A DNA stretch of 64,000 bases. Origin: Prosthecobacter sp. (lineage in GTDB: Bacteria; Verrucomicrobiota; Verrucomicrobiia; Verrucomicrobiales; Verrucomicrobiaceae). The DNA is taken from contig NZ_JAGRPF010000051.1 in assembly GCF_020439865.1 (NCBI RefSeq), positions 62,001 through 126,000 of the forward strand, read 5' to 3'. Made by a program: the position numbers and the translations under genes. The notes under the pieces are model-generated. The model ran no database searches. It saw only the letters and a program-made list of their open reading frames with translations, and was not told where the DNA came from. Positions 1 to 64,000 of the stretch are shown here, piece by piece (position 1 is the stretch's first letter; each line of letters begins with the position of its first letter).

Positions 1-3000
1 ACTGACAGCTTCAGGGTCGGCGGCAATGCCACCGGTGTGGGTGTCATTGTCGTGAACGGCGGAACGCTTTCCTCGTCCACTCCGACCGTCTCAGACGGGA
101 TTTCCCTGGGGGCCGCAGGCTACGGCGGCCTTTTCGTCCAGAGCGGTTCGGTCACGACGCATCGCATTGAGATGAACAGCACGAACGCGGCTTCCAAAGC
201 CGTGATTCGCGTCGATGGCGGCACGCTTGAGGCGGACGAGTACATGATTTTCCGCAACCAGCACTTTGAATTCACGGTCACGGGCGGCCTGGTGGATCAC
301 ACGCCGGCCACGGCCAATATCTCTCTCGGTTACAGCAACGGCGGTCGTGGCACCATGAGCGTGACGGGCGGCGTTGTGGACAACACGGGTCGGAGCATCT
401 CCATTCGCGAGAATGGAGGTACACCCACGGTGACCATCAATCTCGATGGCGGCCAGTTGATCACGAATTCGATCTACAAGGGTAATGTGGCGGGCACGGG
501 CGTGGTGAACTTCAACGGCGGCACGCTCACACCAGGTTCCGATGGTTCCACGCTCATGAGCAGTAACGGCAACGGTCTCCAAACGATTGTGAACGGCGCC
601 TTCGGATCCTTCGCCGGAGGCGCGGTGATCGATACCGCAGGTCTGAACACCACCATCTCCGCAGCACTTGCCCCGCCGACGGGAAGTGGCGTGGACGCGA
701 CGACTCTCAGCTTCACCGCAGGCACCGGCTACATTGGCGCGCCGATCCTGGAGTTCGATGGAGGTGGTGGCACTGGAGCCACGGGCTACGCGGTGGTGGA
801 TCTCGATCCCGCCAGCGGCACCTACGGCCAGATCACCGGCGTTGTGCTGACCAATCCGGGTGTTGATTACACCAGCGCCCCCACGGTCACACTCGTCGGT
901 GGTGGCGGCACGGGCGGCTCGGTCACCGTTGGCGGCGTCATCGCCAACACCTCTGGCGGACTCACGAAAAACGGAGCTGGTACACTCACGCTCACCGGAG
1001 CCAGCACCTACACTGGCGGCACCACGATCAACGCGGGCACCATCGCCCTCGGCGGCACTTCGGTGAACGTGCTGGAGGATTCCAGCGCTGTGACGATCAA
1101 CGGCGGCACTTTTGACGTCAACAGTCGCACGGAAACCGTGGGCACCGTCTCCCTCAAGAGCGGCGGCAGCATCACAGGAACCACCGGCATCCTTACTTCG
1201 AACGTCGATTTCGACTTCGAGGACGGCACGGTGAATTTCACCTCCACCGGCGGACTCGCCGGAACTGGCAACGTGGTCAAGACCACCAGCGGCACCGTCA
1301 CTCTCGCCGGCAGCGGTCTTGGTGCCGGCTTCTCCAACGCGGTCAGCGTCAATGGTGGCACCCTCGCGTTCTCGGACGCCGCTCAGTTTGGCGCGGCCAG
1401 CGGCATCGGCGTCGATGGCGGCACTCTGAGCCTCACCGATCCCTCCACCGCCACGCTGACCCAGGCGGTGACCATTGGTTCCTCGGGAGCCACCCTCAAC
1501 ATCGACTTCGCGTCCGGCCTCATGAACCTGACGGGCGGCATCACCGCCACCTCGGCGACTTCGGATCTCACCAAGACCGGTGCCGGCAGCGTCACCGTGA
1601 CCGGCACTACCGATCTCTTGGGCAGCACTGTGACCGTGACTGGCGGAACGCTGAACGCCGGCTTCACCGCCAGTGGCATCAGCGGAGTGAATGTGGCCAA
1701 CGGCGGCACGCTGAACTTCTTCGACGGCACCGCGGTGACCGCTGCCGTCACCTCGCTCACTTTGGCCAACGGCAGCGCCATCGGCTTTGATCTCGACGTG
1801 CCTGGCATCAACGACGTTCTCGATCTCACTGGCACGCCGACGCTGACCGGTACCATCTCGGTCAACCTGACTGATCTGGGAGGACTGGCGGCCGGAACCT
1901 ATGATCTGATCACTTCCACCGGAGGCGGGTTGAACGGCGTCACCTGGGTCTTGGGACCCACGGCACCTTCAGGTTTTAATTTCGCGTTCGACGGGACTGT
2001 TTCCAGCAACACCATCCTGCAGCTCACCGCCAGCCCGTTGACTCTGGTTTACTGGCAGGGAGATCAGGACGGTTCTTGGACCACTGACAACGGACCTGGC
2101 AACACGAACTGGGCGAGCGACTCCGTCGGCACCATCGATCTCGGTGCTTTGCCCGTCGCCACCGACACACTCGTGTTCAGCACCACCAATGCGACCGGTC
2201 CTTCGTTCAGCACCACGTTGGACGGGAGCCGCACGGCGGACAGCCTGCAGTTCATCGGTTCACCCTCGGGAGTGACCGATTTCACGATTGCCCAAGGCAC
2301 CGGTGCCGGCACCCTGACCCTGACTCCCTTCAGCGCCAACAACGGCATCTCCGTCGGTGACAACGCTGGTGCGGTCACCATCTCGGCACCCATTGCAACC
2401 GGTGCGGTCCAGACGTGGGAAGTGATCGGCACCGGGATCAACGGTTCCTCGCTCACCATCTCGGGCGACGTGACGTTCAACAACGCCGTCACCAAGACCG
2501 GCGACGGTGTGCTGACTCTCAGCGGAACCAACAGCGGCGCGGGCGGTCTGACGCTCTTTGGAGGCATTCTGAACATCAACAGCGCCACTGCGCTGGGTAC
2601 AGGCGTCTTCTCCATCGGAGCAGGCACGACGATTGACAATTCTACCGCAGGCTCCATCACGATCTCGCCTGCTGTGGTGCAGAGCTGGAACGGCAGCTTC
2701 ACCTTCACCGGATCGCAGGCGTTGAATCTCGGAACCGGCGCGGTCACGCTCGGCAACAACGTGACGGTCACGGTCAGCGCCAGCACGCTGACCGTGGGTG
2801 GCGGGATCGGTGACGGAGGCTCCGGTTACGGCGTGATCAAGGCCGGTGGGGGAACCCTCATCCTCAACGGTGACAACACCTATGACGGCCTGACTGACCT
2901 GCAGGCGGGTTTCTTGACTCTGACTGGCGACAATTCGGGTGCTGCGGGTGGTGTGAGCATCGCAAGCTCGACAACGCTGAACATCAACAGCGCCACCGCT

Positions 3001-6000
3001 CTCGGCAGCGGCATCTTTACCATCGGCGGCGGCACCATCAACAACACCTCGGGTTCCGCGCTGACGCTGACCACCAACAACACCCAGGTTTGGAATGGCA
3101 GCTTCACTTTCACCGGCACCAGCGACCTAAACCTCGGCACCGGAGCGGTGACCATGGGTTCCAACGTGATCGTGACAGCCAACGGCGGCCAGACCAAGAC
3201 GCTGACCGTGGGCGGTGTGATCGACGATGGCGCGAGCGCCTTCGACCTCTATATGAACGGCAGCGGCAAGCTGGTGCTCGGCGGCAGCAACACCTACGAC
3301 GGTGATACGATCATCGGCAACGGCACGCTGATCTACACGGCCAACCAGACCCAGCTCAGCGTCACCAACCGGCTGCTTTTGGGCAGTTCGGGAGGAGACA
3401 CCTCCACGATCGCTCTCGACCTCACCGCGGCGAGCGCTCATTTCGGCGGTCAGATGTATGTGCAGACCAACAACACCACCTCGCCTGCCGCGCTGATTAC
3501 CATCGGCAGCGGCCAGACCCTGCAGGTGGACGGGCAGTTTCTGGTGGGTTACAACTCCACGTCAGGAGACGCAAAGCCGACCAATCTGACCATCACGGGA
3601 GACACACCGGGCAACGGCACCTTCAGCATCGGCGATGCGAGCACGCCGACCAACGCCAGCGTTTACATCGGCTATGGCGGGACCAGCAACGTCAGCAATC
3701 CGACAACGGTGGACATGAGCGGCATCGGCACCTTCTACGCCAATCTCGGCACCGGTACCTTCCGTGTGGGCGACCCGACCAACAGCGCCGGCGGCGCAGG
3801 CACGGGCGCGTTCGCTGCAGGAGGATCCACACTCACCCTTGCTCCAGACAGCACCATCATCGCTGCAACCATCACCTTGGACAGTCCGACGGATGATGTC
3901 ACCCAGGCGATCAAGCTCGGCAGCGGCACAAACAAATTTTACGCGACCAACATCTACATTGGCAGGGCCTCCAACCGCGGTGACGGCAGCCTGGACTTCG
4001 CCGCCGGCACCGGCACCCTGGAGTTCCGGAACAATGACGGCGTCAATCGCGTGACCAACTTTTACATCGCCTATGGCACGGCGAACAATGATGCGGACGG
4101 CAACGGCACGGTGGACCTCAATGGCCACTCGGTGGATCTTCTGCTCTCCACCATGGTCGTGGGCGGTGTCAATGCCACCAGTGGCAACCGAAATGGCAAC
4201 AACGTCGGCATCTTCAAGTTCGACACCGGCACCTTGGACGCCACGACATTGTATGTGGGATTCCGGACGACGGACAACATCAACGCAGCCTCCGCGACCG
4301 GCACGGCCGAGCTTGGTGGAACGTTCACCATCGGAACCTTGTATGTCGGTCGTAATGAGGCGACCACAGCGACGACCTCGGGGGATGCGACCGGCACGGT
4401 CACCATCAGCGGCAGCGGCACCAACACCATCACCAGTGTGAACCTTGGTCTCAGCACCGTCAACGCAGCGACGGACGGCGCCGGATCCGACTCCACCGCC
4501 ACCCTGAACGTCACCGGCGGTGACACCACGATCACCGCGATCAACATGGGCCAGAACAACACCAATGCAGCGACCGTCGGTGCGACCACCGTGACTTCCA
4601 TATTGAACATCAGCGGTGGCACGGTGACCCACACCGGCAACCTGCAGATGGCCGACACGACGGCCAACGCTCTCAATGTGGCCACGGGTGAAATCAATAT
4701 CACCGGCACCGGCGTGCTGATCGTGCAGGGCAACATCCGCTACACGCCCGGCATCGGAACGGAGACCAACACCGTCACCCTCAACGGCGGCACGCTCGAC
4801 ATGGATCTCGGCAACATCGGCGGCGATGGTGTGGGCACCAACGACGGCACCATCACCTTCAATGCGCAGTCCGGCACGCTGAAGAATCTCAATCAGCTCA
4901 ATGGTGGCGGCACCAACACGGGGGCTGATCTCACCAAGACCACCGCGGGTCTGCTCATCCTCGAAGGAGACAACAGCTACACCGGCAACACCATCATCAG
5001 CGAGGGCACCCTGCAGCTCGGCAGCGGCGGCAGCACCGGCACCATGAACATCGTCAGCAGCATCAATGTCGCCAGCGGTGCCACCTTCGCCGTCAAGCAG
5101 GACGACACCGTCACGCAGGGCGTGGAGTTCAACGGCTCCGCGATCACCGGCTTCGGCGGATTTGAGCAGGCCGGCACGGGCACCACCATCTTCCTCGCTG
5201 ACAACACCTACAACGACGCGACGACCATCTCCGCAGGCACCCTGCAGCTTGGAAATGGTGGCACGACCGGTTCGCTGAACACCTCCAGCGCCATCACCGT
5301 CGCTTCGGGAGCAACCTTTGCCATCAATCAAAGTGACACCGTCACCCAGGGCACTGAGTTCAGCGGAGCTGCTATTTCAGGAGCAGGCGGATTTGCCCAA
5401 GCTGGCAGTGGCACGACCATCTTGAATGCCGCCAACACCTACGATGGTCCCACCACCGTGTCCGGTGGCGTTCTCCAGGTCGGAGACGGCACCAGCGGTT
5501 CCCTCAACGGCGCGGGAAGCGTCACCGTCACCGGCGCAGGAACGCAACTCACCGGCTCTGGCAGTATTGGCGGCAGCACGATTCTGGGCAGCGGCACCGT
5601 TCTCGCGCCGGGTGTGGGTGACACGGCCACCAGCAACCAGACGCTGACCTTCACCGCAGCTTCCACAGCGCTGGAGGTGCAGAACGGAGGTCAGATCCAG
5701 CTTGGCATCACCAACGAGACTTATAACAGTTCAGCCTATGTCGCGGCCATCGGCTCGGGTGCGGCCACCGATGCTCTCAGTTTCCTCACGGGTGTTGGTT
5801 CCGGCGAACTCGCCTCGTGGAATGCAGCTCCGGCCGCCACCTCGGACATGGACTTCATCAATCTCACCAACGGAGCGATCTCACTCGGCACTCGCAGCGG
5901 CGGAGCCGGCACGGGAGTCATCGCCATCGCCGACCTCGGGTACGTTACCACGGCGGCACAGGGGGACGTGTTCAACCTGATCGACTGGCAGGGCGTCATG

Positions 6001-6201
6001 GGCGGCACCTTCAGTGCTGGCACCGGTTTTGTGAACGGAGGTGTCCTGGGCGACTTCGACCTTCCGACGCTGGGTGCCGGGCTTGGCTGGGACACCTCGG
6101 CATTCACCAGCTACGGCATCGTGGTAGTCGTTCCCGAACCGTCACGTGCGTTGCTGCTGCTCCTGGGTGTTGCAGGGTTGCTGCTGCGCCGTCGGCGTTG
6201 A
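1..6201 (+). CDS. Giant autotransporter-type beta-strand repeat protein with PEP-CTERM tail (5' truncated)
   Basis: The frame is open at the left edge, so the start and any signal peptide are missing; about 2,066 codons are visible. The protein is almost entirely Gly/Thr/Ser/Asn-rich repeats of the autotransporter-associated beta-strand type (motifs such as TLTLTGASTYTGGTTINAGT near 985-1040), which fold as long beta-helices in surface proteins. Two levels of internal duplication are visible: a pair of roughly 135-residue units (2521-3310) and a pair of exact-length 77-residue units (4969-5430). The C-terminus reads VPEP, then a Leu/Val/Gly hydrophobic stretch, then RRRR, which is a PEP-CTERM sorting signal recognised by exosortase. 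It is therefore expected to be exported, processed and placed in the outer envelope or extracellular matrix. No exosortase or glycosyltransferase gene lies in the window. The precise role (adhesin, matrix or sheath) cannot be told from sequence. Confidence 0.9.
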   Translation, partial: TDSFRVGGNATGVGVIVVNGGTLSSSTPTVSDGISLGAAGYGGLFVQSGSVTTHRIEMNSTNAASKAVIRVDGGTLEADEYMIFRNQHFEFTVTGGLVDHTPATANISLGYSNGGRGTMSVTGGVVDNTGRSISIRENGGTPTVTINLDGGQLITNSIYKGNVAGTGVVNFNGGTLTPGSDGSTLMSSNGNGLQTIVNGAFGSFAGGAVIDTAGLNTTISAALAPPTGSGVDATTLSFTAGTGYIGAPILEFDGGGGTGATGYAVVDLDPASGTYGQITGVVLTNPGVDYTSAPTVTLVGGGGTGGSVTVGGVIANTSGGLTKNGAGTLTLTGASTYTGGTTINAGTIALGGTSVNVLEDSSAVTINGGTFDVNSRTETVGTVSLKSGGSITGTTGILTSNVDFDFEDGTVNFTSTGGLAGTGNVVKTTSGTVTLAGSGLGAGFSNAVSVNGGTLAFSDAAQFGAASGIGVDGGTLSLTDPSTATLTQAVTIGSSGATLNIDFASGLMNLTGGITATSATSDLTKTGAGSVTVTGTTDLLGSTVTVTGGTLNAGFTASGISGVNVANGGTLNFFDGTAVTAAVTSLTLANGSAIGFDLDVPGINDVLDLTGTPTLTGTISVNLTDLGGLAAGTYDLITSTGGGLNGVTWVLGPTAPSGFNFAFDGTVSSNTILQLTASPLTLVYWQGDQDGSWTTDNGPGNTNWASDSVGTIDLGALPVATDTLVFSTTNATGPSFSTTLDGSRTADSLQFIGSPSGVTDFTIAQGTGAGTLTLTPFSANNGISVGDNAGAVTISAPIATGAVQTWEVIGTGINGSSLTISGDVTFNNAVTKTGDGVLTLSGTNSGAGGLTLFGGILNINSATALGTGVFSIGAGTTIDNSTAGSITISPAVVQSWNGSFTFTGSQALNLGTGAVTLGNNVTVTVSASTLTVGGGIGDGGSGYGVIKAGGGTLILNGDNTYDGLTDLQAGFLTLTGDNSGAAGGVSIASSTTLNINSATALGSGIFTIGGGTINNTSGSALTLTTNNTQVWNGSFTFTGTSDLNLGTGAVTMGSNVIVTANGGQTKTLTVGGVIDDGASAFDLYMNGSGKLVLGGSNTYDGDTIIGNGTLIYTANQTQLSVTNRLLLGSSGGDTSTIALDLTAASAHFGGQMYVQTNNTTSPAALITIGSGQTLQVDGQFLVGYNSTSGDAKPTNLTITGDTPGNGTFSIGDASTPTNASVYIGYGGTSNVSNPTTVDMSGIGTFYANLGTGTFRVGDPTNSAGGAGTGAFAAGGSTLTLAPDSTIIAATITLDSPTDDVTQAIKLGSGTNKFYATNIYIGRASNRGDGSLDFAAGTGTLEFRNNDGVNRVTNFYIAYGTANNDADGNGTVDLNGHSVDLLLSTMVVGGVNATSGNRNGNNVGIFKFDTGTLDATTLYVGFRTTDNINAASATGTAELGGTFTIGTLYVGRNEATTATTSGDATGTVTISGSGTNTITSVNLGLSTVNAATDGAGSDSTATLNVTGGDTTITAINMGQNNTNAATVGATTVTSILNISGGTVTHTGNLQMADTTANALNVATGEINITGTGVLIVQGNIRYTPGIGTETNTVTLNGGTLDMDLGNIGGDGVGTNDGTITFNAQSGTLKNLNQLNGGGTNTGADLTKTTAGLLILEGDNSYTGNTIISEGTLQLGSGGSTGTMNIVSSINVASGATFAVKQDDTVTQGVEFNGSAITGFGGFEQAGTGTTIFLADNTYNDATTISAGTLQLGNGGTTGSLNTSSAITVASGATFAINQSDTVTQGTEFSGAAISGAGGFAQAGSGTTILNAANTYDGPTTVSGGVLQVGDGTSGSLNGAGSVTVTGAGTQLTGSGSIGGSTILGSGTVLAPGVGDTATSNQTLTFTAASTALEVQNGGQIQLGITNETYNSSAYVAAIGSGAATDALSFLTGVGSGELASWNAAPAATSDMDFINLTNGAISLGTRSGGAGTGVIAIADLGYVTTAAQGDVFNLIDWQGVMGGTFSAGTGFVNGGVLGDFDLPTLGAGLGWDTSAFTSYGIVVVVPEPSRALLLLLGVAGLLLRRRR
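2521..3310 (+). repeat. Tandem pair of ~135-residue protein repeats
   Basis: Within the giant repeat protein, the block from 2521 is repeated from about 2923. Shared landmarks are LNINSATALG at 2569 and 2977, WNGSFTFTG in both, LNLGTGAV in both, and NTYDG at 2875 and 3289. The offset between landmarks drifts from 402 to 414 nt, so small in-frame indels have accumulated since duplication. Confidence 0.8.
4969..5430 (+). repeat. Two tandem 77-residue (231-nt) protein repeats
   Basis: The units 4969-5199 and 5200-5430 have the same length and align without gaps: DNSYTGNTIISEGTLQLG against DNTYNDATTISAGTLQLG, then VASGATFAVKQDDTVTQG against VASGATFAINQSDTVTQG. A third unit starts at 5431 (ANTYDGPTTVSGGVLQVG) and diverges after about 25 residues. 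This is a recent in-frame duplication next to the C-terminal module. Confidence 0.85.
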
Positions 6202-6354
6202 GTCCCTATGCGCTTCAGCCAGGAACTCAACTTCAGCAAAGGTGCAAACTGATCGGACTCGATCGTGGGGGGCTTTCAAAGCAGGCCAACTCAGGCATTG
6301 ACCTTTCGCGACCCATTCAAGACACTCAGGTTAATTCCAACCTGGGAGTTCATC

Positions 6355-7902
6355 ATGAACCAACCGCAATCCCGCCGCGAGTTCCTTGCTGATGTCGGCA
6401 AAGGTACACTGCTCGCCACCATCGGCCCCGCGCTGGCCGCTGAGTTCGGCATCACCACCCACGCTGCCGCCGGTGAGGCGACGGTCCTCAACTTCGGCGA
6501 CATGGAGTCGCTCGTCTGCTTCATGCAGGAGACGCCCGTGTCGAAACTACAGCCTGCGCTCGCCGCGAAGCTGAAGGAGGGCATGCCTTTGAAGAAACTC
6601 GTGGCCGCGGGCGTGTTGGCGAACGCGCGCAACTTCGGCGGCGAGGACTACGTCGGCTTCCACACGCTCATGGCGCTGCATCCCGCGCTGAAAATGGCCG
6701 CATCGATGCCGGACAAGCAGGCCGCGCTGCCGGTGTTCAAGGTTTTGTATCGCAACACCAACCGCATCCAGGAATTCGGCGGACGTGGCGACGAGGTGCT
6801 GCATCCTGTGGCTGCTGGCGACGACAAGCCGTCTGCCGCGGACCTGCACAACGCCGTGAAAGACAAAGACACCGATGGCGCGGAGAAAATCTTCGCCACG
6901 ATGATGAAAAACAGCGCGGACGACGGCTTCAACGCGCTGCTGGAATGCGTGCAGGACAATCCCGAGGTGCATCGCACCGTGCTGCCGTATCGCGCGTGGG
7001 ACCTGCTCGACCTCGTGGGCCGGGAGAATGCCACCACGATGCTGCGCATGGCACTGCGCTACTGCTTGAACAGCGAGAAGTATCGCCGTCCCGAGTGGGA
7101 TGAGAACGCGAACGCGTTGTCGAAGCTGATCGACGAGCACAAGCTTATGGGCCGCGATCCCGGCACGCGTTCGATGGAGGACAGCGTGATGGAAAAGCTC
7201 AGCATGACCATTTTCAGCGGCACGCCTCAGGATGCCGCCGGAGCTGTGGCCGCCGCTTTGGCGGAAGGATTTGATCCGCATGAGATTGGCGAGGCGATCT
7301 CACTCGCCGCGAATCAGCTGGTGCTGCGTGATCACGGTCGTCCGCCGGAATGGGAATCACCCGGCAAGCCGCCCGGCAGCGTGCATGGTGACTCCGTGGG
7401 CGTGCATGCCAGCGACTCCGTGCATGCGTGGCGCAATCTCTCGCAGGTCAGCAAGGGACGGAATGTTTTCGCATGCCTCATTCTCGGCGCGTGGCAGGTC
7501 GCACGGGACCGCGGCGGAAACAGCGTCCAGCATTTCCTCGAGTGGGAGTCCATGCCGTCGAAACGCCAGATCAGCCAGACCACGGATCAAGCGAAGCTGC
7601 TCGCCGAACTCGATGACAACATCCGCCAGAACATGCAAGGCCATGCCGCAGGCGTCGTGCATCGCTGCGGCATACAGGGCATCGATCCGGAAGTCGTGTT
7701 CAAGGCCTTGCTCCGCTATGCGGTGAGCGAAGACGGTGCTCTGCACGCGGAGAAATACTTCCAGACCACCTGGGATGAGTTTCACCGCACACGTCCCGCC
7801 TTCCGTTGGCGTCAGCTTGTCTCGCTCGCCCGCGTCACCGCCAGCGAGTTCGGCCGTCCGGCTCCCGGACAGGCGGAAGCGCGTGAACTGCTCGGTGTGT
7901 GA
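6355..7902 (+). CDS. Tat-exported protein of unknown function
   Basis: This 515-residue protein starts at ATG 6355, preceded by GGGAG six bases upstream; the frame is open further upstream but that stretch does not look coding. The N-terminus has a twin-arginine signal (SRREFL at residues 6-11, then a hydrophobic stretch and an Ala-rich cleavage region), so it is probably exported folded, often a sign of a bound cofactor or metal. The mature part is mostly helical and His-rich near residues 325-365 and 420-490, for example HGDSVGVHASDSVHAW. I do not recognise the family with certainty; it resembles Tat-exported hypothetical proteins of Planctomycetes and Verrucomicrobia. A 6-bp inverted repeat (6327-6344) touches the ribosome-binding site and could affect initiation. 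Confidence 0.75.
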   Translation: MNQPQSRREFLADVGKGTLLATIGPALAAEFGITTHAAAGEATVLNFGDMESLVCFMQETPVSKLQPALAAKLKEGMPLKKLVAAGVLANARNFGGEDYVGFHTLMALHPALKMAASMPDKQAALPVFKVLYRNTNRIQEFGGRGDEVLHPVAAGDDKPSAADLHNAVKDKDTDGAEKIFATMMKNSADDGFNALLECVQDNPEVHRTVLPYRAWDLLDLVGRENATTMLRMALRYCLNSEKYRRPEWDENANALSKLIDEHKLMGRDPGTRSMEDSVMEKLSMTIFSGTPQDAAGAVAAALAEGFDPHEIGEAISLAANQLVLRDHGRPPEWESPGKPPGSVHGDSVGVHASDSVHAWRNLSQVSKGRNVFACLILGAWQVARDRGGNSVQHFLEWESMPSKRQISQTTDQAKLLAELDDNIRQNMQGHAAGVVHRCGIQGIDPEVVFKALLRYAVSEDGALHAEKYFQTTWDEFHRTRPAFRWRQLVSLARVTASEFGRPAPGQAEARELLGV

Positions 7903-7906
7903 ATCG

Positions 7907-7944
7907 AAAAAAGCACGTGGCGGAGGAGATCATCCTCCGCCACG
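7907..7944 (-). terminator. Rho-independent terminator for the small lipoprotein gene
   Basis: A perfect 12-bp stem (7916-7927 with 7933-7944) with a 5-nt loop. Read on the minus strand it is followed by a U-run given by the six A's at 7907-7912. It lies just after the stop of the minus-strand lipoprotein gene and may also slow transcription arriving from the left. Confidence 0.85.
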
Positions 7945-7966
7945 CGGCAGTTCATGGCTGGCGACA

Positions 7967-8179
7967 TCAGAGTCTCAAGCCGAGGGTGGTGTTGGCATTG
8001 ACCAAGGGGGCGGAGCGCCGAGGCGCGGGCCCCCGTTCATAGTAGTAGTGGTCGGTGTGGGTGTATCCGGGACGGTAACCGGAATGGTTCACGTGGCCAT
8101 GGGCATGCCCGTCGACATAGCAACTGGATAGTGTTACCGCAGGCAGCACGATGCTGAGCAATCGAAGGATATGTTTCAT
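7967..8179 (-). CDS. Small His/Tyr-rich putative lipoprotein
   Basis: A 70-residue product starting at ATG 8179 (an ATG two codons upstream is also possible). It begins with a classic lipoprotein signal: positive n-region, hydrophobic core, then LSSC as lipobox with Cys20 as the first mature residue. The mature part is short and rich in His, Tyr and Gly (GHAHGHVNHSGYRPGYTHT), which could bind metal. No known family is recognised. A strong terminator directly downstream supports it being a real gene. The same frame stays open for about 73 codons upstream, but the signal peptide marks the likely start. It is probably monocistronic. Confidence 0.6.
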   Translation of the reverse strand: MKHILRLLSIVLPAVTLSSCYVDGHAHGHVNHSGYRPGYTHTDHYYYERGPAPRRSAPLVNANTTLGLRL

Positions 8180-8461
8180 AAGCATGATGGGTTGATGTTG
8201 ACCCATTTTTTGAAGCATCACGGCGGCAACTTGTTCAATGAAGTTGTCATTATTAAGGTCAAAAAAACGCATCGGTCCGAGAAAAAAAGCATCCAACACT
8301 TCATCTCCGACGTTGCATGGTTCGCGCGGCGCGACTCTACCGCGTCCGCTTTGGTGCTGCCGTGGATGTCTGTGGCAAGCGACAGAAGCTGGTGGCAAGT
8401 GAAACGCGCCGATACGACGCGCTCGTTGTCTGCCCGCATCTAATATTGGCTGTGATCCACT
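8180..8461. other. Intergenic region, no gene seen
   Basis: About 280 bases between the lipoprotein start and the end of the DUF6807 gene, more AT-rich than its neighbours. It should contain the lipoprotein promoter, but I found no convincing -35/-10 pair. A hairpin at 8187-8206 followed by a T-run lies close to the lipoprotein start, on the opposite strand sense. Confidence 0.4.
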
Positions 8462-9427
8462 CTACCGCGTCTCCTTCGCGTAGGCCTCATAGGCCTCGGC
8501 GATTTTACCTTCCTTCTCGTCGCCTTTGTGGAAGATGAACCGATGGCGGAGCTTGATGCGTTCATCCTGCTTGAGCTCCACGGCGCCGCTCTCAGTCTGA
8601 AGCTTCAGCTGGGACAGGCCGAAAGGGTTGGCGGTGAAAAGACCGTAGGTGCGCGAGTGCCACGGCGTGGGATGGCGGAAGCTGCTCGGGTGATTCAGCA
8701 TGGCGATTCCAAGGTGTTCGCCTTCCACCGGGCCGTTGAAGTCGCACCACTTGGCGCGCTTGCCCCAGGAATCGGCATCCTTGTCACCTTCGCTGTTGAT
8801 GATCTTGCCGCCTTCCTTGGCATCGACGGACATGCTGTGCGGCACGCGAATGCTCAGGCCGGCGTCTTTCTTGTCATCGACAGTTACTGGGCCCTGTGAA
8901 GCGATGATGTCGATGTCCACATCGATCATGCGGTTTTGACCATCGACCTGAAAGGTCATGCAGCGCTCTTCGCTGCAGATCACCTTGCCATCGTGGTCGA
9001 GGTAGTCGGACAATGCGTAAACCACGCCGGTCTTGCCGCCGGTCAGTTCCTTGAACTCACGGTGCTTGATGCTGCCGAGATGGGCCAGACGTTCGCTGGA
9101 CTTCGGGTTAGTGCCGAAACTGGCCTGCTCCGCCCAGTTGTCGTAGCCGCCGATGCTCTCATGGCCGAAGCACAGGCCGCGATGATGCGGATGATCCTGC
9201 TTCTCACCTTCGACGTTCTTCATCGGGTAGGAGCGCGTCATCGACTTGCCGTCCGAGTTGTAGATCGGCCACAGGTAGGGCTTGTTCGCCTGGTCCACGA
9301 CGTATTCGGCGAAGACCTTCCCATCGACCTTCACGATGGCACCACCAGCGGCGGTCTTTTCGACGGTGAATTCGGCGGCGGAGGCCAGAGATGCGAGCAG
9401 TAGGGATGCAGCGAGGAGCAGTTTCAT
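8462..9427 (-). CDS. Exported DUF6807 (PmoA-like) family protein
   Basis: A 321-residue protein with a start at ATG 9427, chosen because it gives a clean Sec signal peptide (MKLLLAASLLLASLASA, cleavage after ASA). The mature region matches the DUF6807 family, labelled methane oxygenase PmoA in some databases although not a methane monooxygenase subunit: note KPYLWPIYNSDGKSMTRSYP near residues 50-70 and DHPHHRGLCFGHE soon after. Family members are exported by Planctomycetes and Verrucomicrobia, often near sugar-catabolism genes; the activity is unknown. It lies 47 nt downstream of tatD on the same strand and is probably co-transcribed. The family call is firm, the function is not. Confidence 0.85.
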   Translation of the reverse strand: MKLLLAASLLLASLASAAEFTVEKTAAGGAIVKVDGKVFAEYVVDQANKPYLWPIYNSDGKSMTRSYPMKNVEGEKQDHPHHRGLCFGHESIGGYDNWAEQASFGTNPKSSERLAHLGSIKHREFKELTGGKTGVVYALSDYLDHDGKVICSEERCMTFQVDGQNRMIDVDIDIIASQGPVTVDDKKDAGLSIRVPHSMSVDAKEGGKIINSEGDKDADSWGKRAKWCDFNGPVEGEHLGIAMLNHPSSFRHPTPWHSRTYGLFTANPFGLSQLKLQTESGAVELKQDERIKLRHRFIFHKGDEKEGKIAEAYEAYAKETR

Positions 9428-9474
9428 GGTGGTTTCAGGGAACGTTGGTGAGGTTGGGTTGCTTTCGTCGGAGA

Positions 9475-10266
9475 TCAATCCCAGCCACGGAAGAATTCGA
9501 GCGCCGTGCGGGTCGTGTCGGTGGCGACCTTTTCGACGGGTTCGCCACGCAGTGTGGCGATTGCGCGTGCGGTGTCCGCCACGTAGGCCGGTTCACAGCG
9601 TTTGCCGCGATGAGGCACCGGCGCCAGATAGGGCGCATCGGTTTCGATCATGTAACTCCCCGCAGGCACCGCCTTGGCCGTTTCGGCGATGATGCCGGCG
9701 TTTTTGAAACTCACGATGCCGGTGAAGGAAATCAAATGACCGCGTTCCAGCAGCGGCTGCGCCTGCTCGATCGTGCCGGTGAAGCAGTGAAACACACCGC
9801 GCAGGCGCTCACTGAACGGCAGTACAATGGCCGTCAGGTCGTCCCAGCTCTCGCGGTTGTGCAGGATGACGTTCAGCTTCAGTTCCGCCGCGAGTTCGAG
9901 CTGGGCGGTGAGAACCTGCGCCTGATGTCTCTTCCAGCCTTCCAGAGAAAAGCCTTCCGGCGGTGCATGAAAGTAGTCGAGGCCGATTTCGCCGATGGCG
10001 CAGACTTTCGGATGCTTGGCGAGCTCACGCAGTTCATCAACCCAGGCTGATCCCGAGACCGAATCCGCATCACATGGATGAATGCCAACCGCCACGCGCA
10101 CATCCGGCTCGTTCTCGGCGATGGCGAGCAGCTTGCGGGCGTTTTCGATATCCGTGGCAGGAGCGACCATGCGCGTGACACCCGCCGCACGCGCACGCTC
10201 CAGCACGGCGGGGAGATCACCATCGAACTGCCTACTGCCGAGATGCGTGTGGGTGTCGAAAAACAT
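9475..10266 (-). CDS. tatD: TatD family metal-dependent hydrolase
   Basis: A 263-residue cytosolic TIM-barrel hydrolase of the TatD DNase family. All signature motifs are present in order: FFDTHTHLG (first metal His pair) at the N-terminus, VGIHPCD, EIGLDYFHAP, ILHNRESWDD, FHCFTGT and METDAPYLAPVPHRG. The family acts as 3'-5' exonuclease or DNase on damaged DNA, and some members have other hydrolytic roles. I chose ATG 10266 because DTHTHLG normally follows within a few residues of the start; an in-frame ATG at 10305 would add 13 residues. It is the first gene of a two-gene unit with the DUF6807 gene and is divergent from the gene at 10355. Confidence 0.95.
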   Translation of the reverse strand: MFFDTHTHLGSRQFDGDLPAVLERARAAGVTRMVAPATDIENARKLLAIAENEPDVRVAVGIHPCDADSVSGSAWVDELRELAKHPKVCAIGEIGLDYFHAPPEGFSLEGWKRHQAQVLTAQLELAAELKLNVILHNRESWDDLTAIVLPFSERLRGVFHCFTGTIEQAQPLLERGHLISFTGIVSFKNAGIIAETAKAVPAGSYMIETDAPYLAPVPHRGKRCEPAYVADTARAIATLRGEPVEKVATDTTRTALEFFRGWD

Positions 10267-10354
10267 GCCCTGCGACTTCGCATCCAAGACTCGGCTGTCA
10301 AGCATCGCGAATTAGTCCTTTCATCAGGCGTGGGATGCGTGATAAACGTCCCTC

Positions 10355-11833
10355 ATGTCTCTGCGCCGACTGCTCTTGGTTTCGCTGTGCCTGTCACGGC
10401 TGTCCGGCGCCGCGCCGGAGGACTACTTTGGCATTCATGTCATCGACGAGACCACGGGACGCGGTGTGCCGCTGATCACGCTCAAAACGACGAACGCCAT
10501 CACTCTGACGACGGACAGTGCCGGCTGGATCGCTTTTGCCGAACCGGGCCTGATGAACCGGACCGTGTATTTCCACGTCGAAGGTCCGGGTTATGCGGTG
10601 CCGAAGGACGGCTTTGGTTATGCGGGTGTCAAACTGACGCCTGTTGCCGGAAAAACGGCCGAGGTGAAGGTGCTGCGCACGAACATCGCCGAACGTGTGT
10701 GCCGGCTGACTGGGCAGGGCATTTATCGGGACAGCACGCTGCTGGGAAAGGAGCCGCCGCTGCCAAGTCCGAACTTGTTTGCGGATGTGATGGGCCAGGA
10801 CTCCGTGCAGGTGGTGCCGTGGAAGGGACGCTACTTCTGGATTTTTGGTGACACGCAGAGGCCCGGCTATCCGCTGGGCAATTTTCATTCCACCGCCGCA
10901 TGGAGCGATCCGCCGGACAAAGGCGGGCTTGATCCCGAGAACGGCATCCACTTTGAATACATCACCGACGAAAACAATGCCGTGGCCAAGATGCTTCCGG
11001 TCGATGAACCGGGTGTTGTGTGGCTGTTTGGCATGCTGACGGTGATGGATGCGGAGAACCACGAGCATCTCATCGCGCATTACTCGCGCTGGCGTGATCT
11101 GGGCAAGCGACTGGAGCACGGACTCGCGGAGCTGGACGAATCCACCGAACGCTTTCGTCGCATTGCGGTGCTGGGGGACGAGTACACGTGGCAGCATCCG
11201 CAGGGCAACGCGGTGCGCGTGAAGGGTGAGGACGGCGACTGGCTTTATTTCTCCACGCCCTTCTGTCAGACACGGGTGAAGGCAGACTATGTTTCCGTAC
11301 AAAACACGCCGTCCTATGAGTCACTGCTGTGGTCGGACGAGCACAGTGATTTCGTGTGGCAGAATTCACATGCCCCCACCAGCCAGGAGGACGAAGAGAA
11401 GCTGATCGCCGAGAAGAAGATGCCCAAAGACAAGGCGCGCATGCAGGTCGTCGATGTGCAGACGGGCAAGTCGGTCCACCTTCATGCCGGAAGCGTGCAC
11501 TGGAACAAGCATCGTGAACGCTGGGTCATGATTGCGGTGCAGGAGAGCGGAGGTGTCTCTTATCTCGGCGAAGTCTGGTATCTGGAGGCAAAGAAGATCG
11601 AAGGTCCGTGGCGCAAGGCGGTGAAGATCGCCACGCACCCGAAGTACAGCTTCTACAATCCGAGCCATCACGCGTTCTTTGATCAGAAGGATGGGCGCAT
11701 CATCTACTTTCAGGGGACGTATGCGGAGACGTTCTCTGGCAATCCGGTTCCGACGCCGCGCTACGATTACAACCAGCTGATGTATCGGCTCGATCTCGAT
11801 GTTGAGCGGCTGAAGGCGGCGCGGGAGGAGTAG
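10355..11833 (+). CDS. Secreted protein with carboxypeptidase-regulatory-like N-domain and probable beta-propeller
   Basis: A 492-residue protein with a Sec signal (MSLRRLLLVSLCLSRLSGAA). Residues about 22-115 look like a carboxypeptidase-regulatory-like beta-sandwich (IHVIDETTGRGVPLITLKTT, then TDSAGWIAF). The rest is rich in aromatic beta-strand motifs such as VQVVPWKGRYFWIFGDTQRP and HRERWVMIAVQE, similar in style to DUF4185-type and five-bladed propeller carbohydrate-active proteins. I cannot name a family with certainty or point to catalytic residues. The TAG stop codon is also the first three bases of a REP-like inverted repeat. It probably acts in the periplasm on or near carbohydrate. 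Confidence 0.8.
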   Translation: MSLRRLLLVSLCLSRLSGAAPEDYFGIHVIDETTGRGVPLITLKTTNAITLTTDSAGWIAFAEPGLMNRTVYFHVEGPGYAVPKDGFGYAGVKLTPVAGKTAEVKVLRTNIAERVCRLTGQGIYRDSTLLGKEPPLPSPNLFADVMGQDSVQVVPWKGRYFWIFGDTQRPGYPLGNFHSTAAWSDPPDKGGLDPENGIHFEYITDENNAVAKMLPVDEPGVVWLFGMLTVMDAENHEHLIAHYSRWRDLGKRLEHGLAELDESTERFRRIAVLGDEYTWQHPQGNAVRVKGEDGDWLYFSTPFCQTRVKADYVSVQNTPSYESLLWSDEHSDFVWQNSHAPTSQEDEEKLIAEKKMPKDKARMQVVDVQTGKSVHLHAGSVHWNKHRERWVMIAVQESGGVSYLGEVWYLEAKKIEGPWRKAVKIATHPKYSFYNPSHHAFFDQKDGRIIYFQGTYAETFSGNPVPTPRYDYNQLMYRLDLDVERLKAAREE

Positions 11834-11890
11834 CGCGGGCATTCTTGCCCGCGAAGGAAGCGTTCGACACGGGCAAGAATGCCCATGCTA
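11831..11890. repeat. REP-like imperfect inverted repeat
   Basis: The left arm 11831-11851 (TAGCGCGGGCATTCTTGCCC plus G) pairs with the right arm 11870-11890 with 19 of 21 positions matching; the loop is 18 nt. Each arm also contains its own shorter palindrome (gggcattcttgccc). Elements with this core are, to my knowledge, scattered widely in Planctomycetes and Verrucomicrobia genomes and often appear as spurious peptides with AWAFLPV or GKNA. It sits at the 3' end of the preceding gene, supplies its stop codon, and may act as a terminator or mRNA stabiliser. Confidence 0.8.
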
Positions 11891-11961
11891 CAAAAGAATG
11901 CAGTCTTGCCCTTTGGAGGCCGGCCCGATAGTCTGCGCGGAAATTCAACCAACCAGCCGCC

Positions 11962-12696
11962 ATGTCCGCCAACCTTGCCGAACTCTTCGGCACCATGATT
12001 TTGATTCTTCTCGGTGACGGCGTCGTTGCCAACGTCGTGCTCAAACAGACCAAGGGAAACGACGCAGGATGGATCGTCATCACCGCGGGCTGGGGATTTG
12101 CGGTGGCGGTGGCGGTGTATTGCACGGCATCGGTCAGTGGTGCGCATCTCAACCCGGCGGTGACGCTGGGTCTGGCATCGATTGGCAAATTTGACTGGGC
12201 GCTGGTGCCAGGATACATCGCCGCCCAGATGGCGGGTGCGTTCTTGGGTGGTGTGCTCGTCTGGCTGGCCTACCTGCCGCATTGGAGCGCCACAGATGAT
12301 CAGGGCGCCAAACTCGCGGTTTTCAGCACCGGACCGGCGATCCGTCATACGATGGGAAATCTGATCTGTGAGATCATCGGTACCGCCGTGCTCGTGCTTG
12401 GTGTGCTGGCAATCCTGTCGCCCGCGAATCTGGTGCCAAACTCAGGCTTCGACAAAGGCTTTGCTCCTGCGCTCGTCGGCATGCTCGTGTGGTCGATCGG
12501 TCTCTCCCTCGGTGGTCCCACGGGTTATGCGATCAATCCCGCCCGCGATCTGGGACCGCGCCTCGCGCATTTCGTGCTGCCCATTCCGGGCAAAGGCGGT
12601 CCCGACTGGGGCTATGCCTGGATTCCCGTGGTGGGGCCGATCATTGGCGGCATCATCGGGGCACTGATTTACAAGGCGTTCTGGCCGGTGGTGTAA
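11962..12696 (+). CDS. glpF: Glycerol uptake facilitator (MIP/aquaglyceroporin family)
   Basis: A 244-residue inner-membrane channel with the six-helix, two-half-helix layout of the MIP family. Both NPA boxes are intact: AHLNPAVTLG (N64-A66) and INPARDLGPR (N192-A194). The Asp directly after NPAR (D196) is the mark of glycerol facilitators rather than strict water channels. It should pass glycerol and other small polyols by facilitated diffusion. No glycerol kinase or dehydrogenase lies next to it. It converges on ppk1 with a single base between the two stop codons, leaving no room for a separate terminator. Confidence 0.92.
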   Translation: MSANLAELFGTMILILLGDGVVANVVLKQTKGNDAGWIVITAGWGFAVAVAVYCTASVSGAHLNPAVTLGLASIGKFDWALVPGYIAAQMAGAFLGGVLVWLAYLPHWSATDDQGAKLAVFSTGPAIRHTMGNLICEIIGTAVLVLGVLAILSPANLVPNSGFDKGFAPALVGMLVWSIGLSLGGPTGYAINPARDLGPRLAHFVLPIPGKGGPDWGYAWIPVVGPIIGGIIGALIYKAFWPVV

Positions 12697-12697
12697 T

Positions 12698-14851
12698 TTA
12701 CTTCGGCGTGTGCGGCACGAGCACATCCGGTGACTCATTCGCCTGCCGTGCGCGTTTGATCATGTCGCGGGCGAAGCGTTCCTGGGAGCGGACGGTTTTG
12801 GCGGCGGTGATGCGTGGGAGATGCCAGGTGCCGTCGGATTTGAGGACGCGGCCGCGGGCGGTGTCGGCAAAGTGAACTTCGAGGATGTGCAGCAGGCGTT
12901 TGCGCGCCTCCCTGTCTTCGACGGGCGTCAGGAGTTCGACGCGCTTCGAGAGATTGCGGTTCATGAAGTCCGCGCTGGCGATGAACACGGCCGGCTTGCC
13001 GCCCTGGCGGAACCAGAAGATGCGGGCATGCTCCAGATAACGGTCGATGATGCTGACGACACTGATGTTTTCACTGATGCCTTTGATGCCGGGGCGCAGG
13101 CAGCAGATGCCACGCACATTGAGGCGGATCTTCACGCCCGCTTGCGAGGCTTCGTAGAGGGCCTCAATCATCTGCCGGTCTTCGAGCGCGTTCATCTTGA
13201 GCATGATCTCGGCGGCCTCGCCCTGTCGGGCGCGCTCGGTTTCGCTACGGATCAGTGAGTGCAGGCGCTCGCGCAGACCGTAGGGGGCCATGCTGAGCTT
13301 GTTGAAATGCACAAAGCGTGAGCGGCCGGTGACGGTGTTGAAGAAGGCGGAAGCGTCGGCACCGTAATCGGCACGGCAGGTGAGCAGACTGATGTCGGTG
13401 TAGAGCTTCGCGGTGGCCTCGTTGTAGTTGCCGGTGCCGAAGTGCATGTAACGCGTCATGTGGCCGGACTCGCGGCGCATGACGAGGCACACCTTCGCGT
13501 GCGTCTTCAAACCGGCGACACCGTAGATGATCTGGGCGCCGGCGTTGATGAGGTCGTTGGCACGTTCGAGGTTGCGGGCTTCGTCGAAGCGCGCCTTCAG
13601 TTCCACGAGCACGGTGACGTGCTTGCCGGCCTGAGCGGCGCGGATCAGGGCGGAGATGATGCGGCTGTTCTTCGCCGTGCGATAGAGGATCTGCTTGATG
13701 GCGATGACGTTCGGATCCGCGGCGGCTTCTTCGACGAGGGCGAGGATGGGGTCGAAGCTCTCATACGGGTGATGCAGCAGGATGTCGCCGCGCTTGATCG
13801 CATCAAAGATGCTTTCACCGGGTGTGATGGCGGTGCTGGGGTGACTGTCCCATGGTTCGACCTTCAGTTCATCGAAACCGGAGATACCGGCGAGTTGGAA
13901 GCACGCGCGGAGATCGAGTTCTCCAGGAATGTCATAAACCTGCGCCGTCTTCGCACCGCAGAGTTCGCGAATGATGCGCGTGTGTTCACGCGAGGCGCCG
14001 CTTTCGATTTCGATGCGGATGGCCGGGCTCTTGAGACGGGCTTCAAGAATTTCTTCCATCTCGCTGGCGAGATCGAAAGCGCTCTCGTCATCGACCGTGA
14101 TGTCCGTGTTGCGGCTGACGCGGAAACGCGCGGGGGCAGACACTTTTTCGGCGGGGAAAAACTCGCCGATGAACAAGGTGACCACGTCCTCGAGGTTTAC
14201 GTAAAGATGCTGGCCGCCCTCGGGGTCGGGAACGAGCACGTGACGCGGGAGGTTGGCGGGAAGAGGCAGGAGCACGTGGCGTTTCTCCATGTGTCCGTTG
14301 TCGCCGCCGGTGACGGTGCAGATGAGGATGATGTTCAGCGCCGGAATGGCGGCGCGAGCGCCCGCGTCATCAATGACAACCGGTGAGAGCACCGGGAAGA
14401 TGTGCTCGTCAAAGTACTCACGCAGCAGTGTGCGCTGCGCGGGGGAAAGCTCGGTGTTCAGGAGGCGGCGAATGCCGTTTTCCTTGAGCAACGGCACGAG
14501 CTGCTGCTGGAGGATGTCATACTGCCGCTCCACAAAGGCGGAGGCATGCTGGTGAACCTGATCCCACTGCTGGGTGGGGGTGAGCCCGGCGCTGTCTCGC
14601 GCGCGCAAGCCCTGCTCGCGCAGCAACTGCAGCCCGCCGATGCGCACCATGAAGAACTCGTCGAGATTCGAGGCGGTGATGGCAAGAAACTTGACGCGCT
14701 CAAGCACCGGCAGATCACTGCGCGCGGCCTCGTCAAGCACGCGCGAATTGAAGGCGAGCCAGCTGAGCTCGCGGTTGATGAAATGCTCCTCGGTCAGGCG
14801 CAGCTTCGGCGGTGCCGGTGGTGGTTCAGGATTTGGCGAGGATGATATCAT
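12698..14851 (-). CDS. ppk1: Polyphosphate kinase 1
   Basis: A 717-residue PPK1, which reversibly moves the gamma phosphate of ATP onto a growing polyphosphate chain. The N-domain starts with FINRELSWLAFNSRVLDEA. The two phospholipase-D-like C-terminal domains hold the active site: GLKTHAKVCLV carries the His that becomes phosphorylated, and MHFGTGNYNEATAKLYTD and VSIIDRYLEHARIFWF follow as expected. The length is normal. The start at 14851 lies inside the end of the upstream phosphatase gene (26-nt overlap), so translation is probably coupled and making and breaking of polyphosphate are co-regulated. Confidence 0.97.
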   Translation of the reverse strand: MISSSPNPEPPPAPPKLRLTEEHFINRELSWLAFNSRVLDEAARSDLPVLERVKFLAITASNLDEFFMVRIGGLQLLREQGLRARDSAGLTPTQQWDQVHQHASAFVERQYDILQQQLVPLLKENGIRRLLNTELSPAQRTLLREYFDEHIFPVLSPVVIDDAGARAAIPALNIILICTVTGGDNGHMEKRHVLLPLPANLPRHVLVPDPEGGQHLYVNLEDVVTLFIGEFFPAEKVSAPARFRVSRNTDITVDDESAFDLASEMEEILEARLKSPAIRIEIESGASREHTRIIRELCGAKTAQVYDIPGELDLRACFQLAGISGFDELKVEPWDSHPSTAITPGESIFDAIKRGDILLHHPYESFDPILALVEEAAADPNVIAIKQILYRTAKNSRIISALIRAAQAGKHVTVLVELKARFDEARNLERANDLINAGAQIIYGVAGLKTHAKVCLVMRRESGHMTRYMHFGTGNYNEATAKLYTDISLLTCRADYGADASAFFNTVTGRSRFVHFNKLSMAPYGLRERLHSLIRSETERARQGEAAEIMLKMNALEDRQMIEALYEASQAGVKIRLNVRGICCLRPGIKGISENISVVSIIDRYLEHARIFWFRQGGKPAVFIASADFMNRNLSKRVELLTPVEDREARKRLLHILEVHFADTARGRVLKSDGTWHLPRITAAKTVRSQERFARDMIKRARQANESPDVLVPHTPK

Positions 14852-16376
14852 AACCGTAAATTTCGCGGAAGAGACCGCACTTCACGTCGATGGCGATCTG
14901 CTCGACGGTGGTGTCGTCCACTCCCTGGGTCAGCACGTTGAGACGCGAGCCTTCGGGACGGAGCTGAATGGACTTGATGCGCTGGGCGTGGCTGCGGTCC
15001 AGAGCGTCCGCGAGACGAAGCAGGGCGGCCAGCTTGAGCACGATCATGCGCTCCTCGCGTGAGAGATCGGAGAAGTGTGGATGATTCGGCTCAGGATTGT
15101 AACGGCGATGGTATCGCGCCAGCAGGGCCACCATCACGCGATCACTGGTGCTGAGACCAAAAATCTCGCTGTGCATCAGGATGTAGAGGCTGTGCTTGTG
15201 ATGTTCACGCGGGCTGATGAACATGCCGACTTCATGCAAGGTGGCGGCGACGCGGAGCACGAGCTCGTATTTGGCGTCCAGTCCGTGCAGGTGCTGCAGT
15301 TCGCGGAAGAGCTGACGCGAAAAGTTTGCGACGTGGTCGGCATGCTTGCGGTCCGTCTTGTAGCGCAGGCCGATCTCACACGCGGCCTGCATGACCTCCT
15401 CCTGGAAGATCGCGGTGCGTGAACCGGAGGTCATCAGGTCGAGCATGAGCTCGAGCTGGAAGTCGCCCTCCGGCACCCACAGCGCATCGTCACCGAAACG
15501 TCGCGCGAGGGCGAGGTTCGTCTGCAACGCGGGCACGATGCCCTCACCGCCGGTGTAGTGAACATGGAGCTCGCGCACGAGTTCGTCGGGGTTGAGGCGT
15601 GCGAGTTTGTCGGTGAGGCGGGCAAGGTCGTCCTCAAGTACCCGATGGGCTCCGTGGCGTGCTTTGCCGAGACGCGGGGCCACACTTTGAATCTCCGCGC
15701 CGATGGCGACGTGGTGGTCGATTTTCACGTCCGAATAGTCCTGCGCGAGATGATCAACGACGCCGCGGATGTGTTCCTCCAGATGCACCATCTGCTGTCG
15801 CGCCTCATCGTCCGGCGAAGCGATGGCCTCATGGGCACGGAAAATGCCGAGGCGGTAGTTGCTGTAGGCTGCGAGGCGGCCCTGCTGGAAGTAGATCGCA
15901 CGGGTGTTTCCCGGACCGATGTGTGACACGAAGGTGTTCCCCTTGGCCAGAGTCGGATTTCGCAGCAGCATGCGCTGGGCGATCTGATAAACGAGCCGCG
16001 TCATGTTGCCGTCATCTATCAGGCTGGGAGCGACGCCGCTGTGCACCTGAAGGCGGTTGAGGAAGATCTCGTGATTGACGGCTTCCGCGAGGATGTTTGA
16101 AGTGAACAGGCGGAGCTGCGAGGACGGGATGCCGTACTCGCGCATGGTCTGGAGGTAATTTCTCAGGATCGCGGCCGCCTGATCGACCGTGTTGCGCGAA
16201 ATGCTGCGTGCACGGAAGATGTCGCGCGCGATGGGGAGCGGGCGGTCAAGGCTCTCGATACGGGTGAACTGGCCGCTTTCATCCTTCCTGCCAATGACGA
16301 GCGAAACGGAAGCCGCGCCGACGTAAATGACGGCGTGCTCGGGCGGCGGGGCGGTTGGTGAAATGGCTTCGCTCAT
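14826..16376 (-). CDS. ppx: Ppx/GppA-type exopolyphosphatase
   Basis: A 516-residue protein of the Ppx/GppA phosphatase family, which removes terminal phosphate from polyphosphate or the 5' phosphate of pppGpp. The ASKHA-type N-domain begins with AVIYVGAASVSLVIG and contains the HIGPGNTRAIYF phosphate loop. The C-domain is the HD-like helical part: RVAATLHEVGMFISPREHHK and ILMHSEIFGLS closely match the E. coli Ppx C-domain pattern. The first phosphate-binding loop is less canonical than in E. coli Ppx (no clear DxGSNS), so Ppx versus GppA activity is uncertain. It overlaps ppk1 downstream by 26 nt and lies 9 nt downstream of the ROK gene. Confidence 0.88.
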   Translation of the reverse strand: MSEAISPTAPPPEHAVIYVGAASVSLVIGRKDESGQFTRIESLDRPLPIARDIFRARSISRNTVDQAAAILRNYLQTMREYGIPSSQLRLFTSNILAEAVNHEIFLNRLQVHSGVAPSLIDDGNMTRLVYQIAQRMLLRNPTLAKGNTFVSHIGPGNTRAIYFQQGRLAAYSNYRLGIFRAHEAIASPDDEARQQMVHLEEHIRGVVDHLAQDYSDVKIDHHVAIGAEIQSVAPRLGKARHGAHRVLEDDLARLTDKLARLNPDELVRELHVHYTGGEGIVPALQTNLALARRFGDDALWVPEGDFQLELMLDLMTSGSRTAIFQEEVMQAACEIGLRYKTDRKHADHVANFSRQLFRELQHLHGLDAKYELVLRVAATLHEVGMFISPREHHKHSLYILMHSEIFGLSTSDRVMVALLARYHRRYNPEPNHPHFSDLSREERMIVLKLAALLRLADALDRSHAQRIKSIQLRPEGSRLNVLTQGVDDTTVEQIAIDVKCGLFREIYGYDIILAKS

Positions 16377-16385
16377 CCTCGGGGC

Positions 16386-17426
16386 TTATTTCGTCTCGTT
16401 GCGCATCCACGCCACCGCGCCTGCGGCGACAGCCTGCCCGCCGAGCTTGGCGAGCGAGTATTTGATGCCACGGGCAAGTTCTGGGATGGCGTAGCGGTCC
16501 ACTTCTTCCTTGAGCAGGTTCAGATACAAACCGGGAAGCTCCTCAACGAGACCACCGCCGAGGGTGATGCGGTCCGGCGCGAGAAGATTGACGACAACGG
16601 CGACTCCCATGCCGAGGTAGCGGATGGAATTGCGGAACATGATCATCGCCGCATCATCTCCGCTGCGGAAGGCGGCGGCAAGCGCCTTGCTGCGGATGCT
16701 GCGCAGGGCGCCGGCGGTTTTTTTGTCGAGTTCAGGAAGCTGACCGCGATAGCAGGCCAGACCGGCCTGCGAGGCGAGGGCGAGGCGGCTGGTGAGATCT
16801 TCGAGCGTCACGACACCGAACACCGGGCTGCCGATGTGCGTGCCGGGCAGTTGCAGATTACCGAGTTCCATCGCCGAGATGGCGCGACCCATGACGAGCT
16901 GTCCGTTGTAAACGAACCCTGAGCCCACACCCGTGCCGGGAAACACGCCGAGGAGCGAGCGCGCTCCTTTGCCGGCACCGAGCGCGTATTCGCCATAGGT
17001 TCCAGCATCGACATCGTTCAGCACCGCGATGGGGCATTTGAACTGGGTTTGCAGCAGCTTGCGCAGTGCCATGTTCGTCCAGCCGAGATTGGGCGCGAAG
17101 ATGAGAATGCCTTTGGCGGGATTTACGAGGCCCGGGCAGCCGATGCCGATGCCCTGAATGCCCTTGGGATCCACGCCGGCTGCTTCGATGGCCTCATGGA
17201 TGGCCTTGACGATCTTGTTCCGTCCTTTGGCGGCGCCGTCGGATCCGTTGGTCGATTTGCGTGCGGAGCCGAGCACGTTGTAGTTCGCATCGAGCACGGA
17301 GGCCATCATCTTCGTGCCACCGAGATCGAAACCGATCCAGAAAGGCACGTTTTTGAGCTTCTTCTTCGCGGGCTTTTTGGACGACTTCTTCGAGCCGGAT
17401 TTGGATTTCGCTTTTTTGGCGGGCAT
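16386..17426 (-). CDS. ROK family protein (glucokinase-like) lacking the zinc motif
   Basis: A 346-residue ROK-family protein. The phosphate loop FWIGFDLGGTKMMASVLD and the LNDVDAGTYGEYALGAG and GVFPGTGVGSGFVYNG segments are intact, and the catalytic Asp is the one in NDVDAG. The start at 17426 was chosen because the residues before it look non-coding; the first 25 residues are a Lys/Ser-rich basic tail (MPAKKAKSKSGSKKSSKKP). Most ROK kinases have E-x-GH and a Cys-rich CxCGxxGC zinc loop; here the region reads AMELGNLQLPGTHIGSPVFG with no cysteines. It probably phosphorylates glucose or another hexose. Its place upstream of ppx and ppk1 would also suit a polyphosphate-dependent glucokinase, but I cannot show that. 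Confidence 0.85.
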   Translation of the reverse strand: MPAKKAKSKSGSKKSSKKPAKKKLKNVPFWIGFDLGGTKMMASVLDANYNVLGSARKSTNGSDGAAKGRNKIVKAIHEAIEAAGVDPKGIQGIGIGCPGLVNPAKGILIFAPNLGWTNMALRKLLQTQFKCPIAVLNDVDAGTYGEYALGAGKGARSLLGVFPGTGVGSGFVYNGQLVMGRAISAMELGNLQLPGTHIGSPVFGVVTLEDLTSRLALASQAGLACYRGQLPELDKKTAGALRSIRSKALAAAFRSGDDAAMIMFRNSIRYLGMGVAVVVNLLAPDRITLGGGLVEELPGLYLNLLKEEVDRYAIPELARGIKYSLAKLGGQAVAAGAVAWMRNETK

Positions 17427-17500
17427 GACGTGGAGAGGACGCCGCCAAGACACACGGGCTTGGCAAAGTCGGCAAGCGACAATGTGCGCCGAATCCGCTC

Positions 17501-18751
17501 TTACTTCTTCCAGTGCCGCGTCGCGAAATTCAGATACTGCGTCCAGTCATAGTCGGTGACGTCGTGTTTGCCGGTGCGCATGTGATAGCCGATGAAATCG
17601 CCAACAGGTGTGTCGATGGCAGGTTGTTCGTCCACGACGACGCCCTTTTCACCGAACAGGGCATAGACGGGGCTGGCGAATTTGCCGGAGAGGAACTCGC
17701 CTTTTTGATCGGCCCAGTGGTCTTCCGCGGCGCTGGCGATGTAGACGGGGCGCGGAGCGGCGAGGGCGATGAGCATGTGCATGTCCACCGGACAGGCGGC
17801 GGCGTTGCCGGCGTAGCTCGCGTATTTGGGTGTGAACCAATGGGGGAACGCTTTGGTGATGATGGCGGTCGTTTCACCGAAGTCGCGGCGCATGAGCGCG
17901 GCACCTCCTTCGCCGGAGTCGTTGGAAATGACGACGCCGAAGCGCGTGTCCTGCATGCCCGCCCAGAGGGAAGTTTTGCCAAGGCGCGAGTGACCGATGA
18001 CGGCTACGTGCTTTGAATCGATGAGCTTGTCCGTTTCGAGGTAATCGACGATGCGGCTGAGGCCCCAGGCCCAGGCACCGATGGCACCCCATTCGCCGTC
18101 TTTCCAAACGGTGTTTGCGCCATCCTTGCTGACGGCGGCGCGCAGGCCGTCCTTCCAGCCGTCGGCATGGTCGGGCTCGATGTCTCCGTAGTAGCAGGTG
18201 GCGACGGCGAAGCCGCGACGGAGAATCATTTCGAGCGGCCAGCGGCTGCTGGAGGTTCCGCGTGAGGCTTCGGTCGCGCGATGATCGACGATGCCCTTGT
18301 CCTTGCTGTCGCGCATCCAGCGCGTGGAGATGGGCACGTCGTTTTCGGGACTGACCGCCTGATTGCCACCGAAGCTGAGGCCGACAAAGCACGGTGCGAC
18401 ACGGCTGCCGTTGGGAATGTAGAGCATCACGTCCATGCCCTGCCATACGGGGCGTTCTGGCAGCGAGATGTGAATGAATTTGCGCGTTGCGAGACCGCCG
18501 AGCGCATCGGTCTTGGTCACGGTGACTTCAAACTTGGGCGTGCCGATGTTGGCGGGCGTTTTGCCGTACACATTGTCCTCAAAGAGTTTCAAAATCTCGG
18601 GGCGGCGTTTGTTCGTCCAATCTTCGGCGGTGGTGAGTTTCAAATCGGGCAGCGGATCGTTGCCGACTTTGGCTTCGTCGTAGTTCACGCCGGGACGCGG
18701 TGTTTGAGCAAAGACGGAAACGGTGAGCAGGAGAAAGAGAGCGGTACGCAT
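17501..18751 (-). CDS. Secreted CE15-like glucuronoyl esterase / alpha-beta hydrolase
   Basis: A 416-residue protein with a Sec signal (MRTALFLLLTVSVFAQ). The alpha/beta-hydrolase nucleophile lies in VIGHSRLGKTSLWAG (Ser255), the G-x-S-R-x-G-K form typical of CE15 glucuronoyl methylesterases, which cut ester links between lignin and glucuronoxylan. NDSGEGGAAL follows, and the probable catalytic His is in ASAAEDHWADQKGEF. Bacterial CE15 enzymes are common in Verrucomicrobia and some act on simpler esters. It is 74 nt upstream of the ROK gene on the same strand, so it may head the polyphosphate/sugar-kinase operon, although a separate promoter cannot be ruled out. Confidence 0.85.
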   Translation of the reverse strand: MRTALFLLLTVSVFAQTPRPGVNYDEAKVGNDPLPDLKLTTAEDWTNKRRPEILKLFEDNVYGKTPANIGTPKFEVTVTKTDALGGLATRKFIHISLPERPVWQGMDVMLYIPNGSRVAPCFVGLSFGGNQAVSPENDVPISTRWMRDSKDKGIVDHRATEASRGTSSSRWPLEMILRRGFAVATCYYGDIEPDHADGWKDGLRAAVSKDGANTVWKDGEWGAIGAWAWGLSRIVDYLETDKLIDSKHVAVIGHSRLGKTSLWAGMQDTRFGVVISNDSGEGGAALMRRDFGETTAIITKAFPHWFTPKYASYAGNAAACPVDMHMLIALAAPRPVYIASAAEDHWADQKGEFLSGKFASPVYALFGEKGVVVDEQPAIDTPVGDFIGYHMRTGKHDVTDYDWTQYLNFATRHWKK

Positions 18752-18872
18752 GGTGGATCGGAAGTGAACGTGGTGGAGGGTGTGATTTTAGCCGCTGTGG
18801 TGCAAAGAGACGCGGCACCGGGCGAATAGTGCGTGTCAATTTCGGCGAGGTGTTGTTTGATCGGCGAAAATC

Positions 18873-20240
18873 ATGGAATCACCCTCCGCACTCCCGCCTC
18901 CTCTGCCGCCGCCTGCGTTTTCCTCCTGTCGTCTTTCCAAGACGGGCTTTGGACTGGCGGTTCTGGTGATTGCTGCCTGCGCCGTGTTTGTCGTTGGCCG
19001 GCAGACGGAGCATCGGGTGGAACGCGAAGAGCGCGTGGGGCCAAATCGCATGCTGGAACTGATGGCGCGCTACGCGGTGGGGGTGAAGGGAATGCTGCTG
19101 AGCGCAGGCCAGTCGAATGCAGACGTCACGAAGGCGATGCAGGAGGACATCGGCCAGTTTGCACGCACGGATGAAGATGGCCTGCGGCTGTTGATCTTGA
19201 AAGGCTGGCTGGCAGACACCTGGCCGACCGCGGCGGATCTGAATGGCTTCGCGGCGAAAGACGAGTCGTTGCGCGCGGATGTTGCGGAGTTGGAAGCCTT
19301 GAAGGCGACGCAGGGGAAGGGAGATGATGAAGCGTGGAAGGCATTGAAGCAGCGTCATGGCTGGATCGCGGATCTGGCGCGTGCCCAGGTGCTGGCGGAC
19401 GATGCTGATGAGCGAAAGGTCGTGATGCAGCAGGCAATGGGAACTGCGATGGTTCTGATGGGGGCCAGTTTTCTGGGCATGATTGCGGTCGTGGCAGGCC
19501 TCGTGGTGATGATCATGGCCATCACACGCTGGCGCGCCGGGAAACTGCATCTGACGCTGGCGTTGCGCAGCCGCGTGGAGGGCGGCGTGCTGACAGAAGG
19601 ATTCGCGATCTACCTGGCACTGTTTTTATTTCTTCCTTGGCTGCTTCGCACGTGGCTGGATCATCTGCCGCACTGGGCTCCCTATGTTCCTGCGATAGGG
19701 GCATTGATTCTCGGAGCAGTGTGGCCGCTGCTGCGTGGCATGAAGCGCCCGCAATGGAAGGCGGCACTCGGATTTCACCGTGGGCAGGGAGTGCTTCAGG
19801 AGATGAAGGCGGGTTTGCTGGGCTGGGTGGCGGCGCTGCCGCTGCTCGTTGCGGGCATGATCGCGGCGTCGTGGATCATGAAGTTCACGGGTGATGTTCC
19901 ATCGCATCCGATTGTGGATGTTTTTGCGGGAGACGGCTGGGCCAAGTTTGGCGCGATCATCCTCGCGGTGGTGTGGGCGCCGGTCTCGGAAGAGGTGATG
20001 TTTCGTGGCTTGCTGTTTCCAGGGCTGTCAGCGTGGATGCGCTGGCTGGCGGGGCTGTTGTTGAGCGCGTTCGTGTTTGCGGTGATCCACCCGCAGGGAT
20101 GGGCCGGCGTGCCGGCGATCATGGCGCTGGCGGGCACGTTCTCCCTGCTGCGGATGTGGCGGCACAGTTTGATCGCGCCGATGACGGCTCACGCACTGAA
20201 CAATGGCATCATGTGCCTGATGATGCTGTTGCTGTGGTGA
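18873..20240 (+). CDS. CPBP family intramembrane glutamic protease
   Basis: A 455-residue multi-pass membrane protein. The C-terminal third carries the CPBP (Abi/CAAX-like) motifs: SEEVMFRGLLFPG with the catalytic Glu pair at residues 373-374, FAVIHPQ with His406, and MTAHALNNGI. The family includes eukaryotic Rce1 and bacterial bacteriocin-immunity-type proteases. The N-terminal 270 residues are unusual: one membrane span (FGLAVLVIAACAVFVVG), a long soluble helical segment to about residue 185, and then further spans; typical CPBP proteins are only 200-300 residues. It is divergent from the CE15-like gene, and its substrate is unknown. Confidence 0.9.
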   Translation: MESPSALPPPLPPPAFSSCRLSKTGFGLAVLVIAACAVFVVGRQTEHRVEREERVGPNRMLELMARYAVGVKGMLLSAGQSNADVTKAMQEDIGQFARTDEDGLRLLILKGWLADTWPTAADLNGFAAKDESLRADVAELEALKATQGKGDDEAWKALKQRHGWIADLARAQVLADDADERKVVMQQAMGTAMVLMGASFLGMIAVVAGLVVMIMAITRWRAGKLHLTLALRSRVEGGVLTEGFAIYLALFLFLPWLLRTWLDHLPHWAPYVPAIGALILGAVWPLLRGMKRPQWKAALGFHRGQGVLQEMKAGLLGWVAALPLLVAGMIAASWIMKFTGDVPSHPIVDVFAGDGWAKFGAIILAVVWAPVSEEVMFRGLLFPGLSAWMRWLAGLLLSAFVFAVIHPQGWAGVPAIMALAGTFSLLRMWRHSLIAPMTAHALNNGIMCLMMLLLW

Positions 20241-20243
20241 GCG

Positions 20244-21041
20244 TTAAACCGATCGGAGTTCGGCCAGCAGCGCAGGACGTGCCTCGAGGATGCCTTTGTA
20301 ATGGCAAAAGTCGTCGGACATGGTTTCCAGCGCTCGTGTGATGCGCGGTGCGAGTTCCGGCATGGCAGCTAGGTGGTCGAGACGGTGGTTCGTGACACGA
20401 ATGCCGAAGAGGATCGCGTTTGTGTCGGGAAGGCGGGTGAGAAACTGCTGTTCGAGACGCAGCCACGTTTGATCGAGCGTTGCGCGGGCATCGAGTCGTT
20501 TGATGGGATTGGCAGGATGATGATTGAGCGCCGGGTCGGCGCTGAGACCCCAGTTTTCCCGCTCCCACGCGACATGCGGGACGAGGCGCGTGAGAAATGT
20601 GCTGATCTGAGATCCCATGCTGCTTTGAAGACCTGGGACCGGAGCGTGAATGGCGTGCAGCGGCCTGCCGATCTTGTCTTCCAGCGCCCAGCTGGACGGA
20701 AAAATGACGGCGCCTCCAATCACGGGGTGCGAACGTTCGGCATCGCCAGAAAGCACGATCCAGTCGGGTTCGATTTCACCTGCGGCCTGAACGGGCGGAC
20801 ACGTCGGAGCATTGTCCAGTGACCGGACATAGGCTATGGCTTCGCTCACGGCCTCTTCGCCTTCGGGAAGGATTTGCAGGTAGCGCTGCGGCGTTTGTGC
20901 GAGCCAATTGCGACGCTCGGCGAGAACGGTTTCAGCTTCAGGTGAGCGCTGCCAGAACTGTGCAGCATCACCGCGGCGCAGGTTCATCTGCAGACGGTGG
21001 TCCGCCTCGGGGAAGAGCCGCAGCCAGTCGGGATCCATCAT
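20244..21041 (-). CDS. Heme-dependent oxidative N-demethylase-like protein (DUF3445)
   Basis: A 265-residue protein resembling the DUF3445 family, whose characterised member is the alpha subunit of a heme-dependent oxidative N-demethylase acting on dimethylamine. Supporting segments are WIVLSGDAERSHPVIGGAVI, PSSWALEDKIGRPLHAIHAP and LRLEQQFLTRLPDTNAILFG. I placed the start at ATG 21041, one base after the RND permease stop; the frame is open further upstream but only inside the permease gene. The one-base spacing implies translational coupling with the exporter. No genes for the other HODM subunits are nearby. Family assignment is from memory of the fold's motifs. Confidence 0.8.
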   Translation of the reverse strand: MMDPDWLRLFPEADHRLQMNLRRGDAAQFWQRSPEAETVLAERRNWLAQTPQRYLQILPEGEEAVSEAIAYVRSLDNAPTCPPVQAAGEIEPDWIVLSGDAERSHPVIGGAVIFPSSWALEDKIGRPLHAIHAPVPGLQSSMGSQISTFLTRLVPHVAWERENWGLSADPALNHHPANPIKRLDARATLDQTWLRLEQQFLTRLPDTNAILFGIRVTNHRLDHLAAMPELAPRITRALETMSDDFCHYKGILEARPALLAELRSV

Positions 21042-21042
21042 C

Positions 21043-24000
21043 TCAGGATGCTTCGGCGGCGGGCATTGCCGGAAGTTCGGAACTCTTGGTGGGGGCAAAG
21101 AACCAGCCTTTGACGTCCTCGACGGCGATGTAGCACAGCGGCACGAGGAACAGGGTGATGATGGTGGCAAAGAGGCTGCCGTAACCCATCGCGACAGAGA
21201 CGGGCGTGAGGAACTGCGCGTGGGTGCTCTGCGCACCGTTGCTGAAAAAGAACGGCGCGACTTTGGCAAGCCAGGTGCCGTCGAAGATGAGCGGGACGAG
21301 GCCGAAGAACGTGGTGATCTGCGTGAGGAAGATGGCGCGAAAGCGCAGGAGGCCGCCCTGCTGCACGGCTTCACCAATCGGAACGCCTTCTTCCTTGAGG
21401 TGATTGATCTCATCGACCAGCACGAGCGTGTCGTTCACCACGACACCGCAGACCGCCAGCATGCCGAACGAACTCATGATGCTGAGCGGCAGACCATGAA
21501 ACAAATGGCCGATGACCGCACCCACGACGCCGAAGGGGATGACGAGCAGCACGATGAAAGGCTGGGTGTAGCTGCGGAACGGAATGGCCATGAGGGCATA
21601 CATGGCAGCAAGCACCAGACCAATGGAGACGAGCATGTTCCAGACGCTCTCCTTTTGTTCGCGGGCCTCTCCTTCAAAACTCCAGCGGATGTGGCTGTGG
21701 CCGGCGAGGAGTTCGTTCATGAAGTTGGTGAGTCCGGAGCGGAGGATTTCCATGTCCGTGTTTTTCTTGTCCACGTCGGCGGTGACGTTGATGGCGCGGC
21801 GACGGTCCACACGTTTGACGCTGGTGAAGGATTTCACGACGCTTGCTTCCGCGACGCGATTGAACGGCATCTCGAGTCCGTCCGGCAGACGCACGCGCAT
21901 GGAGTCGAGCGTGGCGAGGCTTTTGCGGTCTTCGCGCGGAAGGCGCAGCATGACTTTGACCTCGTTGCGTCCGCGCTGGATGCGCTGCACTTCATCGCCG
22001 TAGAAAGACTGGCGCACCTGGCGTGCGAGGTCGTTCACGGTGACACCGTACTGGCGAGCTTCGGGCTTGAGGCGGAGCTGGATCTCACTGCGGCCCGAAT
22101 CGAGCGTGTCGTTGACGTCGAAGACGTTGGGCAGTTGAAGCAGGTGTTGTTTGATCTTGTCGGAGAAGGTGAGCATCTCCACCGGATCAGTGCCGGTGAG
22201 CTGAATGTTGATCGGATCGCTGCTGCGCATGATCTCGGCGCGGAAGGTGAGCTCTTCGGCGCCGACGATCTGGCCGATGCGGTCACGCCAGACCTTGGAC
22301 ATCTCCACGGTGTCTGCCGCCATGGGGCGCTCTTCCGGACCGAAGGTGTCGATGATGACGGTGCCGAGGTGGGACTGTCCGCTCTTTGAGCTGCTGCCGC
22401 GGGATGAAAGCGTGCCGCCCGTCATGGAGAGGATCTGATTGACCACGGAGCGGCCGTCAGGTGTGCTGTATTCTTTTTGAAGCTGCGTGGCGATGTCATA
22501 GATCCGCTCGATTTGCGCATCGGTGACCTCGACCGGCGTGCCTTCGAGCATCGTCAGACGGCACTCGATGCGTTCGCTCGGAATGCGCGGAAAGAACGCG
22601 GTGGGGATGCGGCCGCTCCAGTAAAAGCCAAACATGAGAAACAGGCCGCCGAAGAGCAGCGCGAGCATGGTGTAGCAGTTCGCCACCGCGAAGCGGATGC
22701 TCGGACGATAAACCGAATCGATGAACCACTGCAGCGCGCGGCCGGACATGTGGTGCACCGGCTCCAGCAGATCACCGGCGCGGCCGAGAAACGGATGCGC
22801 GAGATGACTGGGGAGAATGAGCTTCGTCTCCACCAGCGCGATGAGCATGACGCAGATGAAGACGATGCCGATGGGCTTGAACATCGAGCCCCAGTCGCTG
22901 CCATCGATGGCCATGGGCAGGAAGGCGATGACGGTGGTCAGCACGCCGAAGGTGATGGGCACGGCCATGCGTCGTGTGCCGGTGATGGCGGCGTCGAGCG
23001 GTGTCATTCCGCTGCGCCTCAACTGATCACAGTATTCGCTGATGACGATGGCGTCATCGACCACGATGCCGAGCACGAGGATGAATCCCATCAGCGAGGA
23101 CAGGTTGATGGTGATGTCGAGATACGGCATCAGCGCGAAGGCGCCGAGGAAGCTCATGATCATGCCAACGGCGACCCAGATGACGGCTTCGAGCCGCAAA
23201 AACAGGCCGACGCAGATGAACACGAGGATGAGACAGCTCTGCGCGTTCTGCAGCAGCAGATCGATGCGGCCTTTGACGATCTTGGAGCGGTCGTTCCAGT
23301 AATCGAGCCGCACGCCGCCGGGCAGGCTCTTGTTGGTCTCCTTGATGTAGTCTTTGACGCGTTCGCCGATGGTGATGGCGTTCTGGTTGCCCTCGCGCAT
23401 GACCGTGATGAAGACGCAGCGGCGGCCGTTGAGTTTGGCGGCGAGCGGGTTTTCGTTAAAGCCGTCCACGATCTTCGCGATCTCGCCCAGCGTGATTTTG
23501 GTGCCATCGGGTCGTGAGACGACGGGGATGCGGGCGTAGTCCTCGCCGGAGTAGGCGCGGCCGCGCGTGCGGATGGAGACATCGCCCGCCTCGGTCTGCA
23601 CGACGCCTGCCGGAAGATCGACGGCGCTGCTGCGGATAGCGGAACTCAGTGCTTCGAGCGTGAGGCCATACTTGCGCAGGTTTTCCTCTTCGACTTCGAT
23701 CGCGATTTCATCAGGACGCACACCAGCGAGTTCGGCGTGTGAAGCGCCGGGCAGGGCGGAGAGATCGTCGCGAACCTGTTCCCCGAGGCGTTTGAGATCA
23801 CGCTCCGCCATGTCGGCGCTGAGAATGACGGAGATGACGGAGTGGAAGGAGTCATCGACCTGGATGACGGGCTTTTCGGCGAGAGCGGGGAAATTGGAGA
23901 TGGCATCGACGCGGATCTTCACGTCTTCGAGCACCGAACGGGGATCGAGTCCTTCCTGAACTTCGATGAAAACACTGCCGCCGCCGGATCCTGCGGTGGA

Positions 24001-24243
24001 ATTGATGTGCTTGATGCCGCCGACCTGCTGGATGGCCTCCTCGATCTTCAGCACGATCGTTTCCTCGACCTCCTCCGGCGACGAGGCGGGGTAGGGCACG
24101 TTGATGGAGATGAAACGTGACGGCACATCCTGAAACACCTCCAGCGGGATCTTGTCCTGCCACAGCGTCCAGGCGCCGGTGATCATGACGGCGAGCATGA
24201 GGATGTTGGCGGCGACGCCGTTGCGGGCGAACCAGGCGATCAT
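21043..24243 (-). CDS. Efflux RND transporter permease (HAE-1/AcrB-like)
   Basis: A 1,066-residue inner-membrane proton-driven exporter of the RND superfamily. It shows the standard layout: first span (ANILMLAVMITGAWTLW), a large periplasmic loop with the porter repeat, spans 2-6 including GIVVDDAIVISEYCDQLRRS with the proton-relay acidic pair, then the second loop and the matching half (FGMLAVCGVVVNDTLVLVDE). The N-terminal motif IPLEVFQDVPSRFISINVPY is typical of hydrophobe/amphiphile exporters. No adaptor or TolC gene flanks it, so it must borrow partners encoded elsewhere, for example those at 41.2-43.6 kb. It is followed after one base by the N-demethylase-like gene. Confidence 0.95.
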   Translation of the reverse strand: MIAWFARNGVAANILMLAVMITGAWTLWQDKIPLEVFQDVPSRFISINVPYPASSPEEVEETIVLKIEEAIQQVGGIKHINSTAGSGGGSVFIEVQEGLDPRSVLEDVKIRVDAISNFPALAEKPVIQVDDSFHSVISVILSADMAERDLKRLGEQVRDDLSALPGASHAELAGVRPDEIAIEVEEENLRKYGLTLEALSSAIRSSAVDLPAGVVQTEAGDVSIRTRGRAYSGEDYARIPVVSRPDGTKITLGEIAKIVDGFNENPLAAKLNGRRCVFITVMREGNQNAITIGERVKDYIKETNKSLPGGVRLDYWNDRSKIVKGRIDLLLQNAQSCLILVFICVGLFLRLEAVIWVAVGMIMSFLGAFALMPYLDITINLSSLMGFILVLGIVVDDAIVISEYCDQLRRSGMTPLDAAITGTRRMAVPITFGVLTTVIAFLPMAIDGSDWGSMFKPIGIVFICVMLIALVETKLILPSHLAHPFLGRAGDLLEPVHHMSGRALQWFIDSVYRPSIRFAVANCYTMLALLFGGLFLMFGFYWSGRIPTAFFPRIPSERIECRLTMLEGTPVEVTDAQIERIYDIATQLQKEYSTPDGRSVVNQILSMTGGTLSSRGSSSKSGQSHLGTVIIDTFGPEERPMAADTVEMSKVWRDRIGQIVGAEELTFRAEIMRSSDPINIQLTGTDPVEMLTFSDKIKQHLLQLPNVFDVNDTLDSGRSEIQLRLKPEARQYGVTVNDLARQVRQSFYGDEVQRIQRGRNEVKVMLRLPREDRKSLATLDSMRVRLPDGLEMPFNRVAEASVVKSFTSVKRVDRRRAINVTADVDKKNTDMEILRSGLTNFMNELLAGHSHIRWSFEGEAREQKESVWNMLVSIGLVLAAMYALMAIPFRSYTQPFIVLLVIPFGVVGAVIGHLFHGLPLSIMSSFGMLAVCGVVVNDTLVLVDEINHLKEEGVPIGEAVQQGGLLRFRAIFLTQITTFFGLVPLIFDGTWLAKVAPFFFSNGAQSTHAQFLTPVSVAMGYGSLFATIITLFLVPLCYIAVEDVKGWFFAPTKSSELPAMPAAEAS

Positions 24244-24392
24244 GAGGGCTGGATGTTAAGGACGGACACGTTGGAGAAACGACGAAGGTCGGTGCGAGGT
24301 GGCATTAACTGCCACGAATCCCGTGAGATGCGCACGAAAAAGCCAGAGTTCGGTTCGTCGGCAAGGCTGGACGCGGCGACTTTGGTGGAAGT

Positions 24393-25367
24393 CTAGAAAA
24401 GATGCCAGGCTTTGGCGTCCCACTCCTTTTTCAGAGCGGGATCATCGACGTGGCGGAGGAGATCGTAGTAGCTGTAGGGGTATTTGAAGACGTGGCCGAT
24501 GTCGACGGCGTGGTCGCCGCGCTTCTGCCAGTATTCGGCGCTGTTGGGGCGCAGCGGGTTGGGCTTGTGCTCGTTGTACTTCTTGTCCTCCGGTTTGGGC
24601 CCCTGGCGGACGATGGTGACGTATTTGCGGAAGGAAACGCGGCAGGCCTCGGCCCATTCGACATCGCCCATGGCGGCGAGCTCCACGAGGGCCTGTCCGA
24701 AGGTGAGCATGTGACCGGTGAATCCCTGGCCGTAGCCGATGAAGCGGTCCACGGCGGCACTGGCCTCGCGCAGGACAAAGGCTGAGGCGGCGGGCGTGTC
24801 GGTGAACGCAGGGGGATCGATTTCCGGGGCAGGCTCGATTTCGTCGCGCCAGGGCTTGATGGCGCGGATGAGCTTGCAGACGCCGTCGATGCGCTTCGGC
24901 GTGGCGGCAGCGGGAAGCATGCGGAAGCCTTTGATGGCGAGCATGGCGAAGATGGCGTTGTGGCCGACTTCGCGCAGCACACCGCGACCGTCGGCGAGGG
25001 CGAGACCGATTTTGGCGATCTGCGAGGGATCGGGCTCCTCCTCGGGGAAGGGCTGGCACAGCGGGGTGGGCGCCCAGTTCAAATCGAAGAGCTGTCCGAT
25101 GCGTGCGGTGGCTTTCTCATCGAGGTGATTGTCCGCGCACATCAGATGCGCGGAGATGAGGGCGGCGCCACGATGGCCGTCGGTGAAGTAATTCATCTCA
25201 TGCGCCCGGGCGAGCGCATTGAGACCGAGCATGACGAGGCGTTTTTCCGCAGGGTCAGGTTCCGGACCGGCAGCGGGAGCGTTTCTGAGCACGGCACTGG
25301 TCAGCAGCGTGCAGAGGCCGGACGAGGAAAGTGCGGTGAATTCGCGGCGGGTGAGGTCAGCTTGCAT
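24393..25367 (-). CDS. Tat/Sec-exported protein of unknown function
   Basis: A 324-residue protein. The start at ATG 25367 gives a twin-arginine-like leader (TRREFTALSSSGLCTLLTSA); earlier in-frame ATGs give a less sensible N-terminus. The mature part is alpha-helical with His/Asp-rich segments (MNYFTDGHRGAALISAHLMC and MCADNHLDEK), which suggests a metal-binding helical bundle, and it ends with DHAVDIGHVFKYPYSYYDLL. I do not recognise the family. It stands alone between the RND permease and the amt genes; the amtB terminator lies about 70 nt upstream of its start, so it must have its own promoter. Confidence 0.7.
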   Translation of the reverse strand: MQADLTRREFTALSSSGLCTLLTSAVLRNAPAAGPEPDPAEKRLVMLGLNALARAHEMNYFTDGHRGAALISAHLMCADNHLDEKATARIGQLFDLNWAPTPLCQPFPEEEPDPSQIAKIGLALADGRGVLREVGHNAIFAMLAIKGFRMLPAAATPKRIDGVCKLIRAIKPWRDEIEPAPEIDPPAFTDTPAASAFVLREASAAVDRFIGYGQGFTGHMLTFGQALVELAAMGDVEWAEACRVSFRKYVTIVRQGPKPEDKKYNEHKPNPLRPNSAEYWQKRGDHAVDIGHVFKYPYSYYDLLRHVDDPALKKEWDAKAWHLF

Positions 25368-25434
25368 GGCGTGAAGGCGGGTTCCTGACATCCAACGATG
25401 AAGTGGAGCTGTTCCATGCAGTCGCATATGAAGC

Positions 25435-25470
25435 AAAAAAGCCGGGCAGGGGATGAACCCGGCCCGGCTT
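25435..25470 (-). terminator. Rho-independent terminator of amtB
   Basis: A 9-bp stem, AAGCCGGGC at 25439-25447 pairing with GCCCGGCTT at 25462-25470, followed on the minus strand by a U-run from the A's at 25435-25440. It lies 30 nt after the stop of the ammonium transporter gene. Confidence 0.85.
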
Positions 25471-25501
25471 CGAGAATTGGCAGGGGATGCCTGCGCTGCG
25501 G

Positions 25502-26962
25502 TTAGTGTTCGTAGCCTGCTTCGCCGTGTTCGGCGAGGTCCAGGCCCTGACTTTCCACTTCAGGATCGACACGCAGTCCGACGACCACTTTGACCACCAA
25601 GGAGATGATCACGGTGGCGACGACGCTCCAGACGATGGTGAGGCCGACGGCTTTGAGCTGCTCGCCGACGAGGCCGTTGAGAAGGCCTTCAATGCCGGGA
25701 TTGGCTTCCTTGCTGGCAAACACACCGGTGAGGATGGCGCCGAGTGTGCCACCAACGCCATGCACGCCGAAGGTGTCGAGAGCGTCATCGTAGCCTAGAA
25801 GTTTCTTCAGGTAGGCGACAGCGAGGAAGGGGATCACACCCGCGAACACGCCGATGATGACGGAGGAGGTGGCGGTGACGAAGCCCGCACCCGGGGTGAT
25901 GACGACGAGACCGGCGACGATGCCGGAGCAGAAGCCGAGCACGGAGGGCTTGCCACGCACGATCCACTCGGCGACGGCCCAGACGAAGCCTGCGGTGGCG
26001 GCAGCGAGCGTGGTGGTGGTGAAGGCGTTGGCGGCGATGCCGTCAGCACCAAGGGCGGAGCCGGCGTTGAAGCCATACCAGCCGACCCAGAGCATGCCGG
26101 TGCCAACGGCGCAGAGCACCATGCTGTGGGGAGCCATCGAGTCTTTGCCGTAGCCTTTGCGTTTGCCGAGGATGATGCAGAGCACGAGCGCGCTCCAGCC
26201 GGAGGTCATGTGAACGACGGTGCCACCGGCGAAGTCGATGGCTTTGATGCCTGCATCTGCGTTCAAAGGACCGCACATGAAACCGGTGCCGCTCCAAACC
26301 ATGTGAGCGAAGGGGAAATAGACGGCGAACATCCAGATGGCGACGAAGACCATGACGGCGAGGAACTTCATGCGCTCGGCGATGGCGCCGATGATGAGCG
26401 CCGGTGTGATAATGGCGAAGCTGAGCTGGAACATGGCCCACATGGAGTCCGAGATCCACCAGTAGCCCGCACCGGAGGCGTAAGGGGAGACGCCTTCGAA
26501 CATCTTGTACTGCAGGTCGCCGATGAAGGCGTTGCCCGCACCGAAGGAGAGGCTGTAACCGCAGGCCCACCAGAGGATGGTGACCAGGCCTGCGATGCCC
26601 ATGCACTGCGCGATGACGGAGAGGACATTCTTTTTGCGCACCAGACCACCGTAGAACAGGGCGAGGCCGGGGAGTGTCATGAAAATCACGAGCGCGGTGC
26701 TGACCATCTGCCAGGCGTTGTGGCCCGGGCCGGGGCCCGCGATGTTCGAGGTCCATTCTTTGTCACCGTCTTTGCCGGCCTGGCCGTTGGTGACGTATTT
26801 TTCGAGGTCGAAGACGCGTTGTTCGATGGTGGGGCCTGTGGGGGCGGCGGCTGATGCTGGTGTCGGGGCAGCGTCCTGGGCGAGGAGAACTCCGCTGCAA
26901 AGAACGGATGTGGCAAGGAGACCGCACATAAAAGTGCGCCAGAGGGACTGGTGTCGAGTCAT
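25502..26962 (-). CDS. amtB: Ammonium transporter (AmtB type)
   Basis: A 486-residue Amt/MEP/Rh-family channel. It has a signal-peptide-like first helix (FMCGLLATSVLCSGVLLAQD), an Ala/Pro-rich linker and a short periplasmic segment to about residue 75, then 11 membrane spans. The start of the core (ALFYGGLVRKKNVLSVIAQC) is diagnostic of the AmtB branch. The twin pore histidines are present in GGTVVHMTSGW and DTFGVHGVGGT. The C-terminal tail (GLRVDPEVESQGLDLAEHGE) is the conserved element contacted by PII proteins. It has its own sigma-54-type promoter and its own terminator, so it is regulated independently of the second amt gene upstream. No glnB/glnK gene is adjacent. Confidence 0.96.
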   Translation of the reverse strand: MTRHQSLWRTFMCGLLATSVLCSGVLLAQDAAPTPASAAAPTGPTIEQRVFDLEKYVTNGQAGKDGDKEWTSNIAGPGPGHNAWQMVSTALVIFMTLPGLALFYGGLVRKKNVLSVIAQCMGIAGLVTILWWACGYSLSFGAGNAFIGDLQYKMFEGVSPYASGAGYWWISDSMWAMFQLSFAIITPALIIGAIAERMKFLAVMVFVAIWMFAVYFPFAHMVWSGTGFMCGPLNADAGIKAIDFAGGTVVHMTSGWSALVLCIILGKRKGYGKDSMAPHSMVLCAVGTGMLWVGWYGFNAGSALGADGIAANAFTTTTLAAATAGFVWAVAEWIVRGKPSVLGFCSGIVAGLVVITPGAGFVTATSSVIIGVFAGVIPFLAVAYLKKLLGYDDALDTFGVHGVGGTLGAILTGVFASKEANPGIEGLLNGLVGEQLKAVGLTIVWSVVATVIISLVVKVVVGLRVDPEVESQGLDLAEHGEAGYEH

Positions 26963-27037
26963 TGGGTTGGAATGGGTTGGTGGTGTGCCCGTCTGAAGCG
27001 CCGTCTGGCGACACTTTTGGCGGATAGGGCTCGCAAA

Positions 27038-27054
27038 AGCAGGCGGTGTGCCAA
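27038..27054 (-). promoter_or_regulatory. Sigma-54 (-24/-12) promoter of amtB
   Basis: On the minus strand the sequence is TTGGCACACCGCCTGCT. The consensus is TTGGCACG-N4-TTGCT with invariant GG and GC 12 bases apart, and both are kept with exact spacing. It lies 76 nt upstream of the amtB start, predicting a 5' UTR of roughly 60 nt, and sits just after the terminator of the preceding amt gene. Confidence 0.8.
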
Positions 27055-27058
27055 TATC

Positions 27059-27096
27059 AAAAAAAACTCCCCGGCCGCAGAGCGTGCCGGGGAGTT
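27059..27096 (-). terminator. Rho-independent terminator of the upstream amt gene
   Basis: A perfect 10-bp stem (AACTCCCCGG at 27065-27074 with CCGGGGAGTT at 27087-27096) followed on the minus strand by a U-run from the A's at 27059-27066. It separates the two amt genes transcriptionally. Confidence 0.88.
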
Positions 27097-27133
27097 AGAG
27101 GAGTTGATCAAACTGCCTTTGGGCAGCCGAAAC

Positions 27134-28582
27134 TTAGTGGTTTGCCTGGAAGTTCGGGTAGGCCACGTTGCCATGCTCGCCGATGTCGAGGCCCTCGGAT
27201 TCTTCCTCGGGGGTGACACGGAGTCCCATGATGATCTTGAGGATCAGGAGAAGGACGAAGGCGAAGATGAAGGTGAACACGCCGTAGGCGATGACGCCTT
27301 TGAGCTGGCTCATGAACTGGGGCATGCCGGCTTTCTCACCGAAGAGACCGACGGCCAGAGTTCCCCAGATACCGCAGACAAGGTGGACGGAGACGGCACC
27401 GACCGGGTCGTCGATCTTGATCTTGTCGAAGAAGAGGACGGAGAAGACCACGAGCACACCGGCGATGGCGCCGATGAGCATCGAGCTTCCAGCTGCCATC
27501 TGGTCAGCACCAGCGGTGATGCCAACTAGACCGGCGAGGATGCCGTTGAGGGCCATGGAGAGGTCAGGCTTCTTGAGGAAGATGACCGAGGCGAGGGCTG
27601 CGGCAACACCACCGGCGGCGGCCGCAAGGCAGGTGGTCACGAGCGTGAGGGAAACCAGACCAGGATCAGCGGAAAGCACCGAACCGCCGTTGAATCCGAA
27701 CCAGCCGAGCCAGAGAAGGAAGACGCCGATGGTTGCCAGCGGCATGCTGTGACCGAGGATGGGCTTGGTCTTGCCATCGGAGGTGTATTTGCCACGACGA
27801 GCCCCAAGGAGCAGGATGCCGGCGAGGGCTCCCCAGCCGCCCACCGAGTGGACGAGCGTGGAACCTGCGAAGTCATAGAAGGGAGTCTCAAGGCGGTTCA
27901 ACCAGCCGTTGCCCCACTTCCAGCTGCCGGCGATCGGATAGCAGATGGCGACGAAAATGATAGAGAACACCATGAAGGTGCTGAGCTTCACGCGTTCGGC
28001 AACGGCACCGGAGACGATGGTGGCGGCAGTGGCGGCGAACATGGCCTGGAAGAGGAAATCGGTCCAGTAGGTGTAACCGACGTTGTAGGCGGAGGTGAGA
28101 CCGGCGGCGTCCGTCGTGATGCCAAAGCCGGCGAACTTGAACCAGAACTGGGAGTCACCGTCTGCAAATCCAGGATACATCAGATTGAAACCGCAGAGGG
28201 CGTAGGTGAGCAGTCCGATGCAAGGAATGAGGGTGTTCTTGAACAGGATGTTCACCGTGTTCTTGGACTGGGTGAGGCCCGATTCAACGCAGGCGAACCC
28301 GAGATGCATGATGAACACCAAAGAGGCGGCAATCATCATCCAAAGATTGTTGGTGGTGAAGAGTTCGACCGAGGGGCCGGCTGGCGCTGCTTCGGCAGCT
28401 GCAGCGGGGGCCGGAGCGGCGGCTGGCTCCGGAGCGGGAGCAGGTGCCGCGGCAGCAGGGGCTGGTGCAGGTGCTGCATCCTGAGCACGGACTTCGCCGA
28501 GGCTGAATGCGAGTGTGGTGATGGCAGCCATTGCCGTGATGGCAAGACCGCTCCAGATTCGTGTTGGTGTGTGTTTGAGCAT
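27134..28582 (-). CDS. amt: Ammonium transporter (second paralogue)
   Basis: A 482-residue Amt-family channel. The start at ATG 28582 gives a signal-like helix (SGLAITAMAAITTLAFSLG) and then about 45 residues of Ala/Pro repeats before the core. The core begins LWMMIAASLVFIMHLGFACV and continues ESGLTQSKNTVNILFKN, the branch that differs from AmtB by replacing the YGG motif with ESG. The pore histidines are in GSTLVHSVGGWGAL and VSVHLVCGIWG. The tail GLRVTPEEESEGLDIGEHG parallels that of AmtB. A sigma-54 promoter lies 38-54 nt upstream and a terminator follows, so it is a separate transcript. It may differ from AmtB in affinity or in response to nitrogen. Confidence 0.95.
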   Translation of the reverse strand: MLKHTPTRIWSGLAITAMAAITTLAFSLGEVRAQDAAPAPAPAAAAPAPAPEPAAAPAPAAAAEAAPAGPSVELFTTNNLWMMIAASLVFIMHLGFACVESGLTQSKNTVNILFKNTLIPCIGLLTYALCGFNLMYPGFADGDSQFWFKFAGFGITTDAAGLTSAYNVGYTYWTDFLFQAMFAATAATIVSGAVAERVKLSTFMVFSIIFVAICYPIAGSWKWGNGWLNRLETPFYDFAGSTLVHSVGGWGALAGILLLGARRGKYTSDGKTKPILGHSMPLATIGVFLLWLGWFGFNGGSVLSADPGLVSLTLVTTCLAAAAGGVAAALASVIFLKKPDLSMALNGILAGLVGITAGADQMAAGSSMLIGAIAGVLVVFSVLFFDKIKIDDPVGAVSVHLVCGIWGTLAVGLFGEKAGMPQFMSQLKGVIAYGVFTFIFAFVLLLILKIIMGLRVTPEEESEGLDIGEHGNVAYPNFQANH

Positions 28583-28619
28583 AAGTCGGTGATTGGATTG
28601 AACTCCGATACCAGTGCTA

Positions 28620-28636
28620 AGCATTGCGCGTGCCAA
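28620..28636 (-). promoter_or_regulatory. Sigma-54 (-24/-12) promoter of the upstream amt gene
   Basis: The minus-strand sequence is TTGGCACGCGCAATGCT. All eight bases of the -24 box match TTGGCACG, the GC of the -12 box is in place, and the GG-to-GC spacing is exact; the only mismatch in the -12 box is A for T. It predicts transcription starting about 27 nt before the ATG at 28582. This is the best match to any sigma-54 site seen in the window. Confidence 0.88.
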
Positions 28637-28722
28637 CTCTGGTTTTGATTTGGTCGCCAATGACTGACTCCGCACGAATGAGACTCTCGAAGGAGAAAAG
28701 ATGCACATGACCATGCGTGCAC

Positions 28723-28755
28723 AAAAAAGGCGAACGGTGTTCCCGTTCGCCTTTT
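28723..28755 (-). terminator. Terminator of the small secreted protein gene (possibly bidirectional)
   Basis: A 13-bp perfect stem (28725-28737 with 28743-28755) with A's on one flank and T's on the other. On the minus strand it lies 27 nt after the stop of the gene at 28782-29306 and ends in a U-run. Confidence 0.88.
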
Positions 28756-28781
28756 GTGAATGACTCAAATTTGAACAGCGA

Positions 28782-29306
28782 CTACTTCGCAAAGGGGCTG
28801 GTCGCGAGCTTTCTGAAGATGTCGTTCAGTTTGGCAACAGCGTCTTTGGGACCTGTGAGCTTGATGAAGACATTGTTTTCTCCAGCCGGAATGATGGCTC
28901 CAAGCAGCGTGTAGTCTGCCTTGGGGGTCTTGGCACCCATCGGGGGGCCGTCGTTGTAAGTCCCGGTGGCTGCGACCAATGTGACCTTTGTACCTCCTGC
29001 ATCGATTTCTTCCACTTTGCTCTCAGCCTTGGGTTCAGGCGCGAACTGGCCGAGCCAGCGGTCTACATTGGCTTTCACCCCACCCGCCGCTCCGAAGCTG
29101 AAGAATGCGACTTCGAGCGGTTTTTCCGCCCCTTCCACTTTTGCTTCAAGCGTGGCGACCCGCATCATGCTGGTGGTGGCAGATTTGGTCCAGGCGGAAG
29201 GGTATTGGAAGGTGAGGCCTGCGGCCTCGAGAGGAGTGGTATCTTCGGCGAGCGAAGCAGCTGCAGTGCTGATGACAGCAAGCGAGGTGATGAGGAAACG
29301 TTTCAT
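28782..29306 (-). CDS. Small secreted protein of unknown function
   Basis: A 174-residue protein with a clean Sec signal (MKRFLITSLAVISTAAASLA). The mature part is one globular domain with FQYPSAWTK near the start and FIKLTGPKDAVAKLNDIFRK at the end, a pattern like PsbP/DUF-type lipid- or stress-associated exported domains (hydrophobic strand, YPxxW, C-terminal helix). I cannot assign a family name. It lies 25 nt downstream of the azurin-like gene on the same strand and shares its terminator, so the two are probably one operon. Confidence 0.8.
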   Translation of the reverse strand: MKRFLITSLAVISTAAASLAEDTTPLEAAGLTFQYPSAWTKSATTSMMRVATLEAKVEGAEKPLEVAFFSFGAAGGVKANVDRWLGQFAPEPKAESKVEEIDAGGTKVTLVAATGTYNDGPPMGAKTPKADYTLLGAIIPAGENNVFIKLTGPKDAVAKLNDIFRKLATSPFAK

Positions 29307-29331
29307 GAAGGTGCGCGTTGGGTGTGGAGGA

Positions 29332-29805
29332 CTACTTCGTGACGTGCATCACACCGCGCATCAGCATCCAGTGGCCGGGGAAGGTGCAGATGTAAGGATA
29401 GTCGCCGGCATCTGCAGGCGCGGTGAACTCGATGGTTTCGCTCTGGTTTGGCTGCACCAGCTTCGTGTTGGCGATGATGTCTGGCTTTGCCGCTTCAGGA
29501 ATGTAGCTCTTCGCCATGCCTTGAGGATCGGCCAGCATGGCGTTGGCGAGTGCGCCGACAGCGTCGAGCTTTCCGGGTTTGAGGAGAAGGAAATTGTGCG
29601 GCTGCGGTAGAACGCCGCCGGTGTTGTTCAGGGTGAGCTTCACCTTCTGTCCGGCTTTGACTGAGAGCTCGGTGGTTTCATAGGCGAGGGGGGCCGAAGG
29701 ATTGGTGCTGGGCTTGAGCTCGATGACGGCGACATCAGCATCCTGGGCTTGGGCCGAAAGGGTGAATGCGGCAATGGCGGTGAGTAGGTGGCGGGTGATC
29801 TTCAT
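29332..29805 (-). CDS. Azurin/plastocyanin-like blue copper protein
   Basis: A 157-residue periplasmic cupredoxin with a Sec signal (MKITRHLLTAIAAFTLSAQA). The four type-1 copper ligands are visible with azurin spacing: His70 in PQPHNFLLL, then Cys140, His145 and Met149 in YPYICTFPGHWMLM. The GHWM segment and the long insert between strands, with helical LDAVGALANAML, are azurin features. It should carry single electrons between periplasmic redox partners. No obvious donor or acceptor is encoded next to it. It is divergent from the DUF1552 gene and leads a two-gene unit with the small secreted protein. Confidence 0.93.
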   Translation of the reverse strand: MKITRHLLTAIAAFTLSAQAQDADVAVIELKPSTNPSAPLAYETTELSVKAGQKVKLTLNNTGGVLPQPHNFLLLKPGKLDAVGALANAMLADPQGMAKSYIPEAAKPDIIANTKLVQPNQSETIEFTAPADAGDYPYICTFPGHWMLMRGVMHVTK

Positions 29806-29902
29806 ATTTTTATGGGTGGGTTTTGCAGGGAGCCATTAATCGGGCCGTGACGGCGCTGAATTTCAACTACTTTCGCGACGGTGCTGCGGTGTGTTGCATT
29901 GT

Positions 29903-29919
29903 CTGGCACGAAAGTTTCT
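29903..29919 (+). promoter_or_regulatory. Possible sigma-54 promoter before the DUF1552 gene
   Basis: The plus-strand sequence is CTGGCACGAAAGTTTCT. The -24 box matches seven of eight bases and the -12 box is TTTCT where TTGCT is expected, so the conserved G at -13 is missing. It lies 27 nt upstream of the ATG at 29946. This is plausible but weaker than the two amt sites. Confidence 0.4.
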
Positions 29920-29945
29920 TCCCATCCCACCGTAGACCACCAAAC

Positions 29946-31304
29946 ATGAACGAGTTTCGTGAAACCTCCCTCGCAGCCCATTCTCTCAGCCGCCGCCACG
30001 TTTTGCGTGGGATTGGCTCGATGGTTTCGCTGCCTTTTTTGGAATCTTTTGGCACGCGGGCGTTTGCCGCTGCCAAACCGGCGGTGAAACCGATTCGCGC
30101 CGCGTGGTTATACATTCCAAACGGGGTGAATGTAGAGCAATGGATGCCGACAGGTGAAGGCGCGAGTTATGAGATGTCGCCTTCGTTGAAGCAAATCGAA
30201 AAGCATCGCGATGACTTCATGGTGGTTTCGGGGCTGATGCAGGATTTTGCACGCAGCCACGGCAATGGTGGTGGGGACCATGCGCGTGCGACGGCGACAT
30301 TTCTCACTGGATGCATGCCAAAGAAGACGGCGGGTGCTGACATCCATCTTGGGATTTCGGTAGACCAGATTGCAGCGCAAAGAATTGGTCACCTCACAAG
30401 GTTGCCGTCATTGGAACTGAGCACGGACGGTCAGCGCAGCTCGGGCAAGTGTGACTCCGGTTATTCCTGTGCCTACCAGTTTAATCTGGCGTGGAAGAAC
30501 GAGACGATGCCGATGGCTCCCGAGATGGATCCTCGCCTGGTGTTTGAGCGCATGTTTGGCATTGGAGCCACGGCTGGCAGAGGGCCGGAGGCGGAGCGTG
30601 TGAAACGCATGCAAAAGAGCATCCTCGATACGGTGCTGGACGAGGCCAAAAGCCTGCAAGGCAAGGTGAATGCGGGCGACCGCCGCAAACTGGACGAGTA
30701 CTTCTCATCTGTACGCGACATCGAGCAACGGATCGAACGTGCAGAGAGGTTTTCAGCGGAAATGCCGGATGTGAAGATTCCGGACGGCATCCCTGACTCC
30801 TACGAAGAACACATTCGCACCATGTTTGACCTGATGGTGCTGGCGTTCCAGACGGACACGACACGTCTTTCGACCTTCATGCTTGCACATGATGGGAGCA
30901 ATCGCAGCTTCCCCGAACTGGGAGTGCCGGATGCGCATCATTACCTTTCCCATCATCAGAGCGATCCGCAGAAGTTGGAAAAGATCGCCAAGATCGACCA
31001 GTTTTACCTGCGCCAGTTCGGGTACTTCCTCGATAAGATGAAATCAGTGAAGGAAGGGGACGGCAACTTGCTGGACAACTCGATGATCGTCTTTGGCGGA
31101 GGTATTGGTGATGGCAACCGGCACAACCATGACAATCTGCCGATCCTGCTTGCTGGGCGTGCCGGCGGCACGTTGACGCCGGGCAAGCGTGTCGTCCTTC
31201 CTGGGGAGACGCCGATGACCAACCTTTACCTTTCCATGCTGGATCGCATGGGCGTCCCCGCGGAGAAAGTAGGGGACAGTACGGGCAAACTCGAGGTGAG
31301 TTGA
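29946..31304 (+). CDS. Tat-exported DUF1552 family protein
   Basis: A 452-residue protein with a twin-arginine signal (SLSRRHVLRGIGSMVSLPFL at residues 13-32); ATG 29946 was chosen because it gives the usual Tat leader length. The mature region is DUF1552: IRAAWLYIPNGVNVEQWMPT, then GHGNGGGDHARATATFLTG-type His/Asp segments (near 30256-30310), VGDRRKLDEY-like helices, and SMIVFGGGIGDGNRHNHDNL. The fold resembles the alkaline-phosphatase/sulfatase-like DUF1501 group. In relatives it usually sits beside a DUF1592/DUF1588 cytochrome-type partner; none is here. Function is unknown. It converges on the gene ending at 31339. Confidence 0.92.
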   Translation: MNEFRETSLAAHSLSRRHVLRGIGSMVSLPFLESFGTRAFAAAKPAVKPIRAAWLYIPNGVNVEQWMPTGEGASYEMSPSLKQIEKHRDDFMVVSGLMQDFARSHGNGGGDHARATATFLTGCMPKKTAGADIHLGISVDQIAAQRIGHLTRLPSLELSTDGQRSSGKCDSGYSCAYQFNLAWKNETMPMAPEMDPRLVFERMFGIGATAGRGPEAERVKRMQKSILDTVLDEAKSLQGKVNAGDRRKLDEYFSSVRDIEQRIERAERFSAEMPDVKIPDGIPDSYEEHIRTMFDLMVLAFQTDTTRLSTFMLAHDGSNRSFPELGVPDAHHYLSHHQSDPQKLEKIAKIDQFYLRQFGYFLDKMKSVKEGDGNLLDNSMIVFGGGIGDGNRHNHDNLPILLAGRAGGTLTPGKRVVLPGETPMTNLYLSMLDRMGVPAEKVGDSTGKLEVS

Positions 31305-31338
31305 ATTGCAAGCCGACCGCATCTCTCCTCACCTTGTT

Positions 31339-33411
31339 TCAACGTCCTGCGGGAAGCGGACGTTTGATGGTGGGGGGAAGATTGGGATCCGATTTCCGAA
31401 TGCCCGGAGGAGGCTCGTTGCCTGCAGGCCGGTTGGCGGGTTTGCCGCTGACGCCGTTTTTTGATATTCCCGGTGGCAGTTCTTCATTCTCGAACGCTTT
31501 CTGCGGCGTGGAGATCGCTCTAGGGACCATGGGCAGCGAGTACCAGTGCATCTGAGGGACCGCACTCAGTTCGACCCATTGCTGTGAACCAAGTTTCTTC
31601 CACTCAAGTTCGACAACCGCCCACACGTGTGTTTCCCAAGGCATGCGCGAGCGAAGCTCCTCGGCTAGTGGTGATTCTTTGTCGAGAAACACGGATGCTT
31701 GGAATGAATTGGGTGGAGCAGGGCTCACACGAAATGCGTCCTTGCGGTCAAGGTTTGGCACGCCGTCTTCAAAGTAGTGGTGGCGGATGATGCCGACGTG
31801 AAATCGAGCCGGCCCTTCCTGATACGATTGAAAGAATTTTTCAAGCAGGCGGTCTTTGAATTCAACAAACGCCAGCCAGTCCACCTTGAAGCCATCCGGT
31901 TGTTCTTCCAGCATCACCGGCACCGGGAACTCCCAGGTTTTGTTTTCGAGGCTGAAGATGCAGTGTTTGCCGGAACCGAGTTCTGGATTCGGATCCATTC
32001 GAACAAAGTGGATGCTGTCCACGATCACCGGGCCGTCTGCCGTGCGTGTGTAATAGCGCTCCATCAAGGGTTTCATATGCTCGGCGCCCAAGGTGTATTT
32101 TAGGCGTTCCGTGAACGAATTGGCGGCTAGAAAATTTTTGAGCGCATTCACCGCAGGCTTGGCCGCAGGCGGGGCATCGTCCTCTTCGATCACATGCGGT
32201 TGTGACAGATTGTCAGGCAAGTCGTTTCCAAGCGTGGATGAAACTGAATTCATCGCAGGTTTGGATGGCACTTCGAGAAGCGTGTCAGCCGGCTGCGCCG
32301 GAACAGATGTGGAAGTCACTGGTGTGTCGATGACGGAAGAAGAAGCTCCTTGGGAACTGATGGGATTGGTGGCGGCGATCTTTTCTTGCGTGGCAGGCTT
32401 CGCCTTGAGTGCCACTGGTTCTGTGGGATCAAAGCCGACCGCGATTGGAGACGGAGCGATTTTTGTTTCCGTGAGGGGTGGCGCGTTCGTTCCTTCTGAG
32501 CTGTTACCTTCGGTTGGTTTGGAAGGTGGAGATGATTGCAGAGGGGCAGATTCCGCCGATAGCAGTGGCGATACTTTTGTAAGCTCCTCGTCACTCGCCT
32601 CTTGGCTGACAAGGCTGGGGAAAAAACCCGGGAGATAGTCTTTCAGGAGAAACCCGACCAAGCCGAGGAAGCCAATCAGGAAGATGGCGGCAAAGGCGAG
32701 CCGGATGACATTGGTTCCACGGGGAGCACGCAGGCTGTTGAGGCTGCGCCCGGCCGGAACAGGGGGAGACGGCGAATCATGCCCGAGCGCTCCGCCCAGA
32801 CTCAATGAGGGCAAGCCGACGGTCTGGAGTGGTTGCGTGACTGGGGAAATCGGGGCCGGGGAGACTTCCCTTCCGAGAAGTGAAGACGCTGGCAGCGGAT
32901 GGTTTAAACCTGCCATGCCACCAGGATTACCTCCTGGCATCATGTTAGGCAATGCGGGCGAACCAGGGATGAGGCGCGAATGATTGGGTAAACCACCTCC
33001 TCCTGAAGATGCGTCAGGAGAACCCAATGGGGCGTGGCCCGCTGGTGAAGACGGGGTGGAAGACCAAGGCGCTTGGTTCACAGCACTACCGAGAGTAGTT
33101 GAAAGGGGCTGTTGGCCAGGCGCGCGCTTTGGCGGCAAGCCGGAATTTGGTGGTTGAGACGGCATGCTCGCACCAGCCGATTCCCCCATTGAAAGAGATT
33201 GGGGGGGGGAGTTCCACGTTGGTGGCGACGTGGAGACTTGAGGCATTGCGGGTGCCTGAGCCCACCGAGTTTCCTGAGGTGCCGCAGGGGTGGGAGAAGT
33301 GATTGTTTGCCCACAACTGGGGCATGGGCCAGACACACCCGCCATTTGTGCAGGTACAGTCAAAGTCGTGCGACAAAAGCCGCATTGAAACTGGAGCGTG
33401 TCCGGGTTCAT
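31339..33411 (-). CDS. Zinc-ribbon, Pro/Ser-linker, single-span membrane protein of unknown function
   Basis: A 690-residue protein. Residues 10-33 form a zinc ribbon (CGFC, then CPSCG). Residues 40-230 are a Pro/Ser/Gly-rich disordered linker, residues 234-256 one membrane span (VIRLAFAAIFLIGFLGLVGF), and residues 270-425 a second Ser/Pro/Thr-rich stalk. The C-terminal domain (about 430-640) is folded, with FLAANSFTERLKYTLGAEHM at its start and WETHVWAVVELEWKKLGSQQ near its end, followed by a Pro-rich tail. Similar zinc-ribbon-plus-span proteins are common but unnamed in Verrucomicrobia. The ribbon would be cytoplasmic and the C-domain periplasmic. It has its own promoter 30 nt upstream. Local base composition is lower in GC than most of the window. 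Confidence 0.8.
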   Translation of the reverse strand: MNPDTLQFQCGFCRTTLTVPAQMAGVSGPCPSCGQTITSPTPAAPQETRWAQAPAMPQVSTSPPTWNSPPQSLSMGESAGASMPSQPPNSGLPPKRAPGQQPLSTTLGSAVNQAPWSSTPSSPAGHAPLGSPDASSGGGGLPNHSRLIPGSPALPNMMPGGNPGGMAGLNHPLPASSLLGREVSPAPISPVTQPLQTVGLPSLSLGGALGHDSPSPPVPAGRSLNSLRAPRGTNVIRLAFAAIFLIGFLGLVGFLLKDYLPGFFPSLVSQEASDEELTKVSPLLSAESAPLQSSPPSKPTEGNSSEGTNAPPLTETKIAPSPIAVGFDPTEPVALKAKPATQEKIAATNPISSQGASSSVIDTPVTSTSVPAQPADTLLEVPSKPAMNSVSSTLGNDLPDNLSQPHVIEEDDAPPAAKPAVNALKNFLAANSFTERLKYTLGAEHMKPLMERYYTRTADGPVIVDSIHFVRMDPNPELGSGKHCIFSLENKTWEFPVPVMLEEQPDGFKVDWLAFVEFKDRLLEKFFQSYQEGPARFHVGIIRHHYFEDGVPNLDRKDAFRVSPAPPNSFQASVFLDKESPLAEELRSRMPWETHVWAVVELEWKKLGSQQWVELSAVPQMHWYSLPMVPRAISTPQKAFENEELPPGISKNGVSGKPANRPAGNEPPPGIRKSDPNLPPTIKRPLPAGR

Positions 33412-33441
33412 TCCATCAAGTAGTTATGGCCCATTTAGACA

Positions 33442-33469
33442 ATTATCATTCAAGTATTAGTTTTGACAA
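33442..33469 (-). promoter_or_regulatory. Sigma-70-type promoter of the zinc-ribbon membrane protein gene
   Basis: On the minus strand TTGTCA (33464-33469) and GATAAT (33442-33447) are separated by 16 bases. Each box matches five of six consensus positions. It predicts a start about 24 nt before the ATG at 33411. Confidence 0.65.
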
Positions 33470-33525
33470 ATTGAACTTATGAAAGTCGAGGGTTTCATCA
33501 GACAGAACTTCGGCTCGGCTGGAAC

Positions 33526-34698
33526 TCAGGCATATCGTATCATGCCCCCGCCTCCTCCAGTGAATGCCCCTTCCAGCCTCGGGATGGTGTCATCAGGTTC
33601 AGGCAGCAGCCATACGAGATTTCGCGTCCTGAGCCGCAGACGATAGCGGATATGGCGAGCTGCGATTCCAAGGATGCCGATTGATGACAAAATCGCAAAT
33701 GCCCAGATGACGACGATGTGACTGCTCTTTTGAGCATCTGGCGCCATTAGGTCGGGGGCCACTTCGGCCAAGGGAAGGCCTGTGTCTGTTTTGATGGCCG
33801 GATCCGCTCCCAGAGCTCTTTGTAACCAGAACAAGCGAGTCGAAAGGTGGATGGCGTAGCGGTGGAGTTGATCGTATGAATCACTAGTCTGCAGGGCTTC
33901 ATGCAGACATGATTGGAGGGTTTCACTGAGGAATGCAGTGGAGGTTTGATTGTGCACTGACTTGCTTACAAACAAGCGCGCACGCCATGGCTCAGCGAGC
34001 GGATAAACGAGCAAACAAGCATCTGTTTGCAGCAGTCGCCCAGAAGCAATCGAGTCCAATCTGGCGCCTTCTGGCAGTTTGCGGTCGTGCGGGATCGTCA
34101 GGACATAAAGCTTAATTCGTGCGTCCTTGGCATGGAATTCAAGGAAACTTGTCATGTCGTGATTCTGCATTTCCGGCACCAAAAGGTCGGGGTCGATAAG
34201 ATACTCCTTTGGTAAAAACCGCGAGCAAGCGGCCATGAACTCAGAAGAGACGTCCCTGAGCGAAGACTCCGGCGTTGGCAGCCGCATGGTGCTTACAGCA
34301 GATTGAGTGGGCAGACCAAGGATCGACTCAGGAAGAAACAGTCGCATGTCTTCGGATTTCAATCGCGGGGAAAGCTCGCCATCAGGGGAGGGGAAATAAC
34401 GGTCCAAACGTGGCGCGTCGGCAACCGGGGTATTAAGCAACTCGTTTATGTCAGTGGATGGCTCGCCATTTGCAGGCAGTAGGGTACCTAGGCTGTCCGG
34501 CGATGGGAGACTGTTCCGAAAAGTTTTGAGTTCCTGTTCACTCCAGCGTGGCAGCGGAAGCGTTGGTTTTTCGACTTTCTCCTCAATCTGAGGAACCTCG
34601 GCGGTGGCGATCAAGCATGAGAGCGCCAGCATTAGTGCCGGAACGAATTTACGACAGCGTCGATCAAGCTCAATGTGATGAGAAGAGCATGCGATCAT
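33526..34698 (-). CDS. Membrane-anchored secreted protein paired with a TPM-like protein
   Basis: A 390-residue protein. It has a signal-peptide-like segment after a basic start (RRCRKFVPALMLALSCLIAT), a soluble region to about residue 320 and a C-terminal membrane span (VVIWAFAILSSIGILGIAA) followed by a basic stretch. It ends with FTGGGGGMIRYA, a Gly-run tail like those on TPM-domain (YgcG-type) membrane proteins. The middle part (RIKLYVLTIPHDRKLPEGAR, then CLLVYPLAEPWRARLF) could be a divergent TPM fold. Its ATG overlaps the upstream gene's stop (ATGA), so the two are translationally coupled. Function is unknown; a role in envelope assembly or protein turnover is only a guess. Confidence 0.7.
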   Translation of the reverse strand: MIACSSHHIELDRRCRKFVPALMLALSCLIATAEVPQIEEKVEKPTLPLPRWSEQELKTFRNSLPSPDSLGTLLPANGEPSTDINELLNTPVADAPRLDRYFPSPDGELSPRLKSEDMRLFLPESILGLPTQSAVSTMRLPTPESSLRDVSSEFMAACSRFLPKEYLIDPDLLVPEMQNHDMTSFLEFHAKDARIKLYVLTIPHDRKLPEGARLDSIASGRLLQTDACLLVYPLAEPWRARLFVSKSVHNQTSTAFLSETLQSCLHEALQTSDSYDQLHRYAIHLSTRLFWLQRALGADPAIKTDTGLPLAEVAPDLMAPDAQKSSHIVVIWAFAILSSIGILGIAARHIRYRLRLRTRNLVWLLPEPDDTIPRLEGAFTGGGGGMIRYA

Positions 34699-35342
34699 GG
34701 CTTTGTAGCTGATGAAAAGCCAGCCAACGGTCGTGAACCGGCTCTGTGTCCTCCTCTCAAGGACTGCAGCCCCAGATCGGAGCCCGTGGTCAATATGTCA
34801 GGCTGCCGTTTCATGCCATGAGCACACTTCCGTAACACATCTGCACATTGATTGCAGACGACTTCGATTGCCCGGCTTGTAGCACCTCTATTCAGTTGAA
34901 TACCGGCAGTCTGCAACATGCGAGTGACGGTTTGGGGCGAGAAATACTTTTCGATGGCATATCCCAATGTGATGCTGGCAGCCTGCTCAGCGGGATCAAC
35001 CACCAGCACAATCCCAAAATCGTTTCGTCGGCTGACGGAATGTGTGACAAACGCTCCTTGGTTCAGCAGCCAGAACCCCAGTTCGGCAACGCTCAAACCT
35101 TTGGGTAGAACACCTAGGTAAGCGGCAAAAAACACTTGTGGCAAACTTCGTTCAAAATCGTCCAAAATGATTTCAGTTCTTCTAACATCTTCGAGTCGCA
35201 GACAATGTGCCGCGTCAGTAATACGCTCCAGCTTAACCCATTGATTTCCAAGATAACCATTAAGCAATGTGGCTGAAAACCCGCAAGCAGAACAGGCATT
35301 TTGTGCTGGTGAGATGCTAGCGAGGCAGCGTGGGCATTTCAT
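34695..35342 (-). CDS. Zinc-ribbon plus TPM-domain-like protein
   Basis: A 215-residue protein. The N-terminus is a zinc ribbon (CPRC at residues 3-6, CSACG at 17-21). Residues 35-170 look like a TPM domain, known from YgcG and plant TLP18.3: an acidic start (LERITDAAHCLRLEDVRRTE), an FE-P helix segment (DDFERSLPQVFFAAY), ELGFWLLNQGAF, and the key strand GIVLVVDPAEQAASITLGYA. There is no signal peptide or membrane span, so it should be cytoplasmic. It is the first gene of a two-gene unit (ATGA overlap) with the membrane-anchored protein, and is divergent from the discoidin-like gene across an AT-rich spacer. Confidence 0.7.
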   Translation of the reverse strand: MKCPRCLASISPAQNACSACGFSATLLNGYLGNQWVKLERITDAAHCLRLEDVRRTEIILDDFERSLPQVFFAAYLGVLPKGLSVAELGFWLLNQGAFVTHSVSRRNDFGIVLVVDPAEQAASITLGYAIEKYFSPQTVTRMLQTAGIQLNRGATSRAIEVVCNQCADVLRKCAHGMKRQPDILTTGSDLGLQSLRGGHRAGSRPLAGFSSATKP

Positions 35343-35410
35343 GTTTATAGAATATATGGAACATACAATTAATCAAGTTCTATTTCGCCACCTTCGAAAC
35401 AGAAAAAGTG

Positions 35411-35439
35411 TTTACATCGCGGGGCATTTGTGGTGTAAC
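35411..35439 (+). promoter_or_regulatory. Sigma-70-type promoter of the Thr-rich secreted protein gene
   Basis: TTTACA (35411-35416) and TGTAAC (35434-35439) are separated by 17 bases, matching five and four of six consensus positions. It predicts an 80-nt leader before the ATG at 35528. It lies in the AT-rich divergent spacer. Confidence 0.5.
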
Positions 35440-35527
35440 TAACAGAGATTCAAAAAAACAAACAGGCGCTGGGTTCTTTTTGTCCAATCAACGATCAATT
35501 CATCGCCTGAACGTTCATCAACCGATC

Positions 35528-37057
35528 ATGAAGCTAACCACCTCAATTTTCCTCGCCTGCAGTCTGCTGACCGCCGGTTCCCTTCACGCGAAATGGTCGC
35601 GCATACCGATCATCAAGGAAAAGCCGGTGGATATCGCCGTCAGTGGTGCGCACAGTGCAGCCTCGCTTGACAGTTCTTCTGGTTTTGGCCGGGCTGACGC
35701 CTTGTTAATAGACGATATTACAGCTCCTGCCACGGTTTCTGCTGGTAAGAGCTTTGTAATTATCAATCTCGGTAGACCGGTTCTGATTTCACAGTCATCC
35801 TTCACAAATGATGGCATTGAAGGCCGTGCGATCCTTTCCGCGAGCGCTGACAAGCATGGTTGGGCAGTTCTTGAGGAAAAAGTCTTCTCAGCGGCAGATC
35901 GTTCTGTGGACTTTAAGTTTGCCGGAATGCAGGCCAAATTTGTGAAGCTTGAACTGGCTCTGTCGAAAGGCGGAACGATCCGTGCGCTTCACTTCTTTGG
36001 AGGTCAAACTGATAAAGGCTATGCTGTAAAGCAATCTCCTGACGGAAAGCAGGGCAAGCCAATGGATTTGATCAACGGTCTTGGTGGTGCGCGAATCATT
36101 TATGCAGCTCCGCGTCCTGCCAACGGACTCGATACCGCCGTGACCTACAACAAGTTTGCTTTCCCTGAGTCTGATGAAAAGTATCGGACGATCATCTATG
36201 ATTTTGGACAATTGCGCATTCTCAATGAATTCGCCTCGGTGCATTCTCCGCGACCTGTGCGTTTTGAGGTTTTTGCTTTCGATAACCTTCCGGAGAAGGA
36301 AGACTGGCGCGGACGAATGGCGTTTGACCCAAATGACTTCGACTCGAAGTCTCCTGTTGCGGTGGCTGAAGACACACGTGGTTTGGGAGCATTGAAAGCG
36401 ACACCTGACAAACCCGTCAAAACCCGTTACTTGGCGCTACGTTGGGAACCTGAGTTCAATCCGCCAGACTTTCAGTGCACGGGGGCAGCGGAGGGCAATG
36501 TGCTCAATATCGTTACGACCAATACAATCACGATTCAGAACGCAGATGGAACGACTACCACGGTAACTATTCAAGTGGGAGATGCCCACGGAGCAGGTGC
36601 TGCTGAGAGTCCGTTGACTCCTGATAACGCCCAGCAGCAGATTGCGCAAGGCACTGCTGTCCAGAGTGATACCACGGTTATCACCACAACTGTGACCGAT
36701 GCCAATGGCAATGTGGTGTCGCAGACGACTCAACAGGGTAGCACGACGACTACAGTCAATGTGGATAGTTCGGGGACCACCACCACCACCACGGAAACTT
36801 CGAACTCGGATGGTTCTACCACCACGATCACGGAAACCAAGACCGCTGATGGTAGCACCACCACGACAGTGACCAATACAGACAGTTCTGGGCAGCAAAC
36901 GGGTTCAGCTACGACGCAGGGTTCCGGTGGAAATAATTCACAAACTACGACCAGTAGTGATGGTAATCTTGGTGGTGGTAGTTCACCTGCTCCCAATAGC
37001 GGTGGCTCTCAGGGCTCGAGTGGTAATCAGATTACCACGGGTCCAACTTCGCCTTGA
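35528..37057 (+). CDS. Secreted protein with discoidin-like domain and Thr/Ser-rich mucin-like tail
   Basis: A 509-residue protein with a Sec signal (MKLTTSIFLACSLLTAGSLH) that fixes the start at 35528. Residues about 25-155 have the look of a discoidin (F5/8 C) beta-sandwich, e.g. KSFVIINLGRPVLISQSSFT and AGMQAKFVKLELALSKGG. A second, related beta-rich region follows (FDFGQL-type strand near 36200, then TRYLALRWEPEF). From about residue 320 the chain is a low-complexity Thr/Ser/Gly/Gln tail (TTTTVNVDSSGTTTTTTETS), probably an extended and possibly glycosylated stalk. No anchor motif is seen. Base composition is visibly lower in GC than its neighbours. It ends at a strong terminator and is monocistronic. 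Confidence 0.8.
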   Translation: MKLTTSIFLACSLLTAGSLHAKWSRIPIIKEKPVDIAVSGAHSAASLDSSSGFGRADALLIDDITAPATVSAGKSFVIINLGRPVLISQSSFTNDGIEGRAILSASADKHGWAVLEEKVFSAADRSVDFKFAGMQAKFVKLELALSKGGTIRALHFFGGQTDKGYAVKQSPDGKQGKPMDLINGLGGARIIYAAPRPANGLDTAVTYNKFAFPESDEKYRTIIYDFGQLRILNEFASVHSPRPVRFEVFAFDNLPEKEDWRGRMAFDPNDFDSKSPVAVAEDTRGLGALKATPDKPVKTRYLALRWEPEFNPPDFQCTGAAEGNVLNIVTTNTITIQNADGTTTTVTIQVGDAHGAGAAESPLTPDNAQQQIAQGTAVQSDTTVITTTVTDANGNVVSQTTQQGSTTTTVNVDSSGTTTTTTETSNSDGSTTTITETKTADGSTTTTVTNTDSSGQQTGSATTQGSGGNNSQTTTSSDGNLGGGSSPAPNSGGSQGSSGNQITTGPTSP

Positions 37058-37076
37058 TCTCTTCCGTCTGTTTTAG

Positions 37077-37111
37077 AGCCCCCGCGCTGTTTCCGGTGCG
37101 GGGGCTTTTTT
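37077..37111 (+). terminator. Rho-independent terminator of the Thr-rich secreted protein gene
   Basis: A 9-bp GC-rich stem (AGCCCCCGC at 37077-37085 with GCGGGGGCT at 37098-37106) followed by TTTTT, 20 nt after the stop codon. Confidence 0.92.
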
Positions 37112-37152
37112 GCTGTTGAGCTCTCAGGTGCTTGGTCGGGTCTCGTAAACCA

Positions 37153-37632
37153 TCATGGAGAGCAACTCGGACATAGTCCGTAAAACTCCAGTTCATGGTA
37201 GAGCTTACGAAAGCCTGACTCCTTTTCGATTTGCTTCTCTAATGCCTCTACGGGGCACTGGATGTCCAACGTTTGAATGCGCCCGCATTGAGTGCAGATG
37301 AGATAATCATCGTGGCGTCCAGGCTGGAGAATGGTGTAGTAGGCGCTGCGGTCATGCAGGCCGAGGCGCCGGATCAGGCTCAGTTCGTCCAGTTTGACCA
37401 GTATTCGATAGACCGTCGCTTTATCCGCTCCGCTTGTCAGGTCAGGTGACTCAGCAATGTCCGCCAAGGAGAGCGGTTGGTGGGCGTGAACGAGAATCGA
37501 GAGGATGTTCTCCAGCGCGTTGGTTCGTCGGAGGCCTGCATCCCGTGCACGTTTCATCATGGTTGTGACCAGTTCGCGTGCCGAATCCGCATCGTGATGC
37601 TGACAGGTGGCCGAATGATGGTGATGAAGCAT
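37153..37632 (-). CDS. Fur family transcriptional regulator with His-rich N-terminus
   Basis: A 159-residue Fur-family repressor. The winged helix carries ADKATVYRILVKLDELSLIR, and the C-terminal dimerisation part has HDDYLICTQCGRIQTLD and YGLCPSC, giving the two CxxC pairs that bind structural zinc. The regulatory-metal His cluster is reduced to RHDDYL and YHELEFYG. Unusually, the protein starts MLHHHHSATCQHHD, a His/Cys-rich tail that could sense or store metal; a later ATG (MMKRARDAGLRRT) would remove it. Fur, Zur and PerR cannot be separated by sequence alone, though Zur seems most likely. It lies 15 nt downstream of the SHD1-esterase gene on the same strand. Confidence 0.9.
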   Translation of the reverse strand: MLHHHHSATCQHHDADSARELVTTMMKRARDAGLRRTNALENILSILVHAHQPLSLADIAESPDLTSGADKATVYRILVKLDELSLIRRLGLHDRSAYYTILQPGRHDDYLICTQCGRIQTLDIQCPVEALEKQIEKESGFRKLYHELEFYGLCPSCSP

Positions 37633-37647
37633 TTTTGTCGGTATTCC

Positions 37648-38601
37648 TCAGTTCGTAGCTGCGGATTCCTTCCTCTGTCCAAACAGCCACTCGTGAAGAT
37701 CTGTGCGCGGGTAGACAATGCCTGTGATGCCGTGGCCCGCTCCTTCGAGTTCGGTGTACTTCATCAGTTCGCCGCCTGCCTGTTTTACCGCCTCAACAAT
37801 GGCGCGTGAGCGCTCCACTGGCACCATGTCATCCTTATCGCCATGAAAGACCCAAAACGGGATCTTTTTCAAAATATCAGAGTTCTTGGTGTCGCCGCCA
37901 CCACACAAGGGGACGCATGCGGCAAACACCTGGGGAAACTTTGCCGCGATGCTGAAGGTACCGAAACCTCCCATCGATGATCCGGTCAGGTAAATTCGCG
38001 TTTCGTCGATCGGCAGATGATCCGCGAGGTCAGCGATGAGCGCGAGAAGATTGTCCGCCACTTGGTTCTTCCAGCCGATGTCGGCGGACGGGCACTGCGG
38101 TGCCAGCAGAAAGCACGGCCTTTGTGCCTGATTGTCCTCGGAGGTCCAGATTTTCGGCGCGCCACCGAGTTGAGATTCATTGTCGCTGCCACTCTGGCCT
38201 GATCCATGCAGCCAGATGACGATGGGATAGCGCTTTGTGCCGTCCAGTTTGGGGTTGCCCCACAGTTGGAAATTCAATCCCTGTTTCGAGACCCCTTTGA
38301 CAAATTTTCCAGTGACCTTCTGCGCATAAGCGCCCTCTTTCAGCCCCGCATCACGCCGCTTCTCGCGAAGCAGACTGTGGATGTATTGTTGATCCTCTGG
38401 CGAAAGACGGTCCAGAGGCAGTCGAAACTGGTTGAAGTCACTCCGGCGGCGAATCTTGACCTCCTTGTCGGAGAATTCGATGAGGTCACCTTGAAACTTC
38501 GACTTCCCGTCGCTGGAGGTCCATTCTCGCGGTGGATTGGCCGCATCCGCGGATGTGGGGCACCACACGCTGAGGGCGAGCAGGGCAAGGCGCAATTTCA
38601 T
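37648..38601 (-). CDS. Secreted SHD1-domain / alpha-beta hydrolase fusion
   Basis: A 317-residue protein with a Sec signal (MKLRLALLALSVWCPTSADA). Residues 24-75 form an SHD1 domain, first known from yeast Sla1 (REWTSSDGKSKFQGDLIEFS, then PLDRLSPEDQQYIHSL), common on exported proteins of Planctomycetes and Verrucomicrobia. The rest is an esterase of the polyhydroxybutyrate-depolymerase/feruloyl-esterase type: PIVIWLHGSGQSGSDNE oxyanion region, nucleophile in YLTGSSMGGFGTF, acid in HGDKDDMVPVE, and His in GAGHGITG. The triad is complete. The substrate is probably an ester of a plant or storage polymer, but this is a guess. It is the first gene of a likely operon with the Fur-family gene. Confidence 0.9.
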   Translation of the reverse strand: MKLRLALLALSVWCPTSADAANPPREWTSSDGKSKFQGDLIEFSDKEVKIRRRSDFNQFRLPLDRLSPEDQQYIHSLLREKRRDAGLKEGAYAQKVTGKFVKGVSKQGLNFQLWGNPKLDGTKRYPIVIWLHGSGQSGSDNESQLGGAPKIWTSEDNQAQRPCFLLAPQCPSADIGWKNQVADNLLALIADLADHLPIDETRIYLTGSSMGGFGTFSIAAKFPQVFAACVPLCGGGDTKNSDILKKIPFWVFHGDKDDMVPVERSRAIVEAVKQAGGELMKYTELEGAGHGITGIVYPRTDLHEWLFGQRKESAATN

Positions 38602-38662
38602 GCACTCATGCTATGCTATACGTGCGGTCACCGGCAAGCAATTTGCTCAGCCGGCTTCACAA

Positions 38663-39787
38663 TCATGGGGTGATGCGCGCGCCGGCCTTCTTCATTTCAT
38701 CGACGAGGCTCTTGGACGACTCGTCTATGGGGTTTCCCTCGATAAAAATCTGGCAGTAAGGCGCCCATTCGCGGGCGCCAACATTGTCCTTCTTCCACAT
38801 GCGGTGCAGCGGCGCGAGGTCAGTGATCTTGTTGTTCTCCAAAAACAAAAACTGCAGCTCGGTAAGCGGCTCCAGTGGCGTAATGTCTGCCACACCGTTG
38901 CCTTTGAGCGACAGCATGGACAGCCATTTCATGCCGCCGATGCCGGCGATATTCGTGACTTGGTTGCCTTCGAGATAAAGCGTCCACACCTTGGGCAGTT
39001 TGAACAATGCCGACGCGTCCTTGATCTGGTTGTTGGCGAGGTAAAGCGATGTGAGAGACTGAATCACGCCAAGCGCTGAAACATCCGTCACCTTGTTGCC
39101 CGTGAGCTCGACGTATTGCAGCGCCTTACAGGCCGCCAGCGGAGTGATGTCGCTGATCTGATTGTTCGAGACATCGAGGAACTGCAGGCGCTCAAGTCCT
39201 TTGATCGGGGCGAGGTTCGTGATCTTGTTTTCCGGCAATGTCAGTGATGCGAGTGCCACACATTTTTCTAGGCCTGTCAGATCCTTGATGCCCGCCTTCT
39301 TGCCCTCAATGATGGAGACTGTCGCCACATCTTCAGCGGTGATCACCTCCTGATTGTCACGCTTGGCAAAAACCTGCTTCCGCACGGCGGCCTCGAGCGC
39401 TTTGTCAGGAAAAATAGCGACAGGCTTTGGTGGTGCTGGCTTCGTAACTGGTGGAGAAGCAGGTGCGGCGGGTTTTGTCGGCGGCGTAGGGGGCACAGGC
39501 TTCTTGGCTGTTGTTGGGGGCGGGGGCGTTGTGGCCGGTTTGGCAGCAGGGGGGGGCGTTGCGGGTTTTGTACTGGTGTTCGCGGGCTTGGCGGCGGGTG
39601 CAGAAACCGCAGCAGGTTTTGCTTCGACTTTTGCAGGTGGAGTCGCGGCAGGTGGTGTGACAGTTGGTTTAGGTGTCGCGTTGACCTGAAGTGCCGGAGC
39701 CGGTTTCGCAGGTCCGGCCGCCGGCTTGGCCTCTTGGGCGTGGAGACTGAGCGCAAACAGTGTGGGGAGTACAAGTTGGAATCTCAT
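38663..39787 (-). CDS. Secreted leucine-rich-repeat protein with Pro/Ala linker
   Basis: A 374-residue protein with a Sec signal (MRFQLVLPTLFALSLHAQ). Residues 20-125 are a Pro/Ala/Lys/Thr-rich linker. From about residue 127 (FPDKALEAAVRKQVF) a cap leads into roughly eight internalin-type leucine-rich repeats of about 22 residues, for example LQFLDVSNNQISDITPLAAC and LTSLYLANNQIKDASALFKL. Such repeats form curved protein-binding surfaces. The lack of a sortase or PEP-CTERM motif leaves its anchoring unknown. It lies 61 nt upstream of the esterase gene on the same strand and is divergent from the ABM gene. Confidence 0.9.
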   Translation of the reverse strand: MRFQLVLPTLFALSLHAQEAKPAAGPAKPAPALQVNATPKPTVTPPAATPPAKVEAKPAAVSAPAAKPANTSTKPATPPPAAKPATTPPPPTTAKKPVPPTPPTKPAAPASPPVTKPAPPKPVAIFPDKALEAAVRKQVFAKRDNQEVITAEDVATVSIIEGKKAGIKDLTGLEKCVALASLTLPENKITNLAPIKGLERLQFLDVSNNQISDITPLAACKALQYVELTGNKVTDVSALGVIQSLTSLYLANNQIKDASALFKLPKVWTLYLEGNQVTNIAGIGGMKWLSMLSLKGNGVADITPLEPLTELQFLFLENNKITDLAPLHRMWKKDNVGAREWAPYCQIFIEGNPIDESSKSLVDEMKKAGARITP

Positions 39788-39864
39788 GGCGGTCGGGGAG
39801 GTTCCAGAATGATACGCGGAACACGGGTTGCATGTTAAGCAAAAATAGCCTCTCTCTTGTGCTC

Positions 39865-40146
39865 ATGGTCAATGTCATTGTCATTCTTGAGGTCGATCCA
39901 CCGAAGATCGACGAATTCCTCGCAGTCATTCTCGAAAACGCCGCAGCTTCCCGTCTTGAGCCCGGTTGTCTGCGTTTCGAGGTGAGCCGCGACAACACGC
40001 AATCCAATCTCTTCGCACTGAGCGAAAGCTACGTTGATCAGGCGGCATTTGATCTGCACTACACCACGCCTCACGTTGCGAAGTGGCGTGAAAAAGGTCC
40101 CGGCTTCGTGCTCAAGCGCTGGGCGGTAAAGGGGCCGGTGTATTGA
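39865..40146 (+). CDS. ABM-domain protein (putative quinol monooxygenase)
   Basis: A 93-residue single-domain protein of the antibiotic biosynthesis monooxygenase (YgiN-like) fold. The start at ATG 39865 gives the typical opening MVNVIVILEVDPPKIDEFLA; an upstream extension is not conserved-looking. Further hallmarks are ASRLEPGCLRFEVSRD, FALSESYVDQAAFDLHYTTP and HVAKW. Members are cofactor-free dimers acting on quinols or antibiotics, or simply dimeric ligand-binding proteins. It converges on the O-methyltransferase gene with stop codons back to back and no base between. Confidence 0.88.
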   Translation: MVNVIVILEVDPPKIDEFLAVILENAAASRLEPGCLRFEVSRDNTQSNLFALSESYVDQAAFDLHYTTPHVAKWREKGPGFVLKRWAVKGPVY

Positions 40147-41157
40147 TCATTGCTTGATCCCGACCACCATCGAGTCCGGACCCACAAGGTGCTCCACCCG
40201 GCAGTCTTTGAACCCGGTTTCCTGCATCCATGTGATGCAGTCCGTTCCGGTGTAGTCAAAGCCGCCTGGGGTTTCGATGAGCATGTTCAGGCTCATCAGC
40301 AGGCCGAATGCGTTCTCCTTTCGCGCGTCGTCGATGATTGAGTCATAGACCACCACTGCTCCTCCTGGAGGCAATGCTGCATGGGCTTTGCGCAGCAGCA
40401 TTCGCTTTGTGTCCAGATCCCAGTCGTGCAGGATGTGACCAAACAGCAGCACGTCTGCCTGCGGCAGGTCGTCGGTGAAGAAACTGCCGCCTGAAAAGCT
40501 CACTCGCTCGCTCAGGCCGTTTGCTGTGATGTAATCCTCGAAAATGGGGCCCACCTCAGGCAGATCAAAACCGATGCCCCGCAGATGAGGCTGAGTCAGT
40601 GCAATCTGCGTGACCAGATCCCCTTGGGCCGTGCCGATGTCCGCGCAGCTCTGATAATTCGACCATGGAAACTTCTGAGCGATCGCCATGTTCGCCCCGC
40701 GGCTGACACCTGACATCGCGTGCAGGAACTCGCGAAGCTTTGCCGGATCTGCGTAAAGCGCGGTAAAAGGATCGTGTCCGCCTTTCGACTCATTCTGCGC
40801 TTCACCCGTGCGCACCGCCGTCGTCAGGCTGCCCCAGAACGGGTATAGGCGATGGTTCGCCATCTCCAAGATGCCACCCATGTAAGACGGCTTTGCCTTG
40901 TCGAGAAACAGATCCGTCTCAGGTGTGTTGCGGTAGATGCCGTCGTCTCCGCGCTGCAGAAACTTCATGGCCACCAGTGCATCGAGAAAATCGCGCGCTC
41001 CGCGTGGATGCAGCCCCATTCGGCCCTGCAGCGTCGCCAGATCACCTGGGTGCTTTGCCAGTTCGGTGAACAACTCCATTTCCACAGCGCTAAGCAGCGT
41101 CTTGGAACTCCAGAAGGCGAGGCCGGTTTGCAGGATGTGGTCAGGCGTCAGATTCAT
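40147..41157 (-). CDS. SAM-dependent O-methyltransferase (acetylserotonin type)
   Basis: A 336-residue class I methyltransferase of the plant/polyketide O-methyltransferase family. ATG 41157 is taken as the start ([20 protein letters not shown]). The N-terminal part is a winged-helix dimerisation domain ([20 protein letters not shown]). The C-domain binds SAM with [17 protein letters not shown] (the usual DVGGGxG is DIGTAQG here), then [16 protein letters not shown] and [14 protein letters not shown], in which the HDW catalytic region with its active His is intact. Such enzymes methylate hydroxyls on small aromatics, often in secondary metabolism. No biosynthetic cluster surrounds it; the ABM gene converging on it could be functionally related. 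Confidence 0.9.
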
Positions 41158-41216
41158 GCGGGCGATTGTGCAGGTGGCGCATCGCCATCGCAACCGGAAC
41201 GAGCGTCACAGACAGT

Positions 41217-42539
41217 TTACTTTCCCACGGCACGCTTCAACGCGTGCTGCGCCTTGTTGAAATCCGTCACGGCCTGCACGCGGCTCTGCCTGGCCCGCGT
41301 GAGTTCTTCACGTGCGAGGAGGTATTCAAGCACCACGCCGACCTGGCTGGCCTGGCGTTCTTTGGCGAGCTTGGTCATTTCTTCGGCAGCATCGACGGCT
41401 TCGTCGTTGATCTTGATCTGATCGTTCGCCGACTGCGCACGCGTGGCGGCATCGACGACTTCGCGACCGATCGCAGCTTTGACCTGATCGGTTTGAAGGG
41501 ACGCACTTTCTTCACGAGCATCGGCGAGGTTCTGGCGCTGACGGTCAAACAGGCCACCGGGTCCGATCTTCCAGCCGAGGCCGACGTAGAAGTCCTGCTG
41601 GCGTCCGAAGTTGCCCCATTGCTGGCCGCCCACGCCGGGACCACCGCCGAATCCGCCCACAGTGTAACCGGCCTGCACGCTGGGGATCATCGGTGCCACA
41701 CGGGCGCGATCCTTTTCAGCACTCATGGACTGGTGAATCGCCGAGGCCGCCTGCATCTCCGGCCGGTGCTGATGCGCCAGCGAGATCATGGTGGCCACGC
41801 CTTTGCCGCTCATGATGCGCACGGGCACGAGATCCGACTTGGCCGGGCGCAATTCGGCCTCGGGTGTGAGGCGAAGAATCTCGGCCAGCCCAGCGGCGGA
41901 GAGGTCGCGCGCCTCCTGCCCCTGGCGAATGGCCAGTTTCGCACGGCTGATCTGTGTTTTGACGCGCAGCAAATCGGCGCGAAATGCGGTGCCTGCGGTG
42001 ACCGCGCCCTCGAGCTGTTTGGCGTAGTCCTCGGTGATGCGAAGATCGTCCTCGATGATCGCAAGCGTGGCTTCGGCAGAGAGCAGGTCGTAGTAACGCT
42101 CGACGGCTTGCGTCACGATGTCGATGCGCGCCTTCTCAGCCATCTTCTCGGCCGCCAGCGCACGTTGTTTGGCGGCGAGCGCCGCATAATAGAGATCGCC
42201 AGGAGACCAGTCGATCATCAGCCCGGTGCCCACATTGTACTGCTGCTTGTTCGCGTTGAACACATTGCCGACGATGTCCTGCAAGCGTCCGTCGTGTCCG
42301 CGATAACCGGCGCCCAGACTCATCGTGGGCCAGAACCGCTGCCACGCCTGCTTGGACTCGGCCACCGCCTCGTCATGTTTCGCTCGTGCGATCTGAATCT
42401 CGTCGTTGTTCGCCCCCGCGAGCTTCATCACGGTGCGCAGATCGACGAAGGATGGGGCGGCGTGGAGACACGAAGCGCCGAGAATCACTGACGTCGCGAG
42501 GTGACGAAAGAATGACGAAGGTCGAATGACAAAGGACAT
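41217..42539 (-). CDS. tolC: TolC family outer-membrane efflux protein
   Basis: A 440-residue outer-membrane channel of the TolC/OprM type. The helical-barrel repeats are visible, e.g. IARAKHDEAVAESKQAWQRF and DLLRVKTQISRAKLAIRQGQ, and the C-terminal half repeats the pattern (REELTRARQSRVQAVTDFNK). The start is uncertain: ATG 42539 (MSFVIRPSSFFRHLATSVIL) is used; ATG 42578 is possible. The first 20 codons coincide with a repeat element of the TCATTCG/CGAATGA type, so the native leader may have been altered. It is the last gene of the PadR/RND/adaptor/TolC operon and provides its exit duct. Confidence 0.92.
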   Translation of the reverse strand: MSFVIRPSSFFRHLATSVILGASCLHAAPSFVDLRTVMKLAGANNDEIQIARAKHDEAVAESKQAWQRFWPTMSLGAGYRGHDGRLQDIVGNVFNANKQQYNVGTGLMIDWSPGDLYYAALAAKQRALAAEKMAEKARIDIVTQAVERYYDLLSAEATLAIIEDDLRITEDYAKQLEGAVTAGTAFRADLLRVKTQISRAKLAIRQGQEARDLSAAGLAEILRLTPEAELRPAKSDLVPVRIMSGKGVATMISLAHQHRPEMQAASAIHQSMSAEKDRARVAPMIPSVQAGYTVGGFGGGPGVGGQQWGNFGRQQDFYVGLGWKIGPGGLFDRQRQNLADAREESASLQTDQVKAAIGREVVDAATRAQSANDQIKINDEAVDAAEEMTKLAKERQASQVGVVLEYLLAREELTRARQSRVQAVTDFNKAQHALKRAVGK

Positions 42540-42602
42540 GGCGTGAAGGGTTGGAGTTCGGTATTCGGATTGTCTCATTCGTCATTTCACCGTGACGTCC
42601 TG
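42484..42602. repeat. CGAATGAC-type repeat cluster between adaptor and tolC
   Basis: Several copies of a short motif related to gacgaatgac/gtcattcg lie in both orientations: gtgacgaaagaatgacgaag and tcgaatgacaaa on one side, and ttcggattgtctcattcgtc and atttcac on the other. I recognise this as a repeat seen often in Planctomycetes and Verrucomicrobia, commonly mis-annotated as short MTNE/MTK-type peptides. It covers the adaptor's stop codon and the tolC start. Confidence 0.55.
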
Positions 42603-43568
42603 CTTGTCGGCCAGCGTCACGCCTCCCGGCACCAGAATCACGTCCCCGGCTTTCAACTCCGGCACTTCGACGTTCACACCGTCATTGAAGCCGGGTTTCA
42701 CGGCGGTCTTCATGGCTTTGCCATCGACGTGCTTGAAGACGAAGGCGTTGGTCTTCTCCATGACGAGCGCGCCGACGGGAATGATGGTGGTGTTGTCATG
42801 CTGCTCGACAGCGACGCGGGCGGTGGCGAACATGCCGGGACGAAGCTGGCCTTCTTCATTCTTGAAGTCGGCCTCGATGAGCATGGTGCGTGTGGATGGA
42901 TCGAGGGCGCCCGTGATGCGCGAGATGCTGCCTTTGACGACGGTGCCGCCGAGTGCATCGACCTTCGCTTCGACCTGCTGGCCAACTTTGAGTCGCGAAG
43001 TTTCGATTTCGATGACCGGCACCTGCAGGCGCAGTGTGCTGGTGTCGGTGAGCTGAAGCAGTGTGTCGCCTCCGGCGGCGGCATACGCGCCGGGATCGAC
43101 GCGACGGTCGGTGATGGTTCCAGAAAAGGGGGCTTTGACATGGGCGAGGTCGATGAGCGCGTTCGTGCGTTCCATGCCGGCCCGTGCGATGGCGAGTTTG
43201 GCCTCGGCATCATCGACGGATTGCGGCAGCACGAGGTCGGGCGACTTGGAGCGGGCTTCGTGCAGGCGCTTCACCTCGATCTCCGCCGCGGCGATTTGTG
43301 CACGATGGCCGATGAGATCCGCTTCGAGTTCCGGCACGGAGATTTCGATGAGTTTTTGCTGCGCGGTGACGACATCGCCTTTGTCGACAGCGATCTTTTC
43401 GATGTAACCGGCGACGCGTGCTTTCAAATCGACCTGCTGCCATGGCGCGAAGCTGGCGGGCAGGCTGATCCAGCGATGGATCGTGCCCTTCGCCGGCTTG
43501 GTGGCCGGAAGTTCGAGCGCGTGGGCGGCGGTGCCGAGAAGGAGGAGAGGGAGCAGGAGCTTCGTCAT
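42582..43568 (-). CDS. RND efflux periplasmic adaptor (membrane-fusion protein)
   Basis: A 328-residue HlyD/AcrA-type adaptor with a Sec signal (MTKLLLPLLLLGTAAHALEL). Domains in order: lipoyl half-motif (VDLKARVAGYIEKIAVDKGD), an alpha-hairpin (about residues 85-145), the matching lipoyl half (IDLAHVKAPFSGTITDRRVD), a beta-barrel (TSTLRLQVPVIEIETSRLKV) and a membrane-proximal domain (QLRPGMFATARVAVEQHDNT). It links the inner-membrane permease to TolC. The permease ends six bases upstream and tolC begins about 40 bases downstream, so the three form one operon. Confidence 0.94.
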   Translation of the reverse strand: MTKLLLPLLLLGTAAHALELPATKPAKGTIHRWISLPASFAPWQQVDLKARVAGYIEKIAVDKGDVVTAQQKLIEISVPELEADLIGHRAQIAAAEIEVKRLHEARSKSPDLVLPQSVDDAEAKLAIARAGMERTNALIDLAHVKAPFSGTITDRRVDPGAYAAAGGDTLLQLTDTSTLRLQVPVIEIETSRLKVGQQVEAKVDALGGTVVKGSISRITGALDPSTRTMLIEADFKNEEGQLRPGMFATARVAVEQHDNTTIIPVGALVMEKTNAFVFKHVDGKAMKTAVKPGFNDGVNVEVPELKAGDVILVPGGVTLADKQDVTVK

Positions 43569-43574
43569 GGGAAA

Positions 43575-46500
43575 TCAACGGGCGGGTTCAAACATCGCGC
43601 TTTGCTCGTCGTCAGGATCGAGCGAGGCGGAAGTGGCTTTCTTGCTGGCAAGCAGGGCAAAGACGGCGGGCAGGAAGAACAGCGTGGCCACGGTGGCGAG
43701 CGCCAGTCCGCCCACGACGGCCCGGCCAAGCGGCGCGGTCTGACCCGCGCCGAGCGCGAGCGGCATCATGCCGGCGATCATGGCAAAGCTGGTCATCAAG
43801 ATCGGGCGCAGACGGCTGGTCGCGCCCTCGATCGCAGCAGCGCGACGATCTCCCTGTTTTTCGAGACGGGCACGATCCGCGAAAGTGACAAGCAGGATCG
43901 CGTTCGCCACGGCCACGCCGACGGCCATGATCGCTCCCATCGCAGACTGGATGTTGATCGTCGTGCCGGTGAAGAACAAAGCGAGCACCACACCGGCGAT
44001 GACGGCGGGCATCGTGGAAATGACGACGAGGGCGAGGCGCAGCGACTGGAAGTTCGCGCACAGCAGCAGGAAGATCACGACGATGGCGATGGCGAGGCCG
44101 CTGCTGAAGCCTTCGTAGAGCTGGTTGAACGGCACGACCTGTCCGCGCACATCGACCTTCGTTTTGCCGTCAGGGGCGGGACCCAGCTCTTCGATGGCCT
44201 TGCGCACCTTGGCGATGGCGCCGCCGAAGTCGATGTCGTGAATGTTCGCGGTGATGCTGACGACGCGCACGAGGTTGTAGCGCTCGTAGGTGCCGATGGT
44301 CGTGCCCTGTTCGATCTTCGCGAGATTGCGCATGAGCACCGTGCCGCCGTCCTTGCTGGTGACAGGGATGTTGCCCAGATCTTCGAGCGTCTGTGTGCGT
44401 TCTTCCGGAATCTGCACTGCGATGTTGAAGCTGATGCCCGTCTTCGGATCGGCCCAATAGACCGGTGTGGTGAATTTGCTCGAAGTCGTCGCGGCCACGA
44501 GGCTGCGCGTCACATCCTCGACATCCACGCCGAGCAAGCCGGCGCGTTCGCGGTCCACCTGCACGTTCACCGCGGGCGCATCGAGCGTCTGGGCGATCTG
44601 CGCATCGCGCAGGAACTCCAGCTCACCGAGCTTTGCGAGCAGCTTCTCCGCATGCGCTTTGCTGTCGGGCAGGCTCGGTCCGCTGACGACGATTTCCAAC
44701 GGCGTTGGCGAACCAAAGCTCATCACGCGGCTCACGATGTCGTTGGGCTCAAAGGACAGGCGCACCTCGGGCATGTCATGCGAGAGCACCTCGCGCAGCT
44801 TTTCCTGGAACGCGGGAATCTCGACGCCGGCCTCCGGTTTGAGCTGCACCGCCAGCCAGCCTTCTTCCGGACCGCCGTTCCAGAGATGGACGAGATTCAC
44901 GGGGAAGCTGGAGTTGTGCACGCCCACCATGCCGATGCTGATGGCGATGTTGTCCTTGCCGCCTGCCTCGTCGGCGATGGTTTTCAGAATGCGCTGCGCG
45001 ATCGCCTCCGTGCGTGCCACCTGCGTGCCGCTCGGTGCCCGGAAGCGCAGCGCGAACTGACCCGAGTCGGTGGCGGGGAAGATTTCCGCGCCGAGGAACG
45101 GGCCGAAGGTGACAATGATCAAGGCCGCGCCGCCGAGATAGGCCGGCACGAGGAGGAAGCGCATCGTCACCGCCGCCTGGACGAGGCCGCCATACATGCG
45201 GGCAAAGATGCCGGGCTTCTCTTCATGCCCTTGTTGCTTCTTCGGCAGCAGCCAGACCGACAGCACCGGCACCAGCGTGCTGGAAAGCAGGAAGGAGGCG
45301 AACATCGCAAAGCCCACCGCCAGCGCGAGCGGCACGAAGAGCGCCTTCGCCGCGCCGACCATGAAGAAGGCGGGAATGAAGACGGCCAGAATGCACAGCA
45401 TCGCCAGCAGGCGCGGCAGCGTGGTTTCGAGCGTGCCGTCGAGCGCGGCGCGGGCCAGCGGTTTGCCGCGCGTGAGATGCGTGTGGATGTTTTCCACGGT
45501 GACCGTCGCTTCATCGACGAGGATGCCGACGGCGAGCGCCATGCCGCCGAGCGTCATGAGATGGATGTTCTCGCCGGTGATCCACAGACCGAACGCCGAG
45601 GCCAGCAGCGCGAGGGGAATGTTGATCACGACGATGAAGGCCGTGCGCAGGTCGCGCAGGAACAGCAGCACCATCAAGCCGGTCAGCATCGCCCCCAGTC
45701 CGCCTTCCTTGAGCAGGTCGCGGATCGTGCGGTTCACGACCGGCGTCTGGTCGAACTCAAAGCTCACCTTGATGCCGTCGGGCAGCAGCTTCTGAAATTC
45801 CGGGATCGCCGCGCGCACCTTCTTCACGACTTCCAGGGTCGAGGCCTCGGCGCGTTTCGTGACGGGCAGATAGACGGTGCGGTTGCCGTTGGCCAGCGCG
45901 AAGGAAGTGGTCACGTCGGCGGAGTCGGAGACGGCGGCCACATCGCGGATGAAGACGGCGCCCTTGTCGGTGCGGCGCAGCGGGATGGCCTCGAGGTCCT
46001 TGATGTTCGTCACGATCGCGTTGGTCGGCACGATGGGGTACTTGCCGTCGAGGTTCATGTTGCCGGAAGGGCTGATCGGATTGCCCCGCGCGATGGCGCC
46101 GACGATCTCGTCCGGCGAGAGGCCGTAGCTGCGCATGCGGTCCGGGTTCACATTCACCACGATCGCACGCGAGCTGCCGCCGAAGGGCGGAGGGGCGGAC
46201 ACGCCCGGCAGCGTGGCAAAGGCCGGACGCACCTTGTTCAGCGCCTGGTCCTGCATCTGATTCAGCGTGATGTTCGGATCATCGGTCGAGAAGACGAGAT
46301 GCCCAACCGCCACGCTGCCCGCGTCAAAGCGCATGATGAAGGGCGCCACCGTGCCCGGCGGCATGAAGGCGCGGGAGCGGTTCACCTGCGCCACCGTCTC
46401 CGACATCGCCTGGCTCATGTCCGTGCCGGGATGAAACTGCAGCTTCATGATCGACGCACCCTGGATCGACTTCGACTCCACGTGCTCGATGTTCGAGATG

Positions 46501-46718
46501 TAGAGGAAGTGGTACTCGTAGCGGTAGGTCAGGTAGCCCTCCATCTGCAGCGGGTCCATGCCGCCAAACGGCTGCGCCACGTAGATCGTCGGGATGCCCA
46601 GCGGCGGGAAGATGTCCCGCGTCATCCGCTGCAATCCCAGCCACGCACCCAGACACACCGCCACGACAGCAACCAGAACAGACCAGGGGTGGCGAAGGGC
46701 GAATCGGGCGAGGGACAT
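43575..46718 (-). CDS. Efflux RND transporter permease
   Basis: A 1,047-residue RND permease. The first span begins HPWSVLVAVVAVCLGAWLGL, and the porter domains contain PTIYVAQPFGGMDPLQMEGY, a form seen in the CzcA/HAE-like branch of acidobacteria and Verrucomicrobia rather than classic AcrB. The proton-relay helix is GGMALAVGILVDEATVTVEN, and the second half has GAIMAVGVAVANAILLVTFA. The central region of the second loop (SFGSPTPLEIVVSGPSLPDS) matches RND porter subdomains. Substrate is unknown. Together with the adaptor, TolC and the PadR-type regulator it forms a complete, locally controlled tripartite pump. Confidence 0.95.
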   Translation of the reverse strand: MSLARFALRHPWSVLVAVVAVCLGAWLGLQRMTRDIFPPLGIPTIYVAQPFGGMDPLQMEGYLTYRYEYHFLYISNIEHVESKSIQGASIMKLQFHPGTDMSQAMSETVAQVNRSRAFMPPGTVAPFIMRFDAGSVAVGHLVFSTDDPNITLNQMQDQALNKVRPAFATLPGVSAPPPFGGSSRAIVVNVNPDRMRSYGLSPDEIVGAIARGNPISPSGNMNLDGKYPIVPTNAIVTNIKDLEAIPLRRTDKGAVFIRDVAAVSDSADVTTSFALANGNRTVYLPVTKRAEASTLEVVKKVRAAIPEFQKLLPDGIKVSFEFDQTPVVNRTIRDLLKEGGLGAMLTGLMVLLFLRDLRTAFIVVINIPLALLASAFGLWITGENIHLMTLGGMALAVGILVDEATVTVENIHTHLTRGKPLARAALDGTLETTLPRLLAMLCILAVFIPAFFMVGAAKALFVPLALAVGFAMFASFLLSSTLVPVLSVWLLPKKQQGHEEKPGIFARMYGGLVQAAVTMRFLLVPAYLGGAALIIVTFGPFLGAEIFPATDSGQFALRFRAPSGTQVARTEAIAQRILKTIADEAGGKDNIAISIGMVGVHNSSFPVNLVHLWNGGPEEGWLAVQLKPEAGVEIPAFQEKLREVLSHDMPEVRLSFEPNDIVSRVMSFGSPTPLEIVVSGPSLPDSKAHAEKLLAKLGELEFLRDAQIAQTLDAPAVNVQVDRERAGLLGVDVEDVTRSLVAATTSSKFTTPVYWADPKTGISFNIAVQIPEERTQTLEDLGNIPVTSKDGGTVLMRNLAKIEQGTTIGTYERYNLVRVVSITANIHDIDFGGAIAKVRKAIEELGPAPDGKTKVDVRGQVVPFNQLYEGFSSGLAIAIVVIFLLLCANFQSLRLALVVISTMPAVIAGVVLALFFTGTTINIQSAMGAIMAVGVAVANAILLVTFADRARLEKQGDRRAAAIEGATSRLRPILMTSFAMIAGMMPLALGAGQTAPLGRAVVGGLALATVATLFFLPAVFALLASKKATSASLDPDDEQSAMFEPAR

Positions 46719-46763
46719 GCGGGAGAGTGACAGAGGAGGGAACGGCCGGAAATCGGGAGGCGA

Positions 46764-46778
46764 TTACGGGCACCGTAA
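46764..46778. promoter_or_regulatory. Inverted repeat between PadR gene and RND permease (possible operator)
   Basis: TTACGG-GCA-CCGTAA is a perfect 6-bp inverted repeat 46 nt upstream of the permease start. It could be an operator for the PadR-family protein encoded just upstream or a processing hairpin in a common mRNA. It does not match the classic ATGT-N8-ACAT PadR site. Confidence 0.3.
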
Positions 46779-46842
46779 ACGGTCTCCGGACAAGTTCTTT
46801 CCTCGAAAAATGCTGCCTTTTACCCTGCCAATTCGGATACGA

Positions 46843-47160
46843 TCAGGCCTTCCCTACTTCGACGCCGAGCTCCTTGAGCTGTTTCTGAACGATCTTCAAC
46901 ACAGCGCGACCTTCCTTGGTGATCTTGTAAGAACGCGGAGCCTTGGGCCCACGCGATTCGTCGGCGGTGGAGGTGAGCCAGCCGTTGGTCTCCATGCGCT
47001 TGAGCAAGGGATAAAGCGTGCCGGGGCTGACATCGTAGCCGTGGTGTTTCAGTTCCTTCAGCATCCACTGGCCGATGACCTCACCTTCGGCGGCGTGATG
47101 CAGAACATGCACCTTCCAGAAGGAGAGCAGGATTTCGCGGTTGATGAGCTTGAGGTCCAA
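46843..47160 (-). CDS. PadR family transcriptional regulator
   Basis: A 105-residue winged-helix repressor of the PadR type. I place the start at TTG 47160 (MDLKLINREILLSFWKVHVL), where relatives usually begin; the only in-frame ATG is far upstream (47283), and its extra residues (Cys/Arg-rich) look non-coding. The winged helix is clear: LHHAAEGEVIGQWMLKELKH, then DVSPGTLYPLLKRMETNGWL, and a wing with GPKAPRSYKITKEGRAVL. It should bind upstream of the efflux operon and respond to a small hydrophobic ligand or drug. No Shine-Dalgarno sequence is apparent before the TTG codon. Confidence 0.85.
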   Translation of the reverse strand: MDLKLINREILLSFWKVHVLHHAAEGEVIGQWMLKELKHHGYDVSPGTLYPLLKRMETNGWLTSTADESRGPKAPRSYKITKEGRAVLKIVQKQLKELGVEVGKA

Positions 47161-47283
47161 GGCGGCAGATGGCTGGGATTTCGTCCGACAGGATGCGGCG
47201 TGTTTGCATAAATTCAAACAACGCTTTGCGTGGCATCGAGCTGTCCATGACCTGGGCTCATAATCAGTGATGACTGGCGACAC

Positions 47284-49722
47284 CTATGGCTGCCAGATGC
47301 CGTCATCGTACCATTCTTTGCAGACGAGCTTCACTATGGTGGCGGTTTGTTCATAGGAGCGCCACAGCGGCATGCGAAGGGTGTGGGCCAGCGTGTGGTC
47401 GTAGGCGGCGAAGAGATGGCGCATGGTGGCGTGGTGTCGCCGCGCATAGATGGGGAAGCAGACAAGATGGCCGCTCTCGGCGATGGCGACGAGCTGTCGC
47501 GCCCAGACACGACCTTGTGCGTCGCGGGCGTAGAGCACGCGCTTGTTTGCATCAAGCGCGTTGGCCACGGTGGAGAAGCTGTTGAAGCTGCCTGCACTGA
47601 GACAGGTGCCGAAGTCCGTGCCCATGCGAAGGATGGCCTGCAGATCGTCCTCCGGGCCGAGGTGCACGGGACCGATGTCCGGCACATCGCGCTCGATGAA
47701 GAAGCCTTGGGTCCACGCCTCCGCGCTCGGTTGTGGCAGACGCAGGAGCCACTGCTGGTTCGCCGGATGCGAGAGTGACCACTCGCGTGTGGCCCGCCGC
47801 TCAGCGCATGCACGCAGAAGCCGGCGGAACGGGCGGCGGTTCTCCTCACCCGCCGCGGCGGCGACGCGCAATGTATGGGTGACGACGCCTTCTTCATCGA
47901 GCATGGGGAAGCGGCGGCGCAGCGCCCATTCGGCGAGATCATCAAGCACGGCAAGGCGCAGCCGGTGGATGTTGCGCGCCAGTTCTTCCATGTAATGTGC
48001 TTTCACATGCTCTGGAAGTTTTGCGGCAGAGCGCAGCTTGTCAGGCACGCCTGGAAAGCGAGGATGCGAGGACTGGATGGTGTCCACCAGCACGATGAGG
48101 TGTGATAAGGGCGTGGTGGCGATGTCACAAGTCGTCAGCGGATGCTCGCGGAAGGCGACACAGAGGACCTCGCGCTCACGCCAGTCGAGCTCGCCGACGC
48201 GACGCATGGTGCGCGCCCACTCGAGTGGTGAAGCCAGCAGCATGCCGGTGATGCAGCCGACGGGGAGGTTCTTCATCTGGTAGATTCCGTTGACGGCGTT
48301 GTTTCGCGAGGACCAGCCGACCAGAGCGGGCTGCATCTGACGCCATGCCTTCTCCGGCACGCGCAGCAGCGCTTCATCCTCCTCTTCTTCAATGCGAGCC
48401 CAGATGGCTTCGATCATTGGTGGAATGTCATCGCCAGGATGTTTTTCGAACTCGCGTGCGCGCGCCAGCCAGCGCAGCAACTGGCTGACCGAGTGCCCAG
48501 TCATGGCAATGTGCTCGGGGTACACGCGCCAGGCGTCGATGAAGTCCATGGTGAGTTTGCGCTTTGCGCGCGGTGTGGACTCGATCTCTCGCAACGTGTC
48601 ATCCCAGCGGTCGAGCCAGTTCGTCCACTTGCGCGCCACCTTGCCGCGCTTGCGCTCAAGATGGCGCAATGCGTCGAGGATGCCTTCGACGACGATCTTT
48701 TCACGAGGATGGGCAAACAGGCGCTGGATGGCCGAGGACCATTCCTTCAGTCCTGTGGCCTGCTTCCAGATCTGTTCCGGGCGGCGCAGCCCCTTGCGGG
48801 CAGCGCATTGCAAAACGAAACGAAGCTGACGCCGCCGCGGTTCATGAACCGGGCGTGCTTGCGTTTGAAACTCCAGCTTCCACTGCTTGTGGTAACGAAG
48901 CGCATGCGCGAGGAAGCGCGGCGTGCAGCCGTTGGCGAGGCTGAGGAGACAGGTCCTTGCTGTTCGAGTATAATCCGCAGGGCGTGTGATGTGGCGCAGT
49001 GTCTCGAGCAAACGATGCATGTCCGCATGCGCTGATCGCAGATGCTGCCGCGTCTCCACCAGCGTCCGCAGAAGTGGAAGCTGGAATGCGTGAGGCTGTC
49101 GTGAGAGCAACAGCAGCCACTCGTGATCGCCGTCGTGTAACAATGTGGCGATGAGAGCCTCGCGGTCCGGTTCGAAGCCGCGGTTCAGGTTTGCCGTGGC
49201 TGCTTCCAGCGTCGCATGCCATGGCAGGCTTCGCGTTCTCAACCAGGGAAGCCACAGAAATGTAGTGCTGGCGGACGCAAATGGCACGTCCGCGGATTCA
49301 CAAGCGTGAGGGAATTCCTGTGAGAGCAGTCGCATGGCGGCACGTCGATGAGGCGCCAGAAGGAGTGTGAGTTTTTTGCGCGTTTCGGGATCGCCAAGCC
49401 ACGGACGCACGTCGCGGCCGCACCATCGCTCTGGCAACGGGTGCGTTGGGCGCGTCGCATCTGCAGGGAGCGCGTTGAGAGCGATGATCACGTCTGCCAG
49501 CATGCGCGGCGAGTGCGAGGCGCAAGCGAGGCGCTGCCATGCTGCATTGAGATGGACGAAGGTGTGCAATTGCTCGCACGGTTCGGATTTGACGCGCCAG
49601 CCGCTGTCGGTGGAACCGCAAGGGCATGCGGCGCGCATGTGCTGTGCGGCAGGAAGCTGCTCCAGCCGCAAAAACACGATTCGTCCCGCATGCAGACGCA
49701 GCGGGAGGTGCATGAGATTCAT
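47284..49722 (-). CDS. Large protein of unknown function (orphan)
   Basis: An 812-residue protein with no signal peptide or membrane span, so presumably cytoplasmic. The N-terminus has a possible zinc site (ACPCGSTDSGWRVKSEPCE, residues 32-50). The middle is Arg/Trp/His-rich and mostly helical, with repeated pieces such as WSSAIQRLFAHPREKIVVEG and WTNWLDRWDDTLREIEST. The last 125 residues look like a separate, more conserved-looking domain (LQAILRMGTDFGTCLSAGSF, then ANALDANKRVLYARDAQGRV) with a faint likeness to PcfJ-type domains of mobile-element proteins. I cannot name the family. It has a 3' stop immediately before the PadR upstream region, and a 300-bp gap on its 5' side. Confidence 0.75.
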   Translation of the reverse strand: MNLMHLPLRLHAGRIVFLRLEQLPAAQHMRAACPCGSTDSGWRVKSEPCEQLHTFVHLNAAWQRLACASHSPRMLADVIIALNALPADATRPTHPLPERWCGRDVRPWLGDPETRKKLTLLLAPHRRAAMRLLSQEFPHACESADVPFASASTTFLWLPWLRTRSLPWHATLEAATANLNRGFEPDREALIATLLHDGDHEWLLLLSRQPHAFQLPLLRTLVETRQHLRSAHADMHRLLETLRHITRPADYTRTARTCLLSLANGCTPRFLAHALRYHKQWKLEFQTQARPVHEPRRRQLRFVLQCAARKGLRRPEQIWKQATGLKEWSSAIQRLFAHPREKIVVEGILDALRHLERKRGKVARKWTNWLDRWDDTLREIESTPRAKRKLTMDFIDAWRVYPEHIAMTGHSVSQLLRWLARAREFEKHPGDDIPPMIEAIWARIEEEEDEALLRVPEKAWRQMQPALVGWSSRNNAVNGIYQMKNLPVGCITGMLLASPLEWARTMRRVGELDWREREVLCVAFREHPLTTCDIATTPLSHLIVLVDTIQSSHPRFPGVPDKLRSAAKLPEHVKAHYMEELARNIHRLRLAVLDDLAEWALRRRFPMLDEEGVVTHTLRVAAAAGEENRRPFRRLLRACAERRATREWSLSHPANQQWLLRLPQPSAEAWTQGFFIERDVPDIGPVHLGPEDDLQAILRMGTDFGTCLSAGSFNSFSTVANALDANKRVLYARDAQGRVWARQLVAIAESGHLVCFPIYARRHHATMRHLFAAYDHTLAHTLRMPLWRSYEQTATIVKLVCKEWYDDGIWQP

Positions 49723-50021
49723 GAAAAGATGAGGGCGCGATTTGCCACAATCAATGCGCCGTCCGTGCTTGGTGAATCGCGTGGAAAGGAACGCGGGCGG
49801 CGGTGCGGGATCGGAGATGCGCGTGCGCCTTGCCGGGATGAGATCAACTCAAGGCCGCAGTCAGTTGCGGCGGTATGCGCCGCGCATGTCCATAAAAGTT
49901 CAGGCAACCTTCGTTATGAGGCCGCCCACGCTGCAAGAAAACTGGTTTGCACGGTGAACATGGCGCGATGTGTAGCTCCAACGCGTCGATTGGCAAGCTC
50001 TGATTGCACCTACCGTATGAA
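49723..50021. other. Intergenic region, no gene seen
   Basis: Just under 300 bases between the start of the 812-residue gene and the stop of the cytochrome/DUF1549 gene, both on the minus strand. It must hold the former's promoter; I found no clear -35/-10 or -24/-12 match. Short inverted repeats (for example GCCGCA/TGCGGC near 49853-49870) are present but lack a T-run and are not convincing terminators. Confidence 0.4.
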
Positions 50022-52793
50022 TCAGCGCAGGTAGATGAACTCGTTGCTCATCATGAGCGCCTGGCAGAGGAGGGACCAGACTTCCTGCTCGCGTTTGGTG
50101 GAGTCCTGCTGGCTGGAGTTCAGCGCGGCGTCGGTGGTGATGAGGTAGTTCTGCGCGCGGCGGAGGTCGTCGTCGTTGGCTTCGCGGGCGAAGGCGAGGC
50201 GGTAGGCGGCGCGGAGGCGGGTGGCGGTGTCGTCGGAGAGCTTGAACAGGCGCGCGGCGAAGTCCTTCGCGGCGTTGGTGGCGAGGTCGCTGTTCATGAG
50301 CAGCAGCGCCTGCGGGGAGACGACGGAGCTGTGGCGCAGGCCGGTGGAGGTGGCGGGATCGGGATAGTCGAACTGCTGGAAGAGGTCGTAGAGATTGTTG
50401 CGGATGATGGGCAGATAGAGCGCGCGGCGCGTGCTGCCGTAGGTGGTGAAGTCCTTGGAGGTGTGATTGAAGACGAACTCGCGATTGCGGCGCGGGATGG
50501 TCTTGCCGCCGAAGGTGGTGTCGAGACTGCCGGCGACGGCGAGCAGCGTGTCGCGGATTTCCTCGGCTTCGAGCCGACGCACGGGGAAGTGATGCAGCAG
50601 CAGGTTTTCAGGATCAACTTCCGCGGCGCTGGCATCGACGGCGGAGCTTTGCTGATAGACCTGCGAGGTCATGATGAGACGGTGCATGTCCTTGAAGCTC
50701 CAGCCGTTGCTGGTGAACCAGCGGGCGAGCCAGTCGAGCAGTTCCGGGTGCGTGGGCTTCTGGCCGAGGAGGCCGAAGTTGTCCGTGGTGGGGACGATGC
50801 CTTGATGGAAATGCCAGGACCAGATGCGGTTGGCGATGACGCGCGAGGTGAGGGGATGCTCCGGACTGGCGAGCCAGCGGGCGAGCTCCATGCGGCCGCT
50901 CTGCCCGGCGGGGAACTGCGGTTTCGATTTGAGCGAGGCCTCGACGACCTGGATGAAGCCGCGCTTCACCGGCTTGCCGAGGGCGAGGTGGTTGCCGCGG
51001 ATGTGGATGGGAAGTTCGTTGAGAATCTTCGGCGCTTCGGATACGGCGAGTGCGGTGGGCAGGTCGGGCAGGTTGCTCTCGGTGGACATCATCGTGTCCT
51101 TCAGCGAGCGGACCTTGTCGGCGACGTCCTTCGAGTAGAGCACGATGGGCTCGGGCGGCAGGGCGAGGAAGCCGGCGGTCTTGTCGAGTTCGGCGCGGGC
51201 CTGATGCAAAAGCGAGTCCTCGACCTTTTCCTTCGGGTTGATTTTGATCTTCTCGGCGGCGGCAAAGATGGCGGTGAAGTAGTCGCGCAGGTTCGTCGCG
51301 GTGCCGCTGGCGCGCATCGCATCCTGCCAGGGATTGAAGAGCGGCAGGTTCTCGTTGGCGGCGAGATAGACGCGGCAGTTCAGCAGGATGTGCGCACGCA
51401 GGCCGTGCTTCGCAGCGACCGGTTTGACACTGCTCAAGGTCGGCGTGGCGGGCAGCTCGCAGGCGGCCATGAGGTAGTCCACCGCATGATCGCGCGCTTC
51501 TTTGCGCAGGGCGGCATTGGCCTCGCCTTCGGCTTTCGAAACGGCGCTCTTCTGCTCTTTGAGGATGCGTTCGGAAGATTTCACCGCGGCGAAGTCTTCG
51601 AAGGAACCCATGGGCGCCTCATACGCGGTGCTGAGCGCGCCGATGCGGTCCACGCTGAAGCTCTGCGTGCTTTTGAAGATGGCGGCGAGCGCGTAGTAGT
51701 CGTCCTGCGGGATGGGATCGAACTTGTGATCGTGGCAGCGCACGCAACCGAGCGTCATGCCCATGAAGGCGCGGCCCATGACGTCGATCTGCTCGTCGAT
51801 GACATCCATGGCGAGCTTGTCCTTGTCCGGTTCGGCGAGAACCTTGGCACCGAGATTGAGGAAGGCGGTGGCGGTCACGTGTTCCTGACGTGCGGGGATG
51901 TCCTTCGCCTGCATCAGATCGCCGGCGAGCTGCTCGATGAGCAGTTGATCGAAAGGCTTGTCCGCATTGAAGGACTTCACGACGTAGTCGCGGTAACGCC
52001 AGGCGGTGCCGAGCGCGATGTTTTCATCGAGCCCGTTCGAATCCGAGTAGCGCGCGACATCGAGCCAGTGGCGTCCCCATTTCTCACCGTAGTGCGGCGA
52101 AAGCAGCAGGCGGTCGATGACTTTCGCGAACGCATTGGGCGAACTGTCAGCGAGGAAGGCATCGACTTCGTCAGGCGTCGGCGGCAGGCCGGTGAGGTCG
52201 AAGGTGGCGCGGCGGATGAGCGTGCGCTTGTCCGCCTGCGGGGCGAGCGAGAGACCCTTCTCGGCAAGCTTCGCACTGATGAAGGCGTCGATGGGATTCT
52301 TCGCTTTCACCGCGGGGACGGCGGGCTTGGAGATCGGACGGAAGGCCCAGTGCTTGCTGCCTTCCTTGATGTCGATCACGCGAGGTGCGGCGTGTTTGGC
52401 ATCGGCCACGGCCTCCCGCGGATCCGGCGCGCCCATTTGCACCCATTCTTCGAGCGCCTTCACTTCGGCGGCAGGAAGCGCACCCTTCGGCGGCATCTGC
52501 AGGTCCTCGTTTTTGTAGCGGACGGATTCAATGATGTGGCTCTTGTCCGGATTGCCGGCGACGAGCGCGGGGCCGGTGTCGCCGCCTTTGAGGATGGCCT
52601 CGCGCGAATCGATGAGCAGGCCGCCCTTGCTCTTGCCCGACTCGACGGAATGGCATTCGTAGCAGCGCTTGATGAGGATGGGGCGGATCGTCTTCTCGAA
52701 GAACGCGATCTTCGCGTCGTCCGCAGGCGCGGCGGCGCCCGCGATGCCGGCATGCAGCGCAAGGGTCACGGAAATGAACGCGGGGGCCTTCAT
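50022..52793 (-). CDS. Exported c-type cytochrome / DUF1549 / DUF1553 protein
   Basis: A 923-residue protein with a Sec signal (MKAPAFISVTLALHAGIAGA), start at ATG 52793. The N-domain is a planctomycete-type cytochrome c with heme site CYECH (residues 44-48) and a likely axial Met in LQMPPKG. Residues about 168-370 are DUF1549 (LIRRATFDLTGLPPTPDEVD, GEKWGRHWLDVARYSDSNGL), and residues about 630-905 are DUF1553 (LTSRVIANRIWSWHFHQGIV, NGWSFKDMHRLIMTSQVYQQ). These are very common in Planctomycetes and Verrucomicrobia, usually followed by a DUF1501 Tat protein; here no DUF1501 gene follows. The role is unknown, and a link to sulfated-polysaccharide breakdown has been suggested for the group. It is divergent from the M20 peptidase gene. 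Confidence 0.95.
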   Translation of the reverse strand: MKAPAFISVTLALHAGIAGAAAPADDAKIAFFEKTIRPILIKRCYECHSVESGKSKGGLLIDSREAILKGGDTGPALVAGNPDKSHIIESVRYKNEDLQMPPKGALPAAEVKALEEWVQMGAPDPREAVADAKHAAPRVIDIKEGSKHWAFRPISKPAVPAVKAKNPIDAFISAKLAEKGLSLAPQADKRTLIRRATFDLTGLPPTPDEVDAFLADSSPNAFAKVIDRLLLSPHYGEKWGRHWLDVARYSDSNGLDENIALGTAWRYRDYVVKSFNADKPFDQLLIEQLAGDLMQAKDIPARQEHVTATAFLNLGAKVLAEPDKDKLAMDVIDEQIDVMGRAFMGMTLGCVRCHDHKFDPIPQDDYYALAAIFKSTQSFSVDRIGALSTAYEAPMGSFEDFAAVKSSERILKEQKSAVSKAEGEANAALRKEARDHAVDYLMAACELPATPTLSSVKPVAAKHGLRAHILLNCRVYLAANENLPLFNPWQDAMRASGTATNLRDYFTAIFAAAEKIKINPKEKVEDSLLHQARAELDKTAGFLALPPEPIVLYSKDVADKVRSLKDTMMSTESNLPDLPTALAVSEAPKILNELPIHIRGNHLALGKPVKRGFIQVVEASLKSKPQFPAGQSGRMELARWLASPEHPLTSRVIANRIWSWHFHQGIVPTTDNFGLLGQKPTHPELLDWLARWFTSNGWSFKDMHRLIMTSQVYQQSSAVDASAAEVDPENLLLHHFPVRRLEAEEIRDTLLAVAGSLDTTFGGKTIPRRNREFVFNHTSKDFTTYGSTRRALYLPIIRNNLYDLFQQFDYPDPATSTGLRHSSVVSPQALLLMNSDLATNAAKDFAARLFKLSDDTATRLRAAYRLAFAREANDDDLRRAQNYLITTDAALNSSQQDSTKREQEVWSLLCQALMMSNEFIYLR

Positions 52794-52860
52794 GTGTTGG
52801 GAAAAATACGCCGGGCGACGGGCCTTCTTGCCGTCACGAGGACGCCGGCTAGGCTGGGGC

Positions 52861-54009
52861 ATGTCTCCTGTGATCCAGACCCTGGCCGACCTCGTGCGCA
52901 TCAACAGCATCAACAGTGCCTATGAAGGCGGGCCGGGCGAAAAAGAAGCGGCGGCCTATGTGCGGCAGTTTTTCGAACAGCGCGGCATCGAGGTGTGGGA
53001 GCAGGAGGTGTTTCCCGGACGAAACAATGTGATCGCCCGCGTGCCCGGGCGCGACGCCGCACGGCGCATCGTGTTTGAGGCGCACATGGACACGGTGTCC
53101 ATCAAAGGCATGACGATCGATCCCTTCGATCCCGTCATTCAGGACGGCAAGCTGCACGGTCGCGGCTCGGTCGATGACAAGGCCGGTCTGGCGGCCATGA
53201 TGCATGCCGTGGCGGACATTCATGCGAGTGGCGAGCCGCCGCCGTGCGAACTCTGGCTCGCCGCCGTGGTGGACGAGGAGTTTTCGTTTCGCGGCGTGGT
53301 CAAAGTCTGCGAAGACCTCAAGGCAGACGCCGCCGTGGTGGCGGAGCCGACGGAGTTCAAATGCGTGATCGCGAGCAAGGGCGTGCTGCGCTGGCGCATT
53401 CGCACGAAGGGAAAGGCTGCGCACAGCTCGAAGCCGCATCTCGGCGTCAATGCGATCACGGCGATGTCGCGGGTGGTGCTGGCCTTGCAGGAAGATCATG
53501 AACGGATGCAGTCATCCGCGCATCCGTTGCTCGGCCCGGGAACGTGCAACGTGGGTGTGATCCACGGCGGTGTGCAGGTGAACTTCGTGCCGGACGAGGC
53601 CGTGATCGAGATCGACCGGCGATTGCTGCCCGGCGAGGAGGTGGAGGATGTGCTGGCGCATTATCAGTCGCTGCTCGATGACCTGATGAAGCTTCATCCC
53701 GAAGTCATCGCCGAAATGGAAAAGCCGATGCTGCAGGACTGGGCGTTTCAGACGAACGAAGACACATCGTTGGTCCATCTCGCCCGCGGCGTGCTGCGTG
53801 AGATGAAGAGGGACGATGGCGTGTGCGGCGTGCCGTTTGGCAGCGACGCGAGCAAGTTCTCGCGCCTGGGCATTCCGACGATTCTCTTCGGCCCGGGCAG
53901 CATCGATCAGGCGCACGCGGCGGTGGAGTATGTCGAGTGCGCGGAAGTGGAGGCAGCGCTGGCGGTTTACACGCAGATCGCGCGGCGATTCACCGGATCA
54001 GGAGAATGA
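52861..54009 (+). CDS. M20 family metallopeptidase (ArgE/DapE/CPG2-like)
   Basis: A 382-residue zinc-dependent amidohydrolase. Metal and catalytic residues are all visible: FEAHMDTVS (first zinc His and catalytic Asp), HGRGSVDDKAGLAAMM (bridging Asp), VVDEEFSFRG (catalytic Glu and zinc Glu), AVVAEPTEFK (zinc ligand) and IDQAHAAVEYVE (last zinc His). The lid domain (KAAHSSKPHLGVNAITAMSR) is present. It should cleave an N-acyl amino acid or a small peptide; the exact substrate (acetylornithine, succinyl-diaminopimelate or other) cannot be told. The ATG 52861 is preceded by a GC-rich leader. Its end overlaps rpoN's end by 12 bases. Confidence 0.94.
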   Translation: MSPVIQTLADLVRINSINSAYEGGPGEKEAAAYVRQFFEQRGIEVWEQEVFPGRNNVIARVPGRDAARRIVFEAHMDTVSIKGMTIDPFDPVIQDGKLHGRGSVDDKAGLAAMMHAVADIHASGEPPPCELWLAAVVDEEFSFRGVVKVCEDLKADAAVVAEPTEFKCVIASKGVLRWRIRTKGKAAHSSKPHLGVNAITAMSRVVLALQEDHERMQSSAHPLLGPGTCNVGVIHGGVQVNFVPDEAVIEIDRRLLPGEEVEDVLAHYQSLLDDLMKLHPEVIAEMEKPMLQDWAFQTNEDTSLVHLARGVLREMKRDDGVCGVPFGSDASKFSRLGIPTILFGPGSIDQAHAAVEYVECAEVEAALAVYTQIARRFTGSGE

Positions 54010-55416
54010 CTTGCGCAGGTGGCTGGGCAGGATGCTGAGAGCCTCGCGGTACTTCGCCACGGTGCGTCGCGCGACCTTGATGCCCTGGCCGTCGAGCAGC
54101 TTCGCGAGCTTGTCGTCACTGAGCGGCTTGTGCTTGGGCTCGTTCTTGATGAGATCGGCGATGGCGTTCTTCACGCTGGTGTTGCTCAAATCATCGCCGG
54201 ATTCAGTCTTTACTCCATGGGAGAAGAAGAACTTCATGTCGAACACACCGTGAGGCGTGGAGATGTACTTGCCGGCGATGGCGCGGCTGACGGTCGTTTC
54301 ATGCACACCGACTTCGTCGGCCACAGTGGCCATGTTCAGCGGACGCAGAAAATTGGTACCCTTCTCGAGGAATTCGCGCTGGTACTTCAGGATCTGCGTG
54401 GCGATGCGGTGAATCGTCTGCTGGCGCTGATGGATGGATCGAATGAGAAATTTGCCGCTGCGGATCTTGTCGCGCACGTAGTTCCGTACCTCGCCATTGT
54501 TGCCGGGCTGGCTGAGCAGATCCTTGTATGTGTTACTGATGCGGAGGTGGGGCAGGTCGTCGTTTGTCATCACGGCCACCCACTCACCTCCTTGGCGCTC
54601 AACGACGACATCTGGAGTGACGTAGTTGTTGGATGAGACCGCGAAGCGCTGTGCGGGGCGCGGATCGAGCGTGCTGATGAAATCCGCCGCACGTGAGATC
54701 TGTTCCAGAGGCACGCCGAGTTTACGCGCGAGGATGGGGTAGCGCTTGTTGGCCAGATCGTCGATGTACTGATCGACGAGCCGCCATGCGAGGCTCTGTT
54801 TTTTTCCAAGACGTTCCAACTGAACCAGCAGGCACTCGCGCAAGTCCTCCGAACCTACCCCTATGGGATCAAAACTCTGCAGCAATTTCTTTGCCGTGCG
54901 CAGGCTCTCGATGGGAATGGAGTGCTGCAGGCTCAGGTCGTCGATCCGTGTGTTGAGGAAGCCACGGTCATCCAGATTGCCGATGAGAAACTCAACCTGC
55001 GGGGTCAGGGCGGCCTTGGCATCCGAGGTGTGAAGTTGTGATAGGAGGTGCTCCTGCAGGGTGGTGGGCGCCACAATGGAATCCATCAGGAATTGCCAGC
55101 GCTCCTGGTCGTCGCTGCGGCGAGCAGCAGTCTGTTGACGGCTCTGCTGCCAGTACTCGCGCCACTCGTCGTCCATCTGAGTCAGCGCGTCGATGTCACT
55201 GTCATCGACGCTGCGATCATCCGGATCATCGGGAATGGCATCTTGAATGGAGGTCTCAGGCGCCTCGAGTTCCAGTACTGGATTGATTTCAATCTCCTGC
55301 TGAATGATCTGACGCAATTCCAGAGTGGGAGCCTGCAGAATCTGCAAGCTCTGCTGCATTTGAGGCCCGATGGCGAGCTTTTGAGTCTGTAACTGCTGGA
55401 GTCCGTGGTCGGCCAT
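53998..55416 (-). CDS. rpoN: RNA polymerase sigma-54 factor
   Basis: A 472-residue sigma-54 factor. Region I is Gln/Leu-rich (LQTQKLAIGPQMQQSLQILQ) and contacts the enhancer-binding ATPase; region II is acidic (IPDDPDDRSVDDSDIDAL); the core-binding domain follows (about residues 110-330); and the C-terminus has the helix-turn-helix (VADEVGVHETTVSRAIAGKY) and the RpoN box ARRTVAKYRE that reads the -24 element. The start is uncertain: ATG 55416 is used, 55449 and 55464 also fit. It controls nitrogen genes in most bacteria, and the two amt genes here carry matching promoters. No NtrC-type activator lies in the window. Its 3' end overlaps the M20 gene. Confidence 0.95.
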   Translation of the reverse strand: MADHGLQQLQTQKLAIGPQMQQSLQILQAPTLELRQIIQQEIEINPVLELEAPETSIQDAIPDDPDDRSVDDSDIDALTQMDDEWREYWQQSRQQTAARRSDDQERWQFLMDSIVAPTTLQEHLLSQLHTSDAKAALTPQVEFLIGNLDDRGFLNTRIDDLSLQHSIPIESLRTAKKLLQSFDPIGVGSEDLRECLLVQLERLGKKQSLAWRLVDQYIDDLANKRYPILARKLGVPLEQISRAADFISTLDPRPAQRFAVSSNNYVTPDVVVERQGGEWVAVMTNDDLPHLRISNTYKDLLSQPGNNGEVRNYVRDKIRSGKFLIRSIHQRQQTIHRIATQILKYQREFLEKGTNFLRPLNMATVADEVGVHETTVSRAIAGKYISTPHGVFDMKFFFSHGVKTESGDDLSNTSVKNAIADLIKNEPKHKPLSDDKLAKLLDGQGIKVARRTVAKYREALSILPSHLRKSFS

Positions 55417-55529
55417 GAATGGTTGGATGGCAGCGAAGCGCTGCCCCATGTCTTTATCAAGCAAACATCAGGCCAGCAGATGATTTCTTTTTCAAAATCA
55501 GAAATAGAGCTGTTGCTGGCATAAAATCA

Positions 55530-55555
55530 GAAGCCCCGGCCTTGGCCGGGGCTTC
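55530..55555 (-). terminator. Terminator of the Pro/Gln-rich protein gene
   Basis: A perfect 12-bp stem (55530-55541 with 55544-55555) with a very small loop, followed on the minus strand by TGATTTTATG, about 30 nt after the stop at 55586. It separates this gene from rpoN. Confidence 0.78.
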
Positions 55556-55585
55556 GAGGGTGAAACGCGCGGAGATTGATCTGGA

Positions 55586-56479
55586 TCAAGGAACCTCAAA
55601 GACTTTTTGAGTGGTCGGGTCAAGCGCCAGTGAACCGCTTTCGAGACCGGTTATGTCGAGTTCCTTGTAAGGGGGATAAGGACTGATCACCCGTCCTGGC
55701 TTCGAGGTTTTTTTCCCTTTCAAAAACGAACCCGATCCTCCGCTTGATGTGGTGGCGGGAGGCTCTTTGGGGGTGGTCTCAGAACGACGCATGGTCGGTG
55801 TCGTGGGCGGCGGTAAATCCGGTTTGATTTCTTTCTTCTGAACAGTCGCGGAGGGTTTGTCCGGTGTTCTGGAAGGAGTCTCACTCACCTTGGGAGGCGA
55901 GTACTTCCTCGTGCTGCTCGGAGAAGGTGTTTTATTTTGAGCGGCTGGAGGAGGCGTGGCGCTTTTTGTTTGAGGCTGCGGCCCCTGAGTCGGAGTGTTG
56001 GGCTGGGGAGGATAGCTGTAACGCGGCTGCCCCTGCTGCTGTGGGTACTGATAGCCGGGTGCCGGCTGTTGCGGATAGTTGGGGGCCTGATACTGGCGTG
56101 GGTCGGCGTCCAGATTGCGGCCGCCGTTGGTTCCATAGCCGGGAGGTGGATAGTCATATCCGGTCGGATCCTGCCCGTAGAAGAGACGGCGCACCATTTC
56201 ACTCATTCGCTTGCCGAACTTCGGCAGGAACTGAATCGGGCTTTCATACCGTGGCTGCGGCTGCGGGGGATATGCGTAGCCTCTTGGCTGCTGTTGCTGA
56301 TAGCCGGGGGGCGGTGCGGGCTGGCTGTACTGCGGCTGTTGTGGGGGGTAAGCTCCACCCTGCGGCTGCGGATAGTAGCGCTGTGTTTGGGCAGACGCTG
56401 TCGCTGTGATGGCAATAATGGCGCACCAACCCAACCAACAGGAACTGCGCAGGTTCGCCGAAATGGTTCGAGAGTTCAT
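55586..56479 (-). CDS. Secreted Pro/Gln/Tyr-rich low-complexity protein
   Basis: A 297-residue protein with a signal peptide (RSSCWLGWCAIIAITATASA). The chain is dominated by PPQQPQYSQPAPPPGYQQQQ-type repeats (residues 35-90 and 120-165), with one ordered island near residues 80-105 (FLPKFGKRMSEMVRRLFYGQ) and a Lys/Pro/Thr-rich second half. It ends with a conserved-looking short segment (ELDITGLESGSLALDPTTQK, then VFEVP). Such proteins may be envelope spacers or adhesive components. No family is recognised. It is flanked by terminators on both sides, so it is a single-gene transcript. Confidence 0.8.
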   Translation of the reverse strand: MNSRTISANLRSSCWLGWCAIIAITATASAQTQRYYPQPQGGAYPPQQPQYSQPAPPPGYQQQQPRGYAYPPQPQPRYESPIQFLPKFGKRMSEMVRRLFYGQDPTGYDYPPPGYGTNGGRNLDADPRQYQAPNYPQQPAPGYQYPQQQGQPRYSYPPQPNTPTQGPQPQTKSATPPPAAQNKTPSPSSTRKYSPPKVSETPSRTPDKPSATVQKKEIKPDLPPPTTPTMRRSETTPKEPPATTSSGGSGSFLKGKKTSKPGRVISPYPPYKELDITGLESGSLALDPTTQKVFEVP

Positions 56480-56569
56480 AATGTTTAATAGTTCTTAAAT
56501 TTCTGACTTCTTCAAGCTGCATTTTTCCGGACATCCGGCTGCTGCTTCGGAGCAGCATAAAAATAGACG

Positions 56570-56598
56570 AATGCGGCTGAAGTTTGTTCAGCCGCATT
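56570..56598 (-). terminator. Terminator of the phosphohexomutase gene
   Basis: An 11-bp stem (AATGCGGCTGA at 56570-56580 with TCAGCCGCATT at 56588-56598) with a 7-nt loop. On the minus strand it follows the phosphohexomutase stop by 35 nt and is followed by CGTCTATTTTTATG. Confidence 0.78.
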
Positions 56599-56633
56599 GC
56601 GGGTGTCTTGGAGCCTGATGACGGTGCCGCGTC

Positions 56634-58601
56634 TTAGGAGGCGAGACGGACTTCGATGTCCTTGTCCAGCCAGGCCCACATGTTCACAAGACCCTCGGTC
56701 ACTTTGACCTTCGCGGCGTTGAGCTCGTCCACACTGAGTTTCTGACCTGTGGCCGGCACGCTGCGGCCAAACATGTAGTATTTGATCTTCGGCTCGGTGC
56801 CGGAGGGGCGCACGGCAAAGCTGCGGCCGTCGGCGAGATCGACGAACAGCATCTTCTCCTTCGAAACGACCTCGCCTTCTTCGTCCTTGATCTCGTCCTT
56901 CCGGAAATCGCGCACCTTGATCACGGCGGAACCATCCACCTCCTTCGGCGGGTTGGAGCCGTAGCTGTCGGCAAGCTTGGCGATCTGGGCGGCACCGCTG
57001 GCACCTTCGAAGACCTTGCTTTGGTTCACTTCAAGGAAGTAACCGACGTCGCAATAAATCTCGTCGAGCAGACCGGCCACGGTGAGTCCACGGCTGGCGG
57101 CGTAGGCGGCGAGTTCGGCAAACATGACCACCGCGCCGTTGCCATCTTTGTCACGACTGAAGTCATCGCCCATGTAGCCGTAGCTTTCTTCTCCGCCAAA
57201 GACGAGGAACTTGCTGTGCTTGAGACGCGCGGCGCGGCTGTCAGCGGCATTGAGGTCGCGATAGCGGTTCAAAATGTCGTTCGGCAGCGCGGCTTCATAC
57301 TTGGCCAGCTTGGAGCTGATCCATTTGAAGCCGGTCAGCGTGTTGACGCATCCGATGGCATATTTGGCGGCAATGGCATCTTGCATCGGACTCGTGACGA
57401 AAGTCTTCAGGAGGACGGCGTTGTTCTTGTTCGAGTCATTCAGGATACCGAGTTCAAACATCGTCTTGATGCGATACCAGCCCATAAGCGAGCCGGTTTG
57501 GTTGCCGGTCAGGAGCACCATGTCCCCCTTGGCATCGCGCACACCCACGCCCATGCGGTCGCAGTCGGGGTCGGTGCCGATGACGATGTCCGCACCTTCC
57601 TTATTGGCGAGATCGACGGCCATCTTCAAGGCGGGCGCGTTTTCCGGATTGGGCGACTTCACTGTGGGGAAGCGGCCGTCGCGCACATCCTGTTCGGGCA
57701 CGGTGAGGAAATTGAAGCCGAGTTTTTTCAGCAGGACGGGCACCAGCACGCCGCCGGTGCCGTGCAATGCGGTGAAGACGATTTTGAGCTTCTTCGCCTC
57801 CTCTTTTTGCAACAGCTCGGGCTGCAGCATCATCGTTTCGACACGGGAGAGGTACTTCTGATCCATTTCGTTGCCGAGCGTTGTCACTTTGCCGCGCTGA
57901 GCCTCGGGAAGGGGAGTGTAATCTTCACCCTTGATCGCATTCACCTCCTTGATGATGCCGGTGGCGTGCGGTTCGACGATGCCAGCGCCGTCATTGAAGT
58001 TCACTTTGTAGCCGTTGTCGTGCGGCGGATTGTGCGAGGCGGTGAGCATAACGCCCGCGTCCGCGCGAAGCTGGCGCACGGCGAAGGACATTTCAGGCGT
58101 GGCGCGGCAGCCGTCGAAAAGATAAACATTGGCACCGTGATCCATCGCGATCTTGGCGCAGAACTTCGCGAACTCCGGGGAGAAATGCCGCGTGTCATGC
58201 GCGAAGACGATGCTCGGCTTGCCAGTGAGCTTCGCGTTTGCACGGTAATTTTTGATGTAGGTCACGAGACCGCGGGTGGCGCGGCTCACGTTGTAGAAGT
58301 TCATCGCGTTCGTGCCGACGCAGGGGTGCTCCGGACGCTGATCTTCAGGAGCGCTGCCGCGCTCGGCTTTGGTGACCACCTTGCCGATAGTCCGGCCACG
58401 CAGGCCGCCGGTTCCGAATTTCAGCGCTTGGAAGAAGCGGTCGTTCAGCTCCGCCCACTGTCCGGCGGCGGCGAGTTCCTCGATGCTGGCGCGATACAAC
58501 GGATTGTCGCTCGCAGCGAGCAGGGCGCGGATGTTGTCGTGGCTGGCGGGAAGGAGATCGCCGGAAGAGGCGGCGGCTTGGAGTTGATCTGCGAGTGACA
58601 T
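56634..58601 (-). CDS. Phosphoglucomutase/phosphomannomutase family enzyme
   Basis: A 655-residue alpha-D-phosphohexomutase, the long bacterial type. The start at ATG 58601 gives MSLADQLQAAASSGDLLPAS; upstream in-frame residues do not look coding. The active-site serine loop is GVMLTASHNPPHDNGYKVNF, the metal loop is IVIGTDPDCDRMGVGV, the sugar-binding loop is FGGEESYGYMGDDFSRDKDG, and the phosphate-binding loop is FAVRPSGTEPKIKYYM. It interconverts hexose 1- and 6-phosphates for glycogen, trehalose and cell-wall sugars. It is divergent from the SPFH gene and terminated independently. Confidence 0.95.
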   Translation of the reverse strand: MSLADQLQAAASSGDLLPASHDNIRALLAASDNPLYRASIEELAAAGQWAELNDRFFQALKFGTGGLRGRTIGKVVTKAERGSAPEDQRPEHPCVGTNAMNFYNVSRATRGLVTYIKNYRANAKLTGKPSIVFAHDTRHFSPEFAKFCAKIAMDHGANVYLFDGCRATPEMSFAVRQLRADAGVMLTASHNPPHDNGYKVNFNDGAGIVEPHATGIIKEVNAIKGEDYTPLPEAQRGKVTTLGNEMDQKYLSRVETMMLQPELLQKEEAKKLKIVFTALHGTGGVLVPVLLKKLGFNFLTVPEQDVRDGRFPTVKSPNPENAPALKMAVDLANKEGADIVIGTDPDCDRMGVGVRDAKGDMVLLTGNQTGSLMGWYRIKTMFELGILNDSNKNNAVLLKTFVTSPMQDAIAAKYAIGCVNTLTGFKWISSKLAKYEAALPNDILNRYRDLNAADSRAARLKHSKFLVFGGEESYGYMGDDFSRDKDGNGAVVMFAELAAYAASRGLTVAGLLDEIYCDVGYFLEVNQSKVFEGASGAAQIAKLADSYGSNPPKEVDGSAVIKVRDFRKDEIKDEEGEVVSKEKMLFVDLADGRSFAVRPSGTEPKIKYYMFGRSVPATGQKLSVDELNAAKVKVTEGLVNMWAWLDKDIEVRLAS

Positions 58602-58770
58602 ACGGTATTTCGATGTTAGCCAGCCCCTGAAGGAATCAAACGGCAATGCGCATGGCCGGATGAGAGAACCTTTACAAAGCTGTTCCGAGATTTGCACTCG
58701 CCAAAGCGAAACGGGTTCTCTAAAGTCGCTTTCTCTTCGGAAAACCTTAACCATTCACGCATTCACGATT

Positions 58771-59841
58771 ATGGGCCTCATGGACTACCTCAAAGGACAG
58801 TTTCTGGAAATCATCCAGTGGACGGACGACTCGCGCGACACGCTCTCCTGGCGCTTTCCGGACGAGGACAAGGAAATCAAGCGCGGCGCCCAGCTCATTG
58901 TGCGCGAGTCGCAGGTGGCGCAGTTTGTCTACCTCGGCGAGTTCGGTGACACCTTTGGTCCCGGCACGCACACCCTGACCACGGACAACATTCCGATCCT
59001 CTCGACGCTCAAGGGCTGGAAGTACGGTTTCGAGTCTCCCTTCAAGGCCGACATTTACTACGTCACTACGCGTCTCTTCACGGGCAACAAGTGGGGCACC
59101 AGCAACCCCATCATGATGCGCGACCAGGACTTCGGCATCGTGCGCGTGCGGGCCTTCGGCACCTTTGATTTCCGTATCACGGATCCGAAGCTCTTCCTCA
59201 AGGAGGTTGCCGGCTCCGATCATCACTTCCGTCTGGATGAATTCGCAGACACCATGCGCAGCCGAATCATCAGCGTGTTCTCAGACGCGCTCGCCACGGC
59301 CAAGGTTCCCGTTCTGGATCTCGCCACTCGCTACTCCGAACTCGGTGATGCGCTGCTGCCAATCATCAATCCCATCACACAGGGCAAGTACGGCATCGAG
59401 ATCACCAGCTTCATTCTCGAGAACGCCAGCGTGCCGCCGGAAGTCGAGGCCGCCATCGACAAGCGCAGCAGCATGAGCGCGATTGGCAACCTGAACGACT
59501 ACGTGAAGTTCCAGATGGCCGAGGGCATGGCCAAGGGGGGCGGCGGACCAGCCGGATCTGCAGCAGAAATCGCGATGGGCTTTGGCATGGCCAACCAGAT
59601 GATGGCGCAGGGCGCCTTCAACATGAACCCCGCCGCCGGAGCCGCCACGCCTCCGCCACTTCCCGGGTCGGCAGCTGCACCCAGCTACGATATTCTGACG
59701 CCCGCTCAGGTTGCCCAATCCCTCGGCGTGACGGAGGCCGATGTCATTGCCAGTATTGATGGCGGTCAACTCAAGGCCAAGAAGATTGGTTCGCAGTATC
59801 GGATCACCAAGACCGCGCTCGACGAGTTCTTGGCGCAGTGA
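58771..59841 (+). CDS. SPFH-domain protein with C-terminal excisionase-type helix-turn-helix
   Basis: A 356-residue protein. Residues 1-250 are an SPFH (stomatin/prohibitin/flotillin-like) domain of the YdjI/virion-core-like branch: MGLMDYLKGQFLEIIQWTDD, ESQVAQFVYLGEFGDTFGPG, MRDQDFGIVRVRAFGTFDFR, and YGIEITSFILENASVPPEVE. It has no membrane span. A Gly/Ala/Pro/Met linker (about 275-305) leads to a C-terminal 50-residue HTH of the excisionase/MerR type (YDILTPAQVAQSLGVTEADV, then GGQLKAKKIGSQYRITKTAL). Family members more often end in a zinc ribbon or GYF-like module. The function is unknown. A GC hairpin terminator follows the stop codon. Confidence 0.88.
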   Translation: MGLMDYLKGQFLEIIQWTDDSRDTLSWRFPDEDKEIKRGAQLIVRESQVAQFVYLGEFGDTFGPGTHTLTTDNIPILSTLKGWKYGFESPFKADIYYVTTRLFTGNKWGTSNPIMMRDQDFGIVRVRAFGTFDFRITDPKLFLKEVAGSDHHFRLDEFADTMRSRIISVFSDALATAKVPVLDLATRYSELGDALLPIINPITQGKYGIEITSFILENASVPPEVEAAIDKRSSMSAIGNLNDYVKFQMAEGMAKGGGGPAGSAAEIAMGFGMANQMMAQGAFNMNPAAGAATPPPLPGSAAAPSYDILTPAQVAQSLGVTEADVIASIDGGQLKAKKIGSQYRITKTALDEFLAQ

Positions 59842-59867
59842 TCGAACACTACAGATCGTAATTCCGG

Positions 59868-59899
59868 GGCGGCAGGGCAAACCTGCCGCCTTTTGTTTT
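59868..59899 (+). terminator. Rho-independent terminator of the SPFH gene
   Basis: A 9-bp stem (GGCGGCAGG at 59868-59876 with CCTGCCGCC at 59882-59890), a 5-nt loop and TTTTGTTTT, 26 nt after the stop. Its tail touches the stop codon of the convergent gene at 59898. Confidence 0.9.
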
Positions 59900-62800
59900 A
59901 CCAAGGTTTCTGCTGATCCAGCCACACCGGAGCTTCGCGGATAAGGAACAGTCCGTGGAAGGAGCTCTGCTGCGGAGGTGCCGCAGTCTCACCTGTCTGG
60001 GCCTTCCATGTTGGAGGCGTGGTGGTTTTGTCGAGGTAGTAGCTTGTGTAGCTGTTCAGTTCTGGCGAGACGTCGCCGTCCCAGAGGCGGAGCCGGTCAG
60101 CTGTCTCGGGTGTGGAACCGGAACGGAGGCCGGAGATCGGAGCGGTTGTAGACCGGGGCCAGCCGGGCGCGACGAGCTGGGTGCCCGAGAGAATTGGCGT
60201 GCTGAAGTTGTTGCTGCGAACTTCACCGGTGAAGAGGAGGCTGGTGCCGTAACCGCGAGTCTGGACGAGCGCGGCCTCGTGTGCGGCGAACGGACGGGCG
60301 TTCATGCTAAGGATGTCCTGCAGCCAGGAGTCACCGCCTTGAGTGAAGGTGGTGAAGTTGTTGGCGGCGTTGTCGAAGAACAGGACGCGGTCGTCGGCGC
60401 TGAAGGCCGCAGGAAGAAGGAGTTCGCCGAGGGTGTGGTGCTCACGAATGACGATGTGGGCACCGGTGAGTCCGGAGAAGGATGATGGGGATCCCTGCAA
60501 GACGAGGGTGTTACCGGAACTGGCGGTGGCATCGATTTCAAAGCGACGACCTGCCAGCGTGCCGTCGATGACCTCAAGATAGAGGGAACCAGATGGCAGC
60601 ATGAGGATGTAAGGCAGCACGACTTCGTTGCCGCTGACGGAAGTGACGCGACCGGTGAAGAAGGCGGACTTCAGCAGCGGCATGCTAAACGTGCGCGAGC
60701 CTGTGGCGAAGGTCTGACGGCTCCAACCTTGGATTGCGGAGGTGACAGTGGCTTCAGGAATGCCGTTGCGATCCGCATCAAGTTCGACCTTGAGACGGAG
60801 GAAGCCTGTGTCGAGTCCCTTGAAGACTAGAAGTTTTTCGAGGTTCGAGTAGGCGCGCGTGAGAGTGTCGTCACCGTTGAAGGTGGTGGTGGCGGCGATG
60901 GAGAGAGTCTTCCAGGCGGACGGATCCGCAGCCTTGGCGAGGTCCGTGAGAGTCTCGATGCGCACGATGATGTCGTCGCGGGTGGCGACGGGTTGTGTGA
61001 GCAGTGCTGTGAGACTGCCGGCGCTGTCCTGAGTGAGGAAGAAGCGGTTCGACTGCAGCGGGTTCACTGGATCGGTGCCGAGAGCGTATTCGAGCAGGTT
61101 GGAAATGCCGTCTTCATCCGGATCATCACTGGCGGAGCCGATGGCGTTGTCCTGATTCCAAGTGGCGTAGGTCGTGGCGCCCGGAAGCACGGTGGCGGTG
61201 AAGCCGCCGGTGACGATGTAGCGACGAATGCGCTCGGCCGCAGCGAAACCGGTGCCGGCAGGTGCGACAACACCCAGGTCGCGGGTGAGATCGACGAGAT
61301 TGTCGATGTCGTCATCGAGAGAACCTTCGCCGCCGGATTCTGCGGTTCCGGTGGGCGCCTGTCCGGCGCGGAGGGAGAAGATGCCGGTGCTGGCACCGTT
61401 GACGGCGGGGTTGTCGTTGAAGAGGAGATCCTGACCGGTGTCATCATCTCCGACGACGACACTGGACATCGGCAGCAGTCCTTCAAGCGGCATGCCGGAG
61501 GCGAATTGCGAGGACGGGATGTGGAGGAAGTAGTTTCCGGGATTGAGGCCTTCGATGTAGTAGCGGCCTTTGCAACTGCAGCCGGACGACCCGACGCCAA
61601 CAGGCTCGTCCACGCCGGGTGTGCTGCCCTGGGCATAGAGTTCCACGAAGATGTTGCCTAGGCTTTCGCCCTCGTTGCGGATTCCGTCGCCGTTGATGTC
61701 GAGGAAGATGAAGTTGCCGACCGCCATGGATGCCCAGAGGCCGAAGTCGATGGTCAGGTTCGTGTCGGGATCGGTGTCGCCGTCGGTGACGGATTCTCCG
61801 CCGCCGGTCAGCGTGATGATCGGACTGAACAAGGCTGTGCCCGGACCTTCCGGCTGGAAGCCGTCGTTGCTGTTGTCGACGTCGTCGTCAGTCGTGGCGG
61901 GTGTGCCGCCGGTGGCGAGCAGCGGATGGGGCGGTGTGACCTTGAGGTAGTATTTGCCCGGAGGCACGCGGGTGAGCAGGTAGTTGCCTGAGGCGTTTGT
62001 CAGCACATCAGAGCCAGTCTGCGTATCGGCCGCCGTGCCTGTGCCGCCGATGGCATTGTCATCGCCTGTGGCAAAAAGCTGCACCAGAGCACCTGCAATG
62101 CCGGGCTCACTTGGTTCCCTGATGCCATTGTTGTTGGAATCCTCGAACACAAGGTTTCCAACGGTCAGACTGCGGACGACCAGCACATAATCGAATGAGG
62201 TGGTGCAGCCATAAACGTCGGTGACGCGAATGGTGAAGACAAAGTTGCCGGTGGCCGTGGGAACACCTGAGATGATCCCTCCACTGGAGAGGGAAAGACC
62301 GGTGGGCAGGGCCCCCGTTTGCATGACGTAAGTATAAGGTGCCGTGCCGTTCGCTGCGGCGAGAGATTGAGTGTACGAACCGCCAAAGTAGGCTGCGGGA
62401 AGTGTGGTAGGACTGATGCTCAAGACCGGGCATCCCGAGCTAATCGTGTAGTCGCGCGTGCCTGAGCAGCCGTTGGCATCCGTGGCACGGATGGTGAAGG
62501 TGGCGGTTGTGGCGCTGGACGGAACTCCTCCAATCACTCCAGTGGAGGCATTGAGCGTGAGACCAGCAGGCAGTGTCCCGCTGCTGACCGAGTAAGTGTA
62601 GGCCGCCGCGCCTCCCGTGGCGCTGAGGGTCTGACTGTAGGCGGTGCCCACCGTGCTGTTGGGCAGACTGGATGGGCTGATAGTGATGGCCGGGCAGATT
62701 TGCAGGGTGACAACCTGTGAAGTCTGGCAGCCGTAAGCGTCGCTTACGCGCACAGTGACACTGGTGGCGGGGCTGGCAGCCGCCGTTGGGGTTCCGCTGA

Positions 62801-64000
62801 TGACACCGGTGCTGGCGTTGAGCGTCAGTCCGGCGGGGAGAACTCCGTTGGTAATCGTCCATGAGCCGTATGGTGCCGTGCCGCCACTTGCGGTAAGCGT
62901 GCGCGAATAGGCTGTACCGATTGATCCCTGTGCAAGTGACGACGGCGTAATGCTGGTGGCAGGGCAGAGCGGTGTGACGGTGTATGCGCGCGTGCTCGTG
63001 CAACTGTTCAAGTCGGTGGCGGTGATGCTGAAATTGGCGGTGGTGGACGTGGTGGGCGTGCCGCTGATCACCCCCGTGTTGCTGTCGAGACTGAGTCCGG
63101 CAGGCAGGCTGCCGCTGGTGACGGTGTAGGTGAAGGGAGGATTGACGCCGTTGGCTGTGAGCGTCTGAGTGTAAGCGGTTCCAACGACGGGAGCGGCAGG
63201 TGTGGCCGGATTGACGCTGAAAGGCAAACAGCTGACGACCGCCATGTAATCTTCGATTTCGCCCAGGCCTCCCGAGCCGACAGAAGTTGGATCCTGCGCC
63301 GTGGTCAGGCGGAAACGGGCGCCGCGCGAACCCGGTACGGCATTAACCGGAAGATTGAAGGAGAGATTCTGGCTGGTGCCATTGGTGCCGTGCGCCACGA
63401 CAATGTTGGTGGCGATTTGCTCGCCAGCATCGGTGAACGATCCGTTGTTGTTAAAATCGATCCAAGCGTTCAGGTAGGCGGCAGAACCGGTGTTGTTGGT
63501 GACCACGACGGTGGCGTTGCCCGTGCTGCCAGGAGTGAGGACAGGCATGGTGACGCCATCCTCGTCGTCGCTGCCCGTCAGGTCATCGCCCGTGGCGGCC
63601 GAGTTTCTTGTCGAGACGAACTCGGTGTCTGCCAGTGCGCCCATGCGAAGATCCGAACTGGCGATGTTGGATGCGTCCGCCGCGCCACTCCAGTCGCCGA
63701 AGTCGGTCACCGGCACGGCGATGTTTGCGGTGTAGTCCTCGACTTCTCCAATACCGGCGAGACCGGTGACACCGGGGGAACTGACGCTGGTGAGCCGGAC
63801 GCGCAGGCCGATGCTGGCACCCGTCGCTGCGTCGGCGGGGATGGTCACGTTTAAGTTGACCGTGGTGTTTGTCGCCCCTGACGGAATGATGATGTTGGAG
63901 GCGATCTGTTCACCCGTGTCGGCCATTGATCTGTTATTATTGAAATCGAACCAGGCGTTGAGATATGCGGGCGCGCCGGTGGTGTTGGTCACGACGACCG
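59898..64000 (-). CDS. Large modular surface protein: GEVED, putative-Ig, SdrD-like and TIGR02597-like domains (5' truncated)
   Basis: The frame is open at the right edge, so the N-terminus is outside; about 1,366 residues are visible. From the N-terminal side: two GEVED repeats (YLNAWFDFNNNRSMADTGEQ to GEVEDYTANI; YLNAWIDFNNNGSFTDAGEQ to GEIEDYMAVV); four putative-Ig (He_PIG) modules (about 63240-62170), each with GTAYxQTL and GTLPAGLTLNASTGVISGTP; two SdrD B-like modules (VGNLVFEDSNNNGIREPSEP, VGNFIFLDINGDGIRNEGES); a calcium-type DPDEDGISNLLEYALGTDP motif; and a C-terminal region (about 60720-59900) resembling TIGR02597 (FFTGRVTSVSGNEVVLPYIL, then ADDRVLFFDNAANNF). It is secreted or on the surface, likely adhesive or structural. 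It ends WLDQQKPW with no anchor motif. Confidence 0.9.
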   Translation of the reverse strand, partial: VVVTNTTGAPAYLNAWFDFNNNRSMADTGEQIASNIIIPSGATNTTVNLNVTIPADAATGASIGLRVRLTSVSSPGVTGLAGIGEVEDYTANIAVPVTDFGDWSGAADASNIASSDLRMGALADTEFVSTRNSAATGDDLTGSDDEDGVTMPVLTPGSTGNATVVVTNNTGSAAYLNAWIDFNNNGSFTDAGEQIATNIVVAHGTNGTSQNLSFNLPVNAVPGSRGARFRLTTAQDPTSVGSGGLGEIEDYMAVVSCLPFSVNPATPAAPVVGTAYTQTLTANGVNPPFTYTVTSGSLPAGLSLDSNTGVISGTPTTSTTANFSITATDLNSCTSTRAYTVTPLCPATSITPSSLAQGSIGTAYSRTLTASGGTAPYGSWTITNGVLPAGLTLNASTGVISGTPTAAASPATSVTVRVSDAYGCQTSQVVTLQICPAITISPSSLPNSTVGTAYSQTLSATGGAAAYTYSVSSGTLPAGLTLNASTGVIGGVPSSATTATFTIRATDANGCSGTRDYTISSGCPVLSISPTTLPAAYFGGSYTQSLAAANGTAPYTYVMQTGALPTGLSLSSGGIISGVPTATGNFVFTIRVTDVYGCTTSFDYVLVVRSLTVGNLVFEDSNNNGIREPSEPGIAGALVQLFATGDDNAIGGTGTAADTQTGSDVLTNASGNYLLTRVPPGKYYLKVTPPHPLLATGGTPATTDDDVDNSNDGFQPEGPGTALFSPIITLTGGGESVTDGDTDPDTNLTIDFGLWASMAVGNFIFLDINGDGIRNEGESLGNIFVELYAQGSTPGVDEPVGVGSSGCSCKGRYYIEGLNPGNYFLHIPSSQFASGMPLEGLLPMSSVVVGDDDTGQDLLFNDNPAVNGASTGIFSLRAGQAPTGTAESGGEGSLDDDIDNLVDLTRDLGVVAPAGTGFAAAERIRRYIVTGGFTATVLPGATTYATWNQDNAIGSASDDPDEDGISNLLEYALGTDPVNPLQSNRFFLTQDSAGSLTALLTQPVATRDDIIVRIETLTDLAKAADPSAWKTLSIAATTTFNGDDTLTRAYSNLEKLLVFKGLDTGFLRLKVELDADRNGIPEATVTSAIQGWSRQTFATGSRTFSMPLLKSAFFTGRVTSVSGNEVVLPYILMLPSGSLYLEVIDGTLAGRRFEIDATASSGNTLVLQGSPSSFSGLTGAHIVIREHHTLGELLLPAAFSADDRVLFFDNAANNFTTFTQGGDSWLQDILSMNARPFAAHEAALVQTRGYGTSLLFTGEVRSNNFSTPILSGTQLVAPGWPRSTTAPISGLRSGSTPETADRLRLWDGDVSPELNSYTSYYLDKTTTPPTWKAQTGETAAPPQQSSFHGLFLIREAPVWLDQQKPW

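Follow-up and report, generated by a model that had tools for sequence, protein, structure and literature searches.

Does a compact patch of four genes that differs in base composition from its surroundings represent a recent arrival, and what might its products do? The question is raised by positions 31339-37057 of the window, the 64,000 nucleotide stretch of Prosthecobacter sp. DNA analysed here, where a first-pass annotation had listed four ORFs, here called A, B, C and D, encoding proteins of 690, 390, 215 and 509 aa. Their sizes and positions are as originally recorded, and recounting returned exactly the sample compositions cited there, namely 25 G/C in the 60 bases at 35701-35760 and 40 in the 60 bases at 45601-45660. 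The deviation extends beyond these samples to the full genes. The GC content of the patch is 0.534, compared to 0.603 for the whole window, and is lower than that of every same-size window that does not overlap it. The 469 sliding windows outside the patch, which overlap each other and are thus not independent, have a mean GC of 0.613 (sd 0.013, minimum 0.582). GC3 is 0.570 for A, 0.558 for B, 0.463 for C and 0.500 for D, compared to a length-weighted mean of 0.745 for window genes of >120 aa, and the lowest GC and GC3 within the window are those of the A-D patch. No Rfam match was found over 29000-40000.

These low values are the evidence for a recently acquired low-GC envelope module, as had been suggested. 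However, each of the four genes occurs widely in the family, and C and B are found in most of the order. Among 68 family genomes, matches were found in 63 for A (weak paralogues included), 56 for B, 59 for C and 61 for D, and among 112 genomes from the order B was found in 98 and C in 103. The ranks of the per-genome scores also follow those of NuoD, with Spearman rho values of 0.92 for A, 0.84 for B, 0.91 for C and 0.79 for D, in a test that omits weak C paralogues and fragmentary matches to A (e.g. G042, G023, G025, G055, G038, G050, G036 and G008) and to B (G037, G008, G051, G064 and G016). Because presence is family-wide and divergence tracks NuoD, acquisition is not supported. Relatives share the low GC3, with C below the flank mean at 24 of 29 loci and D at 17 of 18. 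At loci from the Akkermansiaceae family GC3 is not low, and at L175 and L176 it exceeds that of the flanks, so the composition is clade-specific. A horizontally acquired island was rejected, as neither a patchy distribution nor discordant divergence was seen, and we consider recent acquisition highly improbable. C-B is an old inherited unit found throughout the Verrucomicrobiales, and low GC is a long-standing trait of the locus in the Prosthecobacter-like clade rather than a mark of recent transfer.

Gene C (34695..35342, minus strand, 215 aa) is predicted to encode a cytosolic protein with a zinc ribbon and a TPM domain, with no signal peptide and no predicted membrane span. The zinc ribbon cysteines are C3/C6/C17/C20, and A and C are the two genes with N-terminal zinc ribbons that had been noticed earlier; in both, the cysteines are conserved in relatives. 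The TPM profile PF04536 matched 26 of 27 aligned C relatives at E<=0.1 (best 1.8e-9), with the window's own copy falling just under the cut-off (21.9 bits, cut-off 22.1), and a search of the PDB with the C profile recovered the TPM chains 2kw7, Tll0404/Psb32, BA41 and 7tbr.

Gene B (33526..34698, minus strand, 390 aa) encodes a signal segment, an outside domain, a membrane span and a conserved basic tail. Two spans are predicted, a signal-like one at residues 18-36 and one at 328-346. Structure prediction, which had been suggested as a check, revealed a TPM fold in the outside domain (residues 150-296; 33811..34251, minus strand; AlphaFold pLDDT >90 in most blocks). The best structural matches were 5anp (Z 11.2, 135 residues, rmsd 3.3), 7tbr (Z 10.3) and 3ptj (Z 9.7), and the top 14 rows are all TPM domains (Z 11.2 to 7.6), followed by a row at Z 5.9. 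Rows 10 and 12-14 are mycobacterial supercomplex chains, which we interpret as the TPM subunit of Msmeg_4692 type. Using hhalign, the B profile aligned over 211 columns with that of signal-TPM-TM proteins (97.2%, E 3.6e-11), 3 of 4 of which match Pfam TPM, and the tail is also common to the two. However, PF04536 was listed for none of the 27 B members at E<=1, searching the PDB by sequence with B gave no match, and when the B and C profiles were compared directly neither found the other (probability 0.2%). The conserved C-terminal tail of B (33529..33621, minus strand), VWxLPExExxPRLGGAFxGGxGAxIxY, is predicted to be cytosolic.

That C and B form a TPM-type pair coupled by ATGA was borne out. 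The stop and start codons overlap at 34695..34698 (minus strand) according to the ORF coordinates. Taking starts as called, the identical 4-base overlap was present in 15 of the 37 loci holding both genes, the remaining starts having been called elsewhere, mostly upstream. Among the matches listed, C is upstream of, adjacent to and on the same strand as B in 88 of the 93 order genomes with both, in position counts that take in 98 of the 103 C-positive genomes. In the 12 family genomes with no B match, C matches are never stronger than E 4.8e-12, which is the level of the paralogue. C and B are retained jointly and lost jointly. For the separate zinc-ribbon/TPM paralogue of C no fixed neighbour was seen, but this result is weak because the simple ORF picker used missed the paralogue in 9 of 17 loci; the same picker missed C at L089 and L090.

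Gene A (31339..33411, minus strand, 690 aa) encodes a zinc ribbon (residues 1-37, C10/C13/C30/C33; 33301..33411, minus strand), a Pro-rich linker, a single membrane span (residues 238-256) and an NTF2-like domain (about residues 408-519; 31855..32190, minus strand). The last of these comes from structure prediction, also proposed earlier for this C-terminal part, and here the outcome was less firm than for B. AlphaFold pLDDT is 72-95 over most of the NTF2-like block but the mean for the whole model is only 59, the best fold match (Z 8.5) is thus to a weak model, and no one NTF2-like family was prominent in the structural comparison. Directly upstream of A, TTGTCA-16-GATAAT (33442..33469, minus strand) matches a promoter at 10 of 12 positions, a weak site given that 4 promoter-like sites were seen in the region and 3.5 were expected from shuffles. 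We infer that A is its own transcription unit. It adjoins B in only one clade. Among 47 good genomes, A and C-B are both present in 41, both missing from 4, and only one is present in 2 (Fisher 1.4e-4, uncorrected for kinship). A was found without C-B in G062, G035 and G066, and C-B without A in G010, G030 and G031, though several of these genomes are incomplete. A is also absent, with C-B present, from a small-genome genus (g12 of family f2) that we take to be Akkermansia, so the C-B pair does not require A. Within the family, A is likely to be an accessory membrane partner of C-B.

Gene D (35528..37057, plus strand, 509 aa, ATG at 35528) encodes a protein with a signal peptide recognized by inspection, a discoidin/CBM32-like N-terminal half, a conserved second domain and a Thr/Gly/Ser-rich tail (residues 321-509, 27% Thr), and no membrane span above the threshold was found. 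Among 21 relatives examined at E<=1, PF00754 was found in 10 and PF22633 in 11 (best 6.8e-7); the window copy has no match. The D profile matched the CBM32 structure 2jd9 with E 8e-4. D is probably a secreted glycan-binding protein of the discoidin type. A terminator-like hairpin (37075..37108, plus strand; 15 pairs, 10 G-C, T run) follows the gene. The description of membrane and secreted proteins with no named function was supported.

The AT-rich divergent region between C and D is real (GC 0.384), but it is not a shared promoter element, as D has a separate block. A promoter-like stretch, CTTGATT...ATATTCTATAA, abuts the start codon of C (35343..35377, minus strand) and is conserved in the alignment; no Shine-Dalgarno sequence is visible in it. 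The conserved promoter block of D (35400..35440, plus strand) consists of an A-tract, TTTACA, a 12-base gap and a TGTG/TTCAAAT-like sequence. A 28-mer within it (35411-35438) has one exact site in the genome, the sole other match having 3 mismatches, and as it is unique no regulon was found. The 28-mer was rejected as a common operator of C and D, since the region upstream of C lacks it at the four loci examined in which D has another location (L088, L136, L138 and L142). Where D is separated from C, a related block was found upstream of D, with the best score exceeding the maximum of 40 shuffles at 14 of 16 loci; the margin was just one at L215 and L222, and L214 and L221 fail. The block is also missing at L097, L098 and L100, though D adjoins C there. 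D is an old divergent neighbour with a putative, unproven functional link to C-B.

The patch had been proposed to be one module. C-B is indeed a unit, but overall there are three (C-B, D and A), because A lies next to B in a single clade only, D has a promoter block of its own and is retained where C-B is missing, and of the three C-B alone is conserved across the order. The neighbourhood search likewise found C-B adjacency order-wide and A-B adjacency in one clade only. The three may thus be unrelated neighbours with different jobs that are together by descent only, a reading to which we give considerable weight though less than an even chance. It fits with the promoter-like sites that D and A each have, with their separate locations in other genera, and with the retention of D in at least 7 genomes that lack C-B. 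However, D lies next to C, in divergent orientation, in 27 of the 33 family genomes among the matches listed, while other neighbours vary, and A and C-B are lost together.

We lean, with slightly better than even confidence, towards C-B being an ancient two-gene operon whose products carry TPM domains on opposite sides of the inner membrane and serve in assembly or quality control, with A as an accessory and D as a divergent neighbour. C would be in the cytosol, bound to the conserved tail of B, the outside domain of B would contact a membrane protein complex, and the pair would assist the assembly or quality control of that complex. This function is inferred by analogy with TPM proteins of photosystem II and respiratory complexes. 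TPM domains have been proposed to be chaperone-like in membrane-complex assembly (PMC11237479), and the TPM protein CcoZ/Cj1484, on which full activity of the cbb3 oxidase depends in C. jejuni, has been likened to Msmeg_4692 of the III-IV supercomplex (PMC8267372). Phosphatase and ATPase labels have also been given to TPM domains, in work cited in PMC11237479.

C and B could instead be phosphatases or nucleotidases, one per membrane side, with the zinc ribbon binding substrate or nucleic acid. The Pfam family name is TPM_phosphatase, and in C the residues N94, N107, D116, G127 and Y128 are invariant across the order. Two motifs kept in C, the second acidic one and GYxxE, are by eye missing from B, though D169-P170 is invariant in B. 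Arguments against a phosphatase role are also made in two papers, one of them PMC11237479, and we regard an enzymatic role as unlikely.

A further possibility is that C-B-A is related to the YdjG-YdjH platform for envelope stress in Bacillus but operates without PspA. YdjG has zinc ribbons, a TM and an NTF2-like domain and YdjH is a membrane TPM protein (PMC11237479), and the two interact and recruit YdjI/PspA (PMC8581546). Compared by published description, the predicted domain orders of A and B are the same. However, PspA was found in none of the 13 family genomes searched, including G000 (outside the family, 3 of 6 genomes from the order had it), no SPFH gene was found among the flanking window genes scanned, and the NTF2 call for A comes from the weak model. 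We regard this relationship as doubtful. About as doubtful is an order-wide transmembrane TPM machine, cytosolic C docked on the tail of periplasmic B and joined in the Verrucomicrobiaceae by A and secreted D, that would replace PspA-type envelope surveillance in this family.

The system appears to be undescribed, as no description was found in the literature searches made. Those on a Verrucomicrobia TPM system returned only unrelated work, those on Akkermansia mutant screens nothing useful and those on LMTP1 nothing. Roles in the assembly or repair of electron-transfer complexes are seen repeatedly for TPM proteins, whose mode of action is unsettled, and the C-B pair would be a clean two-gene system for the question of chaperone versus phosphatase. 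The pair, with TPM predicted on both membrane sides, is found across an order to which both Akkermansiaceae and Prosthecobacter-like cells belong, and an apparent foreign patch has become a conserved, unannotated envelope module.

Among known systems, B. subtilis pspA-ydjGHI is similar in combining a membrane TPM protein (YdjH/B) with a zinc-ribbon/TM/NTF2-like protein (YdjG and, by prediction, A). It differs in that here no PspA was found in the family genomes searched and no SPFH protein (YdjI) was seen nearby, and the C-B locus includes an extra cytosolic zinc-ribbon/TPM protein and an overlapping C-B core. The TPM proteins Psb32/AtTLP18.3, BA41/BA42, Msmeg_4692 and CcoZ share the fold of the B outside domain, the sequence profile of C and the single-span membrane form. 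However, here two TPM genes are in one overlapping operon, C is predicted to be cytosolic with a zinc ribbon, and any link to a photosystem or supercomplex is putative. Secreted F5/8 type C (discoidin, CBM32) proteins resemble the first half of D, where about half of the relatives have PF00754/PF22633 matches and the similarity to CBM32 structures is weak. No catalytic domain was found in D, and it is distinguished from these proteins by a family-specific architecture, in which the conserved second domain is followed by the long Thr/Gly/Ser-rich tail.

The four genes described in the first-pass annotation are present among the open reading frames of the window: A (31339-33411, reverse strand, 690 aa), B (33526-34698, reverse strand, 390 aa), C (34695-35342, reverse strand, 215 aa), which overlaps B by 4 bp, and the divergent D (35528-37057, forward strand, 509 aa). 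Its two hand counts of G/C are exact. The compositional anomaly it proposed was checked by sliding-window GC and codon usage, and is real and extends to codon usage, as both patch GC and gene third-position GC (GC3) fall below the window. GC is 0.534 in the patch (31339-37057), whereas 469 windows of the same size lying wholly outside it average 0.613 and never fall below 0.582; GC3 is 0.57 (A), 0.56 (B), 0.46 (C) and 0.50 (D) versus 0.745 for the window. A tandem pair of ammonium transporter genes (PF00909) lies elsewhere, at 25502-28792.

The suggestion that the patch was acquired is not supported, and recent acquisition was rejected given family-wide presence, score ranks that track those of the reference protein NuoD, and low GC3 in relatives. 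Among 68 Verrucomicrobiaceae genomes, matches were found to C in 59, B in 56, A in 63 (counting weak paralogues) and D in 61, including all 47 good genomes. Per-genome score ranks correlate with NuoD (Spearman 0.92 for A, n=46; 0.84 for B, n=49; 0.91 for C, n=51; 0.79 for D, n=58). At the locus of a near relative (L085), GC3 of all four genes is below that of all 12 flanking genes, and in the 30 loci examined GC3 is below the flank mean for C (24/29), D (17/18), B (20/29) and A (4/4). Low GC3 was not seen at two small-genome loci, L175 and L176, from Akkermansiaceae. The patch is a long-standing feature of this clade.

Co-occurrence of all four genes held in part. Only D, C and B are constant around the locus (neighbourhoods of up to 19 kb, 20 relatives), whereas gene positions place A next to B in the Prosthecobacter-like clade only. 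Among 112 genomes of the order, B was matched in 98, C in 103 and D in 37, 33 of these in the family. In 88 of the 93 genomes with both genes among the matches listed, C precedes B on the same strand; the pair is present in named records such as Brevifollis, Verrucomicrobium sp., Prosthecobacter, Roseibacillus and Akkermansiaceae MAGs. Outside the order, one of 250 sampled phylum genomes matched B, through the tail only. D and C are divergently arranged in 27 of the 37 genomes with D (27 of 33 within the family). D is discoidin-like, with a tail that is 27 % Thr, and was judged secreted by inspection of its N-terminus. Its promoter block, approximately 120-160 nt 5' of the start, is kept in most loci where D is separated from C; D is read as an old neighbour of C-B with an uncertain link.

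B has no family match in curated family profiles or, by sequence, in the PDB. Structure prediction, as had been suggested, gave a confident TPM-fold domain at residues 150-296 (AlphaFold, 37 sequences). Its top structural matches are BA41 (Z 11.2) and a Rhodothermus TPM domain (Z 10.3), then PG_0361, LMTP1, BA42, Psb32 and AtTLP18.3, with mycobacterial supercomplex chains and cg2496 at Z ~8; unrelated folds follow the TPM group at Z 5.9 and below. The tail is predicted to be cytosolic, as basic residues come after the span (positive-inside rule). The TM and tail are shared by a separate signal-TPM-TM protein of 236-270 aa (97 % in a profile comparison across domain, span and tail), found in the window genome at 5542-6279 of L187 (contig C161). 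Of the 12 family genomes with the tail hit among the matches listed, 8 have its gene ~0.7 kb away from nuoD, which encodes the 49-kDa subunit of complex I (nuoD and nuoE were identified by Pfam); the protein is a possible assembly factor for this complex.

C combines a TPM domain with four ribbon cysteines. PF04536 is matched by 26 of 27 relatives, and a C profile retrieved TPM structures, including Psb32. Neither signal nor span was predicted in C. It has its own AT-rich promoter-like element abutting the start codon. Because this conserved element (35343-35377) stops a few bases 5' of the ATG without a visible Shine-Dalgarno, the C mRNA may be leaderless. Most family genomes also contain a free-standing second zinc-ribbon/TPM gene related to C (~26 % identity), in the window genome around 9187-9699 of L105 (contig C28).

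A comprises a zinc ribbon, a span (238-256) and a C-terminal region, for which the suggested structure prediction was partly informative: the first 112 residues model as NTF2-like, but the remainder is of low confidence. The 47 good family genomes include 41 with both A and C-B and four in which both are missing or broken. One of the four is G016, where C and B remain only as fragments with internal stops (contig C23, 27727-29122) and the best A match is weak. In the order set, the A domain is missing from the small-genome Akkermansiaceae genus taken to be Akkermansia, most genomes of which retain C-B. At L128 (G055, contig C1), A is broken into pieces in different frames, reflecting either a frameshift or a misassembly.

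TPM proteins work at membrane complexes: a chaperone-like role has been proposed for TPM (PMC11237479; repeated in PMC12419801), and full oxidase activity requires CcoZ, which resembles Msmeg_4692 (PMC8267372). We lean slightly towards C-B being a two-sided assembly or quality-control factor, in which C would dock on the B tail and A would be an accessory. In Bacillus, YdjG and YdjH interact and recruit YdjI and PspA (PMC8581546), whereas PspA was absent from all 13 family genomes searched, and C-B/A was therefore not classified as a Psp system. The architectures nevertheless correspond: as described in PMC11237479, YdjG consists of zinc ribbons, TM and an NTF2-like domain, repeated by A, and YdjH of TPM and TM, repeated by B.
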